From IMG/VR virus record IMGVR_UViG_3300049830_000163, positions 1 to 46,912 of that record: a DNA stretch of 46,912 bases; one strand, 5' to 3'. Below, one piece after another: positions 1-46,912 of this stretch; within the stretch, counting starts at the first letter, position 1, and every line of letters begins with the position of its first letter. The stretch comes from a virus. Under the pieces are notes generated by a model, which searched no databases, was not told the DNA's origin, and saw only the letters and a program-made list of their open reading frames with translations. The translations under genes were made by a program, and so were the position numbers.

Positions 1-324
1 CTTCACTACGCCGAAGGGCAACCGCGCGCTTATCGGAAAGCTTCCAGCCTTGGGCTTGGATCGCCTTGATGAACGCGGGCGCTTTCGCAACCGCATTCCC
101 GGCCAATTCCAGCGCCCGCGCACGGATTGGATCGCCTTCACGCACGGGGCTTGCGCGAAGCGTTCCCGCGTACATATTGTCGAGCCGCTTTTCCGCCATC
201 GCGCGGGCGTTCGCCGCGCCGTCTTCTTCCTTCGCCGACGCCATAGCGTCATTGAGTATTTGCCGCAAGCCGTAGTTGTAAATGTACTCCTGCGTGATTG
301 CGGGGAATTTCGCCACGTTTATGT
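1..324. repeat. Left copy of terminal direct overlap
   Basis: These 324 bases recur at 46589-46912 with only four differences, at 128, 152, 299 and 322. Each is T here and C in the right copy. This is what a circular or circularly permuted genome gives when assembled with an overlap. Because the copies differ, they may come from two variants in a population. A true long terminal repeat is less likely, since it would normally be identical. Confidence 0.9.
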
Positions 325-406
325 CAAGCGCACCTTTACCGCCGAGCTTGGCGACCTTCGAGAGGACGACGGTTTGTTTGTCGGACAGGTTGATGTTGAT
401 AGCCAT
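1..406 (-). CDS. Early phage protein, 5' part of a gene crossing the circular junction
   Basis: This is the N-terminal part of a 170-codon gene whose remainder lies at 46482-46588. It starts at ATG 406-404, with AAGGAG placed 9 nt upstream. The first 30 residues, beginning MAININLSDKQ, are missing from the right-end copy because the window ends there. The joined product is a soluble, mostly helical protein with an Ala/Lys-rich middle and no family that I recognise. A sigma70-like promoter lies upstream (509-536) and a rho-independent terminator follows the stop (46422-46450). The gene therefore looks like an insulated and probably highly expressed early unit. Function is unknown. Confidence 0.8.
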   Translation of the reverse strand, partial: MAININLSDKQTVVLSKVAKLGGKGALDINVAKFPAITQEYIYNYGLRQILNDAMASAKEEDGAANARAMAEKRLDNMYAGTLRASPVREGDPIRARALELAGNAVAKAPAFIKAIQAQGWKLSDKRAVALRRSE

Positions 407-508
407 GTCTTTGGACTCCTTGGGATGAATGAACGCGCGCCGCGCCGTATGCTTGGCAAGTCCGCGTTCGATTGTCAAAGACCGTCGCGGCGAGCCGCGA
501 ACACCCAC

Positions 509-536
509 AACATACACTCGTCCCACACGGTGTCAA
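509..536 (-). promoter_or_regulatory. Sigma70-like promoter for the early junction gene
   Basis: On the minus strand a perfect -35 (TTGACA, 531-536) is followed after 16 bases by TATGTT (509-514), which matches the -10 consensus at four of six positions. It lies about 100 bases upstream of the ATG at 406 and points into the 170-aa gene. Confidence 0.6.
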
Positions 537-608
537 CGGGGTTTGAAAAATTATTTTCAACTGCGCGCGGGGGCAGAGTCCCGAAAGATTGGCGCGGGCG
601 TCGGAAGG

Positions 609-701
609 CTGATCGGGCTCGAGACGCTCAAGATGCTCATTCGAAAAACGGCATATGTGTCCTTTCGATGGGCCCCGTATTTTAAGAATTCGCGGCCCCC
701 C
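609..701. repeat. Left arm of an imperfect long inverted repeat
   Basis: This arm aligns with the reverse complement of 787-878 at roughly two thirds identity, without large gaps. Shared blocks include ATCGGGCTCGA, AGATGCTCAT, GGCATAT and a terminal GGGCC/GGCCCCC hairpin. Both arms are open in the matching frame, but differences fall about equally on the three codon positions. The repeat therefore looks like a DNA or RNA element and not a pair of genes. Confidence 0.65.
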
Positions 702-726
702 ATTCCACTCTTCCTTAATTTTAAAT

Positions 727-742
727 AAAAAAAAAAAAAAAA
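727..742. other. Run of 16 adenines at the centre of the inverted repeat
   Basis: There are sixteen consecutive A on the plus strand, with AT-rich flanks from about 705 to 785, inside an otherwise GC-rich genome. It sits between the two inverted-repeat arms. It could be a DNA-unwinding or bending element, or a T-tract for leftward termination. Homopolymer length may be inexact in an assembly. Confidence 0.6.
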
Positions 743-786
743 CTACGACAAAAATTTGAGTCTTCGGAAAGAAAAGCAGTTTTTTC

Positions 787-878
787 GGGGGCCGAATACT
801 TTGGGAATACCAGGCCCCCCGAAACATCAAATATGCCACTTTTGGGATGAGCATCTCCAGCATGTCGAGCCCGATGAG
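787..878. repeat. Right arm of the imperfect long inverted repeat
   Basis: This is the reverse-complement partner of 609-701. Its inner end carries a GGGGGCC/GGCCCCC stem (787-793 and 813-819). Read on the minus strand it closely resembles the hairpin at 39719-39753 in an early intergenic gap. Confidence 0.65.
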
Positions 879-1110
879 AACGCCCGCCCGGCCCGCGCCC
901 GTTCAACCTGGCGTGCCCTTCCCCCCTGACTATCCCCCAGCTATGCAATCCAAAGCTGCAGCGCGGGCGCGGCTGCAACCCGCGACTCAATTTTCGAGCC
1001 TCGAGGGGTGGGGTACCCCCGCCGACCCCCACCCGCCTGCGCGCTCAAATAACCCTCTGAAACGAACCACGAGAATTCCGACCCCCTCCAAAACCCCAGA
1101 ACCCCACGGC

Positions 1111-1139
1111 TTGACGCCCGCGCCCGCGTGTGGTAGCGT
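1111..1139 (+). promoter_or_regulatory. Sigma70-like promoter of the late/packaging operon
   Basis: TTGACG (1111-1116) is followed after 17 bases by TAGCGT (1134-1139). A GTGTG block (1128-1132) lies 12 bases after TTGAC, as it does in the tail-fibre promoter at 26466. Transcription would start at about 1146, right at the ATG of the small terminase gene, which implies a leaderless or nearly leaderless mRNA. Confidence 0.5.
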
Positions 1140-1144
1140 CAGCC

Positions 1145-1726
1145 ATGGATGCGCCCGCGCTCAGCCTCAGTCCCCGAACCCGTGGCCGACGGGCGCTCGC
1201 GGTTTCCGCCGAGACCCTCGGGCCGATCAGCCATGCCGACCTGGCGCTGCTTGACGCGCCGCGGGCGAGTACGGCGCCGAAGATCGCGCGCCTCCATGAC
1301 CGGCATCACACTCTCGCTCGCGCCCTCGCCTCAGGCATGCGGCCCTACGAAGCCTCCGCTATCACCGGCTACGACCCGAGCCGGATTTCAATCCTCCAGG
1401 CCGACCCCGCGTTTCAAGACCTCGTCGAGGACTACCGGGTGAAGAACGACGCGGCGCAGGCCTCTTTCGTGGAGCGGGCGTCCCTTGTCGCGGTGACGGC
1501 GCTCTCGCGCCTGGCCGATCGCCTCGAGGACGATGAAAACCCCATGGGGGACTCGACCCTCATCGAAGTAATCAAGCTTACCGCCGACCGCACCGGCCAC
1601 GCGCCAGTCCAGCGCAACCTGAACCTCAACGTCAACCAAGACCTCGGCGCCCGCCTTCGCGCCGCGTCAAGCCGTCTCCAGTCCCTCACAGACGTAGGAG
1701 TGGTCGATGTCCCAAGCCTTGACTGA
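1145..1726 (+). CDS. terS: Terminase small subunit (putative)
   Basis: This 193-aa protein lies immediately upstream of the large terminase, which it overlaps by 20 nt. Its middle contains a helix-turn-helix-like segment (EASAITGYDPSRISILQ) followed by 'DPAFQDLVEDYR', a layout common in small terminase subunits that bind the packaging site. A helical segment and a basic/hydrophilic tail follow. A GTG at 1130 would extend the protein by five residues, but that codon lies within the predicted promoter. ATG 1145 is therefore preferred even though no Shine-Dalgarno sequence is visible. The role rests on position and the HTH; sequence identity is not diagnostic. Confidence 0.7.
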   Translation: MDAPALSLSPRTRGRRALAVSAETLGPISHADLALLDAPRASTAPKIARLHDRHHTLARALASGMRPYEASAITGYDPSRISILQADPAFQDLVEDYRVKNDAAQASFVERASLVAVTALSRLADRLEDDENPMGDSTLIEVIKLTADRTGHAPVQRNLNLNVNQDLGARLRAASSRLQSLTDVGVVDVPSLD

Positions 1727-3221
1727 TCCCCGCGACGAACTCCTCGAGCTTCTCGCCTATCTCGAGGATAAGCCCTACGAATTCGTCATCGCCTGTTTTC
1801 CTTGGGGTGAGAAGGACACCGACCTCGAAGCCCGCGCTGGCCCCGACGTATGGCAAGCCGAACTTCTCCAGACCATCCAGAGCAAACTTCAGTCCGGCCA
1901 CCTCTCCACCGTCGGCGCGATCCGCGAGGCTATCAAGTCCGGCCACGGCGTCGGCAAGTCCGCTGTCGTCTCTTGGCTCTGCTGGTGGGCGCTTGCCACC
2001 GCTGTCGGCACCCGCGGCCGCGTCACCGCCAACACGGAGAAACAGCTTCGCACCGTCCTCTGGGCGGAGATCATGAAGTGGCATCAACTTTTCCTGGGCC
2101 GCGAGCTTTTCCGCTGCACCGCCACCGCCATCTACTCCGCGGACCCGCAGCAAGAGAAAACCTGGCGCATCGATGCCGTGCCGTGGTCGGACGAGAATCC
2201 CGAGGCCTTCGCGGGCCTCCACAACTATGGCAAGCGCCTCCTCTACATATTCGATGAAGCTTCAGCTATCCCTGATAAGATCTGGGAAGTGGTAGACGGC
2301 GCTATGACGGACGCGAATACCGAGCTTCTTTGGATCGCCACCGGCAACCCTACACGGAACCACGGGCGCTTTCACGACTGCTTCAGCCCCAACTCTGGCT
2401 GGTCTACTCGCACCGTCAATTCCGAAGACTCCGCCTTCAGCAACAAAGCCGAGCTGGAGAACTGGAAGCTCAAGTGGGGTTGGGACAGCGACTTCTATCG
2501 CGTCCGCGTCCGAGGAGAGTTCCCCAACTCTTCCGAACTCCAGCTCATCCCGGTCGAGGCTGTCCGCTTCGCCCGCGCCCGTCAAGCGATCTCCTGGCCC
2601 GGCGAGGCGAAAACCCTTGCCGTCGACATTGCGCGCTTCGGCTCGAACGAGTCCGTTGCCGTTTTCCGCGTGGGCAAGGACGCGCGAACTATTGAGGGAT
2701 CGCGCTGGCGCGGGCTCAGTGTTCCTGAGAGCGCGGCGCGTATAGCGGGGCTGATCTCACGCGAGGCCCCGGATGCTACCTTCATCGATGAAGGCGGCGT
2801 CGGCGGAGGCGTCGTAGACAACGTGCGGTTGCTTGGGCACAGCTGTATTGGAGTCAACTTCGGCGCCTCCGCCTCTTCGCGCCCCGGCGGAACCCTCGTC
2901 GCGAACAAACGCGCGGAGATGTACGTTTCGCTCCGCGACTGGCTGCGCGAGGGCGGCGCTATCCCGGATGATCAGGAACTCGAAGACCAGTTGGTCTCCA
3001 TCGACTACCACTTCAATCGGAAGACCGAAATCCAACTCATGGCGAAAGAGGACATGCGCTCCCTCGGCCGCCCGTCGCCCGATTGGGCTGACGCCCTCGC
3101 CATGACCTTCGCCTTCCCCGTCTCTCCTCGGCGTTGGAAAGGCGCGGCGGCGATGAAGTTCGAGTACAACCCTTACACAATGGATGCTCTGCGCGAGCAA
3201 CAGCCGGAGTACGTGCACTAA
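1707..3221 (+). CDS. terL: Terminase large subunit
   Basis: This 504-aa DNA-packaging motor has an N-terminal ATPase and a C-terminal nuclease. The Walker A motif GHGVGKSA is at residues 79-86. The Walker B motif LLYIFDEAS is at 178-186, with the acidic pair D183/E184. The RNase H-like nuclease acidic residues are visible at D307 (AVDIARFG), D361 (FIDEGGVGGG) and D459/D462 (DWADALAM). Length is normal for podovirus large terminases. The ATG has a GGAG 8 nt upstream and lies inside the end of terS. The protein docks on the portal encoded downstream, cuts concatemers and drives DNA into the prohead. Confidence 0.95.
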   Translation: MSQALTDPRDELLELLAYLEDKPYEFVIACFPWGEKDTDLEARAGPDVWQAELLQTIQSKLQSGHLSTVGAIREAIKSGHGVGKSAVVSWLCWWALATAVGTRGRVTANTEKQLRTVLWAEIMKWHQLFLGRELFRCTATAIYSADPQQEKTWRIDAVPWSDENPEAFAGLHNYGKRLLYIFDEASAIPDKIWEVVDGAMTDANTELLWIATGNPTRNHGRFHDCFSPNSGWSTRTVNSEDSAFSNKAELENWKLKWGWDSDFYRVRVRGEFPNSSELQLIPVEAVRFARARQAISWPGEAKTLAVDIARFGSNESVAVFRVGKDARTIEGSRWRGLSVPESAARIAGLISREAPDATFIDEGGVGGGVVDNVRLLGHSCIGVNFGASASSRPGGTLVANKRAEMYVSLRDWLREGGAIPDDQELEDQLVSIDYHFNRKTEIQLMAKEDMRSLGRPSPDWADALAMTFAFPVSPRRWKGAAAMKFEYNPYTMDALREQQPEYVH

Positions 3222-3394
3222 TGGGCAGCCCCAAAATCCCGACCCCGCAGGTCGCGCCACCTCCGCCCTCCCCCGCGATGCTCGCGCCGCGTTTGCCCGG
3301 CGGCGTGCCGAATCTCGGCGGTACCTTCCTAACCTCAGGAATGCCTTCCGCCCCGCCTATCGCCAAACCCGCCAAAACCCTCCTCGGCGGTTAA
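3221..3394 (+). CDS. Small proline-rich protein between terminase and portal
   Basis: This is a 57-aa protein whose ATG overlaps the terL stop (TAATG). It is rich in Pro, Ala and Gly, starts MGSPKIPTPQVAPPPP, and has no predicted fold or cysteine. Small proline-rich proteins at this position occur in several podovirus head modules, but their role is not established. Translation is probably coupled to terL. It could be a head accessory or a disordered linker protein. Confidence 0.7.
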   Translation: MGSPKIPTPQVAPPPPSPAMLAPRLPGGVPNLGGTFLTSGMPSAPPIAKPAKTLLGG

Positions 3395-3397
3395 CCA

Positions 3398-5113
3398 ATG
3401 GCTTTCCCTCTTCGCCTCAATGCTGCCGACAAGCAGGTCCTCCGCGGCCAACTTGACGGCACGCTTGAGTCCCTTCGCACGTGTCGCGTCTCCTGGTGGG
3501 CGCACTGGGCGCGGATCGCGGAGGTGACACTCCCCCGTCGCTATCGCTGGTTCGTCACACCCAACCAGTACAATCGCGGCGCGCAAATGAACCAGGCGAT
3601 CATTGACGAGACCGCAGTCGTCGCCGCGCGCAAATGCGCCTCGGGCTTACTGGCCGGCATGACTTCCCCAACGCACCCTTGGTTTCGCCTAGGCCTCCAT
3701 GACCAGCCCGACCTGGCTTCCGGCCCTGTCAAGAACTGGCTCGCCGAATGCTCGCGTCGCGTTCTCATGGTTATGTCGCAGTCCAACTTCTACACCATCC
3801 TCGGCACCTTCTACCACGACCTCGTAGTTTTCAACACCGCAGTGATGATTATCTACGAGGACGACGAACAGGTCTTCCGCGGCCAGTCCCTCTACCTCGG
3901 CGAGTTCTTCCTCGCCTCGTCCGACCGCTTCACGGTGGATAAGCTTTACCGCGAGTTCACTCTCACCCTTGAGCAGTGTGTTCAGCAATTCGGCCTCGAA
4001 AACCTTCCGGAGACCTATCAATTCCAGTACAAGGCCGGTGGCCCGCAGCGGCAGACGGAACTGATCGTCCGGCACTGCATCGAGCCCAACACCGACCTAT
4101 GGGCCGACGCCACGCGCCCGCTGGGCAAGGTCGTCCCGGCAGTCTTCCCCTGGCGCGAGCTTTACTGGCTCGCCGCTCAATCTGACTCCGCCATTATCAA
4201 AGCCACAGGCTTCAAGTCCAAGCCCTTCATGGCAGGGCGTTGGCAGACAACCGGCAACGATGCCTACGGTTCTGACGGCCCAGGCATGCTCGCCCTCCCC
4301 GCAACCTTGCAGCTTCAAGTCCAGCAGCGTCGGAAAGGCGAGGCCATCGATAAGCTCGTCCGCCCACCGATGATCGCATCGGTGAACATGCGAAACGAGC
4401 CCGCGTCGATCCTCCCGGGCGCCCTCACCTACGTCACCGACATCGGGCCGAACTCTGGCTTCCGCCCCGCGTTCCAGGTCGACCCCCATCTTCAAGAGAT
4501 GACAATGGATATCGCTGAGGTCCAGAAGCGAATCGAGTCGATCTACTTCGTTGATCTCTTCATGATGATCTCCCAGCTGGACACCGTCCGCACTGCCACC
4601 GAAATCGACGCGCGGCGCGAGGAGAAGCTTATCCAACTCGGCCCCGTCATCGAGCGCTTTGAGAACGAGGTCCTCGACCCTATCATCAACCGCATCTTCG
4701 ATATCATGTTCCGACGCGGCCTCTTCCCGCCCGCTCCCCCTGAACTTGGAGGTGAAGCCGTTGTCCCGCAGTATATTTCCATGCTGGCCGAAGCGCAACG
4801 CGCGGCCGCGACCGCTGCGATCGAGCGCGTCCTACAAGTCGCGGGCAACCTTGCCGGGGTCGACCCGACCATCATGGACAACCTCGACCTCGACCTTACA
4901 ATCTCGCGTTACGCGGACTACCTCCAGGTGGATCCTGAACTAATCCGACCCATCGCGGAGGTGATGCAAATCCGCCAGGCGCGCGCGCAACAGCAGGCGC
5001 AGCAGGAGCAAATGCAGCAGGCTGCGGCCGCGGTCCAGGGCGCGCAGACGCTGTCTCAAACTGAAGTCGGGGGCGGTCAGAACGCCCTCCAGAAACTCTT
5101 AGGTGCCGCATGA
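3398..5113 (+). CDS. Portal protein (T7-type head-tail connector)
   Basis: This 571-aa protein belongs to the podovirus head-tail connector family (T7 gp8 / BPP-1 type). Recognisable features are the N-terminal 'WWAHWARIAEVTLPRRYRW' and 'RKCASGLLAGMTSPTHPWF' regions, the central 'FNTAVMIIYEDD' and 'YLGEFFLASSDRFTVDKLYREF' strands, and the late 'ALTYVTDIGPNSGF' followed by long helices. A Gln/Ala-rich C-terminus (residues about 520-555) is typical of the crown/barrel end. It forms the dodecameric ring for DNA entry and binds terminase and the tail adaptor. It ends four bases inside the next gene. Confidence 0.93.
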   Translation: MAFPLRLNAADKQVLRGQLDGTLESLRTCRVSWWAHWARIAEVTLPRRYRWFVTPNQYNRGAQMNQAIIDETAVVAARKCASGLLAGMTSPTHPWFRLGLHDQPDLASGPVKNWLAECSRRVLMVMSQSNFYTILGTFYHDLVVFNTAVMIIYEDDEQVFRGQSLYLGEFFLASSDRFTVDKLYREFTLTLEQCVQQFGLENLPETYQFQYKAGGPQRQTELIVRHCIEPNTDLWADATRPLGKVVPAVFPWRELYWLAAQSDSAIIKATGFKSKPFMAGRWQTTGNDAYGSDGPGMLALPATLQLQVQQRRKGEAIDKLVRPPMIASVNMRNEPASILPGALTYVTDIGPNSGFRPAFQVDPHLQEMTMDIAEVQKRIESIYFVDLFMMISQLDTVRTATEIDARREEKLIQLGPVIERFENEVLDPIINRIFDIMFRRGLFPPAPPELGGEAVVPQYISMLAEAQRAAATAAIERVLQVAGNLAGVDPTIMDNLDLDLTISRYADYLQVDPELIRPIAEVMQIRQARAQQQAQQEQMQQAAAAVQGAQTLSQTEVGGGQNALQKLLGAA

Positions 5114-5493
5114 TGGATGCCCGCTCCGAGCACAGCCTCATTGGCGTCGAGCCACACCTCTGCCTCGTCATGCGTAATGCCGCACTTCGCCGTCCCTTCC
5201 TCGTCATCCACGGGCTTCGCACTGACGCCGAGGAAGCCGCGCTAGTCGCGGGCGGGCATAGCCAAACAATGCACTCCCGCCATCTGAAAGACAAAGCGGG
5301 CTTTGCCGCTGCAGTTGACATCGCTGCACTCGCCGACGGCCACGTTACGTGGGAGGCCGCCGCTTACCTCTCCCTCTCCGACATCATCAAGGAAACCGCG
5401 CTCGCCGCGTCGGTTCCGATCGAGTGGGGCGGAGACTGGACAACCCTGAAAGATCTCGGCCACTTCCAACTTCCCTGGAGCGCCTACCCATGA
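5110..5493 (+). CDS. Peptidase M15-type endolysin (L-alanyl-D-glutamate peptidase-like)
   Basis: This 127-aa protein has the zinc peptidase pattern of phage M15C endolysins. 'HSRHLKD' then 'AAAVDIAAL' supply H58 and D70, and 'DLGHFQLPW' supplies the catalytic D115 and third ligand H118. It would cut the peptide cross-bridges of peptidoglycan. There is no signal peptide, so release needs a holin; a candidate is at 29733. It lies between portal and capsid accessory genes, not with the lysis genes, overlapping both neighbours by four bases. It could act in lysis, or as a virion-associated enzyme. Confidence 0.82.
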   Translation: MMDARSEHSLIGVEPHLCLVMRNAALRRPFLVIHGLRTDAEEAALVAGGHSQTMHSRHLKDKAGFAAAVDIAALADGHVTWEAAAYLSLSDIIKETALAASVPIEWGGDWTTLKDLGHFQLPWSAYP

Positions 5494-5846
5494 GTGCCGC
5501 CGATGACATCGAGGCCAAACAGGCGAAAGGCAATCGCCAGAAAGAGGCGAAGCGCGCCCGCGACAAACGTATCTCGCGCACGGTCATCACCGCTCTCATG
5601 TCTTCCATCGACGGGCGCCGCTGGGTATGGTTGCAACTCGAGGCTGCGCAAGTCTTCGCCCAAACCTACGTCCCCGGTTCCTTTGACCAGACTGCCTTCG
5701 CCGAGGGCAACCGCCGCTTTGGCAACCGCTTCCTGGCCGAAATCCAAACCTACGCAATCGCGGATTTTGTTCGGATGCTTCAAGAAAATAACCCGACAGT
5801 AGAGGAGATCCAAGATGTCGGAAGCCCTGACGCCCCCGCTAGCTGA
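5490..5846 (+). CDS. Bbp19-like phage protein
   Basis: This 118-aa protein starts with ATG overlapping the endolysin stop (ATGA). After a charged N-terminus it has the pattern 'RRWVWLQLEAAQVF...F...AEGNRRFGNRFLAEIQ', which resembles the small Bbp19 family next to the scaffold gene in BPP-1-type phages. The family function is unknown. Its place between portal and scaffold suggests a head-assembly accessory. The end overlaps the scaffold gene by 32 nt. Confidence 0.7.
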   Translation: MSAADDIEAKQAKGNRQKEAKRARDKRISRTVITALMSSIDGRRWVWLQLEAAQVFAQTYVPGSFDQTAFAEGNRRFGNRFLAEIQTYAIADFVRMLQENNPTVEEIQDVGSPDAPAS

Positions 5847-6504
5847 AGCCCCCGCCCCGGCTCCAGTGGAACTCCCGCCTTCGGGGGCTACATCCCCCGC
5901 GCCAGCTGCTGAAGGCGTAGCCCCAGAAACCCCCGCGCTGCCTGGCGCGGACTCCCTCCTCGCGACCGCGCAGGCCGAGGATGCTCCGGAAGGTGGCGCG
6001 GAAACCGCGGCCGCGCCGGTGGCGTATACAGAATTCGCACTACCCGAAGGTGTAGCTGTCGAGCCCGAACTCATGACCGCGTTCCAGGAGCAGGCCAAAG
6101 CAAATGGCCTTTCCCAGGAAGCCGCTCAGGGTATGCTCGACCTCTACGGCAAGACGGTACAAACCCAGGTGGAAGCTGCCGCAAAGCATCTCGCTGAACA
6201 GCAAACCCAAACCTGGACTGAGGTGAATAAAGCCTGGCTCGCCGAGCTTGAGGCCGTCCCGGATTTCCAGGGCGACACCAAGAAAACCTCTCTCGCCATT
6301 ATGGCGAAGGCACTCGAAGAGTACGGCGTGGGCGATGTGCGGCAGGCGTTCGCGCTTACCGGTGCGGGCAACAACCCCGCGATTGTCCAGACTTTCCTCA
6401 AGATGGCGAAGGCGCTTTCCGAAGGGACTCCAGTCTCTTCCGGTGCTCCCATCTCCGGACCACGAACAACGGGCGCCGTTCTCTACGGCGAACCCTCAAC
6501 TTAA
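5815..6504 (+). CDS. Capsid scaffolding protein
   Basis: This 229-aa protein lies just before the major capsid gene. The first 70 residues are Pro/Ala/Glu-rich and low complexity. A predicted helical core follows (residues about 85-165, 'QEQAKANGLSQEAAQGMLDLYGKTVQTQ'), then a small C-terminal domain ending in 'GAVLYGEPST'. This disordered-helical-short tail plan is typical of T7 gp9-type scaffolds. It would guide prohead assembly and leave before packaging. No protease motif was seen. Confidence 0.8.
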   Translation: MSEALTPPLAEAPAPAPVELPPSGATSPAPAAEGVAPETPALPGADSLLATAQAEDAPEGGAETAAAPVAYTEFALPEGVAVEPELMTAFQEQAKANGLSQEAAQGMLDLYGKTVQTQVEAAAKHLAEQQTQTWTEVNKAWLAELEAVPDFQGDTKKTSLAIMAKALEEYGVGDVRQAFALTGAGNNPAIVQTFLKMAKALSEGTPVSSGAPISGPRTTGAVLYGEPST

Positions 6505-6513
6505 GGAACCACT

Positions 6514-7563
6514 ATGGCTACGCTATCTGCAACTGCAATGACTTACGCGGAGTGGACTCTTCGCCACGACCGCTACGGCAAGCCCGCTACGCTTGTCAAC
6601 ATGATGTCTCAGGCCAACGGCGTCATCGATGATATGATGGCCGTCGAGTGCCAATCCGGCAACGCGTTCGAGTACACCCAGGTTGTCGGCCTGCCAACCC
6701 CGTCGCGCCGCGTCTACAATCAAGGCGTCAAGCGCACTATTGCGCAGGTCGCCAAGCTAACCGCGACGACCAAGGAGTACGCTGACCAGATCGTTATGGA
6801 TCGGGACATCGTAGACATCAACGGCTCGGGAATGCAAGTTCGCGCTGACGAAGATATGATCCACATGCAGGCTCTGCAGCAGAAGCTTGCCTCGGACATC
6901 TTCTACGGCAACGCGAACGTGGACCCCGCGCAGTTCACTGGCCTCGCTAACATCTACAACACCGTCAATCTCGCCACTAGCGGCATCGCCAAGAACGTGA
7001 TTGACTGCGGTGGCACCGGTTCTGTGAATACCTCTCTCTGGTTGGTGAACTGGGGACCGAAGCAAATCCACACGATCTTCCCGAAGGGCACTCAAGCCGG
7101 CATCTTCCACCAAGATTTCGGCCTGGTTCCCAACGGCGGCAGTGATGCCAACGGTAACACCTTCCCGGCCTACATGACCTGGATCAGCTGGAAGATCGGC
7201 CTGGCCATCCACGACTGGCGCCAAGCGGTTCGGGCCTGCAACATCGATGTCCCCGGTCTCGTCGCCGGAACGGGCACGAACCTCATCCACCTCCTCGGTG
7301 ACATGGTTCACAAACTCCCGGTCCAGCCTGTTGGCGCCGGCCCGGTCAATATGTCTGATGCGGTCCCCGAGAAGATCGTTATCAACCGGCCGGTCTTCTA
7401 CTGTGACCGTACTGTTCTCCACTACCTCGACCGCCAAGCTTCGGACAAAACCAACGTCCTGCTTCGCATGGAGGAGTGGGGCGGCATGCCGGTTCTCACC
7501 TATCGCAGCATTCCCATCCGTTGTGTCGACGCGCTGCTCGACACCGAAGCTCGTGTCCTCTAA
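6514..7563 (+). CDS. Major capsid protein
   Basis: This 349-aa protein has the composition and order of BPP-1-type HK97-fold capsid proteins. It has an N-terminal arm, then 'VVGLPTPSRRVYNQGVKRT' and 'VMDRDIVDINGSGMQVRADED' (E-loop/P-domain region), then 'QQKLASDIFYGNANVDPAQFTGL' and a late 'MEEWGGMPVLTYRSIPIRCVDALL'. The start ATG has AAGGAA 7 nt upstream. It is downstream of the scaffold gene and upstream of a Bbp16-like gene, the standard order. Expected to be the most abundant virion protein. Confidence 0.93.
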   Translation: MATLSATAMTYAEWTLRHDRYGKPATLVNMMSQANGVIDDMMAVECQSGNAFEYTQVVGLPTPSRRVYNQGVKRTIAQVAKLTATTKEYADQIVMDRDIVDINGSGMQVRADEDMIHMQALQQKLASDIFYGNANVDPAQFTGLANIYNTVNLATSGIAKNVIDCGGTGSVNTSLWLVNWGPKQIHTIFPKGTQAGIFHQDFGLVPNGGSDANGNTFPAYMTWISWKIGLAIHDWRQAVRACNIDVPGLVAGTGTNLIHLLGDMVHKLPVQPVGAGPVNMSDAVPEKIVINRPVFYCDRTVLHYLDRQASDKTNVLLRMEEWGGMPVLTYRSIPIRCVDALLDTEARVL

Positions 7564-7576
7564 GGAGAATTGACCA

Positions 7577-8056
7577 ATGTATGACGCACTACTCATCTTC
7601 GATGGAACTCTCGACACTACCGGCGCTGCCGGTCCGTCGGGTGTTGCTCTCACTGTCACTCGCGCCTCTACGAACGTTATCGACTGGACCGTAGCTCGAG
7701 ACGTTGGGGTGAACGCGGACCTCGAAGCTCACCTCGTGATCGCGCAGACCTTCACGGCTGCCGGCGCGGCGACGCTTCAGGTGGCGTATCAAACCTCCGC
7801 AGACAACGCGACTTGGGTGGATATACTTAACTCCCCGGTCTACGCTGTGGCCGATCTGGTCGCGGGCGCCCTCGTCTTCCGGTACAAGGTTCCCTTGTTC
7901 CAGTTGAACGACAAAGGCACGCCGAACCGCTATCATCGGCTGAACTACACCGTCGCCACCGGTCCCTTCACGGCCGGTTCTGTTATCGCTTGGATCACCG
8001 GAATGGGAGACCGGCAGGCCTTCCAGCCCTACGGTCCAAACTATTCGGAGCAGTAA
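7577..8056 (+). CDS. Bbp16-like capsid decoration protein
   Basis: This 159-aa protein directly follows the major capsid gene, with AAGGAG upstream. It is beta-rich, beginning 'MYDALLIFDGTLDTTGAAG' and containing 'TLQVAYQTSADNATWVDI' and 'YHRLNYTVATGPFTAGSV'. This matches the Bbp16 family encoded next to capsid genes in BPP-1-like phages, thought to be cement/decoration proteins. Location and length agree with the family. Confidence 0.8.
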   Translation: MYDALLIFDGTLDTTGAAGPSGVALTVTRASTNVIDWTVARDVGVNADLEAHLVIAQTFTAAGAATLQVAYQTSADNATWVDILNSPVYAVADLVAGALVFRYKVPLFQLNDKGTPNRYHRLNYTVATGPFTAGSVIAWITGMGDRQAFQPYGPNYSEQ

Positions 8057-8059
8057 CTC

Positions 8060-8380
8060 ATGGCTAAGTACCAAGTCAACTCTCGGTGCTTCATGGGGGG
8101 ACAGCTTATTGACCCAGGTCTCATCGTCACCCTTCCGGATGACTTTGTGCCGGGCTGGTATCTTACTCCGCTGGACGACGCCGCGCAGGTTGCGTACGAC
8201 AAGTACGAAAGCGCGCTGCCTAACTCGATGAAGCCGAAACCGGAGGGGTCGACGCTGGAAATCCAGATCGACGATCCTGGTCTCGACACGGGCAGCAATG
8301 AAGTCGATTTGTCCCAAACGCTGGCCAGCGCCAATTTGACGCAGGCACAGCCGGGGCCGACCGAAGCGAAACCGAAATAA
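8060..8380 (+). CDS. Hypothetical head-module protein
   Basis: This 106-aa protein starts three bases after the Bbp16-like gene. The first half looks like a small beta domain ('FMGGQLIDPGLIVTLPDDFVPGW'). The second half is a Pro/Gln/Thr-rich, probably disordered tail. No known domain was recognised. It is the last gene before a strong terminator, so it belongs to the capsid transcription unit. Confidence 0.72.
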   Translation: MAKYQVNSRCFMGGQLIDPGLIVTLPDDFVPGWYLTPLDDAAQVAYDKYESALPNSMKPKPEGSTLEIQIDDPGLDTGSNEVDLSQTLASANLTQAQPGPTEAKPK

Positions 8381-8387
8381 TTTGAGT

Positions 8388-8413
8388 GGGGGACTTCGGT
8401 CCCCCCTCTTTCT
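8388..8413 (+). terminator. Rho-independent terminator after the capsid genes
   Basis: A perfect 7-bp GC stem (GGGGGAC 8388-8394 with GTCCCCC 8399-8405) closed by a TTCG tetraloop is followed by a T-rich tract (TCTTTCTC). It is placed like the T7 Tphi terminator behind the capsid gene. It would raise capsid mRNA relative to tail mRNA. Confidence 0.85.
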
Positions 8414-8426
8414 CAAGGAACCGAAT

Positions 8427-10340
8427 GTGAAAAAGCTTCTCGCATCAATAGCCGGCCTCTTCCTGCTCGCGGCGGGAAGTATGGCAGCGGCTCAGACTTC
8501 TGGAGGCCCGACACCTCCAGCGAACTGTTCGAACACGAGTGCCGGTATCATCCGCGATGGTACGACGAACTGCAGCTATTTCCTCAAAGTCAACCCAGAC
8601 GGCTCGATCAATACTACTGGTGGTGGTGGCGGCGGTAACACTTCTGTTACGGCTAAAGCCGCATCTCCGACTTACGTCGAGGGCTCCACTACTAACCCGT
8701 TGAGCACCGACCTCCACGGTGGCCTGCGCGTCCTGAATATGGACTCCTCGGGCAATCCAATTGACCCGAACGCGGCGCTGCCTGCAGGCACCAACCTCAT
8801 CGGCAAGGTCGGCATAGACCAGACCACGGTCGGCACGACCAACGCCGTCTCCTTGGCTCAGGTCGGCTCTACCTCGGTCGCCACCGGCAACGGCGTCACG
8901 GGCGCCGGCTCGCCGCGCGTAACGATCTCTTCGGATAACTCCGAAGTTCCGACCAAGATCGCGGATGGCTCCCTGGTCACACTCGGCTCAAAAGCCGACG
9001 CAGCGACATGCGCCACGACCAATACGATGCTGGCCTGCATCCGGCAGCTTAACACCAGCATCAACTCGTCCGTCCCCGCTGGCACGAACCTGATCGGCAA
9101 CGTAGGCGTCGCGCAGGCTACCGCGCTCGGCACGACGGCGGGCCCTCTCAACCAGGGCTCGGTAACGACGGCAGCCCCGACCTACACCACGGGCAATATC
9201 AACCCGCTCAGCCTGACCACGGCGGGCGGCCTCCGTGTGGATATGAGCGGCACGACGGCACCCCTGCCGACAGGCGCGGCGACCTCGGCCAACCAGCCAA
9301 CCACGGTGGCTGTCGCGGGTGCGGCGACGACGGGCACTGGCAACGTCGCGTTTGGCGCTGCTACGACCGGCGCGCCCACAGACACCACCGGCAATAGCTA
9401 TCCGCTCTCACTCACGACCTCGGGCGGCCTGCGACATGATTTGCTGAGCATCAATGGCACGACGGTCAGCACCGGCACGGGCGCGGCTGGTGCGGGCACT
9501 CAGCGCGTCACGGTTTCCACGGATACTGCGACGATCGCCGGATCGGCCGTCGGCACCGCCGGCACGCCCTCAACCAACGTCGTCTCCATCCAGGGCGTTG
9601 CGTCGGGTACGGCGGTCCCGGTCTCGTTTGCGACGATCAATGCCTTCGCGGGTACGACCTCGACCTCGACCACCGGGATTATGAGCTTCGGCGCGTCAAC
9701 CACCGCTGCGCCAGCCTACACCACGGGTAGCAACTGGCCGCTCTCTCTTGCGACCAACGGCGGTCTGCGCGTGGATCTCAACTCCGTTGCAGGCACCACT
9801 ATCGTTACGGGCGGCGTCGCGGGTTCTCAGTCTGTAGGTGGCACGGCTGCGGCTCTGGCGGCCAACACCGGCAACCCGGTCAAGACGGGCTTGGTCTATA
9901 ACACGGCGACAACCGCCGCGACCACCGGCCAAATCCAGAACGCGGCTGGCGACCAGTTCGGCAATATCGGTGAAGCCTTCAACCCGTCGATGGCGGTGCA
10001 GATCACCGGTCAGTCCGCGACCACGGCGAACACCGCCAACGTCGCGACCCTGGCGGCGGCGGCGGCGAAGTTCACATGGATTGCGGGCTTCTCCTGCACC
10101 GCAGGCGGCGCGACGGCCGGTTCTCTTGTGACCATCACCGTCGCCGGTACGATCACGGGCTCGCTGACCTACACCTGGGGCATTCCGACTGGAGCGACCC
10201 TGGCCGCAACACCCTTCACCCTCGAATTCGCCAAGCCGATCCAAAGCTCGGCGGTCAACACGGCAATCACGGTCACGGCTGGCGCGGCTGGCGCGGGTAA
10301 CACCGTCCAGCAATGCAATGCCCACGGCTACCAGCAGTAA
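8427..10340 (+). CDS. Secreted repeat-rich protein with signal peptide
   Basis: This 637-aa protein starts at GTG 8427 with AAGGA 7-8 nt upstream. It opens with a textbook Sec signal peptide: MKKLL, a hydrophobic core, and likely cleavage after A22 (SMAAA/QTSGG). The rest is Gly/Thr/Ala-rich with at least three imperfect repeats of the kind 'PTYTTGNINPLSLTTAGGLRVD' separated by variable segments (about residues 65-90, 240-275, 315-350, 430-465). A compact C-terminal domain ends 'CNAHGYQQ'. Six cysteines suit an oxidising compartment. No enzyme motif was recognised. It may be a surface or fibre-like protein exported before lysis. Confidence 0.72.
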   Translation: MKKLLASIAGLFLLAAGSMAAAQTSGGPTPPANCSNTSAGIIRDGTTNCSYFLKVNPDGSINTTGGGGGGNTSVTAKAASPTYVEGSTTNPLSTDLHGGLRVLNMDSSGNPIDPNAALPAGTNLIGKVGIDQTTVGTTNAVSLAQVGSTSVATGNGVTGAGSPRVTISSDNSEVPTKIADGSLVTLGSKADAATCATTNTMLACIRQLNTSINSSVPAGTNLIGNVGVAQATALGTTAGPLNQGSVTTAAPTYTTGNINPLSLTTAGGLRVDMSGTTAPLPTGAATSANQPTTVAVAGAATTGTGNVAFGAATTGAPTDTTGNSYPLSLTTSGGLRHDLLSINGTTVSTGTGAAGAGTQRVTVSTDTATIAGSAVGTAGTPSTNVVSIQGVASGTAVPVSFATINAFAGTTSTSTTGIMSFGASTTAAPAYTTGSNWPLSLATNGGLRVDLNSVAGTTIVTGGVAGSQSVGGTAAALAANTGNPVKTGLVYNTATTAATTGQIQNAAGDQFGNIGEAFNPSMAVQITGQSATTANTANVATLAAAAAKFTWIAGFSCTAGGATAGSLVTITVAGTITGSLTYTWGIPTGATLAATPFTLEFAKPIQSSAVNTAITVTAGAAGAGNTVQQCNAHGYQQ

Positions 10341-10349
10341 GGGGTGGGC

Positions 10350-11246
10350 ATGCGAAAGCTTCTTGCGCTTCTTCTAGCTCTGCTCTCGATCCCCGCTTCG
10401 GCGGGGATCAACCATGGCGTTGCAGCGGTCTCTTACGTTGGGCCTGGCGATGTTGTGGGGAGCGCTTCTTTTTGGGTTGGCCTGCGCGCTTATTCACTCG
10501 CCAAGGCGACAGCGAACGCGCCGGCGATCAAGATCGTCCGCTCCTCCGATAGCCATAGCTGCGACGTGCTCCTCGCGACCACAGGCGGCCTAGGCAACAC
10601 CGGAAACTGTTCAACTGGCGGAGAAAACGGAACAGCGGTCGCAACCTGGTGTAACGCGACCACCTGCAAGATCGATATCTTCTACGATCAAATCGGCGCT
10701 GCGAATTTCACCGCCAACAACAGCGGTACACGAGCGACCCTCACGTTCAACTGCATCAATACGACGTTGCCTTGCGCGGATTTCGGGGCTGGCGTGTCGT
10801 TCTATGGCGGCGCCAACGCCAGCGTCAGCCAGCCTTTGACGGAAAGCTTCGTGGCGATCCGCACGGGGGCATTTACCTCGCAGAACGACATTTTGACCCT
10901 GGCGAACGGCACGTTTTTCGACGCGGCCAACAATAGGGTCGGAGCCTTCTTTGGAGCCAGCACATCGACTGTTGCGAGCGACAATGCCTGGCATGCGTTC
11001 CAAACCGTCGTGAACAGCACCAGTTCCATTCAAGCCGTCGATGCGACCCAGACCACCGGGTTGAGCATGGGCAACAATGCGACGGGCGCCAGCATATGGC
11101 TGGGAACGCAGAGCTCCGGCGGCAACAATCCGCTGAACGGCAAGATCACCGAGGCAGGCGTTTGGGCCACGAACTTCTCCGGCGCCCAGATGACCAACAT
11201 GTGTAACAATCAGTTCACTTATTGGGGCACGTCAGTTTCATGCTAA
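10350..11246 (+). CDS. Secreted LamG/concanavalin-like protein
   Basis: This 298-aa protein has a very clear signal peptide (MRKLLALLLALLSIPASA/G, cleavage after A18). The N-terminal part contains 'LRAYSLAKATANAPAIKIVRSS', resembling a segment found in phage lectin-like and arabinofuranosidase-B-like domains. The C-terminal 'GKITEAGVWATNFSGAQMTNM' is the usual last strand of LamG/ConA-like folds. Eight cysteines, an even number, fit disulfides. A glycan-binding exported protein is likely. ATG 10350 is preferred over GTG 10344 because AAGGGG is better spaced. The end overlaps the next gene by seven bases. Confidence 0.7.
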   Translation: MRKLLALLLALLSIPASAGINHGVAAVSYVGPGDVVGSASFWVGLRAYSLAKATANAPAIKIVRSSDSHSCDVLLATTGGLGNTGNCSTGGENGTAVATWCNATTCKIDIFYDQIGAANFTANNSGTRATLTFNCINTTLPCADFGAGVSFYGGANASVSQPLTESFVAIRTGAFTSQNDILTLANGTFFDAANNRVGAFFGASTSTVASDNAWHAFQTVVNSTSSIQAVDATQTTGLSMGNNATGASIWLGTQSSGGNNPLNGKITEAGVWATNFSGAQMTNMCNNQFTYWGTSVSC

Positions 11247-13771
11247 AGCACCTATTCCCCTTCATCCTCGGCTTTTGCTTAGTAACAGACTGCGCCGACG
11301 CTCAAATCTACCGCGTGAAGCACTTCAGCGGCGCGGCTCGATCCGCATCACCCGTGGTCGTTCCTGGCGTCTCGCCGCCGACAGTGAACACCACCACCCG
11401 TCAGATGTCCTACGGCGTGAACGACATTACGCCGACCAGCCACGGTAGCCCGGGCGACAACGGGTACGGCCTTCGCGGCTCAATCCGCTGGGATGCCACG
11501 CCCTTTGTGGAGTACAGCGGGGTCGTTCAGCTTGGCCTCTTCGCTTACCACCCGCCCACGGATGCTGAGAAGGCCGCGGGCTTGGCGAATAACGTCGGCA
11601 GCGTTCGGGTCCGGTGCGACAAGGGCGCTTGGGTCACGATCCCTCAGACCAGCGTCAACGCTTCGGCGGGAGGCGTGATAGACTGGAACGTCACGCTCAA
11701 CATAAATGGTGCGTGGTCGGATGGCCTACACACCTGCGATGCGGTGGCGATCCCCTATACCGGCCCAGACATCATCGCCGAGGGGCCGCCACAAGACGCC
11801 TACGTCCATCTCCACGATCAGGCGAAGGCGCTCAACGCGGCGATCGACAACGGGTCAGGCGCCGCCGGGAGCACGCTAAGCATCTACGACACGACGCTTT
11901 TCACCTGGCAGAACGGTACCACCTCCGAGACTATTCTGAGTATTGGACACTCGGTCTCGATGGTCGGCGTCGCGCCCAACACGTTTATCGACGGCACCAG
12001 CACGGTCAACCCGACAGCATGTGTAGCTGACACGGGCTCCAACTGCACTGGTGCGGGCCTGGCCGGCACTTACCATGTCAACGTAGGATCACAGACGGTC
12101 CACGGCGCTGACTTCACCGCGACGATCTCCGGCACCGTCATGACCGTGACCGCCGTCAGTGGCTCCGGCAACGTCCAGCCGGGCTACAACCTCTTCGGCT
12201 CCGGGGTGACGGGCGGGACGAAGATCACCTGCAGCACGACATGCACGGGCACGCATTGCGGTTCAGTCTGTACCGGCGCGGGCTACACCGGCACCTATGA
12301 ACTCAGCACCAGTTCCACCGTTGGATCTCCGACCTCGATGCAAACCGCCGAGGGCGCGAGCTTTGGAAACCTCAGCAGCTACACCTTCATCACCAATTTC
12401 AGCGGCACCCTGGCGCGCAAAAAATACTACGTCTCCCTGTCGGGCAGCAACGCCAATGACGGGCTGACCTCAGCGACGCCCGTGGCCGATATCGGACGGG
12501 CGCAGCAGCTAGCCTCGCTTCTGGCAAACGGCGGCCTCTACGGCTCCGTGGTGTGCTTGATGAACGGCAGCACCTATAGCTATGCCGGCTCAACCGCCAT
12601 TCCCTGGTCTTCGCAGGGCTGGACACAGATCGTCGGCGCTGATCAGCCGCCGTGTTCCGTTGGGGGCGACCCCGGCAATCCCACGCTCAACGTCATTTCG
12701 ACAGATCGGACCTACTTTCCGCTTCATACGATGTGGAAATACCTCAACCTCAAAGGCAACCCGAGCACGCAGAATTCGGCGACGGGCTGGTATCTGGCCG
12801 TCGATCACGTCACGCAGAAGAAGGAGTTAACCGGGCTCGGGGGACTGTTGCAAAACGGCGCGTACACCTGCGTCGAGAGCACTAGCTGGTTCGGGACAGA
12901 CGGGGGTTGCTCCGGCGCGGTCCTCAGCCGCAATGTGACGGGCAAATACATCATTGCAGACTGCGCCCACCAAATTCCGGTGCTGGTGAATGAGACATGC
13001 GAGTACGCCGGGCCTAACCTCTATTGGGCGACAGGAACGTCAACGTCTGGTTCAAACGTCATCACTGGAATTTCGTTCGTGCCGTCTGAGTTGTCAAGCT
13101 ACGTCGCGTCTGACATATGGCTCGCGACGGCAAATCCGAGCATCGCGCCCTTCACTACGGCGGCGGGGGTGTTCCAGGCGGGTACGGCAGCGACTTCCTG
13201 CTTCCCTGGAACCTATACGGGCGTGACAAACCTGACGCAGCTTTACGTCGGCGCGGTCACTAGCAACTCAATCACGGTGGTGGATTGGACGGGAAACCCC
13301 GTCAATGCGGTATCGACTTGCGTCAACGGAACCCTGGCGTCCCTGGGGGCTCACTCCGATGCCCTTCAGGAGCAGATCGGAATTCCGATCCACGACATTT
13401 ATCTTGTGGGAAACAGCTTCCTGAAGAACTCTACCGGAAATCAACAGGGTTTGTTCCTGGAGTACATCGGCATCGGGAATAGTTATATTGCGCAAAATTG
13501 GTTTAACAGCGCCGCCCTGGACGCTGAAAGCATGGTGCTAATTAACGGCGGTAACGAGAACATCATTCTTACGCAGAATATCTTCCAGCAGAACAAGTCT
13601 GTGCGCCTCGACACCGATGGATCTCACGTCACCAACTCCAAGAACGCGACCATGATCGGCGACCAGTGCATGGCCGGCGTACCGACCCCGCCCTCGTTCA
13701 ACGGCAGCGGAACGAACGTGCGGCGGCTGGCTAATATCAGCAGCCAGTGTTATACTACCACAACCCCCTAG
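11240..13771 (+). CDS. Secreted tailspike-like protein (beta-helix type)
   Basis: This 843-aa protein has a signal peptide ending A-D-A/Q (cleavage after about residue 21). The N-terminal 190 residues are beta-rich. A Cys-rich middle follows, and near residue 395 the segment 'KKYYVSLSGSNANDGLTSAT' appears. This is the usual entry to right-handed parallel beta-helix domains of pectate-lyase type, which continues to the C-terminus ('NSFLKNSTGNQQG', 'NENIILTQNIFQQN'). There are about 18 cysteines after the signal peptide, unusual for a cytosol-assembled virion protein. It could be an exported polysaccharide depolymerase or a spike. Confidence 0.68.
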   Translation: MLKHLFPFILGFCLVTDCADAQIYRVKHFSGAARSASPVVVPGVSPPTVNTTTRQMSYGVNDITPTSHGSPGDNGYGLRGSIRWDATPFVEYSGVVQLGLFAYHPPTDAEKAAGLANNVGSVRVRCDKGAWVTIPQTSVNASAGGVIDWNVTLNINGAWSDGLHTCDAVAIPYTGPDIIAEGPPQDAYVHLHDQAKALNAAIDNGSGAAGSTLSIYDTTLFTWQNGTTSETILSIGHSVSMVGVAPNTFIDGTSTVNPTACVADTGSNCTGAGLAGTYHVNVGSQTVHGADFTATISGTVMTVTAVSGSGNVQPGYNLFGSGVTGGTKITCSTTCTGTHCGSVCTGAGYTGTYELSTSSTVGSPTSMQTAEGASFGNLSSYTFITNFSGTLARKKYYVSLSGSNANDGLTSATPVADIGRAQQLASLLANGGLYGSVVCLMNGSTYSYAGSTAIPWSSQGWTQIVGADQPPCSVGGDPGNPTLNVISTDRTYFPLHTMWKYLNLKGNPSTQNSATGWYLAVDHVTQKKELTGLGGLLQNGAYTCVESTSWFGTDGGCSGAVLSRNVTGKYIIADCAHQIPVLVNETCEYAGPNLYWATGTSTSGSNVITGISFVPSELSSYVASDIWLATANPSIAPFTTAAGVFQAGTAATSCFPGTYTGVTNLTQLYVGAVTSNSITVVDWTGNPVNAVSTCVNGTLASLGAHSDALQEQIGIPIHDIYLVGNSFLKNSTGNQQGLFLEYIGIGNSYIAQNWFNSAALDAESMVLINGGNENIILTQNIFQQNKSVRLDTDGSHVTNSKNATMIGDQCMAGVPTPPSFNGSGTNVRRLANISSQCYTTTTP

Positions 13772-13780
13772 GAGATACCG

Positions 13781-14125
13781 ATGGCTCTTATTGATATGGC
13801 TTATGACGCTGATGAAGTTGCGGAACACAGCCCGGGTTCTTTACAAGTAACTGAAGTCAACCAGCCTAAATATCCTTGGGGGTTGATGATTACCCTCAAC
13901 GAGGAGGCCTTGGAAAAGCTGGGCCTGACTAGTGACGACTTCGAGGTTGGGAAATCTATGATGCTCACCGCACGGACGCGCGTCGTAGGGATTAGCGAGC
14001 GGGAATATGAGGGCTCCGCCCCTTGCTGCTGTGTGGATTTGCAGATCACAAAGCTCGATCTTAAATCCGCGCCCGCGGAGATGCCGAAGGGCAAGGACTC
14101 TCTCGGAGGACGCATGTATGGCTGA
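13781..14125 (+). CDS. Capsid-staple/stabilising-like protein
   Basis: This 114-aa protein starts 'MALIDM' and contains 'YPWGLMITLNEEALEKLGL' and 'VVGISEREYEG...CCCVDLQITKLDL'. The layout is seen in small phage proteins described as capsid staples or stabilisers. GGAG lies 7 nt upstream. From here through the tail genes the codon use is visibly more AT-rich at third positions than in the capsid and secreted genes. Family assignment is from the pattern only. Confidence 0.55.
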   Translation: MALIDMAYDADEVAEHSPGSLQVTEVNQPKYPWGLMITLNEEALEKLGLTSDDFEVGKSMMLTARTRVVGISEREYEGSAPCCCVDLQITKLDLKSAPAEMPKGKDSLGGRMYG

Positions 14126-14867
14126 TACTGACATTTGCAACATGGCTCTTAGCTTAATCGGAACGCGGTCTACTATCGACTCGCTTTCCGAGGGTAGCCA
14201 AGAGTCCGCGGCGTGCTCTATTTGGTACGACCGTCTACGGAAGACTTTGCTTCGCAGCGTACATTGGGGCTTTGCGCGGGCGCAGGATAAGCTGACAGTC
14301 CTGGGCACTTGGGCAGATGGAACTGCGCCCTACCCATGGCGATACAAGTATCAGTACCCACCGGGCTGCTTGCGCCTCCGGTACCTTCTCCCTCCGACGC
14401 CGCCGCAAAATTCTGGTATAGTTGTGGGCGCCGACAGTGTAACTAGCGGTTGGGGTTTTCAGCCTTCGCGGGCTAACGCTTTCGCCGTGGCAAACGATCG
14501 GAATAATCTGGGCCAGCAGAGCCGAGTCATCTTGTCTAACCTGCTTCAGGCGCAAGCGGTTTTCACTATCGATGTGACCGACACAGATTTAATGGATGAC
14601 CTCTTTCAGACAGCGCTAGCCAATATGCTCGCCTACCACATTGTTATAGCCCTGACGGGAAACGTAGGTGAGAAAGCGGCTTTTCAACAGTCCACTATGG
14701 ACGCCGTAAATTCCGCGCGGGCGTCTGACGGCAATGAAGCGATGCCTCGGATAGACATTCTTCCGGACTGGCTCGCCATTCGTGGCACGGGAGATATGAC
14801 AGACTACGGTATGCCGAACGGGGCGCAGTGGTTTAACTCTTACGAGGAGATTGGCTGGAGTGGCTAG
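14118..14867 (+). CDS. Tail tubular protein A (T7 gp11-like adaptor)
   Basis: This 249-aa protein has the family hallmark N-terminus 'DICNMALSLIGTRSTIDSLSEGSQESAACSIWYDRLRKTLLRSVHWGFA', given here in its usual order of helix, turn, helix. A small insertion follows ('RYKYQYPPGCLRLRYL'), then the helix bundle 'LLQAQAVFTIDVTDTDLMDDLFQTALANMLAY'. It forms the ring between portal and nozzle. ATG 14118 overlaps the preceding stop by eight bases and is preceded by GGAGGA. Confidence 0.88.
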   Translation: MADTDICNMALSLIGTRSTIDSLSEGSQESAACSIWYDRLRKTLLRSVHWGFARAQDKLTVLGTWADGTAPYPWRYKYQYPPGCLRLRYLLPPTPPQNSGIVVGADSVTSGWGFQPSRANAFAVANDRNNLGQQSRVILSNLLQAQAVFTIDVTDTDLMDDLFQTALANMLAYHIVIALTGNVGEKAAFQQSTMDAVNSARASDGNEAMPRIDILPDWLAIRGTGDMTDYGMPNGAQWFNSYEEIGWSG

Positions 14868-17442
14868 GTCTGATATTCAGTCCAGCTTTAGTGCTGGCGA
14901 ACTTTCCAAAAGTTTATACGGCCGCGTTGACTTGGATAAGTACCAGTCCGGCGCCGCGCTCATGGAGAATTTCTTCGTTGACTACCGCGGCGGGGCGAGT
15001 TCGCGTCCAGGAACTCAACTGATCGATCGGGCGCGGCAACCAGGATCGGCGGCGCCCCCGCACTTGTTCCCGTTCATCTTCTCTCAGGGACAGAGTTACG
15101 TCCTTGAGCTGGGCGATCTCTACATGCGGTTCTATACGAACGGGCAACAGTTATTGCAAACCGGCGTAGCTATCACGGGGATTACCCAAGCCAACCCTGC
15201 TGTTGTGACTTCCGTAGCTCACGGTTTTGCAACAGGTAAGAACGTCTATCTATCCGGCGTTGGTGGAATGACGCAGGTGAATGGCGTTACCTATCAGATT
15301 GTCGTGATTGACGCGAACCACTACTCGCTGCAAACCCTTGATGGAGTAGGGGTTAATTCTATCTTCTACACCCCGTACATCTCAGGCGGTACGGGGGCGG
15401 GTATTTATGAACTAGTTACGCCCTGGGCAGCTGTTGATTTACCGAAGCTGAAATGGGCCCAGTCAGCAGATGTTATAACTTTCACGCATAACAGCTATCC
15501 GATTTATAACCTCAGCCGCACTGGAGTTAGTACGTTTACGCTAGCGCTGGAGGTGATTGCTCCGGTGCTTCCTGCGGTAACGGGCGCGACAGCCTTCGCT
15601 TCGGTTGCGGGTAACTTGATCTACCAGTACATCGTCTGCCCAGTTACGCGGGCGGGCGTTCGTGGTGCGCAGAATAACAGCTTCGCCGTAGGCTCCAAAG
15701 CTCTGGATCCTCTTGCAGCAACACCTGTAGTGATTGAGTGTGACTGGGCCGGCGGAGGCGCGGCCGATCACTTTGACGTATTCAAAACCGGCCCTGTGCC
15801 GAACACGGCTACGAACCAGCCGACAGTATTTGGTTACATCGGCTCTACCGTCATCGGCTCCTTCAACGACAACAACATCGGCCCGAACTACGCAGACAAT
15901 CCACCAGACTTCCGCAACCCGTTCTCGGGCGGGAAAAATCCAGGTTGTGTGGCTTATATCCAGCAGCGTCGGGTGTATGCGAATATAGCAAACTCTTCGC
16001 CGGAGCAAATGGAATTTTCTGTTCCGGGAGCGTATTCAGTCTTCGATACGACGTTCACCGTAAACGCCTCTGACGCGCTTTCCATCTCCCTAACCTCGCG
16101 CCAAGAGAACGGGATTGTATCTCTAGTCCCGACGAGTACAGGCCTCGTTGTATTCACAACAGGCGGGGCTTTTCTAGTCTCCGGCGGCTCACCCAGCGCG
16201 GCGCTGACCCCCACAACTATCACCGCACTTCCCCAAGCCAGCGCGGGCGCAAATGACCTACGCCCATTACAAATCAACTACGATATCCTCTATGTCGAAG
16301 CTAAGGGAAGTACTGTTCGAGACTTGAGTTTCAACTTCTATACCCAGTCTTTCTACGGTTTCGATCGGTCGGCTCTCGCTAACCATCTATTCTTCGGCTA
16401 TACTCTGGTTGACTGGGACTACGCCGAGGCCCCCTTTAAAATGGTTTGGGCTGTTCGTAATGACGGGCGCGCCCTCTCTCTCACATTCATGCCGGAGCAG
16501 GAGGTCTATGGTTGGGCGCACCATTATACTCAGGGAGCATTTAATTCGGTCTGCGTCGTTCCTGAAGGTAATGAAAACCGAGTCTACTTCGTCTGCCAAC
16601 GACAGTTCGGAACAAAGAAAGTCTACTACGTCGAACGCATGGCCTCGCGAAAATTCACTCGTGTCGAAGATGCCTGGTGTGTAGATTGTGCGCTGGCGCT
16701 ACCTCTAACCGCGCCCGCGTATGCTTTGGCTATGACGGCCACGCCTACCGAAGCAACGATTACCGCTAATAGCGGCGCGCCGTTTAACTCCACCTGGCTC
16801 GGGCAAATTATTTGGCTGGACGTAGGCGGGAAGCTGCAGGTCGATCAGATCATCTCCACGACTAAAATCACCGCAACTATTCTAGAACCCTTAGGCAATC
16901 GTATTCCGGACGACCCTTTGAACTGCTTCGACGTGCCTTCCGGTCTTTGGCAAGTGGGCACACCGACAACTGCAATCGGCGGTCTGCAGCACCTCGCTGG
17001 AATGACTGTTACTGGACTGGCTGACGGCATGGTCATCGACCCAACTGTCGTTACGTCTGACGGAACTATAACCCTCGCTAACGCGGCGACAAAAGTTACA
17101 GTGGGCCTTGGCTTTGCGGCCCGACTACAAACCCTTTACCTCGACACGGGCGAGCCCACTATTCAGGGCCGGCGTAAACGTATCCCTGCGGTTACTCTTC
17201 GAGTGGATCAAACTCGCGGCTTGACGGCGGGCGCAACATTTGATACCCTTACCCCGGTTAAGCAATCCGGCCCCGGAGCCTACAGCGTGCCACCTCCACT
17301 ACTCTCCGCCGACCTGTATCACGTCATCGCCGGAGGTTGGGACCTGTATGGCCAGGTCTGCGTCGAGCAAGCTCTTCCACTTCCGGCCAGTGTGCTGGGC
17401 ATCATAGGGGAGTATCAGATTGGTGACGATAGTCGCTCGTAG
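14860..17442 (+). CDS. Tail tubular protein B (nozzle)
   Basis: This 860-aa protein has the characteristic start 'ARSDIQSSFSAGELSKSLYGRVDLDKY', followed by 'MENFFVDYRGGASSRPGTQ' and 'FIFSQGQSYVLELGDLYMRFY', as in podovirus nozzle proteins. Residues from about 360 carry the propeller-like segments ('QRRVYANIANSSPEQMEFS', 'SRKFTRVEDAWCVD'). GTG 14860 is chosen because AGGAG is 10 nt upstream; the TTG at 14851 would be one base from that site. It forms the hexameric tail end and binds fibres. Confidence 0.9.
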   Translation: MARSDIQSSFSAGELSKSLYGRVDLDKYQSGAALMENFFVDYRGGASSRPGTQLIDRARQPGSAAPPHLFPFIFSQGQSYVLELGDLYMRFYTNGQQLLQTGVAITGITQANPAVVTSVAHGFATGKNVYLSGVGGMTQVNGVTYQIVVIDANHYSLQTLDGVGVNSIFYTPYISGGTGAGIYELVTPWAAVDLPKLKWAQSADVITFTHNSYPIYNLSRTGVSTFTLALEVIAPVLPAVTGATAFASVAGNLIYQYIVCPVTRAGVRGAQNNSFAVGSKALDPLAATPVVIECDWAGGGAADHFDVFKTGPVPNTATNQPTVFGYIGSTVIGSFNDNNIGPNYADNPPDFRNPFSGGKNPGCVAYIQQRRVYANIANSSPEQMEFSVPGAYSVFDTTFTVNASDALSISLTSRQENGIVSLVPTSTGLVVFTTGGAFLVSGGSPSAALTPTTITALPQASAGANDLRPLQINYDILYVEAKGSTVRDLSFNFYTQSFYGFDRSALANHLFFGYTLVDWDYAEAPFKMVWAVRNDGRALSLTFMPEQEVYGWAHHYTQGAFNSVCVVPEGNENRVYFVCQRQFGTKKVYYVERMASRKFTRVEDAWCVDCALALPLTAPAYALAMTATPTEATITANSGAPFNSTWLGQIIWLDVGGKLQVDQIISTTKITATILEPLGNRIPDDPLNCFDVPSGLWQVGTPTTAIGGLQHLAGMTVTGLADGMVIDPTVVTSDGTITLANAATKVTVGLGFAARLQTLYLDTGEPTIQGRRKRIPAVTLRVDQTRGLTAGATFDTLTPVKQSGPGAYSVPPPLLSADLYHVIAGGWDLYGQVCVEQALPLPASVLGIIGEYQIGDDSRS

Positions 17443-17854
17443 AATGCAGAAGAGTGATACGTTTCTAGACCTGCGGAAGGCCGATGAAGCGGAATGTCTC
17501 GCTGCAGGACTATCGTCCCAGCAAGCACTCATGGCCGGCACAGAAGGAACCTACGCCTATGCGGTTGACGTGAATGGGGAGCCTCTGGCCTTTTGGGGTT
17601 ATGGCTCTGTTAATCTTTTCGATGATACAGCTTACACTTGGCTGCTAACGCGGCCGGGCGTTGAGGCCCACGCTTTTCGGTTTGCTCGTATCTCGCAAAG
17701 AATCATCGAGCATATGCACGAGAACTACGAACACCTGATGTGCCTTGTGCATTACGAGTACGCACTAAGCATTAAATGGCTGCGCTGGTTAGGCTTCCTT
17801 CCTGCGCAGGTTGAAGCGCCCGCTGGATTTATTTGGATGAGAAGGAGTCGATAG
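17423..17854 (+). CDS. T7 gp13-like / acyltransferase-fold protein
   Basis: This 143-aa protein resembles the DUF2833 / T7 gp13 group, which has a GNAT-like fold. Relevant segments are 'GTYAYAVDVNGEPLAFWGYGSV' and the late 'IKWLRWLGFLPAQVEAPAGFIWMRR', where W-L-x-x-L-G-F is typical of the GNAT C-terminal strand. In T7 this gene lies at the same place, between nozzle and internal core genes, and affects virion assembly. GGGGAG lies 10 nt before GTG 17423 (TTG at 17420 is possible). It ends on the A of TAG shared with the next GTG. Confidence 0.75.
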   Translation: MTIVARRMQKSDTFLDLRKADEAECLAAGLSSQQALMAGTEGTYAYAVDVNGEPLAFWGYGSVNLFDDTAYTWLLTRPGVEAHAFRFARISQRIIEHMHENYEHLMCLVHYEYALSIKWLRWLGFLPAQVEAPAGFIWMRRSR

Positions 17855-18477
17855 TGGGACCTTTACTGGCAGCTATCCCAGCCGCATTCAGTGCGTTTGC
17901 TGCGGGAACCGCTACCGCGGCAGAAACAGCGCTAGCTTTCGGGGCCGCATCAACTGCTGTCGGAGTCGCGGGCGCGGGCGTGGCTGGCTATTCCGCCTAC
18001 AAAAGCAACTCTTTCCAGGCGGCAGTTGCGAAAAATAACGCGGCCGTAGCGCAGCAGAACGAAACGATTGCTCAGGAACAAGGCGCGCAGTCTGAAAGTT
18101 TCTCCCGTATGCAGACGACCGAGCGTATGGGGCAGCAACTGGCTTCGCAAGGTGCGAACGGAATTGATGTCGGCTTCGGTACACCTGCGGCAGTTCGGCA
18201 AGCTACGGCCGATATGGGTGATCTGGAAGCAAAGAACATTCGGTATAACACGCTGATGCGGAGTTTAGGTTTTCAGCAGCAGGCGAACTCGGACCTTGTC
18301 GAGGCGAAGCAAAGTCAAAATGCGGCGGTCTACGGCGCCATCGGCGGGGCGCTTAACGCCGGGGGGAGTTTCCTTTCGGGCGGCAGTTCCTTGGCCGGTA
18401 AGTGGTCTCAAATGCAGGCGGGTTATGCGGGCGGCGTAAGCTATAACAACCCGTCAACTAAGAAAGGCGTATACTAA
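17854..18477 (+). CDS. Internal virion protein (T7 gp14-like)
   Basis: This 207-aa protein has AAGGAG ideally placed before GTG 17854. The N-terminal 55 residues are Ala/Gly-rich and hydrophobic, as expected for the small ejected protein that forms a pore in the outer membrane. A Gln/Asn/Ala coiled region with 'QTTERMGQQLASQGANGIDVGFGTPAAVRQA' follows, then a Gly/Ser-rich end. This order (short hydrophobic N-terminus, helix, G/S tail) is typical of gp14-type proteins, and the two following genes are further internal proteins. Confidence 0.82.
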   Translation: MGPLLAAIPAAFSAFAAGTATAAETALAFGAASTAVGVAGAGVAGYSAYKSNSFQAAVAKNNAAVAQQNETIAQEQGAQSESFSRMQTTERMGQQLASQGANGIDVGFGTPAAVRQATADMGDLEAKNIRYNTLMRSLGFQQQANSDLVEAKQSQNAAVYGAIGGALNAGGSFLSGGSSLAGKWSQMQAGYAGGVSYNNPSTKKGVY

Positions 18478-20630
18478 TGGCTGAAGTTCCTGGTGCAACT
18501 CAGCCCCAAACGCCGGCGCAAGGGGCGCTGCAACCTCTTCAAGTCTCGGCTAATCCGAACGCGTTCGGAGGTCCAGTCGCAGCAGGCTTAACTTCTCTAG
18601 CCGCGGGTGTTGAGAAGGCAAGCGATACTGCGTTTGACGCAGCAAAGATGATGACCGCGCTAAAGAATAAAGCAGATGCCGATAATGCTACACTCACTGC
18701 GGCCAACAACGCAATGTCTATTGCGGATGAGTTTAAGAAAACGCAACGCGGCGGCAACGCGATTAACAACGTGCAGGACTATACTCTTAAGATTGAACAG
18801 GCCCGGGCGGATGCCGGTGCCTCGCTCAGCAACCCAATCGCGCGGCAAATCTTTGAGGCTGACTCTCGCCGGGCAATCCTAGGCCAGGTCAGCGAGGTTC
18901 ATCGTTTCGCAGATGCGGAGCAAGAGAAGTACATTAGAAACTCCGCCATGTCGGTTATGTCAAACGCGATGGCGGAGGCTGCGGCTGATCCCGGTAACCC
19001 CCTCCTCGCGGGAAACGCGGAGCGGGTTATTCAGGAACAAAGCCATTTCCTCGCGGCATATGATGGCCTCGATCCGGCTTCCGCGGATAAAATGGTTCGC
19101 GAGCGAACGGGCGCGATGTATGCGGAGGGCGCCTCCATCCTCGCCGGCGGCGGGCATATTCAAGAGGCAGTTGACCATCTGGATGCGCATAGAGCCTCAA
19201 TGGATCCTTTGGTCTACGCGCAAACAATGATGAAGCTGAAACCGTCGATCCTGGCGAATGACTCGGCGAGGCTGGCGCTTCAGGCGATTGACGCTGCTAC
19301 CGGGCCAGGGGATAATGATAGTCAGAACTTTAGGTATCTGAAATCCAAAGGCTTGAGTGACGATGACGCGGCCGCGCTAGCCGGGCAGTTTCACGCGGAA
19401 AGCAGCGGTAATCCTCAAACGGGCGCGGGTGATGGAGGCCTTGCTTTGGGACTGGGACAGTGGCACCCAGACCGACAAGCTGCTTTCCAGCAAATGTTTG
19501 GCCACTCCGTCGATAAAGGAACGCGCGAAGAGCAAAATGATTTCGCACTACACGAGTTGACTGCGGGTAGCTTTAAAGCTGTCGGGGCGAAATTCTTCGC
19601 GGCAAAAACTCTTGCGGAGAAAGCCCGAATTCTAACTCAAGAATATGAAATCCCGGCAGATCGTGGGGGTACGGAAGTAGCCAATCGGTTGAAAGCTTCG
19701 CAAGCAATTCAGTCAACCGCCTCTCAAACGGGCGGGCCGAAGACCTCGATGGAGTGGCGGGCGACGGAAGAGGCAGCACTGCAGGCAGCGGATCGCCTGG
19801 CTGAGCAGCAAATTCCAAATAACGCGGCGTTCCGACAGCAGGTTGAAAACAACACCCGCGCAGAGATCAACCGGAAAATTCAGGCGGCGGAGAATAGAGA
19901 AATCTCCGCTACGTCTTCTATCCTCGAGCAAGTTGAAAAAGGTGTTGCTACGGACGAGCATTCTCTTTTGAGTGTGCCGGGTATGCTTGATCAGTGGAAC
20001 ACTCTTCCCCCGAAGTATCATCAAGTGATTCTTCAGGATATGAAGCGCGTTGGGAATGAGATAACGCCGGAGGGTCAGCAGGAACTGTACCGTCTTAGCG
20101 GGCTGCGGGCGAATGCAACGAATAACCCAGAAGATTTCCTTAACGAGGATATCATGGGTAATGCCATGCTGCCTCCGAAAACACGGATGGCGCTTGTCAA
20201 GCAGCAGCAGGAAATTAAATCGAAGAATTACTCTGCGCTGAACAATGACGCTATTGCGAATAAATACTTTAACAGTCCTATGATGACTGAGCAACTGGGT
20301 CTGGCGAAGATACCTAACAACAATAAAGAAAACGCCGCGATGCGGGGGGCGTTGAGTCAAGCTACGGCGGACTGGATGGCGAACCCGGCGAACAAGGATC
20401 GGCTTCCGAACCAGCGGGATATGTCGGGTATCGCTCAGGAGGCTATTCAAAGTTACCAGGCCTCGAAGAAGTTCGGAGGCGACGAGAAGGCCTCGGCTAG
20501 CCTTGTAGCGCCAAAGGCCCCGGCGGGATACACTGACCAAGGTATCCGTTCGGCGCTTCTAGCGCGCGGAATTACAAACCCGACGCCCGCGGACATTGCT
20601 GAAGCTCATCGTATTCTTGGAGGTAAGTGA
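18477..20630 (+). CDS. Internal virion protein with tail-lysozyme domain
   Basis: This 717-aa protein, just downstream of the gp14-like gene, corresponds to the T7 gp15 position. Residues about 287-375 form a phage tail-lysozyme domain: 'LKSKGLSDDDAAALAGQFHAES', with E308 as the likely catalytic acid, and 'GLGQWHPDRQAAFQQM'. The rest is helical. It would be ejected and help locally open peptidoglycan during DNA entry. In T7 the transglycosylase sits in gp16, so here the enzyme has moved to the neighbouring protein. It ends within the GTGATG of the next gene; the GGAGGT in its last codons serves that gene. Confidence 0.86.
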   Translation: MAEVPGATQPQTPAQGALQPLQVSANPNAFGGPVAAGLTSLAAGVEKASDTAFDAAKMMTALKNKADADNATLTAANNAMSIADEFKKTQRGGNAINNVQDYTLKIEQARADAGASLSNPIARQIFEADSRRAILGQVSEVHRFADAEQEKYIRNSAMSVMSNAMAEAAADPGNPLLAGNAERVIQEQSHFLAAYDGLDPASADKMVRERTGAMYAEGASILAGGGHIQEAVDHLDAHRASMDPLVYAQTMMKLKPSILANDSARLALQAIDAATGPGDNDSQNFRYLKSKGLSDDDAAALAGQFHAESSGNPQTGAGDGGLALGLGQWHPDRQAAFQQMFGHSVDKGTREEQNDFALHELTAGSFKAVGAKFFAAKTLAEKARILTQEYEIPADRGGTEVANRLKASQAIQSTASQTGGPKTSMEWRATEEAALQAADRLAEQQIPNNAAFRQQVENNTRAEINRKIQAAENREISATSSILEQVEKGVATDEHSLLSVPGMLDQWNTLPPKYHQVILQDMKRVGNEITPEGQQELYRLSGLRANATNNPEDFLNEDIMGNAMLPPKTRMALVKQQQEIKSKNYSALNNDAIANKYFNSPMMTEQLGLAKIPNNNKENAAMRGALSQATADWMANPANKDRLPNQRDMSGIAQEAIQSYQASKKFGGDEKASASLVAPKAPAGYTDQGIRSALLARGITNPTPADIAEAHRILGGK

Positions 20631-23600
20631 TGGCCGATCCGCTTGATGATCTCGCCGCGCGCATTCGGGCGAGGGAGCATTCTGACGCTTCGCTGAACAC
20701 CACCGCGGTTAGTGATGTCCCACCCGCGCAAGCTGTGGACGCGCTACGCAACGGCCCGCTGGTTGGCGTAGCTCCTTCAGTAGCGATGCAAGACCCGACG
20801 CAGGTTAATCAGGGGGCTCGTATTGCGACCATACAAGGGGCCTTGAATAACTCCGGCGTTCGGACTTGGGCGGCACGGGCGACACCTGCTCAACTCGCGG
20901 CGACGCAAGATGACTTCACAAGCTTGGCGGGGATCGCAAGTAAAATTAACTCTTTTACTAAATCCTCCCTGCTGGATATCTGGCGTAGTGTTCATGCAGC
21001 AGACCAAGCTGTCGGTGCGGGCGCCCGTCGGGTTTCTGCAACACCGTGGGCGTCTACCGAAGATGCCCCGCTGGGTAAGATAGGCGCTATCGGGTCGAGC
21101 ATTCTTGACGCACTGAACGTCGCGGGCTTTGTTCCGAGTTATCTAACGGGTAAAGGACTGCAAGCCTTAACAGCTGGGATGCCGAACGATCTAACTGGAG
21201 TTCGTGGAAATCCTGAGTTTGATATGTTTCGACCATCGACTTGGCTGCAGCAGAGAGAACTTGCTCCGAACGAAGTTAAGCCTTATACGCAAAGCGTGAT
21301 GGGAGCGTCGCTGCTTGGTTTGGGTTTTGCTGAAGGTTTAAGTGGCGTTTTGGGTATGCAGTTTAAACGCCCCGTTCGGCCGATAGTGGATGAGGGGTTG
21401 TTTCGCGACACTCAACCGCGTTTGACAGGGCCAGTGAGTTATACCGATGCTGAGTTCGCGGATCACCCTGTTCCGGGGACGAGTCCTGCAGCTGATGTTG
21501 TCTATCAGCAACACGCTCTGCAGTTCGAACAGACGCTGAAAGAAACAGAAGAGGCGGTTACGGCGAGCCAAACTCAAGCGCGGCTTCCTGCGCTGACAGA
21601 GGACTTTGTTAAGACAGTTACGCCGGATACTAAATTTCAAATTGACCCGGAAGCTTGGGATACATTGACGCCTGAGCAGCATGCACTTGTAGTGGATCAA
21701 GGTCTGGACACTAAAGGTATTTCAGATGCGTACGCTGCCGGACACCCGTATGAAATCTCGGCGGCGGAATACTTGTCGAAGGTTAGCGGAACACCGCTTG
21801 CGGACGCTCTTCGCCCGTATATGAGTGCTGACGGTGGTATCTCCGCGACGGCGGCGAAGGAACTGGAGAAGGCGCATCCGGTTACGGAGCTGAAAACGGG
21901 GGAGGATCTGGATAAGGTTTTCACGCAGGGGTCGAAAGCGCAAGAGGCGGTTCATAAGTTCCTGGACGCAGTTGATACTGTGAACCCGTCCGGGACTATC
22001 CAAGTCGACCAAGCGATAGCCATGGCTAAGGCTCTGGAAAGTCAAGATGTTCAGAACCTGAACTGGAAAGACCAACAGCTTCTAGAGGCGTGGAACAGCC
22101 TCAAGTCCGTCGCGGGCGTTAAGAAAGAGGCGAGGACTGCAGAAGAGAAGCCCGCGTCGGAGCCCGCCGTTGACGAAGACACCATCGCCGCGATGGCGGA
22201 TCAGGGTATGTCGCCCTACGACTACTACACGCAGACCGGAAAAGAGTTCCCTGAACCGGAAGACCTTGACATCGCCGGGCTGAATGATGACGAGAAAGCC
22301 CAATGGGAAGTTGCGAAGCAGGGTGTTCAGCAAGCGATCCCGAAGCTAGCGAAGGAGCGGTTTCTCGATCGACTGTTCTCGGAGCTCCCTCCGGGAATGA
22401 CGAAGCCGCAGTACGTTGCGTACTCAGCGCGCGTCGGGAAGGCGTTCGACGATCTGGTGCAGAAGCTCTGGCACCAGACGTATAATAACGTGAAGAGCCA
22501 GTATACGAAAGAGTGGAAGCAGGTCTATCAGAATATCTTCCCAACTGTTATGAATGAGTTCATGGCAGACCCTGGGATCATGGCGGCGCATACCTTGAGG
22601 TTCTCGAAGGTTGTCGCTGATGATATTGTGAAGGACAACGTCCTCGTTCATAACGGGAAGCCGATCACCTACTACCACGGCTCGAAGAAGTTTACGAACC
22701 TGGGCACGGAGGAGAATCCCTGGCGGCCGGTGAACTATCCTGTTATCTCTTTCAGTACCGATCCGCAGTTTGCAAGCCGTTGGGCGCACGGTGACGCTTT
22801 CGATCCTTTTTATTCAGCGCCATCGCCTTCAGAAGAGGGTCAAACTTTCCAGCCAACTATCTTCGTGGTTAATATCAAAGCGAAGAACCCCGCGGACTTC
22901 CGCAAAGCTGAAGATGTTCAGAAAGCTGCGGAGTGGCACGCGGAGCAAGAACTGAAACAGTGGGATCAGCTGTCAGATACAGAGAAACGCTACGCGATTA
23001 ATAACCAGGGGATGTCCGGGGAGATTAACGCGGGTACGCGAGCTGAGTATGGGAAGCGGTTAGCGCAGAGTAAAAAACATGCGCTTGCTAACGGTTCGTG
23101 GACTATGTGGGAAGTCCCGGAGATGTGGAAAGACATCGGCTGGGACGCGGCGCATATGAAGGAGAGTGCTTCGTCTGCGCTGAATATCTGCATTGCTGAC
23201 GGGAACCAGATTTATTTCCGTTATCGCCCGATGACTGAGTCGCCAGGTATGAAGCTCGCACTAGATACGAAGAAGTCTTACCCGAAAGAGCTTTGGGAGA
23301 AGCTCCCAAATAATATGTTCTCGAAAGAACACGGGCGAGACGCGGATATCGTGGCGCAAGAACTTGGGTTCTCCTCTGGACAAGAGATGCTGGAGAAGGT
23401 CTCGAGAGTTGAGGCCATGCGAGGGGATGCGCCCTTCCGCAAGTGGGTGAAGGATACGATTGAGAGCGAGACGAATAAGCTTGCGCGGTCTCAGGTGGGA
23501 GATATCCTATCGCCCGAGAAGATCATGGCTGACGCGCGCGTGTTATTTACGTCGCCCGAGGCTTCTGATATCCTGGTTTCGGAACTGAAGGCGCTGTCTG

Positions 23601-24577
23601 AGATCGTCGGGAAGCCATTGAGCAAGAATGATATCATTGCAGATGCGAAAGCGCGGTTTGATAACCTGCCACTGAGTAAAGTCTTACGCCCGCGAGACTA
23701 CGCGGTCGCGGTGAAGAAGTGGGGCGATGCCTCGCAACTTGCGATGACGAAAGGGAAGCCGGACTACCTTGCCGCGTTTGAAGCGCGCCAGAAACAAGTG
23801 CTTAACTTCCTGCATATGCAGATGAGTTTTGAACTGCAGAAGGAATTTCAGTCTGGCGTCAAGCAGATGAAGGTCGCGGCGAAGAACCCGCAGACTGCGA
23901 AGATGACGCAGGTCGCAAGGAATGCGCAACGGTGGATCGTTAAGCAGGTTGGTTTCCCGCTGAGTCTCAAAGGCAAAGAAGACGCCACGGCAGGGATGAC
24001 GCAGGCGACTTTTGTGGACTATCTTGACTCGTTGAAAGAGAGCGGCTATCAACCGGTCCACGTAGAAGTCACGCCGGTGGATAAGATTACGCAGTTAACT
24101 GTCGATCAGTTCCGCGGCATCTCACAGATGGTTAAGTCGATTGGAGAGATTGGGCGAGATCAACAGAAAATCTATGCGAACCGAAAAGCCGTAGAACTGA
24201 CGAAGATCGTCGAAGAGATTAAAGCTAACGCTTCCCGCCAGGGACGAGTGCTTACCAAAGGGGAACTGCATAACTTACAGGGAACCCTCAGTGGGAAAAG
24301 CCGCGCCCTGAAACGAAATCTCGGCGCGCATGTGTTGCGAATGGAGACGCCCTTCTTCTGGCTGGACAGCGAAACCGTCGGCCCACTGTCGAAGTACGTC
24401 ATCGCCCCGCTGGAAGAAGGGAAGTTTGAAAAGCACGCGATGATTAACGAGATGGCTAAGGACTTTAAGAGGTTCGTGAAAGGCCAACCGAAAGGTTGGG
24501 TGGAGTCGCTCGATAAAAAAATGAATATCCCAGAGCCTTCGATGAGGACAAGGATGGCAATCCAGTTCCTTGGTTGA
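20630..24577 (+). CDS. Giant internal/ejected protein, N-terminal part, with ART-like domain
   Basis: This open frame of 1315 aa occupies the T7 gp16 position. It is mostly helical and soluble, but residues about 678-790 form a separate domain with 'ITYYHGSKKF' (Y681-Y682-H683-G684), 'VISFSTDPQFASRWA' and a late 'VVNIKAKNPADFRKAED'. This matches the ADP-ribosyltransferase-like domains of phage polyvalent proteins. The frame ends at 24575-24577, but the -1 frame from the A7 run at 24515-24521 continues into the next open frame with natural-looking sequence. The true protein is therefore probably about 1941 aa. It should be injected with the DNA. Confidence 0.85.
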   Translation: MADPLDDLAARIRAREHSDASLNTTAVSDVPPAQAVDALRNGPLVGVAPSVAMQDPTQVNQGARIATIQGALNNSGVRTWAARATPAQLAATQDDFTSLAGIASKINSFTKSSLLDIWRSVHAADQAVGAGARRVSATPWASTEDAPLGKIGAIGSSILDALNVAGFVPSYLTGKGLQALTAGMPNDLTGVRGNPEFDMFRPSTWLQQRELAPNEVKPYTQSVMGASLLGLGFAEGLSGVLGMQFKRPVRPIVDEGLFRDTQPRLTGPVSYTDAEFADHPVPGTSPAADVVYQQHALQFEQTLKETEEAVTASQTQARLPALTEDFVKTVTPDTKFQIDPEAWDTLTPEQHALVVDQGLDTKGISDAYAAGHPYEISAAEYLSKVSGTPLADALRPYMSADGGISATAAKELEKAHPVTELKTGEDLDKVFTQGSKAQEAVHKFLDAVDTVNPSGTIQVDQAIAMAKALESQDVQNLNWKDQQLLEAWNSLKSVAGVKKEARTAEEKPASEPAVDEDTIAAMADQGMSPYDYYTQTGKEFPEPEDLDIAGLNDDEKAQWEVAKQGVQQAIPKLAKERFLDRLFSELPPGMTKPQYVAYSARVGKAFDDLVQKLWHQTYNNVKSQYTKEWKQVYQNIFPTVMNEFMADPGIMAAHTLRFSKVVADDIVKDNVLVHNGKPITYYHGSKKFTNLGTEENPWRPVNYPVISFSTDPQFASRWAHGDAFDPFYSAPSPSEEGQTFQPTIFVVNIKAKNPADFRKAEDVQKAAEWHAEQELKQWDQLSDTEKRYAINNQGMSGEINAGTRAEYGKRLAQSKKHALANGSWTMWEVPEMWKDIGWDAAHMKESASSALNICIADGNQIYFRYRPMTESPGMKLALDTKKSYPKELWEKLPNNMFSKEHGRDADIVAQELGFSSGQEMLEKVSRVEAMRGDAPFRKWVKDTIESETNKLARSQVGDILSPEKIMADARVLFTSPEASDILVSELKALSEIVGKPLSKNDIIADAKARFDNLPLSKVLRPRDYAVAVKKWGDASQLAMTKGKPDYLAAFEARQKQVLNFLHMQMSFELQKEFQSGVKQMKVAAKNPQTAKMTQVARNAQRWIVKQVGFPLSLKGKEDATAGMTQATFVDYLDSLKESGYQPVHVEVTPVDKITQLTVDQFRGISQMVKSIGEIGRDQQKIYANRKAVELTKIVEEIKANASRQGRVLTKGELHNLQGTLSGKSRALKRNLGAHVLRMETPFFWLDSETVGPLSKYVIAPLEEGKFEKHAMINEMAKDFKRFVKGQPKGWVESLDKKMNIPEPSMRTRMAIQFLG
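24515..24521 (+). other. A7 run: probable -1 frameshift or homopolymer indel site
   Basis: Seven A follow GAT in the giant protein's frame (GAT AAA AAA ATG). A -1 shift at the second AAA re-pairs perfectly and gives K-N-E-Y-P-R-A-F-D-E-D-K-D-G-N-P, reading straight into the downstream frame before the zero-frame stop at 24575. It is not a canonical X-XXY-YYZ heptamer, because the base before the run is T. A missing A in the assembly is an equal alternative. Confidence 0.6.
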
Positions 24578-26454
24578 AAACTAAAGCTGAAGTAATCATG
24601 ATGGCGACACACTTCGGGTCGGAGAGTAACTTTACTAAACTCACTCAAGGTTTTGGCTGGAACTCCGACACGGTTCGCGCGGTTGCGGATGAGTATCTGG
24701 ATGAGGCGGACTGGAAGTATGTGCAGCATATTCTAGATGGTTCGACTAAACTCCTTCCTAAGGTTCAGGCACTGTACCGAGATGTAACCGGTCTGGCGAT
24801 GGAGAAGGTCGAAGCCACGCCGATCAAGACTAAGTTTGGAACATTGCCCGGAGGGTACCGGCATATTACTTATAACTTGAAAGCTGTAGGTAAAGCTGAA
24901 GATCCTGAAGGGAAGATTGTAAATACAGGACCGGTACCATCCTCACTAGACCCTAAGGATCTAGGTATGTGGGGATCGAGGTTTGAGAGTTCAGTGCCAG
25001 CCAATGGGTATACCGTGGCGCGGACAAACTTTACAGCGCCGCTGGATTTGAGCCACGATATTCTGCACTTAGAATTTGAGTCTGTCATTCATGACCTCGC
25101 GTACCGGCGCCCGTTGATACAGGCGAAGAAGATACTGGACCAGCCGGGCGTACGCCGAGCTATTCAGGAAGTGTTAGGGCCGGAGTATAATAGCGTAACC
25201 CGGCGTTGGCTGAAAGACATCGCGCACGAGGCGAGCTATGACCAAGCGACGACTAAGAACTTGTCAGGGTTGGCTCGTGGATTTCGCAGGAACTTCACTG
25301 TAGCGCAAGTCGCGGCGAATGTCTCAACAATCCTTAAGCATGGAGGGATTGCGGCTTCGCACATGAGTGGGGAAGCGTCGCCGGTAGAACTTGGAGCGGC
25401 TAGCGCAGATATTCTTCGGGACGATAGCTTGAAGACCTGGGTACATGATACCTTTGGAGAGGTGCGGGTAGCTTCGACGCACTATGATCGCGACGTGCGC
25501 GAGTTCATGCAAGAAGCGTTTATGAAGCAAGGTTTTGTGTCGCGGGCTCAGTACGCCGCGTTCTTCGCCTTCGGTAAGGTGAAGGAGATGGAAAGCTATA
25601 TGCTTGCGCTGGCGAAGTATAGGCAACAGTTTCCGCTGGTCGGGCATGAGGAGGCGGTGGCGTTGGCTAACAAGGCTGTGCGGGATACGCAAGGCGCGGG
25701 CGCGACGGTTGACCTTCCAGCGTTGTGGCGATCAGACGACAAGGGCTGGTGGTCGGAGATCGGCAAGCTGACTAATATGTTCACCTCGTTCGAGAACACC
25801 ACGACAAACCGGCTTTGGACAGTACTGCGTAGGTCAACGCGGCCGGGACAGAGTATGCAATTCCGTGATGCTGGCTGGGCGGGCGGCAAGCGAGACTTCG
25901 ATAAAAACATGTCGGATCTGATGGCGTATTATATTATCCCGGCTGTGTATACGACACTGTTCGATAAGGTAAAGTTTGGCGCTAAGGTAGCCGCGGGCGC
26001 GCTTGCTGTGGACCAGGTTACGGATAAGAATTCCTACCTTTGGGGGTTCCTGAACAACATGCTCAAAGGCGCGATGGGAGGTACGGTGGTTGGAAACTTG
26101 ATTGTGGATTTGCCGCGCGAGGTTCAGACCGGATTCAAGGAAACGCCGGGGAACCCCTTGGGTGAAGCCACGCAGGAGATTGGCTTCTCAACGCTAAATG
26201 CGTACAATCAATTCGTACCCGGAGGCGATGACAGCAAAGTCGATCCCCGTTGGGTTAAGCATGCTGCAGACTCGGTGGGGTATGTTACCGGCCTTCCGAC
26301 AAAACCTGTAGCTACCGCGGGGCAGTTCCTATACGACCGAGAGAATGGGCGCGTGGATGATATGGGCGCGGCGGCATTCTTTGACGGCCTTATCTTCGGT
26401 ACACCTCCGGCAGAAATGGGGGCGCGCTCTCGTTCCAGAGGGCACCGCCGATGA
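24574..26454 (+). CDS. Giant internal/ejected protein, C-terminal part (frame -1)
   Basis: This open frame of 626 codons begins at a TTG with no ribosome site, so it is probably not translated on its own. It continues the preceding protein after a frame change near 24520. Helical segments include 'RRNFTVAQVAANVSTILKHGG', 'HEEAVALANKAVRDTQGAG' and 'LMAYYIIPAVYTTLFDKV', the last with a hydrophobic stretch. The pattern (long helices, then an 'SFENTTTNRLW' segment and a membrane-like helix) matches C-termini of large podovirus ejection proteins. It would contact the host inner membrane. Confidence 0.78.
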   Translation: MKTKAEVIMMATHFGSESNFTKLTQGFGWNSDTVRAVADEYLDEADWKYVQHILDGSTKLLPKVQALYRDVTGLAMEKVEATPIKTKFGTLPGGYRHITYNLKAVGKAEDPEGKIVNTGPVPSSLDPKDLGMWGSRFESSVPANGYTVARTNFTAPLDLSHDILHLEFESVIHDLAYRRPLIQAKKILDQPGVRRAIQEVLGPEYNSVTRRWLKDIAHEASYDQATTKNLSGLARGFRRNFTVAQVAANVSTILKHGGIAASHMSGEASPVELGAASADILRDDSLKTWVHDTFGEVRVASTHYDRDVREFMQEAFMKQGFVSRAQYAAFFAFGKVKEMESYMLALAKYRQQFPLVGHEEAVALANKAVRDTQGAGATVDLPALWRSDDKGWWSEIGKLTNMFTSFENTTTNRLWTVLRRSTRPGQSMQFRDAGWAGGKRDFDKNMSDLMAYYIIPAVYTTLFDKVKFGAKVAAGALAVDQVTDKNSYLWGFLNNMLKGAMGGTVVGNLIVDLPREVQTGFKETPGNPLGEATQEIGFSTLNAYNQFVPGGDDSKVDPRWVKHAADSVGYVTGLPTKPVATAGQFLYDRENGRVDDMGAAAFFDGLIFGTPPAEMGARSRSRGHRR

Positions 26455-26465
26455 TAAAAATCTAC

Positions 26466-26494
26466 TTGACATTCCCTCGAAAGTGTGCCAAGGT
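26466..26494 (+). promoter_or_regulatory. Promoter-like element before the tail-fibre gene
   Basis: A perfect TTGACA (26466-26471) is followed after 17 bases by CAAGGT (26489-26494), a weak -10. It has the same TTGAC-N12-GTGTG arrangement as the promoter before terS. It lies in the 118-base gap between the ejection protein and tail fibre. A GGTTC/GAACC hairpin follows at about 26494-26510. Confidence 0.45.
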
Positions 26495-26572
26495 GGTTCT
26501 CGAGGGGAACCATGTGCCCGTTCAGTTTACTCACCTCGCAGCAGTTAACCAAACTTCTCAAGGGTCTCAGGC

Positions 26573-29551
26573 ATGACGGTTTCTTCGCAGATCACCTCAA
26601 TAACGATCCCTGGGAATGGGGTCCAAACAGCCTTCGCCTACAACTTCGCCATACCCAGCGCGAGCGATGGCTCTGCTCTCGTGAATGTGCTCGTAGTCAA
26701 CGCGGATGGGAGTAACACTACACTTTCTCCAGGGACGTTTACGATCACGGGGCTGAACAATCCCAGTGGGGGCGTGGTGGTTTATCCGCTCTCAGGGGCG
26801 CCGCTGCAAGTCGGGCAGAACTTGGTGATTCAGCGGGGCGTGCCGTACACGCAAAACACCTCGGTAACGAACCAGGCTTTCTATCCGCGGACGCTTGAGC
26901 AAGTGGCGGATTGGCTCACCTATCAAACGCAGCAGTTGGCTGAGGTTGACTCGCGGGCGCTGCAGTTTCTTCCGGGGGATACGGGGCTGGGGTATCTGCC
27001 TCCGGCGAGTTTGCGTAAAGGTTTAGTGCTCGGCTTCGATGCGATAACGGGCGCACCGATTGCGGTCACTGGCGGAAGTGGGGGTGGAGGTTCTTCGGCC
27101 TGGTCCGCGTTGACGGGCGTCCCGCAAGTCATTCAGGCGATGGCGGCACAGACAGCTGCGAATGGGCAGATCATAGAATTCACCGGGCCTACCACAGCCC
27201 ATATGATCTCAACGCCGAGCTTTACACAGAACTTTAACTACAGTGCTTTGTCCGGCGTGCCGGGGCAAGTGGCGGCACTGACGACAGGTGGTGTGGCTTC
27301 GGCCGGGAAAATCTTTGAGTACCTGACCGCGACGACGGGTCACTTCATTGCGACGCCGGGTGGGGGCGGGGGCGGTATCACCGGGCCAGGCTCGAGCACG
27401 AATAACGCGCTGGTTAAGTGGACCTCAGCCGGCGGTGTGTCTGTTGGGGATACGGCGGTTGTACCGAGTGCGAATGGGTATTCGCTGATCAGTGCGGTTA
27501 ACTACGCGGCGATGCGCGGCTTACTTGGAATTGGCAATGTTGGTTTACAAGCTGATTTAAGTACGCTCCTTCTCGCTGGCACGGGCCTGACGGCTGCAAC
27601 TGTGGCCGGTGTCACAACGATTACTTACACGGGCTCTGGAGGAGGAATAACTACTTCCACCTATGTCGGCACTACTACTGGAGCCGATTTCACTGTAGCA
27701 AGCCAAACTATTACTTTCCCCGCAGGAACTAACACTGGCGATTTGGCGGTTATTCTCTGCGGGGGACAAACTAGTCAGCCTATTACCCCCTCGGGTTGGA
27801 CCACTGTATTTTCCGGTGCAGCAGCCTTTGGCTCTTTTGCCCTAATCGCATTTAAAGTCTTAACCAACGCTGATGTTGTCGCGGGTGGCGTAAATGTGAC
27901 AGGCTTTGCAGGTAATAGCAAACAAATCGTTGCTGTCTGGCGCGGACCTACGAATGTTTCAATCGGGGTTAGCAGCGCCGCAGCTTCTCCGAGCACCCTC
28001 AACTTCAACAAAAATGCCGCGAATATTGGAACTGTTTCCTTATACTCGGATCATACAGTAACAACCATAACCGGACGCCCTGGTGCGCCGTTTACTAATC
28101 GGCTCACTGCTACTGGAGCCTTGTGGCAGTTCGCGATGGTGGACGCCCTAGCGCCCGGCTCGCCCTATGTTGATGGGACTAACGAGACCTGGACTTGGAG
28201 CAGTTTCCAGTCTAACGTTTGGATGCTGGAACTTCGTAATGATGGGGTGACTTCGGCGGGCGTTAACTCTGTAAATGCTCGTACTGGCGCTGTCCTATTA
28301 ACTGCCGCTGACGTTGCTACAAACTTCGGTTCTCAAATGAATACCAAGATCGCGGCGGGAACGGGCGTCACCACGTCCTACAACGCCGGGACGGACACGT
28401 TGACGATCAACGCGCCCGGCGGGGGCGCAGGCGTCACGTCCTTCAACGGGCGCACCGGGGGCGTGACGCTTGGCGCTGCGGACCTCACCGGTATGATTAC
28501 AGCGGGCGCGGGGATTAGTGTTAACTACACTGGCGCTACATATCAGATCATCAACACCGGAAGTTCAGGCGGTGTGCCCATTGGCTACAACGGGGCGGCC
28601 GAGAACTCAATCACTCCCGCAAATACCGCGACGACGAACACGACGAACCTGAACAATCTCATCTCGACGATCAACGCGGCGGGAGGCGGGAAGATCTGGT
28701 TCAATGGGCCGGGCCCGTATCAGATTAACGGGACGATCCATTCGCTCTCGAATGTTGATATTGAGATGGTGGACGGCGCGTACTTCAGCTGGCAAGGGGC
28801 CGCGGGCGGAACTTGTTTTGACTCGCCGAGCACGGACGTGCTTTATGCCGCGAAGCATACGATTAACATCAACGAGGGCGGGGCGTTCACCGGGATCGTC
28901 TTTAACTATCATTCGTTTCAAAACGTCGACCTGAACCTTACGGCGCTTGGGACACAAACTGCTGCGGGGACGTTTACGCAGTTATTCGCGGATAGCTCGG
29001 CCGGGCTGAGTCCGTATCCTGGAAACGCGGCGAACCGGAACTCAGCCTTCTCTCGTATCAGCCTTAAGCATCTGGGTACATGCGGATATGGACTGTTGAT
29101 CCAGGGGATTACTTCTGGGTATTCGGGCGCGCCACAAGTCCTGACTGATATCACATTCCATGACTGTCAGTTCGCCAATGTCCTGTTCCGTGGGATTAAG
29201 ATTAACCAGTGGGCGGATACCTTTACCTTCCAGGGGCATACGTATATCGGGCTGAATGGGTTGAACTCGATTGGGGTTGTAATCAATGAAGGGCGAGTGA
29301 ATAACTATTCGGTCTATAATATCACCTTTCAGGACCTAGCAATTGATACCTTCAGCACCGGCCTGAACCGTAACGGCGTAGTCCTCTTCGAGAGCAAAAC
29401 AATCAAAATTGACCAGTACTTCCAAGACCCTACAGCTGAGAACGGCCCGTTCCTCAATACCGCTGGGGCGAGTTATCTCTACAATATTTGTGTCGCGGGC
29501 ACGAATAACATGGTCCAGCATTACTTGGGCTGGTCCTCAACCACTCCTTAG
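26573..29551 (+). CDS. Tail fibre/tailspike with T7-type N-terminal anchor
   Basis: This 992-aa protein has an N-terminal 150-residue domain like T7 gp17 ('YPRTLEQVADWLTYQTQQL', 'PPASLRKGLVLGFDAITGAP') that attaches to the nozzle. A Gly-rich linker follows, then two copies of an 'SALxGVP...ATP' unit, a module at about residues 360-560 coded by AT-richer DNA, two 'VNSVNARTGAVLLTAADV'-type repeats, and a C-terminal right-handed beta-helix region ('IWFNGPGPYQINGTIHSLSN', 'YNITFQDLAIDTFS'). It is the receptor-binding protein and possibly has depolymerase activity. No signal peptide. Confidence 0.87.
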   Translation: MTVSSQITSITIPGNGVQTAFAYNFAIPSASDGSALVNVLVVNADGSNTTLSPGTFTITGLNNPSGGVVVYPLSGAPLQVGQNLVIQRGVPYTQNTSVTNQAFYPRTLEQVADWLTYQTQQLAEVDSRALQFLPGDTGLGYLPPASLRKGLVLGFDAITGAPIAVTGGSGGGGSSAWSALTGVPQVIQAMAAQTAANGQIIEFTGPTTAHMISTPSFTQNFNYSALSGVPGQVAALTTGGVASAGKIFEYLTATTGHFIATPGGGGGGITGPGSSTNNALVKWTSAGGVSVGDTAVVPSANGYSLISAVNYAAMRGLLGIGNVGLQADLSTLLLAGTGLTAATVAGVTTITYTGSGGGITTSTYVGTTTGADFTVASQTITFPAGTNTGDLAVILCGGQTSQPITPSGWTTVFSGAAAFGSFALIAFKVLTNADVVAGGVNVTGFAGNSKQIVAVWRGPTNVSIGVSSAAASPSTLNFNKNAANIGTVSLYSDHTVTTITGRPGAPFTNRLTATGALWQFAMVDALAPGSPYVDGTNETWTWSSFQSNVWMLELRNDGVTSAGVNSVNARTGAVLLTAADVATNFGSQMNTKIAAGTGVTTSYNAGTDTLTINAPGGGAGVTSFNGRTGGVTLGAADLTGMITAGAGISVNYTGATYQIINTGSSGGVPIGYNGAAENSITPANTATTNTTNLNNLISTINAAGGGKIWFNGPGPYQINGTIHSLSNVDIEMVDGAYFSWQGAAGGTCFDSPSTDVLYAAKHTININEGGAFTGIVFNYHSFQNVDLNLTALGTQTAAGTFTQLFADSSAGLSPYPGNAANRNSAFSRISLKHLGTCGYGLLIQGITSGYSGAPQVLTDITFHDCQFANVLFRGIKINQWADTFTFQGHTYIGLNGLNSIGVVINEGRVNNYSVYNITFQDLAIDTFSTGLNRNGVVLFESKTIKIDQYFQDPTAENGPFLNTAGASYLYNICVAGTNNMVQHYLGWSSTTP

Positions 29552-29560
29552 GAGATTAAG

Positions 29561-29740
29561 ATGTTTGACGAGAATATGATTCGGATGGTAGGAACGCAAG
29601 TTCTGACTATCATGCAGCAGCAAGTACAGTTGCAAAATATTTCCGCGCAACTGGAGGAAAGTCAGAAGGCTCGTAGCGCGGCGGAAGACGAAGTGAAGGC
29701 GTTGAAACTGAAGTATGAACCCGAGGTGACCAATGGCTGA
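29561..29740 (+). CDS. Small coiled-coil protein
   Basis: This 59-aa protein follows the fibre gene with GGAG 7-8 nt before its ATG. It is almost entirely one amphipathic helix ('QQQVQLQNISAQLEESQKAR' then 'AEDEVKALKLKYEPE'). It ends inside the holin gene, overlapping by eight bases, so translation is coupled. A fibre chaperone, tail accessory or lysis regulator are all possible. Confidence 0.68.
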   Translation: MFDENMIRMVGTQVLTIMQQQVQLQNISAQLEESQKARSAAEDEVKALKLKYEPEVTNG

Positions 29741-29954
29741 AGAGAATGAGCTGCCAAGCTTTCTAAAGATGGTAGTTGGTGCGGCGGCGCGACATGCGCT
29801 GGCGGCACTCGCGGGTGCCCTCGTTGCGAATGGAGCGGTACAAGGTGATCAAACCACTCAATTCGTTTCGATCGGTTCTGGTATTGTTATATGGCTGGCG
29901 GGGTACGCCTGGTCCGCTGTGCAGAAACACACAATCTCTAACCCTCCGGAATGA
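29733..29954 (+). CDS. Holin (small two-helix membrane protein)
   Basis: This 73-aa protein has two hydrophobic segments: residues about 13-33 ('VVGAAARHALAALAGALVANG') and 44-63 ('VSIGSGIVIWLAGYAWSAVQ'). A short loop with charged and polar residues lies between them, and the tail is hydrophilic. This closely follows the plan of the Pam3-gp28-type putative holins ('GGALVAxG...SxVxK'). It would permeabilise the inner membrane to release the endolysin encoded at 5110. Confidence 0.75.
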   Translation: MAEENELPSFLKMVVGAAARHALAALAGALVANGAVQGDQTTQFVSIGSGIVIWLAGYAWSAVQKHTISNPPE

Positions 29955-29964
29955 AAGAGAAGTC

Positions 29965-30375
29965 ATGAGTGATATTACCGATCTGATCGAAGGCCGTTTT
30001 GGGAAAGACCCGATGGCAGCTGTCGGCGCGTTCATCTCGAAAGAGTGGGCGAACACCCAGCACCTGATTGCTCAGGCGCCGGCGGATTTGCAACCTGCGC
30101 TGAAGATTGTGCAGGAGGATGCAAAGATTGTTTTGGCCGATGCGATTCAGTGGGGCGGGACGGCGCTTAGTGCCTATATCGCTTCGCGGATGGGGCCACT
30201 GCAAAGTGAGCTGGTCCAGCTTCTATCCGGCGCGCTTGCGGGATCGAGTCCAACTTCCGCTGCGGGGCAGACGTTGATCCAGGGAGTCACCGCGCTGATC
30301 AACGGGATCGTGGCGCATGAGATTGGCGCCTTCACTAACGCTCAGCTTCCGGCGCCCGCGCCGCCCTCGACCTAG
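29965..30375 (+). CDS. Hypothetical helical protein in the lysis region
   Basis: This 136-aa, mainly helical protein has mildly hydrophobic helices ('LVQLLSGALAGSS', 'LIQGVTALINGIVAHEIGAF') and a Pro/Ala-rich end. No family was recognised. ATG 29965 lies after a purine-rich stretch (GAGAAG). Its position between holin and a membrane-anchored coiled-coil protein suggests a lysis or tail accessory role, but nothing in the sequence fixes it. Confidence 0.7.
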   Translation: MSDITDLIEGRFGKDPMAAVGAFISKEWANTQHLIAQAPADLQPALKIVQEDAKIVLADAIQWGGTALSAYIASRMGPLQSELVQLLSGALAGSSPTSAAGQTLIQGVTALINGIVAHEIGAFTNAQLPAPAPPST

Positions 30376-30387
30376 GAAGGACGGACG

Positions 30388-30720
30388 ATGCCGTCGAGTC
30401 TAGCTGTACACCGCGAAGAGTTCAATGACGTAGTTGATACTCTGCAGAAACACCTGACAGATTGTGCTGTGGAGAATGGGAAGACTCAGAAGTCTATTAC
30501 TGAGTTGACTCAATCCGTCCATGGTGTCACGGAATTGATTGAGGGGATCAAAAGCCTTTTCTGGAAAGCGTTTCTTGCTATGGTCGGCGCGCTAGTAACG
30601 GTAGGGGTTACAATCCTGGTTCAGAATTGGTCTCTTCGAACCAACGCAGACTCGGTGCATAAAGAACTATCAGACCGACAAGTTGACCGGATTGTTCAGG
30701 AAGTCCGTAAGATTCAGTGA
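30388..30720 (+). CDS. Membrane-anchored coiled-coil protein (XhlA/spanin-like)
   Basis: This 110-aa protein has about 55 residues of coiled coil ('FNDVVDTLQKHLTDCAVENG', 'SITELTQSVHGVTELIEGI'), one membrane span (about residues 58-80, 'AFLAMVGALVTVGVTILVQNW') and a charged 30-residue end. The plan is that of XhlA-type lysis accessory proteins; an inner-membrane spanin subunit is an alternative. AGGAAGGA precedes the ATG. Its stop overlaps the convergent minus-strand gene by seven bases. Confidence 0.65.
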   Translation: MPSSLAVHREEFNDVVDTLQKHLTDCAVENGKTQKSITELTQSVHGVTELIEGIKSLFWKAFLAMVGALVTVGVTILVQNWSLRTNADSVHKELSDRQVDRIVQEVRKIQ

Positions 30721-31928
30721 CGAGAGTTAGGGGCATAGGCGGGCCTCCCACCCGGCCCGCTTATGTCCGCGACTTTCAAGTACCCCGCCTCGATGCAGTG
30801 CTTTAAGATATTAGTGACTGCATAGTGCGGGGCCTTCTCCCCGATGAAATGAATGATGCGGTGCTCCGCAACGGGTTTGCCCTCCCGCGCGTAGAGCTTG
30901 GCAACGAAGTTGTACGTCTCGTTGTACCAGTCCACGTCCCCGATTTTCATTGATCGGAATACATCTGGCATCCGTTCCTCAGTGAGCAAGAACAAATCCA
31001 TCGCGAGTTGGTAGTCCTCCATTCGTATGACCAGTTCGTCAGAACGGGAAGCGCTGAAGACCATCGCCAACTTAAGCAGGTGTACGGGTCGGCGAGGGAG
31101 GTAGTGCTCAAGCTTGGGGTGATCTGGGATCGGCGGACATGAAAGCTGATACCAGCGATTGAAGAGTTCTGAGACATCGGTGGCCAACTGGAACTGACCG
31201 TATAAGCTAGATATATGAGCAAGGTCAATATGCAGAAGATTAGAAAGGTTCTCATCGCTGTCACGCTCCTCGAAGAAGTCGTTGAGTAAGACTCGATCGG
31301 CCGAGAAGACGAGGCAGAGGCGGGAGGCAAAGCCCTCGGACCAGGCGTGATCGGGGAGGTTTTTACCAAGCCACGCGGGCGTCGTACCGGCGATAAGGTT
31401 TAGCTGGGGGGAAGGAAGCTCGATCGAGTCTTTCATATGTCGCTTCTTCTCTTTATAAGGTACGCAATCCCAGAGGTCGTTTAGCGTGGACATGAACTCG
31501 CCGTCGTAGGCTGTGATGAAAGTGCCGAACTCGGTGGCGCCGACGGATAGGGAGTTGAATTTGACATACGGGTTGAGTTCTGTTGGGCGAAGAATACTCC
31601 GTTCGGCCTCGACAAGACTATCGATGAGAGAAGCACGCGAGACGGAACTGGGGGCGACGTGAAGCTCAGGAACGCTGCGCCACATATCGAGGGTTCCGCG
31701 AAGGGCGTCAGTTTTACCAACGCCCGGCGGGCCGACGAGAAGGGCGTAGAGGTTCGGGTACATGATCCGCTTCCCTGCGCGGAGCCAGACCTTACGTTCG
31801 AGCGCGCCCGCGATGGTGATCGCTGCGGCCCACGTGCGGAAGATGAGGGGGGATTGCGTGCCGTCAGTCCACTGGACGAAACTTTCGATCCATTGGGGCA
31901 ACCCTCTTGCTCCGCTTACGCTCGTCAT
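30714..31928 (-). CDS. P-loop replication protein (DUF3987-like)
   Basis: This 404-aa protein has Walker A GPPGVGKT at residues 66-73, preceded by 'SPLIFRTWAAAITIAGALE', an arrangement seen in DUF3987-type primase/helicase-associated ATPases of phages and mobile elements. The C-terminal third is a winged-helix-like region ('EHRIIHFIGEKAPHYAVTNIL'). It directly follows the DNA polymerase gene, overlapping it by 65 nt, so a helicase or loader role at the fork is likely. AAGGA lies 11 nt upstream of the ATG. It ends tail-to-tail with the last late gene. Confidence 0.72.
   Translation of the reverse strand: MTSVSGARGLPQWIESFVQWTDGTQSPLIFRTWAAAITIAGALERKVWLRAGKRIMYPNLYALLVGPPGVGKTDALRGTLDMWRSVPELHVAPSSVSRASLIDSLVEAERSILRPTELNPYVKFNSLSVGATEFGTFITAYDGEFMSTLNDLWDCVPYKEKKRHMKDSIELPSPQLNLIAGTTPAWLGKNLPDHAWSEGFASRLCLVFSADRVLLNDFFEERDSDENLSNLLHIDLAHISSLYGQFQLATDVSELFNRWYQLSCPPIPDHPKLEHYLPRRPVHLLKLAMVFSASRSDELVIRMEDYQLAMDLFLLTEERMPDVFRSMKIGDVDWYNETYNFVAKLYAREGKPVAEHRIIHFIGEKAPHYAVTNILKHCIEAGYLKVADISGPGGRPAYAPNSRH
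30735..30764. terminator. Hairpin at the convergent junction of late and early blocks
   Basis: An 11-bp stem with one G-T pair (ATAGGCGGGCC 30735-30745, GGCCCGCTTAT 30754-30764) and an 8-base loop lies inside the 3' end of the minus-strand gene, 15 bases after the last late stop codon. No T-tract follows, so termination is plausible but not proven. Confidence 0.45.
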
Positions 31929-33447
31929 GACCGCTGTAATCCTTCATCCCATCTGGGTTTTTACCAGAGTTCTTCTTATCGTACTTGCCCCAATTCCAAC
32001 CGACGGCTACATCGTGCGGGACGATGAGAGAGCGGTTGTTCATCAGGGGTAACTCGACCTTGATAGTTTCCAGGATCTGGGGGATGAGTTCGTCTTCGCG
32101 GCGTTCGTCGTACTGGATTAAGATTGCGTCATGAACAGGGATGAGGATTTCGACCGAAGGCAGGCGGGCGCGCCAAAGCTGGAGGAGGCCGGTCTGGTTA
32201 AGGAAGGCCTCGATGTCTTGGGGCTCGTAAGCCGCTGCGGCCTTTACGGTTTCTTCCTCGAAGCGTCGTCCGAAGAAATGTCTACGGCGTCCAGTAGCTG
32301 TAGTAATGAAGCCGTCCTTCGCGAGCTTAGCACGTAGCCACTTGTGCCAGCGTTCAATAGCAGGGAAACCAGAGAAGTAACTGAGCTGAAACTGCTGGAT
32401 GAGGGACATTGGGATGCGAGTTTGCTTAGAAAGTTCTCGAGGGCTTCCCAGGAAATTAGTACCGTGACCGAGTTTCTTTGATCCTTGACGGTAAGAATCC
32501 ACTCGGTAGAACGGGGCGTCCGCAAGCGCGCGGTTATGCTTATACCACTCAGGGTTCGTGAGAGCTTCAATACCTGTACCATGCCAGTCCATATCCTTCC
32601 AAGTGAGCATACAGACGCCGGTGTGTAGATCGCCGGACTCGCAGAAGTCGAGGTAGGTTCCGTCAGAAAAGAGGTTCCAGCAGATGGCACCGACGGCGCG
32701 GGACTGAACCTGGGCGAGGTCTATGTAGGCGAACTTCTTTCCGGGATCAGCTACGAAGATACGTCGAAGTTCTTCAGTGATATTCTGTAGGTTTGTTCCT
32801 GATCCGAAGCTTGAAGAGTAAGATGAAAGGCGTCCGGTGTCTGTTCCAGCAATATTGTAACTGGTCCGCATTCGACCATCGCGGTCAATGCCTGTAGCAA
32901 GGACGCCGAGTTTTTTATTAAAGTCGCGGATGGAGAGAATGTGCTCCACGATGGGCTGTACCAGGAAATGGGTTCGGAGTTTTTCGAGAGTACCCCGGTC
33001 CACAGTAACTGCGCCGCGTTTGCGGATTGGTTTAATGCCACATCTGACATAGAAGAAGTCCTTCAGTCGGTGAGGGGAATTCCAGATATGCTTCTCGACA
33101 AGGGCGCCCCGCTCACGGATAGTCCACGTGACTTCCTCGGGCGAAAGGCCGACGCCTTCGGTAAGGATTTCTCGAAGGCCGGTCTCGACATGGGTGCGTT
33201 GTTCAAGGAGTTCCGCACCCACTTCCGCGATCAGGGATCGATCGACGAGGATGCCTCGGCATTCCATCTCGAGGATGGGGCCTTGGAGGGCGAGGGCGCG
33301 TTGGTAGATTGGGCGGGTGACAGCGTCCAGCTGCGGCTCGATAGCCTCGAGGACTTCGAGAGTTATCATACAGTCAAGGCCGTTGTAGAACCATAGGCCC
33401 TCAGTGAGGGAGGGTGGGGTTCCGAGGGAGGTCTGGAAGACTTTCAT
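31864..33447 (-). CDS. Family A DNA polymerase, polymerase part
   Basis: This 527-aa protein starts at an ATG directly after the TAG of the upstream exonuclease gene and in the same frame. The first 30 residues carry the ExoIII motif (YNGLD, 21-25) of a 3'-5' exonuclease whose ExoI and ExoII lie in the previous frame. Polymerase motif A is DLAQVQSR (243-250), where the usual E is Q. Motif B is RQGSKKLGHG (320-329), with H where Pol I has F/Y. Motif C is VHDA (438-441), not VHDE. The two catalytic aspartates D243 and D440 are present. It is the replicative polymerase. Confidence 0.9.
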   Translation of the reverse strand: MKVFQTSLGTPPSLTEGLWFYNGLDCMITLEVLEAIEPQLDAVTRPIYQRALALQGPILEMECRGILVDRSLIAEVGAELLEQRTHVETGLREILTEGVGLSPEEVTWTIRERGALVEKHIWNSPHRLKDFFYVRCGIKPIRKRGAVTVDRGTLEKLRTHFLVQPIVEHILSIRDFNKKLGVLATGIDRDGRMRTSYNIAGTDTGRLSSYSSSFGSGTNLQNITEELRRIFVADPGKKFAYIDLAQVQSRAVGAICWNLFSDGTYLDFCESGDLHTGVCMLTWKDMDWHGTGIEALTNPEWYKHNRALADAPFYRVDSYRQGSKKLGHGTNFLGSPRELSKQTRIPMSLIQQFQLSYFSGFPAIERWHKWLRAKLAKDGFITTATGRRRHFFGRRFEEETVKAAAAYEPQDIEAFLNQTGLLQLWRARLPSVEILIPVHDAILIQYDERREDELIPQILETIKVELPLMNNRSLIVPHDVAVGWNWGKYDKKNSGKNPDGMKDYSGHDERKRSKRVAPMDRKFRPVD

Positions 33448-33450
33448 CTA
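33448..33450 (-). other. In-frame TAG between exonuclease and polymerase
   Basis: This TAG is followed without a gap by the polymerase ATG in the same frame. Readthrough or suppression would give an 869-aa UDG-Exo-Pol protein (341 + 1 + 527), a normal length for that fusion. Without readthrough, the GGAGGAG just before TAG allows reinitiation. Confidence 0.85.
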
Positions 33451-34473
33451 CTCCTCCTTCTTGATTGAGTGCTCTCCACGCGGGCGCTCGACCTTCCAGG
33501 CAGACTCGTTTGTGTAGACCGAGCCAAGGAAGCCGAGGCCTTTGTCGGACTCGGGCTGGAGCGCGTGGTGGAGAAGCATGGTGTCGTGGGTATAGTTGTG
33601 AACGGGGATACCGTAAGCCATCCAAAGATACTGGATATCGTAAAGGCCGTTCTGACCTAACTTCACGGCGGGGAGGGAAAGGATCTGAGCAACCAAATCC
33701 CAGGCGGTAAGCTCGTCTGCCAGAGTTCGCCAATAGTTAGCCTCGGGCCTGGTTGCGTCAACAAATGGTATAACGAGCGCGCGCTCAATACTGGCGGCAA
33801 AGCCGATGCAGGTGATTTGTCCGCTGGCGGTTTCGATGTCGAAGGATATTCGGGCGGCGCTATCCAGATATTCTCGCTTGAAGGCTCTGACATCTTCAAT
33901 CGTTTCGGCCACTTGAACTATTCGGGCGGGTCGGCGAAGTTCGGGAAACTCTCCTTCTCGTTTGGCTTTGATCCAGTCAAGTACGGTAACGTGACGAAGA
34001 GAGTATTCTCTGGTAACAGCTCGCGGGTGGTATGTCGGGAGACATTTGAGCCCGGGAACTGAAGAACTATGGCAGGCGGTACCTCGGATTTTAGATACTG
34101 CTTGAGTGTCCAGGAGGGCCCAACAAGCAATGGGTCCAAGGAGAAGGGCCACGTTAGGTTCCAACGCGGCAAGCTCTGAATGTAGTCGACGAATTTCTCC
34201 AGCGTGCTCTCGCTTGAGATAAAGCCCAGGAAGGATAGAGCGAAGACCGGGCTCGCGCTCGGGGGATTTGGGAGGGCAGCAAAGAGACTCGAGCCCCGCT
34301 GCGGGCTGTAGTGCGAAGACGGTTGTGATGAAGCATTCGGAACGCTCGATGCCGGCGTCTCGGAGGAGGGCGTCGAACTGGTTTGCAGCTTGCCCGACGA
34401 ACGGACGTTTCCAGAGGGCTTCCTCGGGGCCATAGTAATCTCCTATGATGGCGATTTTAAATTGGTTCGGCAT
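33448..34473 (-). CDS. Uracil-DNA glycosylase-like domain plus 3'-5' exonuclease part
   Basis: This 341-aa protein has an N-terminal family-4-type uracil-DNA glycosylase fold: 'IIGDYYGPEEALWKRPFVGQAA' in the place of the usual GEAPG...GRPFVG motif, and PTYHPRAV at 146-153. Next comes a DnaQ-like exonuclease with ExoI (FDIET, D212/E214) and ExoII (N275-G-L-Y-D279). ExoIII lies only after the stop, in the next gene. The last codons (K-K-E-E, AAGAAGGAGGAG) double as a Shine-Dalgarno for the polymerase ATG. UDG-Exo-Pol fusions are known, for example in SPO1, so this is a naturally fused protein with one in-frame TAG. ATG 34473 has GGAGG upstream. Confidence 0.85.
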   Translation of the reverse strand: MPNQFKIAIIGDYYGPEEALWKRPFVGQAANQFDALLRDAGIERSECFITTVFALQPAAGLESLCCPPKSPEREPGLRSILPGLYLKREHAGEIRRLHSELAALEPNVALLLGPIACWALLDTQAVSKIRGTACHSSSVPGLKCLPTYHPRAVTREYSLRHVTVLDWIKAKREGEFPELRRPARIVQVAETIEDVRAFKREYLDSAARISFDIETASGQITCIGFAASIERALVIPFVDATRPEANYWRTLADELTAWDLVAQILSLPAVKLGQNGLYDIQYLWMAYGIPVHNYTHDTMLLHHALQPESDKGLGFLGSVYTNESAWKVERPRGEHSIKKEE

Positions 34474-35767
34474 CAAACGCCCTCCGGGCCGCGTCCGCGA
34501 AGTCGGAGTTTATCTCCAGGCCAATAAGGTTAGTGCAAGCCAAACTGCGAGCAGCCCGCAAAGCACTACCAGACCCACAAGTAGGATCAAGGAGTCGCGT
34601 GTTCTCATCGACAAACATCCTCATGAAGTGGCGGAGCATGACGGGGTTTTTCTCACTCATGTGCTCGCCAGTTCGGACGGTAGGCGCCGCGAAAGTGTTA
34701 GCGACAGATGAAATGATCTTACGATCTCCGTGGGAGCAGAGGAAGGCGACTTCGTATACGCGGCGAGGCCCTCGAGTCGGGTCTGGTAGCGTTCCGACAT
34801 TGTCGCTCTTGAACCATATAAGAGGGTAAGGGTCCACCCAAAAATGCTCAGAGAGCGCCGCGAGGGTTTCGGTATAGTAACGCATACTGAACCAGAATAG
34901 AATATGTCCGCTGCTGCCAAGGAGCTTCTCTCGATGCTCGATGAGAGCGCGGACGAGAGACCAGTAAAGTTCAGGGGTGTCCTCGTATCCTCCGAAGGCA
35001 TCGGAAGCTCCCTGGTTGAATTTGTTCGCGTTAATTCCGTAGGGGAAATCACAGTGGATGAAGTTAAAGGGTTGGCCAGAATAGGTTTCGACCCACTCGA
35101 GGAAGCTGGCTGTGATGATTGGGGAGGGTGGCTTTTCTGCCACCACTGAAGCCACGCCAGTGTGTCCATCGAAGGCGGTTCCATTGCCACTGGCAGGCTC
35201 CTTTGGGAACGAGACTTTGATCTGTGAAAGCTGATCCTGTTTCGCGCGCTCGGTCTGGCGCTGAACGATGCCGCGGGCGACGGAGAACTCTTTAACTTCC
35301 GCAAGTCGAGGGTTGCCCGCGCGGAGTTCTTTAGCGACAGCGATCTGCGCTTGCGCGTGACCACGGGATATGCCGGCTGAGTCGCCCGTTTCTTCGTAGG
35401 TGGTCTTGGGGTTCTCTTCGAGGTTGAGTTCGTGAAGGCGAAGCATGGCGAGGCAGCGGTCCTGCCAAGTCATGTCCTGGCGCTTGACGTTCTCCTCAAG
35501 CTCTATTTTGTATAGTTCCCGCTCGGGCAGGTCTTCGGCGAATGAAACTGGGATTGAAGTCCAACCGAGGAACTGACACGCTTTGAGACGGCGCTCACCA
35601 GCGATTAGTTTTCCATCTCGGCGGATGACAACGGGGTGGATGAGGCCGAGGCGCGAGATAGACTCGGCAAGTTCGGTGATGGACTCTTCGGAGATCTCGC
35701 GGCGCATTCGGGCTGCGCGATCGACCCAGATGGAACTGATGTTGGCTGAACTACCTGACGTTATCAT
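34457..35767 (-). CDS. ParB-like domain fused to DNA methyltransferase
   Basis: This 436-aa protein has an N-terminal ParB/Srx-like nuclease domain (residues about 25-100, 'LGLIHPVVIRRDGKLIAGERRLKA', with GERR at 57-60) and a helical HTH-like part. The C-terminal adenine/N4-cytosine methyltransferase has catalytic motif IV as DFPY (240-243) and the AdoMet-binding motif I as DPTCGSG (394-400). The order IV then I is that of the beta-type permuted class. It could protect phage DNA from host restriction or mark it for replication. It sits in the replication block and overlaps the UDG gene by 17 nt. Confidence 0.86.
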   Translation of the reverse strand: MITSGSSANISSIWVDRAARMRREISEESITELAESISRLGLIHPVVIRRDGKLIAGERRLKACQFLGWTSIPVSFAEDLPERELYKIELEENVKRQDMTWQDRCLAMLRLHELNLEENPKTTYEETGDSAGISRGHAQAQIAVAKELRAGNPRLAEVKEFSVARGIVQRQTERAKQDQLSQIKVSFPKEPASGNGTAFDGHTGVASVVAEKPPSPIITASFLEWVETYSGQPFNFIHCDFPYGINANKFNQGASDAFGGYEDTPELYWSLVRALIEHREKLLGSSGHILFWFSMRYYTETLAALSEHFWVDPYPLIWFKSDNVGTLPDPTRGPRRVYEVAFLCSHGDRKIISSVANTFAAPTVRTGEHMSEKNPVMLRHFMRMFVDENTRLLDPTCGSGSALRAARSLACTNLIGLEINSDFADAARRAFDAEPI

Positions 35768-35835
35768 GGGCGCCCCTCGGGAGAATGAAGCGGTAGCCCG
35801 CCAGCCCGACCACTGTACGACGCAGGTCGCGCGCC

Positions 35836-35851
35836 TTCGCTCGTCAGCGAA
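35836..35851 (-). other. Small hairpin after the 151-aa gene
   Basis: A perfect TTCGCT/AGCGAA stem with a 4-base loop begins two bases after the stop of the 151-aa gene, in the 86-base gap before the ParB-methyltransferase gene. It has no T-tract. It may be an mRNA-stabilising or processing structure. Confidence 0.4.
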
Positions 35852-35853
35852 TA

Positions 35854-36309
35854 CTACGCCTTCGCGACGGACTTGATCTCAGTCGCGATTTCCGGCTGGC
35901 CGTCACGGACGAACGGGCGGTGGCCCAACTCGAACACGACCTGCTTGCCTGGGGACTCGGAGGCAATTTGGCTGAACGTGGCGCCCTTGCCGGCCTCGAT
36001 GCCAAGCACTTCAGTCAGGAAGAGCTTAGCGTTGTAGAGGCCCTCGGGCGTATCGATCCAGTAGTCTCGGCGGAACGGTGGCCAGGTGGCGAGTTCACCA
36101 TGCTCGGCGAGGTTGTCCTGGTCCACATCTTCCTGCGCCGCGATGGGCTTAATCATGAAACGCAGAATGGACCGATCGCCGTCCTTCGTTCCCTGGACGA
36201 CCTGCTGAGGGAGACCGGCGACGACACCGAGGTAATGGCCAGTCGGCCGGGGTTTCGGCTTTTCAATGTCGTCGACTGCTTGGTTCAGGATATCTTCAAA
36301 AGAAGCCAT
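35854..36309 (-). CDS. Hypothetical replication/recombination-module protein
   Basis: This 151-aa protein has AAGGAAAACC before its ATG. It starts with a helix ('ASFEDILNQAVDDIEKP') and then a beta-rich core ('PTGHYLGVVAGLPQQV', 'RSILRFMIKPIAA'). It resembles in style the small DUF669-like proteins that accompany Sak4-type ATPases and bind single-stranded DNA. A single-strand-binding role is an inference from context (ATPase upstream, nuclease further upstream). Confidence 0.7.
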   Translation of the reverse strand: MASFEDILNQAVDDIEKPKPRPTGHYLGVVAGLPQQVVQGTKDGDRSILRFMIKPIAAQEDVDQDNLAEHGELATWPPFRRDYWIDTPEGLYNAKLFLTEVLGIEAGKGATFSQIASESPGKQVVFELGHRPFVRDGQPEIATEIKSVAKA

Positions 36310-36335
36310 TGGTTTTCCTTAGGTTGCAACACAAG

Positions 36336-37160
36336 TTATTCGCGGACGGCTTTGAAGAAGTCTGCGAGCCCCGTTTCGAGGGGCAGTCGATCAACTTCCT
36401 TACGGAAGGAGATGGGGTTTTTCAGATCAACAATCCCTGTGGAGTTGGTCCGAATAATACGGTTGCCTGCATTGCCGGTGGACTCGACCATCAGCACGCA
36501 GTTGAAGTAGGCGGCGATCTGATCATTCAGAGCGGAGCCGATAGAGCGGGGGAAGCCCTTGGTGATCTCGAACTGGTTCTTGTCGTAGTTGATATGGGCG
36601 AGGACAAGCACGTTGGTCTGGAAGGAGGCGGAACAGAGGAGCTGGATGAGTTGCATCAGCATCTGCTGGGCCGCGAAGTAGTAGGACTGAGGCTCTTTTG
36701 CGCCGGGGTTCATGGCCTGGACGTAGCGGAACGCGGCCGCGGCTGCAGTGGTGAGGGTGTCGATGACGAGGACGGTGTCCTGGCCCCAATCCTGCGGCTT
36801 GCCGAGGTCCTCCTCGCCCTCCTTCCAGTGGTTGAGCTGCTTCATCGCGCGCGCGAAGGCGTTGGGCGTGCCATCTACGAAGGGCATGACCTTCATCGCG
36901 TTCCCGATCATCATCATCGGCGTGTCCAGGCCTTTCATCTTGTCGGTGAAAGTCTGGAACCGCACGTTGTCGATCTTATCGGGGCACTGGAGGTTGATGT
37001 AGCTGCGAAGAGGGTGCAGCAAATTGTCGAAGTCGTAGACGCGAAGTTTGTAGCCTGCGGCAACGAGGGAGGTTAGCCCGCCCGTCTTACCGCTGCCTGC
37101 GTCACCGAGGAGAAGACCCTTGACGAAGCGAGTTGAGTCGTGTTGGGTGAGGGCGGGCAT
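36336..37160 (-). CDS. RecA-like ATPase (Sak4/AAA_24 type)
   Basis: This 274-aa protein has Walker A GDAGSGKT at 19-26 and Walker B LVIDTL at 131-136, followed by 'LVLAHINYDKNQ' in the sensor position. This is the compact RecA-core plan of phage Sak4-type recombinases. It lies between a Cas4-like nuclease and a possible single-strand-binding protein, consistent with phage recombination or recombination-dependent replication. Its ATG overlaps the stop of the upstream 84-aa gene. Confidence 0.85.
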   Translation of the reverse strand: MPALTQHDSTRFVKGLLLGDAGSGKTGGLTSLVAAGYKLRVYDFDNLLHPLRSYINLQCPDKIDNVRFQTFTDKMKGLDTPMMMIGNAMKVMPFVDGTPNAFARAMKQLNHWKEGEEDLGKPQDWGQDTVLVIDTLTTAAAAAFRYVQAMNPGAKEPQSYYFAAQQMLMQLIQLLCSASFQTNVLVLAHINYDKNQFEITKGFPRSIGSALNDQIAAYFNCVLMVESTGNAGNRIIRTNSTGIVDLKNPISFRKEVDRLPLETGLADFFKAVRE

Positions 37161-37414
37161 CAGCTCGGCTTTCCTGGGATGAGAAGCTTCGGGGCGAGAG
37201 AGGGCTCCCGCTCGGAGACTTGAACGAGGGATAGAACGGCGAGGACGTTATGGCCGTTGAGGACGAAAGGGAAAGCTCCGCCGGGAAGCTTCATCTCCAC
37301 ACCGTAAGGTCCGGTGAGGATGATGGTTTGTGCGGTTCCCTGCGCGTCGGTGATAACGCGGGCGTTGCACATGAACTCGACGGAATTTGATTGGATGGAG
37401 ACTTCAGTTGTCAT
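37160..37414 (-). CDS. Hypothetical small protein between nuclease and ATPase
   Basis: This 84-aa, beta-rich protein ('SVEFMCNARVITDAQGTAQT', 'YGVEMKLPGGAFPFVLNGHN') starts at ATG 37414 within an ATGA overlap with the nuclease gene. Longer frames upstream overlap that gene and are not real. Its place inside a recombination cassette suggests a partner of the nuclease or ATPase. No family was recognised. Confidence 0.72.
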   Translation of the reverse strand: MTTEVSIQSNSVEFMCNARVITDAQGTAQTIILTGPYGVEMKLPGGAFPFVLNGHNVLAVLSLVQVSEREPSLAPKLLIPGKPS

Positions 37415-38325
37415 CGCGGCACCAGGGGATTCCAGAAGCGCTTCTCGAAGTAGGTCTCGAGGAAGCGTTCCCGCATCTCGGGGTCTTTCTTGCAGATGTC
37501 CTTGAAGACGCAGCCGCCGTAGTTGCCGCAGGACTTCAGGTTCATCGGCCACTGGTTAGCGTCAGCGTAACGCTCGACGTTGCGAAGGTGGAGTTCGGTA
37601 TTGACGAGCCACTCTTCTAGCTGCCCTTTGCTTCGCATGGTGAAGCCGCGGCCAAAAGTGGTCTGGCCGACTAGGATCGAGGCCGCGTCGATGATGACGC
37701 CCGCGAGGGGGAGATTGTAGACGACCTGGCCCGCGAGGGTGTATTGGGACATCTGGTTGTCGAGGTCGTATTGAGAGAAGTAGAAGGCGCCGAGGCCCCC
37801 GCCGGTGGTCTTCTGATCCATGACGAAGAGGTCGCCGGCGTAGTCTACAACGCGGTCGAGGTGGCCGCAGAGGAGGTACTCGGTTCCAAAGGGAGAGGCG
37901 ATACCGGACTCGAACTTGAATGAAAGCTCTGTCGCCGGGCGCCCATTGGCGAGGTGGATGATCTGGGCCGGGTCGTCTTTGTATTCCTCGAAGTACCAGA
38001 TGACGGTGCGGAGGAGGGTATCGCGGTTCTTTTTCGGGGAGTTATCGGGGTTCCACCCGTAGGACTCGCGAAGGACGTGATCCACCGCTACATCGAGAGC
38101 ATCTTCATGGTCTCCGCCTTGGGCGCGGGCGTGGAAATAGGCCTCCATGCTGGACGCGAAGATGGAGCCGAACTTGAGGTGGACAGACTCCTCGGTTTTG
38201 CGCCAACCTTGGATGATGGTGAGCTGGTACTTCCGTGGGCACTCCATAAGAAGGCCGAGGGACGTGGAGTCCCAGGCGGTCTGAAGCTGCGTGTCAGGGA
38301 AATAGAGGGAGGGAGCTTCGCTCAT
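37411..38325 (-). CDS. Cas4/AddB-like PD-(D/E)XK exonuclease with Fe-S cysteines
   Basis: This 304-aa protein has the RecB-family nuclease motifs GHLDRV (D157), MDQKTT (D170-Q-K172) and a QMSQY motif (191-195). A cysteine at C29 (LMECPRKYQ) together with C266, C272 and C278 near the C-terminus forms the four-cysteine pattern of 4Fe-4S Cas4/AddB-type nucleases. It probably resects DNA ends to feed the Sak4-like ATPase two genes on. Start and stop both overlap neighbours by four bases. Confidence 0.86.
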   Translation of the reverse strand: MSEAPSLYFPDTQLQTAWDSTSLGLLMECPRKYQLTIIQGWRKTEESVHLKFGSIFASSMEAYFHARAQGGDHEDALDVAVDHVLRESYGWNPDNSPKKNRDTLLRTVIWYFEEYKDDPAQIIHLANGRPATELSFKFESGIASPFGTEYLLCGHLDRVVDYAGDLFVMDQKTTGGGLGAFYFSQYDLDNQMSQYTLAGQVVYNLPLAGVIIDAASILVGQTTFGRGFTMRSKGQLEEWLVNTELHLRNVERYADANQWPMNLKSCGNYGGCVFKDICKKDPEMRERFLETYFEKRFWNPLVPR

Positions 38326-38531
38326 AGCTTCAGTTCCCCGAGGTCGAGCGAGAGGCCAGAAGCTGCGGCCTTCGCAGTCTTGGGAGCTTTGGCGCTGGCG
38401 CCCGTTGCGAAGAACATATGGCGGCGCGAACGGTAGTACTCGATTATTGGCGCGCGCATCTCTCGAGTAAGGGAAAGCGGGTCAGCCTCCATCAACTCGG
38501 CCAAAGTGTTGTCTAGGGGTTCACTCATCAC
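38322..38531 (-). CDS. Small protein with LDLGELKL C-terminal tail
   Basis: This 69-aa protein (ATG 38531; ATG 38528 also fits) has a helical N-terminal half ('LTREMRAPIIEYYRSRRHMF'), an Ala/Lys linker, and the terminal peptide SLDLGELKL. Near-identical tails end the 40011 and 45012 genes. The layout of small domain, flexible linker and conserved terminal peptide suggests a docking motif for a shared partner. It is ATGA-coupled to the nuclease gene. Function is unknown. Confidence 0.72.
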   Translation of the reverse strand: MMSEPLDNTLAELMEADPLSLTREMRAPIIEYYRSRRHMFFATGASAKAPKTAKAAASGLSLDLGELKL

Positions 38532-38736
38532 CCAGCTCCAATTCTAAATGTTTGACTAATCCAGTTTCTTCCGAGGTACGCTTGTTACGCAGGGCGTGTA
38601 CGTGGGCGCGGACGAGGGCTCGAATGGCTGGCCCCGCGCCCGCGAGGGAGTAGACTTCTTTGATGTACTCATAATCCTCTCGGTGAAGATTGAGTTTTAC
38701 GCGAACGGGGTCGAGCAAGATGCGCTTGCGGCCCAT
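38521..38736 (-). CDS. Ribbon-helix-helix-like DNA-binding protein
   Basis: This 71-aa protein has a short strand ('RVKLNLHREDYEYIKEV') followed by two helices ('AGPAIRALVRAHVHALRN'), as in CopG/Arc-type ribbon-helix-helix regulators. It ends LELELGDE, partly like the tail motif of its neighbour. It is a candidate early-gene regulator; possible operators include the direct repeats at 46370-46395. Assignment is by pattern and moderate. Confidence 0.6.
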   Translation of the reverse strand: MGRKRILLDPVRVKLNLHREDYEYIKEVYSLAGAGPAIRALVRAHVHALRNKRTSEETGLVKHLELELGDE

Positions 38737-38954
38737 TAAACTGCCTCACGTTTGACGAGCCAAATCTCATCGGACTCGGTTGGGGGGAAGACGATAGAAA
38801 TCTTAGCGAGGTCTGGGTTCAGTTCCTCGCTGCGGGATTTGTAGAGTTGTTGTTGGAATTGCTCGCGCGTGCAGCCGGAGACGCGGAGGCGAATGCCGCG
38901 TTCGGAGCGCAAGGCGGAGTACCAGTACTCAAGAAGAGTTGGTGATGTGGGCAA
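38736..38954 (-). CDS. Hypothetical small early protein
   Basis: This 72-aa protein begins at a TTG (38954) with GGAG 10 nt upstream, directly after two hairpins. Content is mixed helix and strand ('CTREQFQQQLYKSRSEEL', 'LAKISIVFPPTESDEIWLV'). No family was recognised. Its stop overlaps the next start by one base. The hairpins upstream suggest that it opens the transcript or survives readthrough from the 190-aa gene. Confidence 0.6.
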   Translation of the reverse strand: MPTSPTLLEYWYSALRSERGIRLRVSGCTREQFQQQLYKSRSEELNPDLAKISIVFPPTESDEIWLVKREAV

Positions 38955-38970
38955 GAGCGGGAAGCTCCGA

Positions 38971-39009
38971 GTTGGGGGACGTTCAACGGGTTACTGAACG
39001 TCCCCCAAC
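38971..39009 (-). terminator. Perfect 15-bp hairpin, second of a tandem pair
   Basis: The stem GTTGGGGGACGTTCA (38971-38985) pairs without mismatch with 38995-39009 across a 9-base loop. On the minus strand it follows the 190-aa gene and a first hairpin. No T-tract lies behind it, so it may limit readthrough or protect the 3' end of the upstream mRNA instead of stopping polymerase completely. Confidence 0.6.
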
Positions 39010-39011
39010 TT

Positions 39012-39042
39012 GGAGCGGAGCCGTGGGGAGTGGCTCCGCTCC
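39012..39042 (-). terminator. Perfect 11-bp hairpin directly after the 190-aa gene
   Basis: GGAGCGGAGCC (39012-39022) pairs perfectly with GGCTCCGCTCC (39032-39042) across a 9-base loop. It lies nine bases beyond the stop codon and two bases before the second hairpin. Confidence 0.6.
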
Positions 39043-39050
39043 GAAAGGCG

Positions 39051-39623
39051 TTAGGCGGGCTCGGCAGCCTTCGCCTTCTTCGCCTTGGGCGCCTCGGCCG
39101 GCGCTTCGCCTTCACCGACTTGCAGGGAGTCAATCTGCAGTCCGGAGAGACCTTGGGAAGCCTCGACGCGCTGGCGGGCCAGGGCCATGACGGCCTCGGA
39201 CGCGGCGTTGCCCAGGGCGAGCAGGCGCTTGGCCTCGCCGGAGATCTGGGCGGTCGTGTAGTCCTTCAGTTTCTTGCCGCCGCGCTGGATGGCGATGCGG
39301 ACTTGCTCCTTCATGATGGACATGGCCTCGGAAGCGACCGGGTCCGAAGAGCGAGCGCCGGCGGTGCGGACACCGAACTCGTACTCGGCGGCGTAGTCAT
39401 CGAACTGCGACTGCAGCATGTCTGCGTCGAATGTGCCTGCCTCGTCCGCTTCCTTCACGCGCTTGGCGAAGTTGTTGCGGAGGTTTTCGGCGAAGGTTTG
39501 GTTCAGCGAGGAAGCTTCGTTCGCGGTGAGGACGTGGCCCTCGGTGTACGGGGCAGGGACGGTGAAGGTTTTGCCGGCGATGGTGATCTCGCTGCGCGTG
39601 GTCTCGGGGGTGATGTCGGGCAC
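39051..39623 (-). CDS. Insulated early phage protein (190 aa)
   Basis: This protein begins at GTG 39623 with a perfect AGGAGG five bases upstream and a strong promoter at 39672-39700. It is followed by two hairpins, which marks it as a separately and strongly expressed gene. The sequence has 'GKTFTVPAPYTEGHVLTANEASSLNQTFAENLRNNFAKR' (strand then helix), a helical core and an Ala/Lys/Glu/Pro-rich tail (KAKKAKAAEPA). Similar proteins occur in other GC-rich phages as hypotheticals. A DNA-binding or host-takeover role is possible but not shown. Confidence 0.78.
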   Translation of the reverse strand: MPDITPETTRSEITIAGKTFTVPAPYTEGHVLTANEASSLNQTFAENLRNNFAKRVKEADEAGTFDADMLQSQFDDYAAEYEFGVRTAGARSSDPVASEAMSIMKEQVRIAIQRGGKKLKDYTTAQISGEAKRLLALGNAASEAVMALARQRVEASQGLSGLQIDSLQVGEGEAPAEAPKAKKAKAAEPA

Positions 39624-39671
39624 AAGGGCCTCCTGGGGGTTGCGGACGCGCCCGGTGCGGGCGACGGGTTG

Positions 39672-39700
39672 ACGATATGGGAGGAAGGTGAGGTTGTCAA
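39672..39700 (-). promoter_or_regulatory. Strong sigma70-like promoter for the 190-aa gene
   Basis: On the minus strand a perfect TTGACA (39695-39700), a 17-base spacer and TATCGT (39672-39677, four of six consensus bases) lie about 50 bases before the GTG. It is the best promoter in the window. Confidence 0.72.
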
Positions 39701-39718
39701 GTGGGGAATTGAGGTATC

Positions 39719-39753
39719 GGGGGGCCGGGTATTACGATGATACGAGGCCCCCC
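39719..39753. repeat. GGGGGGCC hairpin of the control-region family
   Basis: GGGGGGCC (39719-39726) pairs with GGCCCCCC (39746-39753). Inside it GTAT (39729-39732) pairs with ATAC (39740-39743) around a 7-base loop. Its form and flanking bases resemble elements at 787-820 and 664-702. It lies seven bases beyond the stop of the 84-aa gene and just upstream of the 190-aa promoter. It may be a terminator or a protein-binding site. Confidence 0.65.
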
Positions 39754-39759
39754 AATCGA

Positions 39760-40014
39760 CTAGAACGGCATTTCATCTTCCCGCGCCGCATCGGAGAGGG
39801 GGAGAGAGGAAAGATCTTCCTCGACGGGGGCGTGGGATAATTGTTTAATGGCGTGCTGGGCGAAGGCAAGAAGGTCTTGCGCGGACTCGAGGTCCCAGAT
39901 GGAGATGGTAACGCCGGCGACCGCGCCCATGACGAAATTGTCGTGACTGCGTGTCTCGTAAATGTAGATTTTATCCGGGGCTTTCAGGCCGCAGGATATG
40001 CTGGAGTAGCTCAT
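39760..40014 (-). CDS. Small protein with SSB-like acidic C-terminal tip
   Basis: This 84-aa protein has a beta-rich N-terminal part ('KIYIYETRSHDNFVMGAVAG'), a helix ('ESAQDLLAFAQHAIKQLS'), an acidic linker and the terminus AREDEMPF. This closely mimics the DDDIPF tip with which bacterial SSB recruits repair and replication enzymes. It could recruit or distract SSB-interacting host proteins. Its ATG overlaps the previous stop in CTATGA. It is not long enough to be a full SSB with an OB fold. Confidence 0.72.
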   Translation of the reverse strand: MSYSSISCGLKAPDKIYIYETRSHDNFVMGAVAGVTISIWDLESAQDLLAFAQHAIKQLSHAPVEEDLSSLPLSDAAREDEMPF

Positions 40015-40295
40015 AGTGAAAGTTCTCCTAAATCAAGGTTCAGCGTGGGAATGTAGGTCTCCGGAGTATCCCGCTCTTTTATCCGGAGTCTAAGATCGCG
40101 CAAGGCATGCTGGCAGGCGGCGGAGATCGTACCCGCGCAGCCCGCACCGTAGAGGAGTCGCGGGCGCTTGCCGCGAACCCATTCCTGGAGCGTCACCCCC
40201 CAGACGCGGAATTCATCTTGGTTCATGTGAGAGATGCGGACGCCCTGGTCGATGAGCCAGGCATCTAACTCTGCGAAGGTCCAGTCTTGCGTCAT
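40011..40295 (-). CDS. Small protein with LDLGELSL C-terminal tail
   Basis: This 94-aa protein starts 'MTQDWTFAELDAWLIDQGVRIS', has a small mixed domain with 'YGAGCAGTISAACQHALRDLRLR', then a short linker ('KERDTPETYIPT') and the terminal NLDLGELSL. The tail matches the 38322 and 45012 proteins although the domains do not. GGAG within the tail codons serves as ribosome site for the next gene. Function is unknown. Confidence 0.73.
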   Translation of the reverse strand: MTQDWTFAELDAWLIDQGVRISHMNQDEFRVWGVTLQEWVRGKRPRLLYGAGCAGTISAACQHALRDLRLRIKERDTPETYIPTLNLDLGELSL

Positions 40296-40582
40296 AGTTC
40301 AACAACCGTGAGAGGGGACTGCCGAAGGATGCGCACGCCGGGGCCGTCGGCCCGGATATCCAGTGTATCCCAGGAGGAAGTTCCTCGGCGCGGGTCTTCG
40401 ATCTCGTAGATCTCCAAGGAGGCCTTGCGGTCTAGCGTCCGTAAGGTGTTGAAGCGCTGCGCGAGGTAGATGGCTTTGCCCGAGGTAGCGGTTCGGATGA
40501 GAAGTCCATTCTCAGACTCGAGGGCTTGGTCGAGATACTTACGGATGTCTTCGTAAGCCTCGAGGTTCTTAGGCATCGGCAC
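40292..40582 (-). CDS. Hypothetical early protein
   Basis: This protein of 96 aa (GTG 40582; ATG 40576 is an alternative) begins inside the end of the helicase gene. A helix ('YEDIRKYLDQALESENGLLI') is followed by strands ('KASLEIYEIEDPRRG', 'GVRILRQSPLTVVEL'). No family was recognised. The coupling to the helicase gene suggests shared early expression. Confidence 0.68.
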   Translation of the reverse strand: MPMPKNLEAYEDIRKYLDQALESENGLLIRTATSGKAIYLAQRFNTLRTLDRKASLEIYEIEDPRRGTSSWDTLDIRADGPGVRILRQSPLTVVEL

Positions 40583-42065
40583 GGAAGGCCTCGCTTTCTA
40601 CAAGGTAAAGGGTGTCCTGGGCGCGGGTTTCGATGACGTAACGGACGTTGTACTCTTGCTCCAGCTTCGTCGGGTCGCCCGTTGTAGCCGCGCGGAGGGC
40701 GTATTTGCTGGGGATGAGTTGTGGGTCCAGGTGGAAGACGACGGGGAACTCGAGTCCTTTAGCCTTGTGTCCCGTCATGAGTTTGACGGAGCCCGTGGCC
40801 TCGAAGAGGTGGGTTGCGAAAGCGATGGAGGCGCCGAGGGTCGTGCCCGCGTCAGCGAAGACGCGGAGGCAGTCGGCTTTGTCGTGTATCGGCGTATGGC
40901 GGGCCTCGCGGGCTTTGCTGAGTTCCTTATTCTCCCATTCGGAAATGCAGGATAGGACGGAGACGTGTGGGAGGTCGTCTTTGCCGAACTTGCGGAGAAT
41001 TGTAATTAGGCTTTTCCCAATATCTCCTTTAGAGATTTCAACTCCTCTTCCCGCACGAATGAGCCGGAGAGCAATCGAAAAAAGAGGCGCGTTACTGCGG
41101 CAGATAATGGCGGCATCCGCCGGGATGACCGATACTCCCCATTCTTCCAGTGCTTCAACCTTACCTGGTCTGGCCCAATCTGGATATGCCATGTGTGGCG
41201 CACGCCAGCGTGCTCGCTCGACAACCGATATAGGACATCTGAAGCTAACATTGAGTGGGTACTCCTTCATTGAGAATTCCTCCTTGAGGAGGGACATTGA
41301 GGATGAGTGTGCTCCGCGGAAACCGTAGATGGCTTGGAAGGGATCGCCTACGACGACGAGGCGCCCGCCGTACATGCGGCGGATCATCTCGTGATTCATG
41401 GGGGAGAGGTCTTGAGCTTCGTCGACTAGGATGATGGGGAAGGTTGGGAACGGGGCGGAGAAGCAGACGGACATATAGATCTGGTCATCGAAGTCGATGA
41501 CGCCCTCGAAGGCGGACGTGATGGAGATGGAGAGGATTTCGTCAAGGAGTTCAGCGAATTCGGGTGTGGGCTCGACATCGAGGTCGGCCGCGATGGCGTC
41601 GAGGAAGGGCTCGCGCTCGGTGAGGGTGGAACCGAAGGCGCGGCCGTACTGGGGTACGTAGCCGTTTGACTTCGCGAGGCGGGCAGCGCGGAGAAGGGAG
41701 GAGAACATTTCGCCGTAGAGTTTCTTTTGCTCGGGCCGCGCTTTTTCGAGGATGGTAGAAAAGATCGTGTAGAGCTTATCCGCTTTGACGGTGAGGCGCT
41801 TGCCGATTTTCTGGCCCCAGGCCGCGTGACCGAGGGCGTTCATGGTTTTGCAGGTGATGTGGGCGGGCATCCGCTTAGTCATCTCGTCCGCGATCTTTTT
41901 GTTGAAAGCGCAGCAGAGGGTGGGGACGAGGGGAAGCTTCTGGGCGAAGAGGGTGAGAGTGGAGGTTTTGGCGGCGCCGGCGAGGGCGGACCAGATGGAG
42001 TTCTCTGGGATTCTGGCGGAGGCGATGATGGCGTTCTGCTCAGGGGTTAGAATGAATTCGGGCAT
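40569..42065 (-). CDS. SF1 (UvrD/Rep-like) DNA helicase
   Basis: This 498-aa protein has helicase motif I GAAKTS (30-35), motif II LVDEAQD (213-219), motif III GDPFQAIYGFRG (240-251), motif V TGHKAKGLEF (about 428-437) and motif VI 'YVIETRAQDTLYLV' (about 475-488). It is compact, with short inserted 1B/2B domains, as is usual for phage SF1A helicases. No replicative DnaB-type helicase was found, so it may serve replication as well as recombination. It overlaps both neighbours. Confidence 0.9.
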   Translation of the reverse strand: MPEFILTPEQNAIIASARIPENSIWSALAGAAKTSTLTLFAQKLPLVPTLCCAFNKKIADEMTKRMPAHITCKTMNALGHAAWGQKIGKRLTVKADKLYTIFSTILEKARPEQKKLYGEMFSSLLRAARLAKSNGYVPQYGRAFGSTLTEREPFLDAIAADLDVEPTPEFAELLDEILSISITSAFEGVIDFDDQIYMSVCFSAPFPTFPIILVDEAQDLSPMNHEMIRRMYGGRLVVVGDPFQAIYGFRGAHSSSMSLLKEEFSMKEYPLNVSFRCPISVVERARWRAPHMAYPDWARPGKVEALEEWGVSVIPADAAIICRSNAPLFSIALRLIRAGRGVEISKGDIGKSLITILRKFGKDDLPHVSVLSCISEWENKELSKAREARHTPIHDKADCLRVFADAGTTLGASIAFATHLFEATGSVKLMTGHKAKGLEFPVVFHLDPQLIPSKYALRAATTGDPTKLEQEYNVRYVIETRAQDTLYLVESEAFRADA

Positions 42066-42247
42066 TTAATTTTCCTTTTGCGGGGCGGGCGAAGGTCGAG
42101 GATTTGATAGACATGGCGACGAATTACACCTGCGACTGCGGATTTAGTTGTGCCGAAGTGGACTGCTGCTTCGGAGTAAGTGTAGCCGGTGCTGAGGTAG
42201 GTGGTAAGGGTGAGGACGCGAGGTGGGGTCCAGAAGTTTCGTTTCAC
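42047..42247 (-). CDS. Small helix-turn-helix protein (GcrA-like)
   Basis: This 66-aa protein contains 'FWTPPRVLTLTTYLSTGYTYSEAAVHFGTTKSAVAGVIRRH', here read as helix, turn and recognition helix. It recalls the N-terminal HTH of GcrA-type cell-cycle regulators of alphaproteobacteria, followed by a basic tail. It may regulate early transcription or interact with host sigma factor-dependent promoters. Overlaps both neighbours by short stretches. Confidence 0.62.
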   Translation of the reverse strand: MKRNFWTPPRVLTLTTYLSTGYTYSEAAVHFGTTKSAVAGVIRRHVYQILDLRPPRKRKIKCPNSF

Positions 42248-42684
42248 TTTGCCTCCGTCTCTGGTTGATCCCTGGTCGCGGCGTCATAGGCTGCGAGGGT
42301 GGTGGAGAGCGCATCTTCAGCCGAATGCCATTCCTCGCCGGTTCGTCGGGCCATCCAGCTAACGGTGACGTAATCTGTCAACATTCGCCGGGTTTCCCGC
42401 GCCGCCTCCACGACCTTTTCCGCCAGAGCGAGGCGGCGTTCGACAGCTTGATAATTGTCGGCGGCGTTGGAAAGTAGTCGCTCATAGCGGGCGTCCGCCT
42501 CATCCCTCTCTCGCATCACGTCTGTCAGCTTGGCTTGAAGGTCTATGATTGTGGCGAGGACAACCCGTTCGCAATTCAGCGCCAGTTGTCCATCCTCCAT
42601 AGAGGTGTAGACGACCAACCGTTCGAGCGCGGCCCCGAGGTCCATCTCCTTCAACGCTTCCACGTCTATTGGGTTATCGGTCAT
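42244..42684 (-). CDS. Coiled-coil hypothetical protein
   Basis: This 146-aa protein has a long central coiled coil ('IIDLQAKLTDVMRERDEADA' and 'YQAVERRLALAEKVVEAARE'). The acidic N-terminus and short polar tail carry no motif. ATG overlaps the stop of a 34-aa membrane protein (ATGA). Similar coiled-coil early proteins are common in phages, with no assigned role. Confidence 0.7.
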   Translation of the reverse strand: MTDNPIDVEALKEMDLGAALERLVVYTSMEDGQLALNCERVVLATIIDLQAKLTDVMRERDEADARYERLLSNAADNYQAVERRLALAEKVVEAARETRRMLTDYVTVSWMARRTGEEWHSAEDALSTTLAAYDAATRDQPETEAK

Positions 42685-42785
42685 GAAAGAACCCCTGCGT
42701 GCATGAGTACGGAGACCAACAGGCCTCCGAGGAAAGATCCGGCGACAAAGCCGATGAGCATGAAATGTGCGTCACGCGCGGTCAT
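42681..42785 (-). CDS. 34-aa single-span membrane protein
   Basis: This very short gene (MTARDAHFMLIGFVAGSF, then more hydrophobic residues) is held in place by ATGA overlaps at both ends, with GGGGAA before its ATG. About 24 residues form one transmembrane helix containing a GxxxGxxxGG-like packing pattern. Tiny membrane proteins of this kind may act in superinfection exclusion or lysis control; no homologue was recognised. Confidence 0.65.
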   Translation of the reverse strand: MTARDAHFMLIGFVAGSFLGGLLVSVLMHAGVLS

Positions 42786-43006
42786 GCGTCTTTCCCCGCG
42801 AGGCCGCAGTAACCGAGCTTGGGCTCGCCCGGCTTTCGCTTCAGGCGGATCACCAGATCGCCGCCATGGCCTTCTTCGGTTTGGCTAGTCCACGGCTCGT
42901 TCCACCGCCATGCCATGCAGGCAGAGGCGATGCAGGGGCCGTTAAATTTGATCCTCATCTCGCTACCCTTGCAGCAGGTTTTCGTCTTGGCTTCCTCTTC
43001 GGTCAT
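42782..43006 (-). CDS. Cysteine-rich small phage protein
   Basis: This 74-aa protein has cysteines at 11, 12, 25, 30 and 67 in the pattern CC...CIASACMAWRW...GYCGLAGK. Small phage proteins with this C-x4-C-M-A-W-R and YCGL signature recur in many GC-rich phages without an assigned function. The cysteines could hold zinc or an Fe-S cluster. ATG 43006 is chosen over upstream starts because of its four-base overlap with the previous gene. Confidence 0.7.
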   Translation of the reverse strand: MTEEEAKTKTCCKGSEMRIKFNGPCIASACMAWRWNEPWTSQTEEGHGGDLVIRLKRKPGEPKLGYCGLAGKDA

Positions 43007-43335
43007 GGGCGTGGGGTCCAGAAGCGGTGGCCGGGATATCTGCCGTGGCGTCGGTAAAAGAGGATGCAATATTCGTCGTAGCTGATCTGTCGGGCGCGGG
43101 CTTCCCAAGCCTCTTCCTCAGCCTCTTTGCGCTCCTGTTCGTCGCGTTCAGCCTTGGTCGGAACCGTCACGTCCAGTTCCTCGATAATCAGCACCGAGGC
43201 CATGTCGTGCGGATCGGCGCAGCCAATCGAATACCACTTGCCATCCTGAACCCGAATGGGCTCACCTTCGTCTCCGTCACCCACGACGGCGAGATAGAAG
43301 CCGTTTTCGTATTCTTCCTCGCTCATCTCGCTCAT
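43003..43335 (-). CDS. Hypothetical early protein
   Basis: This 110-aa, very acidic protein has a beta part ('FYLAVVGDGDEGEPIRVQDG') and a charged helix ('AERDEQERKEAEEEAWEARA') before 'YCILFYRRHGRYPGHRFW'. Start (ATG 43335, with a second in-frame ATG at 43326) overlaps the previous stop. No family was recognised. Confidence 0.68.
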   Translation of the reverse strand: MSEMSEEEYENGFYLAVVGDGDEGEPIRVQDGKWYSIGCADPHDMASVLIIEELDVTVPTKAERDEQERKEAEEEAWEARARQISYDEYCILFYRRHGRYPGHRFWTPRP

Positions 43336-43640
43336 CCCTCACCTCCCGCGATCAGACGGATGATGGCGGCGGCTTTGGAGAGGGCGATCCGTTCTCTTGA
43401 CCCGATGCGCTGATCCAGCGGTGTTTCTGGCGGCGCGACACCAAATGTCCAGGGATCAATGATCCTCGCCACCGCCTCTCTCATCCCCTCAGGCATGGCG
43501 GGGCGGGCGGCGATCATGGCGCAGTAGACGCGTCGCGCGCGCCCGGCGACACCGCTTCCCGCAAGGCACCGTGCACCTTCTCGAACCATATTCTCACTCG
43601 GATCGGAAGGCGTCAGAACCCATTCAGGTGTCTCGCTCAT
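43332..43640 (-). CDS. Hypothetical early protein
   Basis: This 102-aa helical protein includes 'MPEGMREAVARIIDPWTFG' and 'RIGSRERIALSKAAAIIRLI'. This type of segment ('aRii.p..f......l......ALakA..il..l') is common in small alphaproteobacterial phage proteins of unknown role. It is coupled by four-base overlaps on both sides. Confidence 0.68.
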   Translation of the reverse strand: MSETPEWVLTPSDPSENMVREGARCLAGSGVAGRARRVYCAMIAARPAMPEGMREAVARIIDPWTFGVAPPETPLDQRIGSRERIALSKAAAIIRLIAGGEG

Positions 43641-44164
43641 GACTGTTGCTCCGTGAGTGGTGGGGTCGCGCGGGCCGTCTTCCGTGGCCGTACTGAAGGA
43701 GGGAGCGGAAGTGGCTTTATCGCGAGGACTGCCGAGGGGTCGAGCAAGGACCGCGAGAAGCGATGATCAGCGTCGAACTTGTTCAGCCAATAGCTCGGGT
43801 GTTCGATGATGAACCAAGCTTTCTTGTCGCCATCGGTGTGATAGCTCGCGGTGAACCATTGTTTGCGGCGATAGTTGCGATCTAGCTCTACCTCGCAGTA
43901 AACCAAATAGCGGGCCTCGGGCTTGAGCTTCGGAACGATGATGTCCCGCCACGCAGAGGGCTGGGCTTCTGTATCGTCTCGGCGCGTATTCCCACTCTCC
44001 AGCCCCTTCTCAGCCATCCCGATGAGCCATGCGACTGTGGGCGGGTCAAAGGTGCTGAGAAACGACAGGATTGCGCCGCGTTTGGCATCGGGCAGATCCG
44101 CCTGATCCGCTATTGGTTTCAGGGCTGCAAGGCGTTGGGTGGGGGTCATGAGGGGATCCGTCAT
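43637..44164 (-). CDS. Hypothetical early protein
   Basis: This 175-aa protein has an N-terminal helical part ('TQRLAALKPIADQADLPDAK') and a beta-rich middle with aromatic residues ('YLVYCEVELDRNYRRKQWFT', 'AWFIIEHPSYWLNKFD'), followed by a basic Pro-rich tail. No recognised domain. The start lies just after the stop of a 52-aa membrane protein. Confidence 0.68.
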   Translation of the reverse strand: MTDPLMTPTQRLAALKPIADQADLPDAKRGAILSFLSTFDPPTVAWLIGMAEKGLESGNTRRDDTEAQPSAWRDIIVPKLKPEARYLVYCEVELDRNYRRKQWFTASYHTDGDKKAWFIIEHPSYWLNKFDADHRFSRSLLDPSAVLAIKPLPLPPSVRPRKTARATPPLTEQQS

Positions 44165-44165
44165 C

Positions 44166-44324
44166 TCAGTGCCTCGTCAGCCAGAGGGTGATGAGAAAAA
44201 TCATGTTCGCGAGGAGGGCACATACGACAAGGCCAAGCCAAAACCCGGACGCCGCTTCACTCTCGAACCGCGTAGGTTCCGGCTTCCTGATCTCGTCAGC
44301 CCATCTCTTTTCCTGCGGGGTCAT
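44166..44324 (-). CDS. 52-aa single-span membrane protein, WLTRH tail
   Basis: This short gene lies between two coupled genes. Its ATG overlaps the previous stop (ATGA) and its stop ends two bases before the next ATG. The product has a charged N-terminus (MTPQEKRWADEIRKPEP), one membrane helix ('GFWLGLVVCALLANMIFLIT') and ends LWLTRH. The same ending marks the 49-aa protein at 44866, so the two are probably paralogues or share a membrane-exit motif. Confidence 0.68.
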   Translation of the reverse strand: MTPQEKRWADEIRKPEPTRFESEAASGFWLGLVVCALLANMIFLITLWLTRH

Positions 44325-44869
44325 GCGAACACCTCGATCAAGATGAGTTTTTGTGCCTCAAGTTCGGCGGCCCCGGCGTCCCCGGCGGCTTCCCTGGCGG
44401 CGGCCCTGGCGGCCCTGGCGGCCCAGGCGGCTTCCCAGGCGGCGTCCCTGGCGGCCCAGGCGGTCTTGGCGGCTTCCCTGGCGGCCCAGGCGGCCCAGGC
44501 GGCGTCCTCGGCGGCCAAGGCGGCGGCCTCGGCGGCGGCCTCGGCGGCCCAGGCGGCGGCCCCGGCGGCGTCCCTATTTTCTTCTGACGGATCAGCCAGC
44601 CACGCGGCGGTTGCATCAAGCGCGGCATGGACACGAGGGTCAGGGTTGAGGTGAGAGACGCGCTGGGCGCACAGAAGGGCTAACCGGACGCACAAGTCGT
44701 TGCGCCCCAAACGACTCGCGACCCATAGAATGTCTTCTATCGGGACACCGGCCTTTAATGCCTGTTTGGCGGTCATGGACTTCCGATGCCCGAACAGTTT
44801 CTTGCGGGCGTGGGGATCGCAAGGGTCCAGAGCGAGGAGTTCGGCGAGAGTGATGGACGTAGCGGTCAT
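44321..44869 (-). CDS. Ala/Trp-rich helical repeat protein (Imm-5-like pattern)
   Basis: This 182-aa protein starts at ATG 44869, inside an ATGA overlap. Residues 1-85 form an ordinary helical domain ('LAELLALDPCDPHARKKLFG', 'ALLCAQRVSHLNPDPRVHAA'). Residues about 95-165 are a regular A-A-W-A-A / A-A-R-E-A-A repeat. The combination recalls the putative immunity proteins with A-rich helices (Imm-5 type) found in bacteria and phages. The repeat is coded by a GC-rich tandem DNA pattern. The function could be protein sequestration; this is uncertain. Confidence 0.66.
   Translation of the reverse strand: MTATSITLAELLALDPCDPHARKKLFGHRKSMTAKQALKAGVPIEDILWVASRLGRNDLCVRLALLCAQRVSHLNPDPRVHAALDATAAWLADPSEENRDAAGAAAWAAEAAAEAAALAAEDAAWAAWAAREAAKTAWAARDAAWEAAWAARAARAAAREAAGDAGAAELEAQKLILIEVFA
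44375..44572. repeat. GGCGGCCCA-type tandem repeat DNA
   Basis: About 200 bases consist of imperfect 9- and 12-base units of the GGCGGCCCA/GGCGGCCTC type. They code the Ala/Trp/Arg repeat on the minus strand. The opposite strand reads as a Gly/Pro or Arg/Pro collagen-like frame, which is a by-product. Such repeats change length easily. Confidence 0.75.
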
Positions 44870-45015
44870 GCGAAGTGCCTCGTCAGCCATGCGATTGCGA
44901 GGCCGAACGCGAGGCAGATCGTGGCGAACGCGATGCCGGTCACGAAGGGCAGAACCCAGTCCGCGTTAGCCTCGGCGTTGAACCGCTTGATGCGGTTGGG
45001 GTGGTTGGTGGTCAT
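44866..45015 (-). CDS. 49-aa single-span membrane protein, WLTRH tail
   Basis: ATG 45015 lies in a CTATGA overlap with the stop of the 100-aa gene, and the stop lies in the ATGA of the next. The polar N-terminus (MTTNHPNRIKRFNAEANAD) is followed by one membrane helix ('VLPFVTGIAFATICLAFGLA') and then IAWLTRHFA. It resembles the 52-aa protein at 44166 in size, topology and ending. Role is unknown. Confidence 0.68.
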   Translation of the reverse strand: MTTNHPNRIKRFNAEANADWVLPFVTGIAFATICLAFGLAIAWLTRHFA

Positions 45016-45314
45016 AGCTGCAATGCCCCAAGTTCGAGTTCAATAACAGGCGTTTTGGGCTGGCGCCCGACCTTTCTCACCTGACTTTCGTCGTATTCAT
45101 AGGTGAAGTCTGGTTTGTGCGGTGCCTGTTTGTAGCCGCCCGAGTGAAGTGCGATGGCGCCGCGCTTGAAAAGCGAAAGCGCGTTTTGGAGCCGCCCGGA
45201 GACGGCTCCATTATCGAACTGGATCTTCGCCCCGTTGGGGAGATGGGCGGTGTAGAGGCCGCTCGCGTGGTCGTAGGTGAAGAGGATGGGGAGGGTTTCG
45301 CGAAGGTCAAGCAT
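45012..45314 (-). CDS. Small protein with LELGALQL C-terminal tail
   Basis: This 100-aa protein has a beta-rich domain ('ILFTYDHASGLYTAHLPNGA', 'GAKIQFDNGAVSGRLQNALS'), a basic linker ('RKVGRQPKTP') and the terminal VIELELGALQL. The tail belongs with those at 38322 and 40011. Starts at ATG 45314, eight bases inside the previous gene. Function is unknown. Confidence 0.7.
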   Translation of the reverse strand: MLDLRETLPILFTYDHASGLYTAHLPNGAKIQFDNGAVSGRLQNALSLFKRGAIALHSGGYKQAPHKPDFTYEYDESQVRKVGRQPKTPVIELELGALQL

Positions 45315-45555
45315 CGTAAACCCTTTCGTTCAGGTCGTGAAACGACGGCTCTTCGACTTCCCCCTGGATAATTGAGTTGAGCGTGCCAACAATCGCCTGC
45401 GCCGCGTGTTGGGCGCAGCAGAAGTTACTCAGGCAATCTTCCGCGACAACGTGTGTGGTCTCGAAGTCTGAATAGTCGTAGACGAAAAGCGCGAGCTTGC
45501 TCGCCGGAAAGCGGGCACTGAGCCAGCGCATTACGTCTTCATTACCCTTCGACAT
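45307..45555 (-). CDS. Hypothetical early protein
   Basis: This 82-aa protein starts at ATG 45555 (longer frames overlap the real upstream gene). It contains 'ASKLALFVYDYSDFETTHVV' and 'NFCCAQHAAQAIVGTLNSII', a strand-helix arrangement with a Cys pair. No family was recognised. Overlaps neighbours at both ends. Confidence 0.64.
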   Translation of the reverse strand: MSKGNEDVMRWLSARFPASKLALFVYDYSDFETTHVVAEDCLSNFCCAQHAAQAIVGTLNSIIQGEVEEPSFHDLNERVYDA

Positions 45556-45778
45556 GAGCCACCTCGATCTTTGTCTTGCGGGCGTACTCGCCCTGGAGCT
45601 CCCAAACCTGAAAAGCTTCGACCGCGCCCTCGATGCACATGCGCGCGCCTTTTTCGTAGGCGAGGCTATCAGCACTCGTGACGACGCTGCCGTCTTCGTC
45701 CAGTATATCCTCGAAGAGACCGTTCTCCTGAACGAACTTCACCTGCCCGACTTCGCGGATGAAAAGCATAGCTTTCAT
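45542..45778 (-). CDS. Hypothetical early protein
   Basis: This 78-aa protein is coupled to its upstream neighbour by ATGA. It is mainly beta ('MLFIREVGQVKFVQENGLFE', 'DGSVVTSADSLAYEKGARMC') with a short helix and a basic end. Unknown function. Confidence 0.64.
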   Translation of the reverse strand: MKAMLFIREVGQVKFVQENGLFEDILDEDGSVVTSADSLAYEKGARMCIEGAVEAFQVWELQGEYARKTKIEVAHVEG

Positions 45779-45975
45779 GCGGTCTCCCTCGCGACAATGA
45801 GGTCCGCGCAGTGGTAGAATTCTTCCGCCGCGTTTTGCTTGCTGCTGTGGATGATAAGCCCAGCCGCGACGTGGTGCATCAGAGCGCGGAGGAGCTCTTC
45901 GCGCTCAAACATGGGCGTTCCTACGATTAGGCTTGCGACAGCTTTAGCCGCGCGATCCGTGGGACTAGGAAACAT
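45775..45975 (-). CDS. Hypothetical early protein
   Basis: This 66-aa helical protein ('DRAAKAVASLIVGTPMFERE', 'AAEEFYHCADLIVARETA') starts at ATG 45975, 11 bases before the end of the upstream gene. A longer frame to 46362 exists but crosses two better-supported short genes. Unknown function. Confidence 0.62.
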   Translation of the reverse strand: MFPSPTDRAAKAVASLIVGTPMFEREELLRALMHHVAAGLIIHSSKQNAAEEFYHCADLIVARETA

Positions 45976-46189
45976 TGGCGATGCTCCAGGCGTTGCCGCT
46001 GTCACGATAGCGCGGTGTGGATTGGAAAGAGAAATGGCGAAGCGAGATGCGAGAGAAGCGCTGCGATAAGCGCTGTAGCTCGTTAAAGCTCGCGGTGTTC
46101 GCGTTTTCAGGATGGGCGACGACGCTGAAAAATATCGCGCCGAGCTTGTGCGTCGCGCCCCCTGTCCGCATTGCGGCGGTTTTATACAT
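45965..46189 (-). CDS. Hypothetical early protein
   Basis: This 74-aa protein has GGAGGAA eight or nine bases before ATG 46189. It contains 'HKLGAIFFSVVAHPENANTA' and 'QRFSRISLRHFSFQSTPRYR', mixed strand and helix. The good ribosome site and coupling at both ends support it. Unknown function. Confidence 0.62.
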   Translation of the reverse strand: MYKTAAMRTGGATHKLGAIFFSVVAHPENANTASFNELQRLSQRFSRISLRHFSFQSTPRYRDSGNAWSIANVS

Positions 46190-46322
46190 TGAATTTCCTC
46201 CAATCCGCCTGAAGCATCCAGCTTATGGCGGCATTTTTTGACTTCAGATAGCGCATCAGCGTAACGCCGTCCCGTTTGCGGAACACAAACCAGTCCCCAT
46301 CTGGGGTGAAGCTGCAATTCAT
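46182..46322 (-). CDS. 46-aa early protein, first gene of the small-gene string
   Basis: This short gene (MNCSFTPDGDWFVFRKRDG, then 'VTLMRYLKSKNAAISWML') has GGAG about 8 nt before its ATG and overlaps the next gene by eight bases. It carries four Trp/Phe-rich turns and a basic end. An 18-codon frame just upstream ends in CCATGA at its start and could be a leader peptide, but that has little support. Confidence 0.58.
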   Translation of the reverse strand: MNCSFTPDGDWFVFRKRDGVTLMRYLKSKNAAISWMLQADWRKFNV

Positions 46323-46369
46323 GGCTGACTCCAAAGCCGCTTTTGTGCGACTCGGGTATCATGGCACGG

Positions 46370-46395
46370 GCTCATTTGCTCGTCCAGCTCATTTG
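46370..46395. repeat. Two GCTCATTTG direct repeats
   Basis: GCTCATTTG occurs at 46370-46378 and 46387-46395, 17 bases apart from start to start. They lie between the terminator of the 170-aa gene and the start of the small-gene string. The spacing would put both on nearly one face of the helix, so they could be an operator. Confidence 0.45.
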
Positions 46396-46421
46396 GCAGC
46401 TGGGCGTGTGGCGAGGCAAAG

Positions 46422-46450
46422 AAAAACCCCCGGCTCGGGTGAACCGGGGG
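46422..46450 (-). terminator. Rho-independent terminator after the 170-aa gene
   Basis: On the minus strand CCCCCGG (46444-46450) pairs perfectly with CCGGGGG (46427-46433) across a 10-base loop, followed by TTTTT (46422-46426). It lies about 30 bases after the stop codon. Confidence 0.88.
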
Positions 46451-46481
46451 TGAGATGGGAAGGGAATGTCCTAGGCTTGGA

Positions 46482-46912
46482 TTAGATATCGATGACAAGC
46501 TCTCCGATGGTCAACGCCTTCGCGCCTTCCACGTCGATCTTCGCTTGCGCGATGAAGGGGTTGCCTTCGATCTCGAGTTGTTTGACCGCTTCACTACGCC
46601 GAAGGGCAACCGCGCGCTTATCGGAAAGCTTCCAGCCTTGGGCTTGGATCGCCTTGATGAACGCGGGCGCTTTCGCAACCGCATTCCCGGCCAATTCCAG
46701 CGCCCGCGCACGGATCGGATCGCCTTCACGCACGGGGCTCGCGCGAAGCGTTCCCGCGTACATATTGTCGAGCCGCTTTTCCGCCATCGCGCGGGCGTTC
46801 GCCGCGCCGTCTTCTTCCTTCGCCGACGCCATAGCGTCATTGAGTATTTGCCGCAAGCCGTAGTTGTAAATGTACTCCTGCGTGATCGCGGGGAATTTCG
46901 CCACGTTTACGT
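46482..46912 (-). CDS. Early phage protein, 3' part of the gene crossing the junction
   Basis: This is the C-terminal part of the 170-aa protein whose 5' end is at 406. The GTG at 46904 is an internal Val codon and not the start. The visible sequence has 'FPAITQEYIYNYGLRQILND', an acidic/Ala helix, and ends 'ALTIGELVIDI', which loosely recalls the L-x-L-G-E-L-x-L tails of three small early proteins. A strong terminator follows. Compared with the left copy it has one amino-acid change (Val for Ile at codon 29) and three silent changes. Confidence 0.8.
   Translation of the reverse strand, partial: VNVAKFPAITQEYIYNYGLRQILNDAMASAKEEDGAANARAMAEKRLDNMYAGTLRASPVREGDPIRARALELAGNAVAKAPAFIKAIQAQGWKLSDKRAVALRRSEAVKQLEIEGNPFIAQAKIDVEGAKALTIGELVIDI
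46589..46912. repeat. Right copy of terminal direct overlap
   Basis: This repeats bases 1-324 with C in place of T at the four differing positions (46716, 46740, 46887, 46910). Unique genome length is therefore about 46,588 bases. Confidence 0.9.

Follow-up and report, generated by a model that had tools for sequence, protein, structure and literature searches.

A variable slot between the capsid and tail genes of BPP-1-like phages carries sets of predicted exported, cysteine-rich proteins

The particle proteins of tailed phages are generally taken to fold inside the cytoplasm. Why, then, do three consecutive genes in the structural operon of a phage begin with apparent signal peptides, and where would their products act? 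The three genes (SP1, SP2 and SP3; Table 1) are located in a 46,912-base phage record from IMG/VR, the whole of which was analyzed and is called the window here. As in Bordetella phage BPP-1 and its relatives, the core genes of the window follow the order portal, protease, capsid, Bbp16, Bbp14 and Bbp13; their products include the GP7 major capsid protein, Bbp16, a Gp10-like protein and two tail proteins, phrog_394 and phrog_376. The window also has genes for an endolysin and a spanin, and a replication block lies on the opposite strand. The window phage is probably a lytic, BPP-1-like podovirus. A search for tyrosine integrases in 22 phage records (the window and 21 related ones) gave no match above the cut-off; since temperate carriage was not found by this search, the trio was rejected as lysogenic conversion genes. 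In BPP-1, the slot between the capsid-cement and tail-adaptor genes comprises 295 bp and no exported gene, whereas in the window the trio fills an insertion of 5.4 kb. The true start of the Bbp14-like gene is probably downstream of 14007, since its phrog_394 match begins at residue 38. Elsewhere in the window, the similarity to the phrog_17 DNA polymerase is split over two adjacent ORFs of 342 and 527 aa (31864-34476, minus strand), as also in the relative G018, and the homologue of the single long phrog_9880 profile is divided between two ORFs, 1316 and 626 aa long (20627-26454).

Table 1. Features of the window and O-antigen-ligase-like genes of related loci.
Feature	Locus	Position	Strand	Remarks
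Bbp16-like cement protein, left border of slot	window	7577..8056	+	PF21190, 2.9e-23
phrog_590-like small protein, left border of slot	window	8060..8380	+	phrog_590 match
Terminator-like hairpin before the trio	window	8388..8405	+	UUCG loop; T-rich stretch follows
SP1, predicted exported repeat protein	window	8427..10340	+	signal peptide VKKLLASIAGLFLLAAGSMAAA/Q; 637 aa; 6 mature Cys
SP2, predicted exported, GH54-arabinofuranosidase-like (ConA-like)	window	10350..11246	+	signal peptide MRKLLALLLALLSIPASA/G; 298 aa; 8 mature Cys
SP3, large, predicted exported, possibly beta-helix spike	window	11240..13771	+	signal peptide MLKHLFPFILGFCLVTDCADA/Q, weaker, by eye
Gp10-like adaptor (phrog_825), right border of slot	window	13781..14125	+	phrog_825 match
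Bbp14-like tail adaptor	window	14007..14867	+	phrog_394 match
Bbp13-like tail protein, survey anchor	window	14851..17442	+	phrog_376 match
Ordinary tail fibre, conserved N-terminal adaptor (phrog_1640), comparison gene	window	26573..29551	+	no signal peptide
O-antigen-ligase-like gene in or adjoining slot	L004	4540-5565		
O-antigen-ligase-like gene in or adjoining slot	L025	5138-6307		
O-antigen-ligase-like gene in or adjoining slot	L111	2670-3806		
O-antigen-ligase-like gene in or adjoining slot	L047	1237-2100		
O-antigen-ligase-like gene in or adjoining slot	L063	2191-3087		

The trio genes stand in tight series (gaps of 46, 9, -7 and 9), the start of SP3 overlapping the end of SP2 by 7 nt. 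SP1 starts with GTG and is preceded by AAGGA, SP2 starts with ATG and is preceded by AAGGGG, and SP3 also starts with ATG. A recount reproduced the coordinates, the starts and the even numbers of mature Cys given in the initial annotation; SP3 has 843 aa and 20 Cys, of which 2 are in the signal peptide and 18 in the mature part. Charged, hydrophobic and AxA-type regions were recognized at the N-termini of SP1 and SP2 by a signal-peptide heuristic and at that of SP3 by eye. Applied with a threshold of 4.8 to the 106 ORFs of at least 100 aa in the window, the heuristic called SP1 and SP2 only. SP3 scored 3.59 with a different cut, so that its ADA/Q site is assigned by eye only. Thus, two of the three proposed Sec signals were called, while the third fell below the threshold and is plausible by eye. 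Judged by eye as well, SP3 was ruled out as a lipoprotein, as Asp precedes the Cys of the would-be lipobox. The C-terminal domain of SP1, which ends with GYQQ, is common to many exported slot proteins, and SP1 repeats also recur in large phage proteins without signals.

The description of SP2 as LamG-like came close. Its predicted fold (pLDDT 75.6, pTM 0.79) is ConA-like or GH54-like, with 6sxt/1wd3 as the top structure matches and a TM of 0.64 by query length (E 3e-9) against the GH54 structure. By structure and profile matches, SP2 falls into the GH54 catalytic-domain fold. It resembles GH54 alpha-L-arabinofuranosidase B in this fold but differs in that the profile match (1wd3, E 7.6e-10) covers the N-terminal third only. 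SP2 alone and a three-row SP2 profile gave no meaningful match to the PDB by sequence, and further generic jelly-roll matches (sialidases, toxin binding domains) concern the fold only and say nothing on toxicity. The unexported homologue in L061 exceeds the Pfam cut-off for the arabinofuranosidase family. From the model, SP2 may be described as GH54-arabinofuranosidase-like in fold, and GH54 activity may be absent. This distant similarity is the only match of the trio to a glycan family by sequence, SP1 and SP3 having none. The assignment of SP3 as a beta-helix was not confirmed: its single-sequence model was useless (pLDDT 33), no family match and no meaningful PDB match by sequence were obtained, and no homologue was found in the viral contigs and named phage records searched. 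Neither the trio nor three other exported slot families had sequence relatives among 50,697 named phage records, and the trio did not match fibre families.

Homologues of SP2 without a signal peptide occur in L061, L065 and L051, the kind of relative that the initial annotation had named as speaking against export; these proteins possess 0, 2 and 0 Cys, respectively. Exported members of the family possess 6-14 mature Cys (an odd nine in L054), and four of them retain as a pair two C-terminal Cys that are thirteen residues apart. This fits a family with an exported and an unexported form better than a false signal. In L049 and L054, SP2 has exported neighbours on both sides as well, and the remaining genes of these loci are much diverged from the window clade. 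Searches with the SP2 family in the cellular genomes of two classes gave 5 weak matches among 385 genomes and 2 among 369; four of these seven cellular loci were inspected, and none is long enough to reveal a prophage context.

The initial annotation had placed a strong terminator before the trio. A hairpin with a T-rich stretch is indeed present (Table 1); its strength was not borne out, with a folding z-score of -1.8 and 4 terminator-like sites between 7400 and 14900, not above the 6.5 expected from shuffled sequence. The hairpin could lower expression of the trio genes downstream. The relative L014 has a diverged hairpin of like kind in the same interval. In a pattern scan of fully bounded large slots, the window hairpin and an unrelated one inside L085 were detected, and that of L014 was missed. 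Since it was seen in the window and L014 only, the UUCG hairpin was rejected as a common hallmark of such slots.

The trio is part of a wider pattern. Six deposited relatives (BPP-1, a Vibrio phage, a Limnohabitans phage and three spring-water podoviruses) have slots of 0.3-1.3 kb in which no signal-peptide gene was called. Further relatives were gathered via the tail protein Bbp13 and via SP2, and their slots were scanned with a single heuristic. Among slots delimited on both sides and 1.9 kb or longer, 27 of 34 contained one or more signal-peptide genes and 16 of 34 three or more; the shorter bounded slots contained none (0/30). The large bounded slots without a called signal peptide were L025, L062, L084, L085, L092, L094 and L098. 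Left-truncated loci with at least 1.9 kb upstream contained a signal-peptide gene in 21 of 32 cases. At the protein level, signal peptides were called for 108 of 278 slot proteins (at least 130 aa) as compared to 0 of 247 deduplicated structural homologues outside the slot, and for 50 of 7800 shuffled N-termini. Deduplication at 70% identity refers to proteins, not loci, and the loci include near copies. We chose the threshold of 4.8 after inspecting the calls of a first pass without threshold (54 of 165 slot genes versus 26 of 480 outside). The false calls that had been noticed, e.g., the MAKLFDLARM protein of L058 and its copies, score below this value; the multi-pass O-antigen-ligase-like protein L047:1237 exceeds it and is counted among the exported proteins below. 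By these sequence comparisons, the slot in related contigs is a hypervariable locus of predicted exported, fibre- or lectin-like sets. In L023 (3191-6001), L046 (7947-9986), L041 (563-2635) and L027 (1497-5930), three or four Bbp14-like genes rather than one precede Bbp13. The Limnohabitans phage DC33 (PQ492659.1, L008) is filed under Inoviridae, yet its capsid and tail are BPP-1-like, so that it is probably misclassified.

Cysteine parity bears on export itself. Counted after the predicted cut, mature Cys were even in 101 of the 107 exported proteins that have Cys (p 1e-23; 6 of the full set of 113 have none). In the controls, even numbers were found for 36 of 72 unexported slot proteins (at least 200 aa) and 70 of 158 structural proteins elsewhere. 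When each family was counted once, 37 of 40 were even, and with distinct family-count values, 61 of 67 were even for exported proteins as compared to 30 of 55 and 17 of 40 for the two controls. Among the six odd cases, a shift of the cut to the next plausible site restores an even number in at least one (L116). Cys density was 1.89 per 100 residues in exported proteins, 1.06 in unexported slot proteins and 0.59 in structural proteins elsewhere. Even counts in exported proteins against chance-like parity in unexported slot proteins make it likely that disulfides form outside the cytoplasm. Gln follows the cut in 65 of 113 exported proteins, and Tat-type motifs are present at the starts of the slot proteins L045:4384, L075:7096 and L088:3991 and, less certainly, L053:4847. 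Export and disulfide formation of the slot proteins are thus well supported as predictions. Accordingly, of the exported glycan-targeting system proposed initially, the export part was upheld by slot-confined signals, even Cys counts and Tat motifs, while the glycan part leans on domain types of related slots.

These domain types were determined by Pfam searches of 102 exported slot proteins, most of which had no match. The remainder included pectate-lyase (3), GDSL (3), Laminin_G_3 (3), ArabFuran (2), SASA (1), lectin (1), tail collar (1) and S74 (1) domains, and exported slot relatives also match several tail-fibre PHROGs. The O-antigen-ligase-like Wzy_C match was obtained for all five slot membrane proteins tested and exceeded the curated cut-off in one. 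Together, GH54-like, pectate-lyase, SASA/GDSL, lectin-like and ligase-like domains in related slots would be consistent with glycan targeting.

Some exported slot proteins may replace an ordinary fibre. Fourteen aligned exported proteins share the N-terminal sequence QCNGVFPxNTVCGN with a conserved Cys pair, followed by varied C-terminal parts. A cytoplasmic adaptor fibre without signal is encoded in 20 of 36 phage records (window included), the exported QCNGVF fibre in 10, none of which also has the adaptor fibre, and neither in 6; four further records that match only the signal-peptide part of the QCNGVF model were left out of this count. Calculated by hand, the chance of this exclusion is about 3e-5 if the records are independent. 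However, on a Bbp13 tree of 31 of the 36 records, the exported-fibre state requires two changes only, so that the mutual exclusion amounts to few events. L060, one partial contig, carries both fibres.

These findings bear on where the slot proteins act. Our leading, still tentative reading, which we put at slightly under an even chance, is that the trio represents one form of an accessory locus found in lytic soil podoviruses, whose exported proteins act as free glycan factors. The trio would be made late, alongside the virion proteins, and would cross the inner membrane by Sec (in a few relatives by Tat). After removal of the signal peptide, disulfides would form in the periplasm, and the proteins might be set free upon cell lysis and then bind or cleave glycans of the surface, such as LPS, capsule or matrix. 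The benefit could be that progeny are kept from sticking to debris and that the surroundings are opened. Alternatively, the exported fibres would be virion parts, folded with disulfides in the periplasm and fitted onto finished particles at lysis. A phage requires a receptor-binding protein; in four records mapped piecewise (G005, G016, G018 and G019), no fibre-like gene above 150 aa was found outside the slot, which makes a virion role of the exported fibre thinkable there. The exclusion of the two fibres and the ordinary, signal-less adaptor fibres at the slot position in L061, L058 and L016 also argue for it, but L060, the few changes on the Bbp13 tree and the longer Bbp13 and Bbp14 of the exported-fibre clade, which could bind the receptor instead, make it rather unlikely. 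In the window, the trio is not needed as a fibre, since the cytoplasmic adaptor fibre is retained. A combined reading, in which one clade exports disulfide-bonded host-recognition fibres fitted at lysis and the trio is an accessory set built likewise, is also doubtful.

Action before lysis is less probable still. The exported proteins might change or mask the receptor (O-antigen) in the periplasm or at the outer membrane and thereby exclude superinfection in the lytic cycle. O-antigen is polymerized and ligated on the periplasmic face, several slots contain O-antigen-ligase-like membrane genes, and esterase and acetylesterase domains occur among exported slot proteins. However, ligase-like genes were present in 2 of 13 records searched and absent from the other 11, the window among them, and the trio would come late for exclusion, as its genes lie among structural genes, which are normally late. 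It is very improbable that the N-terminal segments do not serve export at all and are either hydrophobic by chance or act as membrane pilots in virion proteins: the signals are predictions and that of SP3 is weak by the heuristic, but the even Cys counts, the Tat-type signals and the absence of calls among the structural controls speak against it.

The slot has features in common with two kinds of known systems. Accessory fibre or depolymerase loci provide several fibres or spikes per phage. The slot is likewise modular, with fast-changing fibre, lectin and beta-helix sets and with QC fibres of constant N-terminal and variable C-terminal parts, but its products have Sec or Tat signals and even Cys counts. 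Lom, Bor, Cor and Llp are exported phage proteins. Like these, the slot proteins use the host export machinery, as do signal-peptide endolysins (PMC6116005). All of these differ in being single proteins with other folds, whereas a slot can have as many as six called exported proteins, in the structural operon of phages in which no tyrosine integrase was found. No comparable exported locus was found in searches of open-licence literature, passages of PMC5723332, PMC6116005 and PMC8951688 included. An exported, disulfide-bonded, fibre-like set where relatives have cytoplasmic ones would mean that these phages make extensive use of host secretion, and the locus points either to a virion-maturation step so far undescribed or to a new class of released glycan-acting soil proteins. 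The even-Cys test may serve as a simple finder for such loci in metagenomes.

Two further proteins of relatives were observed. The protein encoded at L140:3737-4417 (minus strand, record G019) has no Pfam match and begins with MKRLLLGMLAAGLSASVSFGADLPPRP; this start recalls outer-membrane proteins of Hyphomicrobiales, which we take as a hint to the host. Outside the slot, L139:3329-3979 (record G018) encodes a signal-peptide protein with a borderline PEP-CTERM motif, scoring 20.2 against a cut-off of 20.7.

Follow-up and report, generated by a model that had tools for sequence, protein, structure and literature searches.

Phage replication enzymes encoded by two ORFs have been described before. 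Aeromonas phages 25 and 44RR carry a split gp43, a family B polymerase, and phage Aeh1 a split NrdA, the two ORFs being separated by a homing endonuclease gene or by untranslated sequence; according to the review that describes them, the 43A and 43B products of phage 25 co-purify with polymerase activity and the split NrdA is fully functional (PMC2988022). A family A polymerase split in two ORFs is reported for OM43 phages MEP401 and MEP402 (PMC10580990), and Vibrio phage VS-ABTNL-3 has a split family A polymerase resembling theirs. In these phages a small ORF lies between the halves, and the cut falls within the polymerase domain, leaving the exonuclease whole on the first chain. Among single-chain enzymes, the fused UDG-Exo-Pol family (MW202489, Microcystis phage Mel-JY34 and IMG/VR loci L167-L246) shares its domain order with the split enzymes described here. 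Split phage polymerases themselves are known, but our literature searches found no polymerase cut through its exonuclease site, and a search on the UDG fusion returned no paper.

The stretch of viral DNA analyzed here (positions 1 to 46,912 of IMG/VR record IMGVR_UViG_3300049830_000163, 46,912 nucleotides, hereafter the window) encodes a UDG-exonuclease ORF (N-half) and a polymerase ORF (C-half), both on the minus strand (Table 1). The N-half contains UDG (PF03167) and the first part of DNA_pol_A_exo1 (PF01612), and the C-half contains DNA_pol_A (PF00476, E=5.8e-25). The exonuclease model PF01612, which has a cut-off of 23.6 bits, scored 21.5 bits on the N-half alone and 26.2 bits on the joined protein. 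The exonuclease motifs are ExoI (D.E), ExoII (N...D) and ExoIII (Y...D). Profile alignment to the Klenow fragment of E. coli DNA polymerase I placed ExoI and ExoII upstream of the stop and ExoIII downstream, as had been proposed from the sequence alone. The cut thus lies between ExoII and ExoIII, unlike that of MEP401, MEP402 and VS-ABTNL-3.

Table 1. Coordinates of features at the split polymerase locus in the window.
Feature	Position	Strand	Description
N-half	33448..34473	minus	UDG-like domain and ExoI/ExoII part of the 3'-5' exonuclease; 341 aa; starts at ATG 34473 (in-frame TTG also present at 34476); ends in TAG
C-half	31864..33447	minus	ExoIII and family A polymerase domain; 527 aa; ATG at 33447 abuts the TAG; ends in TGA (31866-31864)
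N-half stop TAG	33448..33450	minus	in frame with the C-half
KKEE codons	33451..33462	minus	contain the Shine-Dalgarno-like AAGGAGG, predicted to serve the C-half start
Flexible loop at the cut	33421..33477	minus	DNA for model residues 333-351, pLDDT <50; coordinates derived from residue numbers

On the coding strand the junction reads AAG AAG GAG GAG TAG ATG AAA, with zero gap and no insert between the halves. The sequence-only reading had described an in-frame TAG followed at once by the polymerase ATG, leaving the strand unnamed, and a joined frame of 869 aa; both descriptions hold, with the TAG counted as one residue. A structure model of the read-through single chain reached a pLDDT of 93.9 and a pTM of 0.91, with the placing of the halves leaning on 18 fused rows of its alignment. 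Residues 333-351, at the cut, were the sole stretch below 50 pLDDT apart from the C-terminal end, so that in the model the cut falls in a flexible loop. The Klenow fragment was among the best PDB matches, and its exonuclease and polymerase motifs align with those of the split enzyme. It is one chain without a UDG domain, whereas the split clade has two chains with a UDG-like domain; motif B has Phe in Klenow and His in the split clade, and motif C reads HDE in Klenow and mostly HD[AS] in the split clade.

Relatives were gathered from the best 80 matches per scan, a set from which rare fused members of the clade may be absent. Every one of the 150 distinct loci that hold both halves, the window counted in, is cut at the same place; "distinct" here means not identical over set stretches, and near-copies persist among the 150. 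Two complementary ORFs stand where fused relatives have one, the mark of a split enzyme. The two genes are always neighbours in constant order, spaced by −8 to 1,924 nt, and in 107 of the 150 loci they are more than 200 nt apart. The C-half start was taken as the first ATG from the N-half stop minus 8 within a set stretch, otherwise GTG or TTG; single gap values picked by this rule may be off by tens of bases. These starts spread over the three frames relative to the N-half (44, 50 and 56 loci), so the in-frame, zero-gap arrangement of the window looks incidental. Eleven loci with one half (C-half in L031, L035, L036, L039, L042, L060, L091, L272 and L283; N-half in L100 and L132) were left uncounted, each having at most ~750 nt of sequence on the missing side. 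A search of genome contigs yielded two loci, and a scan with the L014 N-half as query gave no match beyond L014 itself.

A tree was built from 46 of the 132 representatives; support was below 80 on 14 of its 43 inner branches, and one of the fused rows, L162, was long. In this tree the 35 split rows formed one clade (support 100/99) beside 11 fused rows, with one change of state. The nearest well-sampled fused group was the UDG-Exo-Pol family, which, unlike the split clade, runs as a single chain across ExoII-ExoIII in the best 80 of 205 loci.

The catalytic residues of all three exonuclease motifs are present and conserved, yet distributed over two chains. With gaps set aside in the 150 loci, ExoI D and E were kept in 147/147, ExoII N in 150/150 and D in 149/150 (one E), and on the C-half ExoIII Y and D each in 149/149. 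Polymerase residues were equally constant: motif A Asp and motif B Arg and Lys in 145/145, and motif C His and Asp in 141/141. The near-invariance of exonuclease residues on both halves makes an obligate two-chain family A polymerase with a composite proofreading site the most likely reading of these sequences. A pattern named earlier as speaking against the proposal, of relatives with always separate proteins and complete exonuclease motifs on one side, is seen in part: the proteins are indeed separate in all 150 loci, but the motifs are divided between them in every one, which supports the earlier proposal of a divided proofreading site. The N-terminal UDG domain of the window scored 50.9 bits with the Pfam UDG model, above its cut-off, and 56.7 bits with NCBIfam UDG_fam4, below the cut-off of 125.3. 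Its UDG motif is diverged in the window, and for this reason parts of chain 1 may be inactive.

The last codons of the N-half carry a second signal. An SD-like word was found in 118 of 150 N-half ends, compared with 18.5% of 3,000 background segments, in line with the earlier suggestion that the sequence before the TAG serves as a (re)initiation site. The encoded tail near the stop is mostly K[KR][DE] in relatives and KKEE in the window. Where position −3 is Arg, it is written AGG in 47 of 76 cases vs. 8% of Arg codons elsewhere in N-halves. An ATG was present at −10 to +25 of the N-half stop in 147/150 loci vs. 1,093 of 3,000 random places. Judged from these sequence patterns, the final codons of the upstream gene encode a predicted ribosome-binding site for whichever gene comes next. 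We also considered the conserved tail as a protein-binding motif; codon usage indicates that its role is mainly, if not wholly, that of a ribosome-binding site, and a protein role may exist in addition.

The gaps between the halves hold 135 intervening ORFs in 78 sequence groups, the ORF calls being based on length and overlap; scans covered 60 of the 135, and groups were named from one or a few scanned members. Several of the cargo genes belong to nucleotide metabolism. HNH or endonuclease VII models were matched by 4 of the 60 scanned ORFs (25 of 33 families shown), and candidate homing endonuclease genes lie in the junctions of L007, L049, L088 and L128, with none in the window. At L007, an HNH_3 gene follows the N-half and is itself followed by a duplicate of the N-half end, an event for which the evidence is this one locus and its relative L001. 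Relatives of the L007 HNH protein occur in the L311 and L316 junctions, where the apparent copies of the N-half end were weak tblastx matches and unconvincing. When the gaps were screened for additional copies, the matches beyond L007 were short ones in L086 (14 nt) and L296 (17 nt), which were taken as chance. When the L007 HNH protein was searched alone, three of eight distinct genotypes had it in the split site and two of eight behind the C-half. HNH_3 genes also occur at the UDG/Exo boundary in the fused family. Gap content differed in 23 of 53 pairs of close relatives, which come from 7 groups of loci and are non-independent. The junction HNH genes, one of them with a duplicated upstream-gene end, suggest a split by insertional fission. 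In comparison with gp43 and NrdA, the present case involves a family A polymerase with a UDG-like fusion, a cut inside the proofreading site, a whole clade and many unrelated ORFs in the gap.

Other explanations of the divided gene were weighed against these data. The sequence-only reading had raised the possibility of a programmed switch, in which some ribosomes pass the TAG to make the 869-aa proofreading enzyme and others stop, leaving a separate polymerase. The in-frame, gapless halves of the window fit such a switch, but passing one stop could join the halves in just 4 of 150 loci, through three different stop codons (TAG in two, TGA, and TAA), and the wide gaps of most loci speak against it. 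TAG also ends 8 of 38 picked window genes, including those terminating at 13771, 17854 and 30375, which had been correctly noted as normal terminations, and ARAGORN found no tRNA genes in the window. We regard the switch as very unlikely; of the two routes to a working proofreading domain raised earlier, the data favor reassembly of two chains, with single-stop readthrough available at those four loci. A joining of the halves by RNA or protein splicing, through an intron, intein or split intein, is still less probable. Group I introns are present in many phage polymerase genes, according to the OM43 phage paper (PMC10580990), but the window has no gap to remove, no Rfam match at gathering score was found in the window and 13 relatives, the gaps hold ORFs of many sequence groups, and the short C-half heads were judged by eye to be without intein-like ends.

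Two unconnected genes, one for a UDG-like protein whose exonuclease is broken and one for a polymerase without exonuclease function, would agree with the separation of the halves in every locus. The near-invariant exonuclease residues on both sides and the preserved order and proximity of the genes argue against such decay, which we judge unlikely but the least improbable of these alternatives. The window is one virus record, and a sequencing or assembly error could in principle create a false TAG; 149 other distinct loci, one of them in the genome of an isolate, Caulobacter phage Kuura, share the cut with differing stops and gaps, which makes the chance of error negligible. In Kuura a gap separates the halves.

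The preferred account is thus a two-chain polymerase, and we consider it very probable as a whole, including the ribosome-binding site in the tail of chain 1, the association of the chains and an origin by insertional fission. Chain 1 (UDG-like domain, ExoI and ExoII) and chain 2 (ExoIII and polymerase) would be translated separately, with translation of chain 2 beginning at, or coupling through, the ribosome-binding site at the end of the chain 1 gene. Both chains would then associate non-covalently and rebuild the proofreading site with catalytic residues from both. A fused UDG-Exo-Pol gene was most likely split by insertional fission, in which the inserted element may have been a free-standing HNH endonuclease gene; the junction would thereafter have been a place of small-gene gain and loss, and the cut is shared across a large phage clade. 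The sequences directly show this common cut, one split clade, conserved residues, a tail that encodes an SD word, gap content that varies among close relatives and HNH genes at the site in some of them. That the chains assemble, that they proofread, that their translation is coupled and that an HNH gene made the first cut are inferred, and most scanned inserts were of other kinds than HNH. It is also conceivable, if doubtful, that the junction is a used port: its content (nothing, a coupled start, or cargo genes between the halves) would determine how much exonuclease chain is made per polymerase chain and so tune fidelity, and an HNH gene with its own copy of the N-half end would keep the port open.

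If confirmed, the two-chain enzyme would be a natural polymerase with a proofreading site made from two gene products. Three questions could then be put to the test: what keeps the parts of a split active site aligned, whether the amount of one chain can control proofreading, and how a mobile endonuclease gene can interrupt an essential gene while its carrier phage survives. Pairs of near relatives that differ in having an insert, together with an HNH gene flanked by two copies of a gene end, offer a look at gene fission and turnover in progress. For annotation, a polymerase gene seemingly without ExoI and ExoII may have them on an adjacent "hypothetical" gene, as in Kuura.

In the window, a 46,912-nt viral record, the UDG domain and the front of DNA_pol_A_exo1 were encoded by one gene (the N-half) and DNA_pol_A by a separate gene (the C-half), while the Pfam match to DNA_pol_A_exo1 rose above the cut-off on the joined protein only. 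Alignment of the relatives' profile to Klenow assigned ExoI (D.E) and ExoII (N...D) to the N-half, and the C-half carried ExoIII (Y...D). The sequence-only reading had described a proofreading domain divided by a TAG that the polymerase ATG directly adjoins, and both points held; the coding-strand junction is AAGAAGGAGGAGTAGATG. The gene for the ParB-like/DNA methyltransferase-like protein runs into the beginning of the N-half gene. The second residue of the UDG motif was Glu in 131 of 150 loci and Asp in 8 (the window among them), with a gap in 9. Within the C-half, the place of the Klenow motif-B Phe was occupied by His in 145/145 loci with a letter there, and the residue after the HD of motif C was A in 98 and S in 41 of 141 loci.

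Coordinates of the split polymerase, its neighbours and the inserts in other polymerase loci
Feature	Location	Strand	Remark
N-half	window, ATG 34473 to TAG 33450-33448	-	341 aa
C-half	window, 31864-33447 (ATG 33447 to TGA 31866-31864)	-	527 aa
UDG motif GDYYG	window, 34429-34443	-	GEAPG in many relatives
Primase	window, 30714-31928	-	PHROGs match
ParB-like and DNA methyltransferase parts, single protein	window, 34457-35767	-	PHROGs matches
Sak4-like	window, 36336-37160	-	PHROGs match
Exonuclease	window, 37411-38325	-	PHROGs match
Helicase	window, 40569-42065	-	PHROGs match
HNH_3 at UDG/Exo boundary	L232 (fused family), within 3962-6627		
HNH_3 at UDG/Exo boundary	L234 (fused family), within 3965-6757		other frame inside open 930-aa polymerase frame
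Polymerase of Vibrio phage VS-ABTNL-3	L163, 1756-4890		two ORFs

A C-half scan of IMG/VR gave 10 relatives, to which Caulobacter phage Kuura was added, and in all 11 the polymerase was cut at the window's place, with gaps between the halves of 4 to about 1,360 nt. The Kuura record labels the N-half 'hypothetical protein' and the C-half 'DNA polymerase', and two further hypothetical proteins separate them; the accessible text of the Kuura paper mentions the polymerase without describing it as split (PMC9959647). Scans with alignments returned at least 579 and at least 585 relatives (best 80 of each used), and a more distant scan returned 247 (best 80 used). Both halves were present in 149/158 loci of the first set and 62/64 new loci of the distant scan; the eleven one-half loci had at most about 750 nt of sequence on the missing side. 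Removal of copies left 150 distinct loci, including the window, all with both halves and all cut at the window's place. Gaps were ≤10 nt in 24 loci, 11-60 nt in 4, 61-200 nt in 15 and >200 nt in 107 (widest 1,924 nt, in L292), and C-half starts were spread over the three frames relative to the N-half (44, 50 and 56). In an earlier set of 110 loci, the N-half stops were TGA (67), TAA (31) and TAG (12).

The sequence-only reading had offered either readthrough of the TAG, as a possible switch, or reassembly of two chains. Readthrough was rejected, as reading past a single stop codon could unite the halves in only 4/150 loci, through TAG (the window and L112), TGA (L104) or TAA (L138). TAG ended 8 of 38 picked window genes, ARAGORN found no tRNA genes in the window, and the window and 13 relatives gave no Rfam matches. 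A decaying exonuclease was also rejected, since the catalytic residues were nearly invariant on both halves: with gaps set aside, the ExoI D and E were kept in 147/147 loci and the ExoIII Y and D each in 149/149, and ExoII kept N in 150/150 and D in 149/150 (one E). Polymerase motif residues were similarly conserved. The read-through chain was modelled with AF2 from 97 rows (the window, 18 fused chains, 38 N-halves and 40 C-halves), giving a pLDDT of 93.9 and a pTM of 0.91; the C-terminal end excepted, pLDDT fell below 50 only at 333-351, spanning the cut. In the model of a fused relative, L167, the lowest block (61) was at 341-350, a loop matching the cut region, with further dips at 541-550 (63) and 251-260 (72). 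The top PDB matches in Foldseek were the Pol I/Klenow entries 8oo6 (TM 0.54 by query, 0.76 by target) and 1kfs, and phage G20c Pol I ranked fourth. The model is in keeping with a cut through a surface loop and reassembly of two chains; it is of a single chain, in which the relative position of the halves relies on the fused rows. Conservation and model together point to two chains that probably associate and work as one enzyme.

The end of the N-half was itself conserved. Among 150 tails, K stood at −4 in 131, R or K at −3 in 124 and D or E at −2 in 145, and AGG made up 47 of 76 Arg codons at −3 vs. 8% of Arg codons in gene bodies. The last bases held a Shine-Dalgarno (SD)-like word in 118/150 loci vs. 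18.5% of 3,000 background segments, so that the earlier proposal of GGAGGAG before the TAG as a start signal was borne out and proved general. An ATG lay within −10 to +25 of the stop in 147/150 loci vs. 1,093 of 3,000 random places. Codon bias, SD-like words and nearby ATGs together indicate that a ribosome-binding site for the next gene is written into the upstream gene end; the gene served is the C-half in the window and other ORFs elsewhere.

The same domains occur in a single chain in MW202489, Microcystis phage Mel-JY34 and a Desulfofustis phage, and a scan with these as queries found one chain across ExoII-ExoIII in 80/80 loci (best 80 of 205 relatives). In a maximum-likelihood tree built on the polymerase part of 46 rows (35 split and 11 fused), a 100/99 branch had every split row on one side, and the window clustered with L001, L290, L014 and L305 at 100/97; L162, a fused row with a long branch, and poorly supported inner branches limited other detail. 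Given this one change of state, within the tree sample the cut arose a single time, with no reversal. The ends of the split forms are longer than the linker of the fused forms: WK was followed by 12-16 residues in 124 of 149 N-halves counted (18 other loci were counted from an earlier WK), and YNGLD of the C-half was often preceded by about 20 residues.

From the 87 loci with gaps of at least 100 nt, 135 ORFs were called, falling into 78 sequence groups with 63 singletons. The largest group (20 ORFs; gaps of L003, L004, L050 and others) contained scanned members matching DUF7768, and one scanned member each of the second (12) and third (7) groups matched KTSC and HNH_3. Further matches among the 60 scanned ORFs included those to endonuclease VII, nucleoside deoxyribosyltransferase, methyltransferase, pyrophosphatase, deoxyribonucleoside monophosphate phosphatase and nucleotide kinase families; PHROGs labelled 4 of the 60 as nucleoside 2-deoxyribosyltransferase. 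The gap differed by at least 60 nt in 23 of 53 pairs with C-halves at least 80% identical in nucleotides (7 groups of loci), with clean present/absent inserts in L064 vs. L065 and L073 and in L080 vs. L134.

Split phage polymerases are already known as a kind. In the text available, OM43 phages have a family A polymerase in two ORFs cut inside the polymerase domain (PMC10580990), and jumbo phages a split Pol III alpha (PMC7824862). The family A polymerase of VS-ABTNL-3 is split like that of the OM43 phages, inside the polymerase domain and elsewhere than in the window's clade; the 184-aa ORF between its parts had no Pfam match at 0.01. In the portions of the searched literature available, no description was found of a polymerase split within its exonuclease part, and within that literature the cut is new, as are the clade that shares it and the junction.

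One relative, L007, carries an HNH_3 gene after the N-half stop, and beyond that gene the N-half end occurs again as a remnant. Its C-half matches L001 at 87% and its N-half upstream of the gene end at 81%. Over the last 63 nt, the remnant was identical to the end of the L001 gene at 61 positions, whereas L007's own end matched L001 at 46 and the remnant at 44; the two ends encode nearly identical residues, and the remnant still reads IAWKPLRPRGKHMERREDEE-stop. Such an arrangement would be expected if a homing gene had come with its own copy of the target end, written in different codons; recombination with a distant HNH-bearing relative would also produce it. The L007 HNH protein as sole query found 10 loci (8 distinct): the gene sat between the polymerase halves in L007, L311 and L316 and behind the C-half in L314 (about 30 nt) and L315 (about 0.6 kb), and no polymerase was found within the flank compared in L317-L319, that of L317 ending at the contig end. 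In the fused family, L232 has a 231-aa UDG, a 113-aa HNH_3 and a 571-aa Exo-Pol, and L186 has the same insert. In the available text of one source, the splitting of a phage gene by free-standing homing endonucleases is described with nrdA as the case, and gp43 is discussed in the same light (PMC2988022); that of another proposes such fission for a mitochondrial cox2 (PMC5374615). We infer that the clade's first cut may have been made by a free-standing homing endonuclease.

Follow-up and report, generated by a model that had tools for sequence, protein, structure and literature searches.

A shared C-terminal peptide, probably a docking motif, on unrelated early proteins of a little-known phage group

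Several small early proteins encoded by the virus record IMGVR_UViG_3300049830_000163 are unrelated to each other but end in nearly the same residues, which raises the question of whether these tails form a protein motif that docks on a common partner or arise from another constraint on the DNA. We analysed the whole 46.9-kb record (46,912 nucleotides, hereafter the window), in which the late genes occupy the plus strand from 1 to ~30.4 kb and the early genes the minus strand, from 46.9 down to 30.7 kb. The features that concern the tails are as follows:

38322..38531, minus strand: F1 gene, 69 aa, with a helical N-terminal part (LAELMEADPLSLTREMR), a variable Ala/Lys-rich linker and the tail SLDLGELKL
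38325..38348, minus strand: codons of the F1 tail LDLGELKL; the exonuclease gene at 37411-38325 has its ribosome-binding site and ATG over them
40011..40295, minus strand: 94-aa protein with no family match, tail NLDLGELSL
45012..45314, minus strand: 100-aa protein with no family match, tail IELELGALQL
46482..46904, minus strand: F5 gene, 140 aa, tail ALTIGELVIDI, a stronger fourth member
38521..38736, minus strand: ribbon-helix-helix-like protein ending LELELGDE, a doubtful member of the set

The first-pass annotation had placed three of these tails on the 38322, 40011 and 45012 genes, and we found their positions and sequences to be as it reported. It had also listed the 38521 gene, whose end was read correctly; however, this tail is not conserved among relatives of the ribbon-helix-helix-like protein, and the gene is a weak member at best. 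The F5 gene has no start codon or overlapping gene near its stop, and its homologues end in SLADIGL, LTELGL, IDMDDLGL, IDLEALGL and VDLDAMGF. The 40011-40295 protein had no homologue in the related-phage loci described below. The window gene at 39760-40014 ends in EDEMPF, which resembles the tip of SSB.

The codons of the three tails (CTC GAC CTC GGG GAA CTG AAG CTA in the F1 gene at 38322, CTT GAT TTA GGA GAA CTT TCA CTA in the 40011 gene, and CTC GAA CTT GGG GCA TTG CAG CTA in the 45012 gene) differ synonymously, as had been claimed. Each tail extends into the ATGA at which the next gene starts, and a Shine-Dalgarno-like GGGGA, AGGAG or GGGG covers its L-G-[EA] codons; where a tail overlaps the next gene in this manner, the same codons would double as the ribosome-binding site of that gene. 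Because all three tails overlap ribosome sites, the window alone cannot separate a constraint on the protein from one on the ribosome site, and the earlier argument that the codon differences prove constraint on the protein in this DNA was too strong.

We therefore turn to related phages, which were collected by means of one of the following early genes, the UvrD-like helicase:

40569..42065, minus strand: UvrD-like helicase, the query for finding related phages
37411..38325, minus strand: PD-(D/E)XK exonuclease, universal and untagged, adjoining the F1 gene; alternative partner candidate
36336..37160, minus strand: Sak4-like AAA_24 ATPase, universal in the phage group and untagged; alternative partner candidate
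35854..36309, minus strand: DUF669/PrgE-like, OB-fold, SSB-like protein (predicted role); candidate partner, or hub
early region, minus strand: primase-helicase-like protein (our own reading)
early region, minus strand: split PolA with a UDG-like exonuclease part (our own reading)
early region, minus strand: ParB-like methyltransferase (our own reading)

The scan of IMG/VR with the helicase returned 80 loci, and a sister clade came from a second one; after removal of duplicates 92 sequences were left. By tblastn, F1 had no homologues among named phages; one clear named relative, Caulobacter phage Kuura, was found via the Sak4 and 39051 proteins (the 39051-39623 protein had no PDB match in a fold search). 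The Kuura F1 protein (33048-33374) ends in LNIDDLFSE and another of its proteins in LSIDDLLSTL. A search for hosts returned just two distant MAG contigs of clear relatives.

In these phages the tail is kept. Across 79 genes from 46 loci, a variable linker is followed by the consensus [LIV][DTSN]Lx[DE]LGL, which has a Leu/Leu/Gly/Leu core; the mean net charge of the tails is -1.2. The F1 family, with about 79 members, retains the ending Lxx[LI][GLFMD] in 53 of the 63 members from the acidic-tail clade; the strict form LxxLGL is present in 33 of these 63 tails, and about half depart from it. The entropy of the L, L, G and L positions of F1 is 0-0.5 bits, compared with ~3 bits in the linker, and the Leu and Gly codons of F1 tails vary freely, with many synonymous codons. 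In the sister clade, some relatives of F1 and F3 carry LxxLG[LI] followed by at least 10 further residues, so the motif does not always require a free C-terminus.

The tail is also enriched in related phages. Of 1459 conserved early genes, 68 from 9 families have the motif [LIVM]xx[LIM]G[LIMF] no more than two residues from the C-terminus; at each of seven shifted positions it was counted in 0-8 genes, and permuted versions of it in 0-2. A first filter on start codons dropped 70% of the genes and left no power, and later filters replaced it. When genes with the ribosome-site arrangement were set aside, the motif was still present in 24 genes, whereas the control count was 0-1 for six shifts and 8 for the remaining one, which lies farthest away at 42 residues in. 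In a de novo test that assumed no motif, the C-terminal 12-mers of non-homologous gene pairs within one locus were compared, and 14 pairs scored at least 38, versus 0 and 0 in upstream control stretches; at a score of at least 31 there were 42 pairs, versus 3 and 1. With ribosome-site genes removed, this motif-free test was only weakly enriched. Some of its high-scoring pairs are ribosome-site artefacts.

We then asked how far the motif reaches beyond this group by scanning the viral collection as DNA for LEDLGL-stop, with LGLEDL-stop as a permuted control. Ten of the 33 LEDLGL-stop matches lay in the phage group, versus one of the 34 permuted matches with any core hit; the collection-wide totals (33 versus 34) showed no enrichment, so that it is the in-group share alone that is enriched. 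For DL[GA]DLGL-stop the permuted control was also mostly in the group (3 of 4, from F1 tails ending DLGLGDL). Most of the group loci newly found in this manner carried at least one further tailed gene beyond the one searched for. As matches were enriched in this group alone, the tail motif is no general phage feature, and for the same reason its partner should be common to the group rather than a general host protein. Chance is excluded as the source of the tails at the level of the phage group, and the observation made in the window is confirmed and extended to this little-known group, in which at least 8 unrelated families of early proteins share the same C-terminal peptide.

A single phage often carries 2-5 copies of the tail on unrelated proteins, and these copies share a local variant: DDS[IV]TLEDLGL is present on three genes of locus L073, [TS]LEDLGL on five of L038, VDLxDLGIL on two of L050, and xLHxLGLL on two of L052, which also has VDLKDLGLL. 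In L039 a LAGLIDADG endonuclease ends in REYNTLEELGL and an unrelated protein in REYNSLEELGL, with different codons, whereas the core alone, and not this end, is shared by homologues of this endonuclease (six from named phages, one from L045). That a homing endonuclease bears the tail suggests that the putative recruitment arrangement is open to mobile genes.

Could the tails simply be the translated Shine-Dalgarno sequence of an overlapping next gene, whose fixed spacing would place the same residues on unrelated proteins? Such a site underlies all three window tails and 41 of 64 motif genes in the group (about two thirds of the tails), and pairs like the GETQ/GETQ one of L055 are clear artefacts of this kind. 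The same explanation covers most of the basic -RR[ILVFM] tails of the sister clade (38 of 53, with Arg mostly as AGG); we had considered these as a second, concertedly swapped tag, but they mostly arise from translation of an AGGAGG that belongs to the next gene, and with them we dropped the Sak4 protein as a client. However, 24 genes in 8 families carry the motif with no Shine-Dalgarno sequence and start over the tail, the Gly codon is GGC or GGT in 13 of 33 F1 tails, and the first Leu and Asp fall upstream of the Shine-Dalgarno core. Moreover, open reading frames with a ribosome site and start at their 3' end had the motif in 41 of 1185 cases in the group, versus 1 of ~230 unselected ones from other phages and genomes. 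For the phage group we regard this explanation as largely refuted and, overall, improbable. Nevertheless, one short stretch allows both readings, docking peptide and ribosome-binding site, and the latter easily mimics the former.

Other explanations accept the tail as a protein feature and give it a different task. The first-pass annotation had guessed at a sliding-clamp-type pocket, a guess that is weakened by our results: of 79 tails, none carries the clamp-motif Gln, and in ten records of the group, some of them possibly incomplete, neither PF02916 (gp45-type clamp) nor PF02768 (beta-type clamp) was found (absent in 10 of 10 for each). A clamp is thus unlikely, and it is very improbable that the tails bind the beta sliding clamp of the host, by which phage proteins would be recruited to host replication or would block it. 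The peptide is hydrophobic and acidic at the C-terminus, the Kuura ends IDDLFSE and IDDLLSTL resemble the second half of QL[SD]LF, and the tail of E. coli Pol IV, QLVLGL, itself ends in LGL; yet position 1 of the clamp motif is never Gln in these tails, the conserved [DTSN]L is no part of that motif, and enrichment stops at the phage group although the host clamp is available to all phages. It seems hardly likely, too, that the tail controls how long early proteins last, as a tag for proteolysis or for an adaptor. Hydrophobic residues at the very C-terminus of many small early proteins would suit such a tag, which would also account for the tail on the homing endonuclease, but the internal LxxLG[LI] of the sister-clade F1 and F3 relatives argues against it, enrichment restricted to one group would require a phage-encoded adaptor, and we know of no resemblance of the tails to LAA-type degrons. 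Least probable of all, in our judgement, is that the tails are ordinary acidic amphipathic ends which serve solubility or capping and have no specific partner. Other early families do end in a loosely acidic-hydrophobic manner, such as the 40292 family (-EEI or -EEL); however, neither the near-invariant spacing of L, L, G and L beside a hypervariable linker nor the acquisition of a local variant by a homing endonuclease would be expected of such ends.

We therefore consider it probable, from the sequences compared here, that the tail is a C-terminal docking motif on unrelated phage proteins, and we favour, with fair but incomplete confidence, the explanation that a real C-terminal motif docks early proteins on a partner pocket specific to this group. 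The first-pass annotation had proposed a short docking motif by which several proteins reach one partner. The motif holds up, in that homologues keep the tail, also where no start codon overlaps it, and local variants are shared within a genome; it is natural to infer a single common partner for all tails, just as the docking function and a phage-encoded partner are inferred. The tail may form a single helical turn that presents its Leu side chains, in which [DTSN] and the [DE] three residues on would make a helix N-cap box, next to a flanking hydrophobic residue, and Gly-Leu a C-cap. Held on a flexible linker, [LIV][DTSN]Lx[DE]LGL-COOH would dock on one hydrophobic pocket, which would bring small early proteins to the phage replication-recombination complex. 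Few of the small early proteins of phages have a known function, and a shared tail would mark some of them as parts of one complex; the tail peptide would also be a handle for fishing out the partner protein.

As to what this partner might be, we tentatively rank first the OB-fold SSB-like protein (35854..36309), which is universal and untagged, because it has a confident model (pLDDT 94.9), its best PDB match is PrgE (8s4s, E 2e-4), its relatives match DUF669 and the phrog_378 SSB, it has no acidic C-tail of its own, and its N-terminal segment [NSD][FL]x[DES][IL]L resembles the tails of the putative clients. Ten records of the group yielded no classical SSB. The Sak4-like ATPase and the Cas4-like exonuclease are the next candidates; the helicase (40569), the UDG-exonuclease (33448), the polymerase (31864) and the 39051 protein are further universal proteins that have no tail. 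A more specific and rather doubtful idea is that early proteins, even the homing endonuclease, join the ssDNA filament by a tail that mimics the N-terminal docking segment of the OB protein, which would reverse the usual arrangement, where the SSB carries the tail. Within-genome covariation between this segment and the tails, suggestive in L039 and L052, fell short of significance overall (p = 0.24) and did not support the OB protein as the partner. We rejected the ParB-like methyltransferase, which tracks the acidic-tail clade (49 to 0), as it is absent from two acidic-tail phages, and a sister clade without it still keeps the internal LxxLG[LI]. A shift in net charge of core proteins between the clades was likewise set aside, because phylogeny confounds it and nothing was left of it after the basic tails had been rejected.

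Several known systems invite comparison with these tails. The C-terminal tip of SSB (DDDIPF) is also an acidic-hydrophobic docking peptide of phage recombination, and in phage HK620 the tip NDYPPF recruits Sak4 (PMC5928155). However, there one SSB tail binds many partners, whereas here many proteins are tailed and the SSB-like protein is not, and the tails differ in sequence and lack the final PF. PrgE of pCF10, which among solved structures comes nearest in fold to the OB protein of the phage, is an OB-fold protein that binds ssDNA as beads on a string, with an N-terminal tail docked on the neighbouring subunit (PMC11137577); this likeness concerns the proposed partner and not the tail. The bacterial beta-clamp motif (QL[SD]LF or QxxLxL) is, like the tail, a short hydrophobic linear motif on unrelated proteins, but it differs in its Gln and has no counterpart of the conserved [DTSN]L and Gly. 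The tails may also resemble the encapsulin cargo-loading peptide, a C-terminal [LI]x[IV]G[SD]L that binds an HK97-fold shell. The closest precedent is that of T4, in which gp43, gp33 and gp55 bind the clamp gp45 through C-termini that can be interchanged (PMC2988020); as in our phages, a variable linker there leads to a C-terminal end that is both hydrophobic and acidic. Unlike in T4, the tail has another sequence, no gp45-type clamp family was found in ten group phages, the DNA polymerase is untailed (PolA of the window ends in KFRPVD, and PolA of L191, L202 and L214 is untagged), and the carriers are many more and smaller. If the docking explanation is true, then phages with no detectable clamp gene would provide a second, independent case of a T4-type tool belt.

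Ribosome sites that are read in the frame of an upstream gene are a trap in searches for C-terminal motifs. Adjacent overlapping genes in the related phage loci L055, L005 and L031 (e.g. L055:6265-7299) have common ends, among them ALGETQ, PDELEG, AQLRRDTL and FETLRS. We rejected these as shared C-terminal motifs, as each is the ribosome site of the following gene in translated form. In the sister clade of related loci (L091, L097, L099, L102, L142 and others), each phage has 3-5 early proteins with -RR[ILVM] at the C-terminus; most of these ends contain an AGGAGG ribosome site, and some are written with CGC/CGA codons and lack a ribosome site.

The following genes of the window are also of note:

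39051-39623, - strand: helical-family paralogue
46482-46904, - strand: helical-family paralogue
39760-40014, - strand: 84-aa protein with C-terminal EDEMPF
44321-44890, - strand: protein of 189 aa that contains a long repeat of Ala, Trp and Glu (AAWAAEAAAEAAALAAEDAAWAAW)
44166-44324, - strand: small membrane-type protein with C-terminal LWLTRH
44866-45015, - strand: small membrane-type protein with C-terminal AWLTRHFA

The helical family of the first two, common across the phage group, had no fold match in the PDB, and within it the shared C-terminal tail was found mainly on the 46482 type. The two membrane-type proteins are probably paralogues. The DNA behind the Ala/Trp/Glu repeat is itself a G+C-rich repeat with several frames open. 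The 53-base segment 38964-39016, which lies in the gap before 39051, has an 82% inverted self-match and is likely a terminator hairpin.

Across the window and the loci related to it, EDEMPF-type ends occurred on 12 coding-strand ORFs versus 2 antisense ORFs, and in L091, L094 and L102 a small gene with such an end adjoins or overlaps the gene for the SSB-like OB-fold protein. The EDEMPF end of the 39760-40014 protein resembles the SSB C-terminal tip, DDDIPF.
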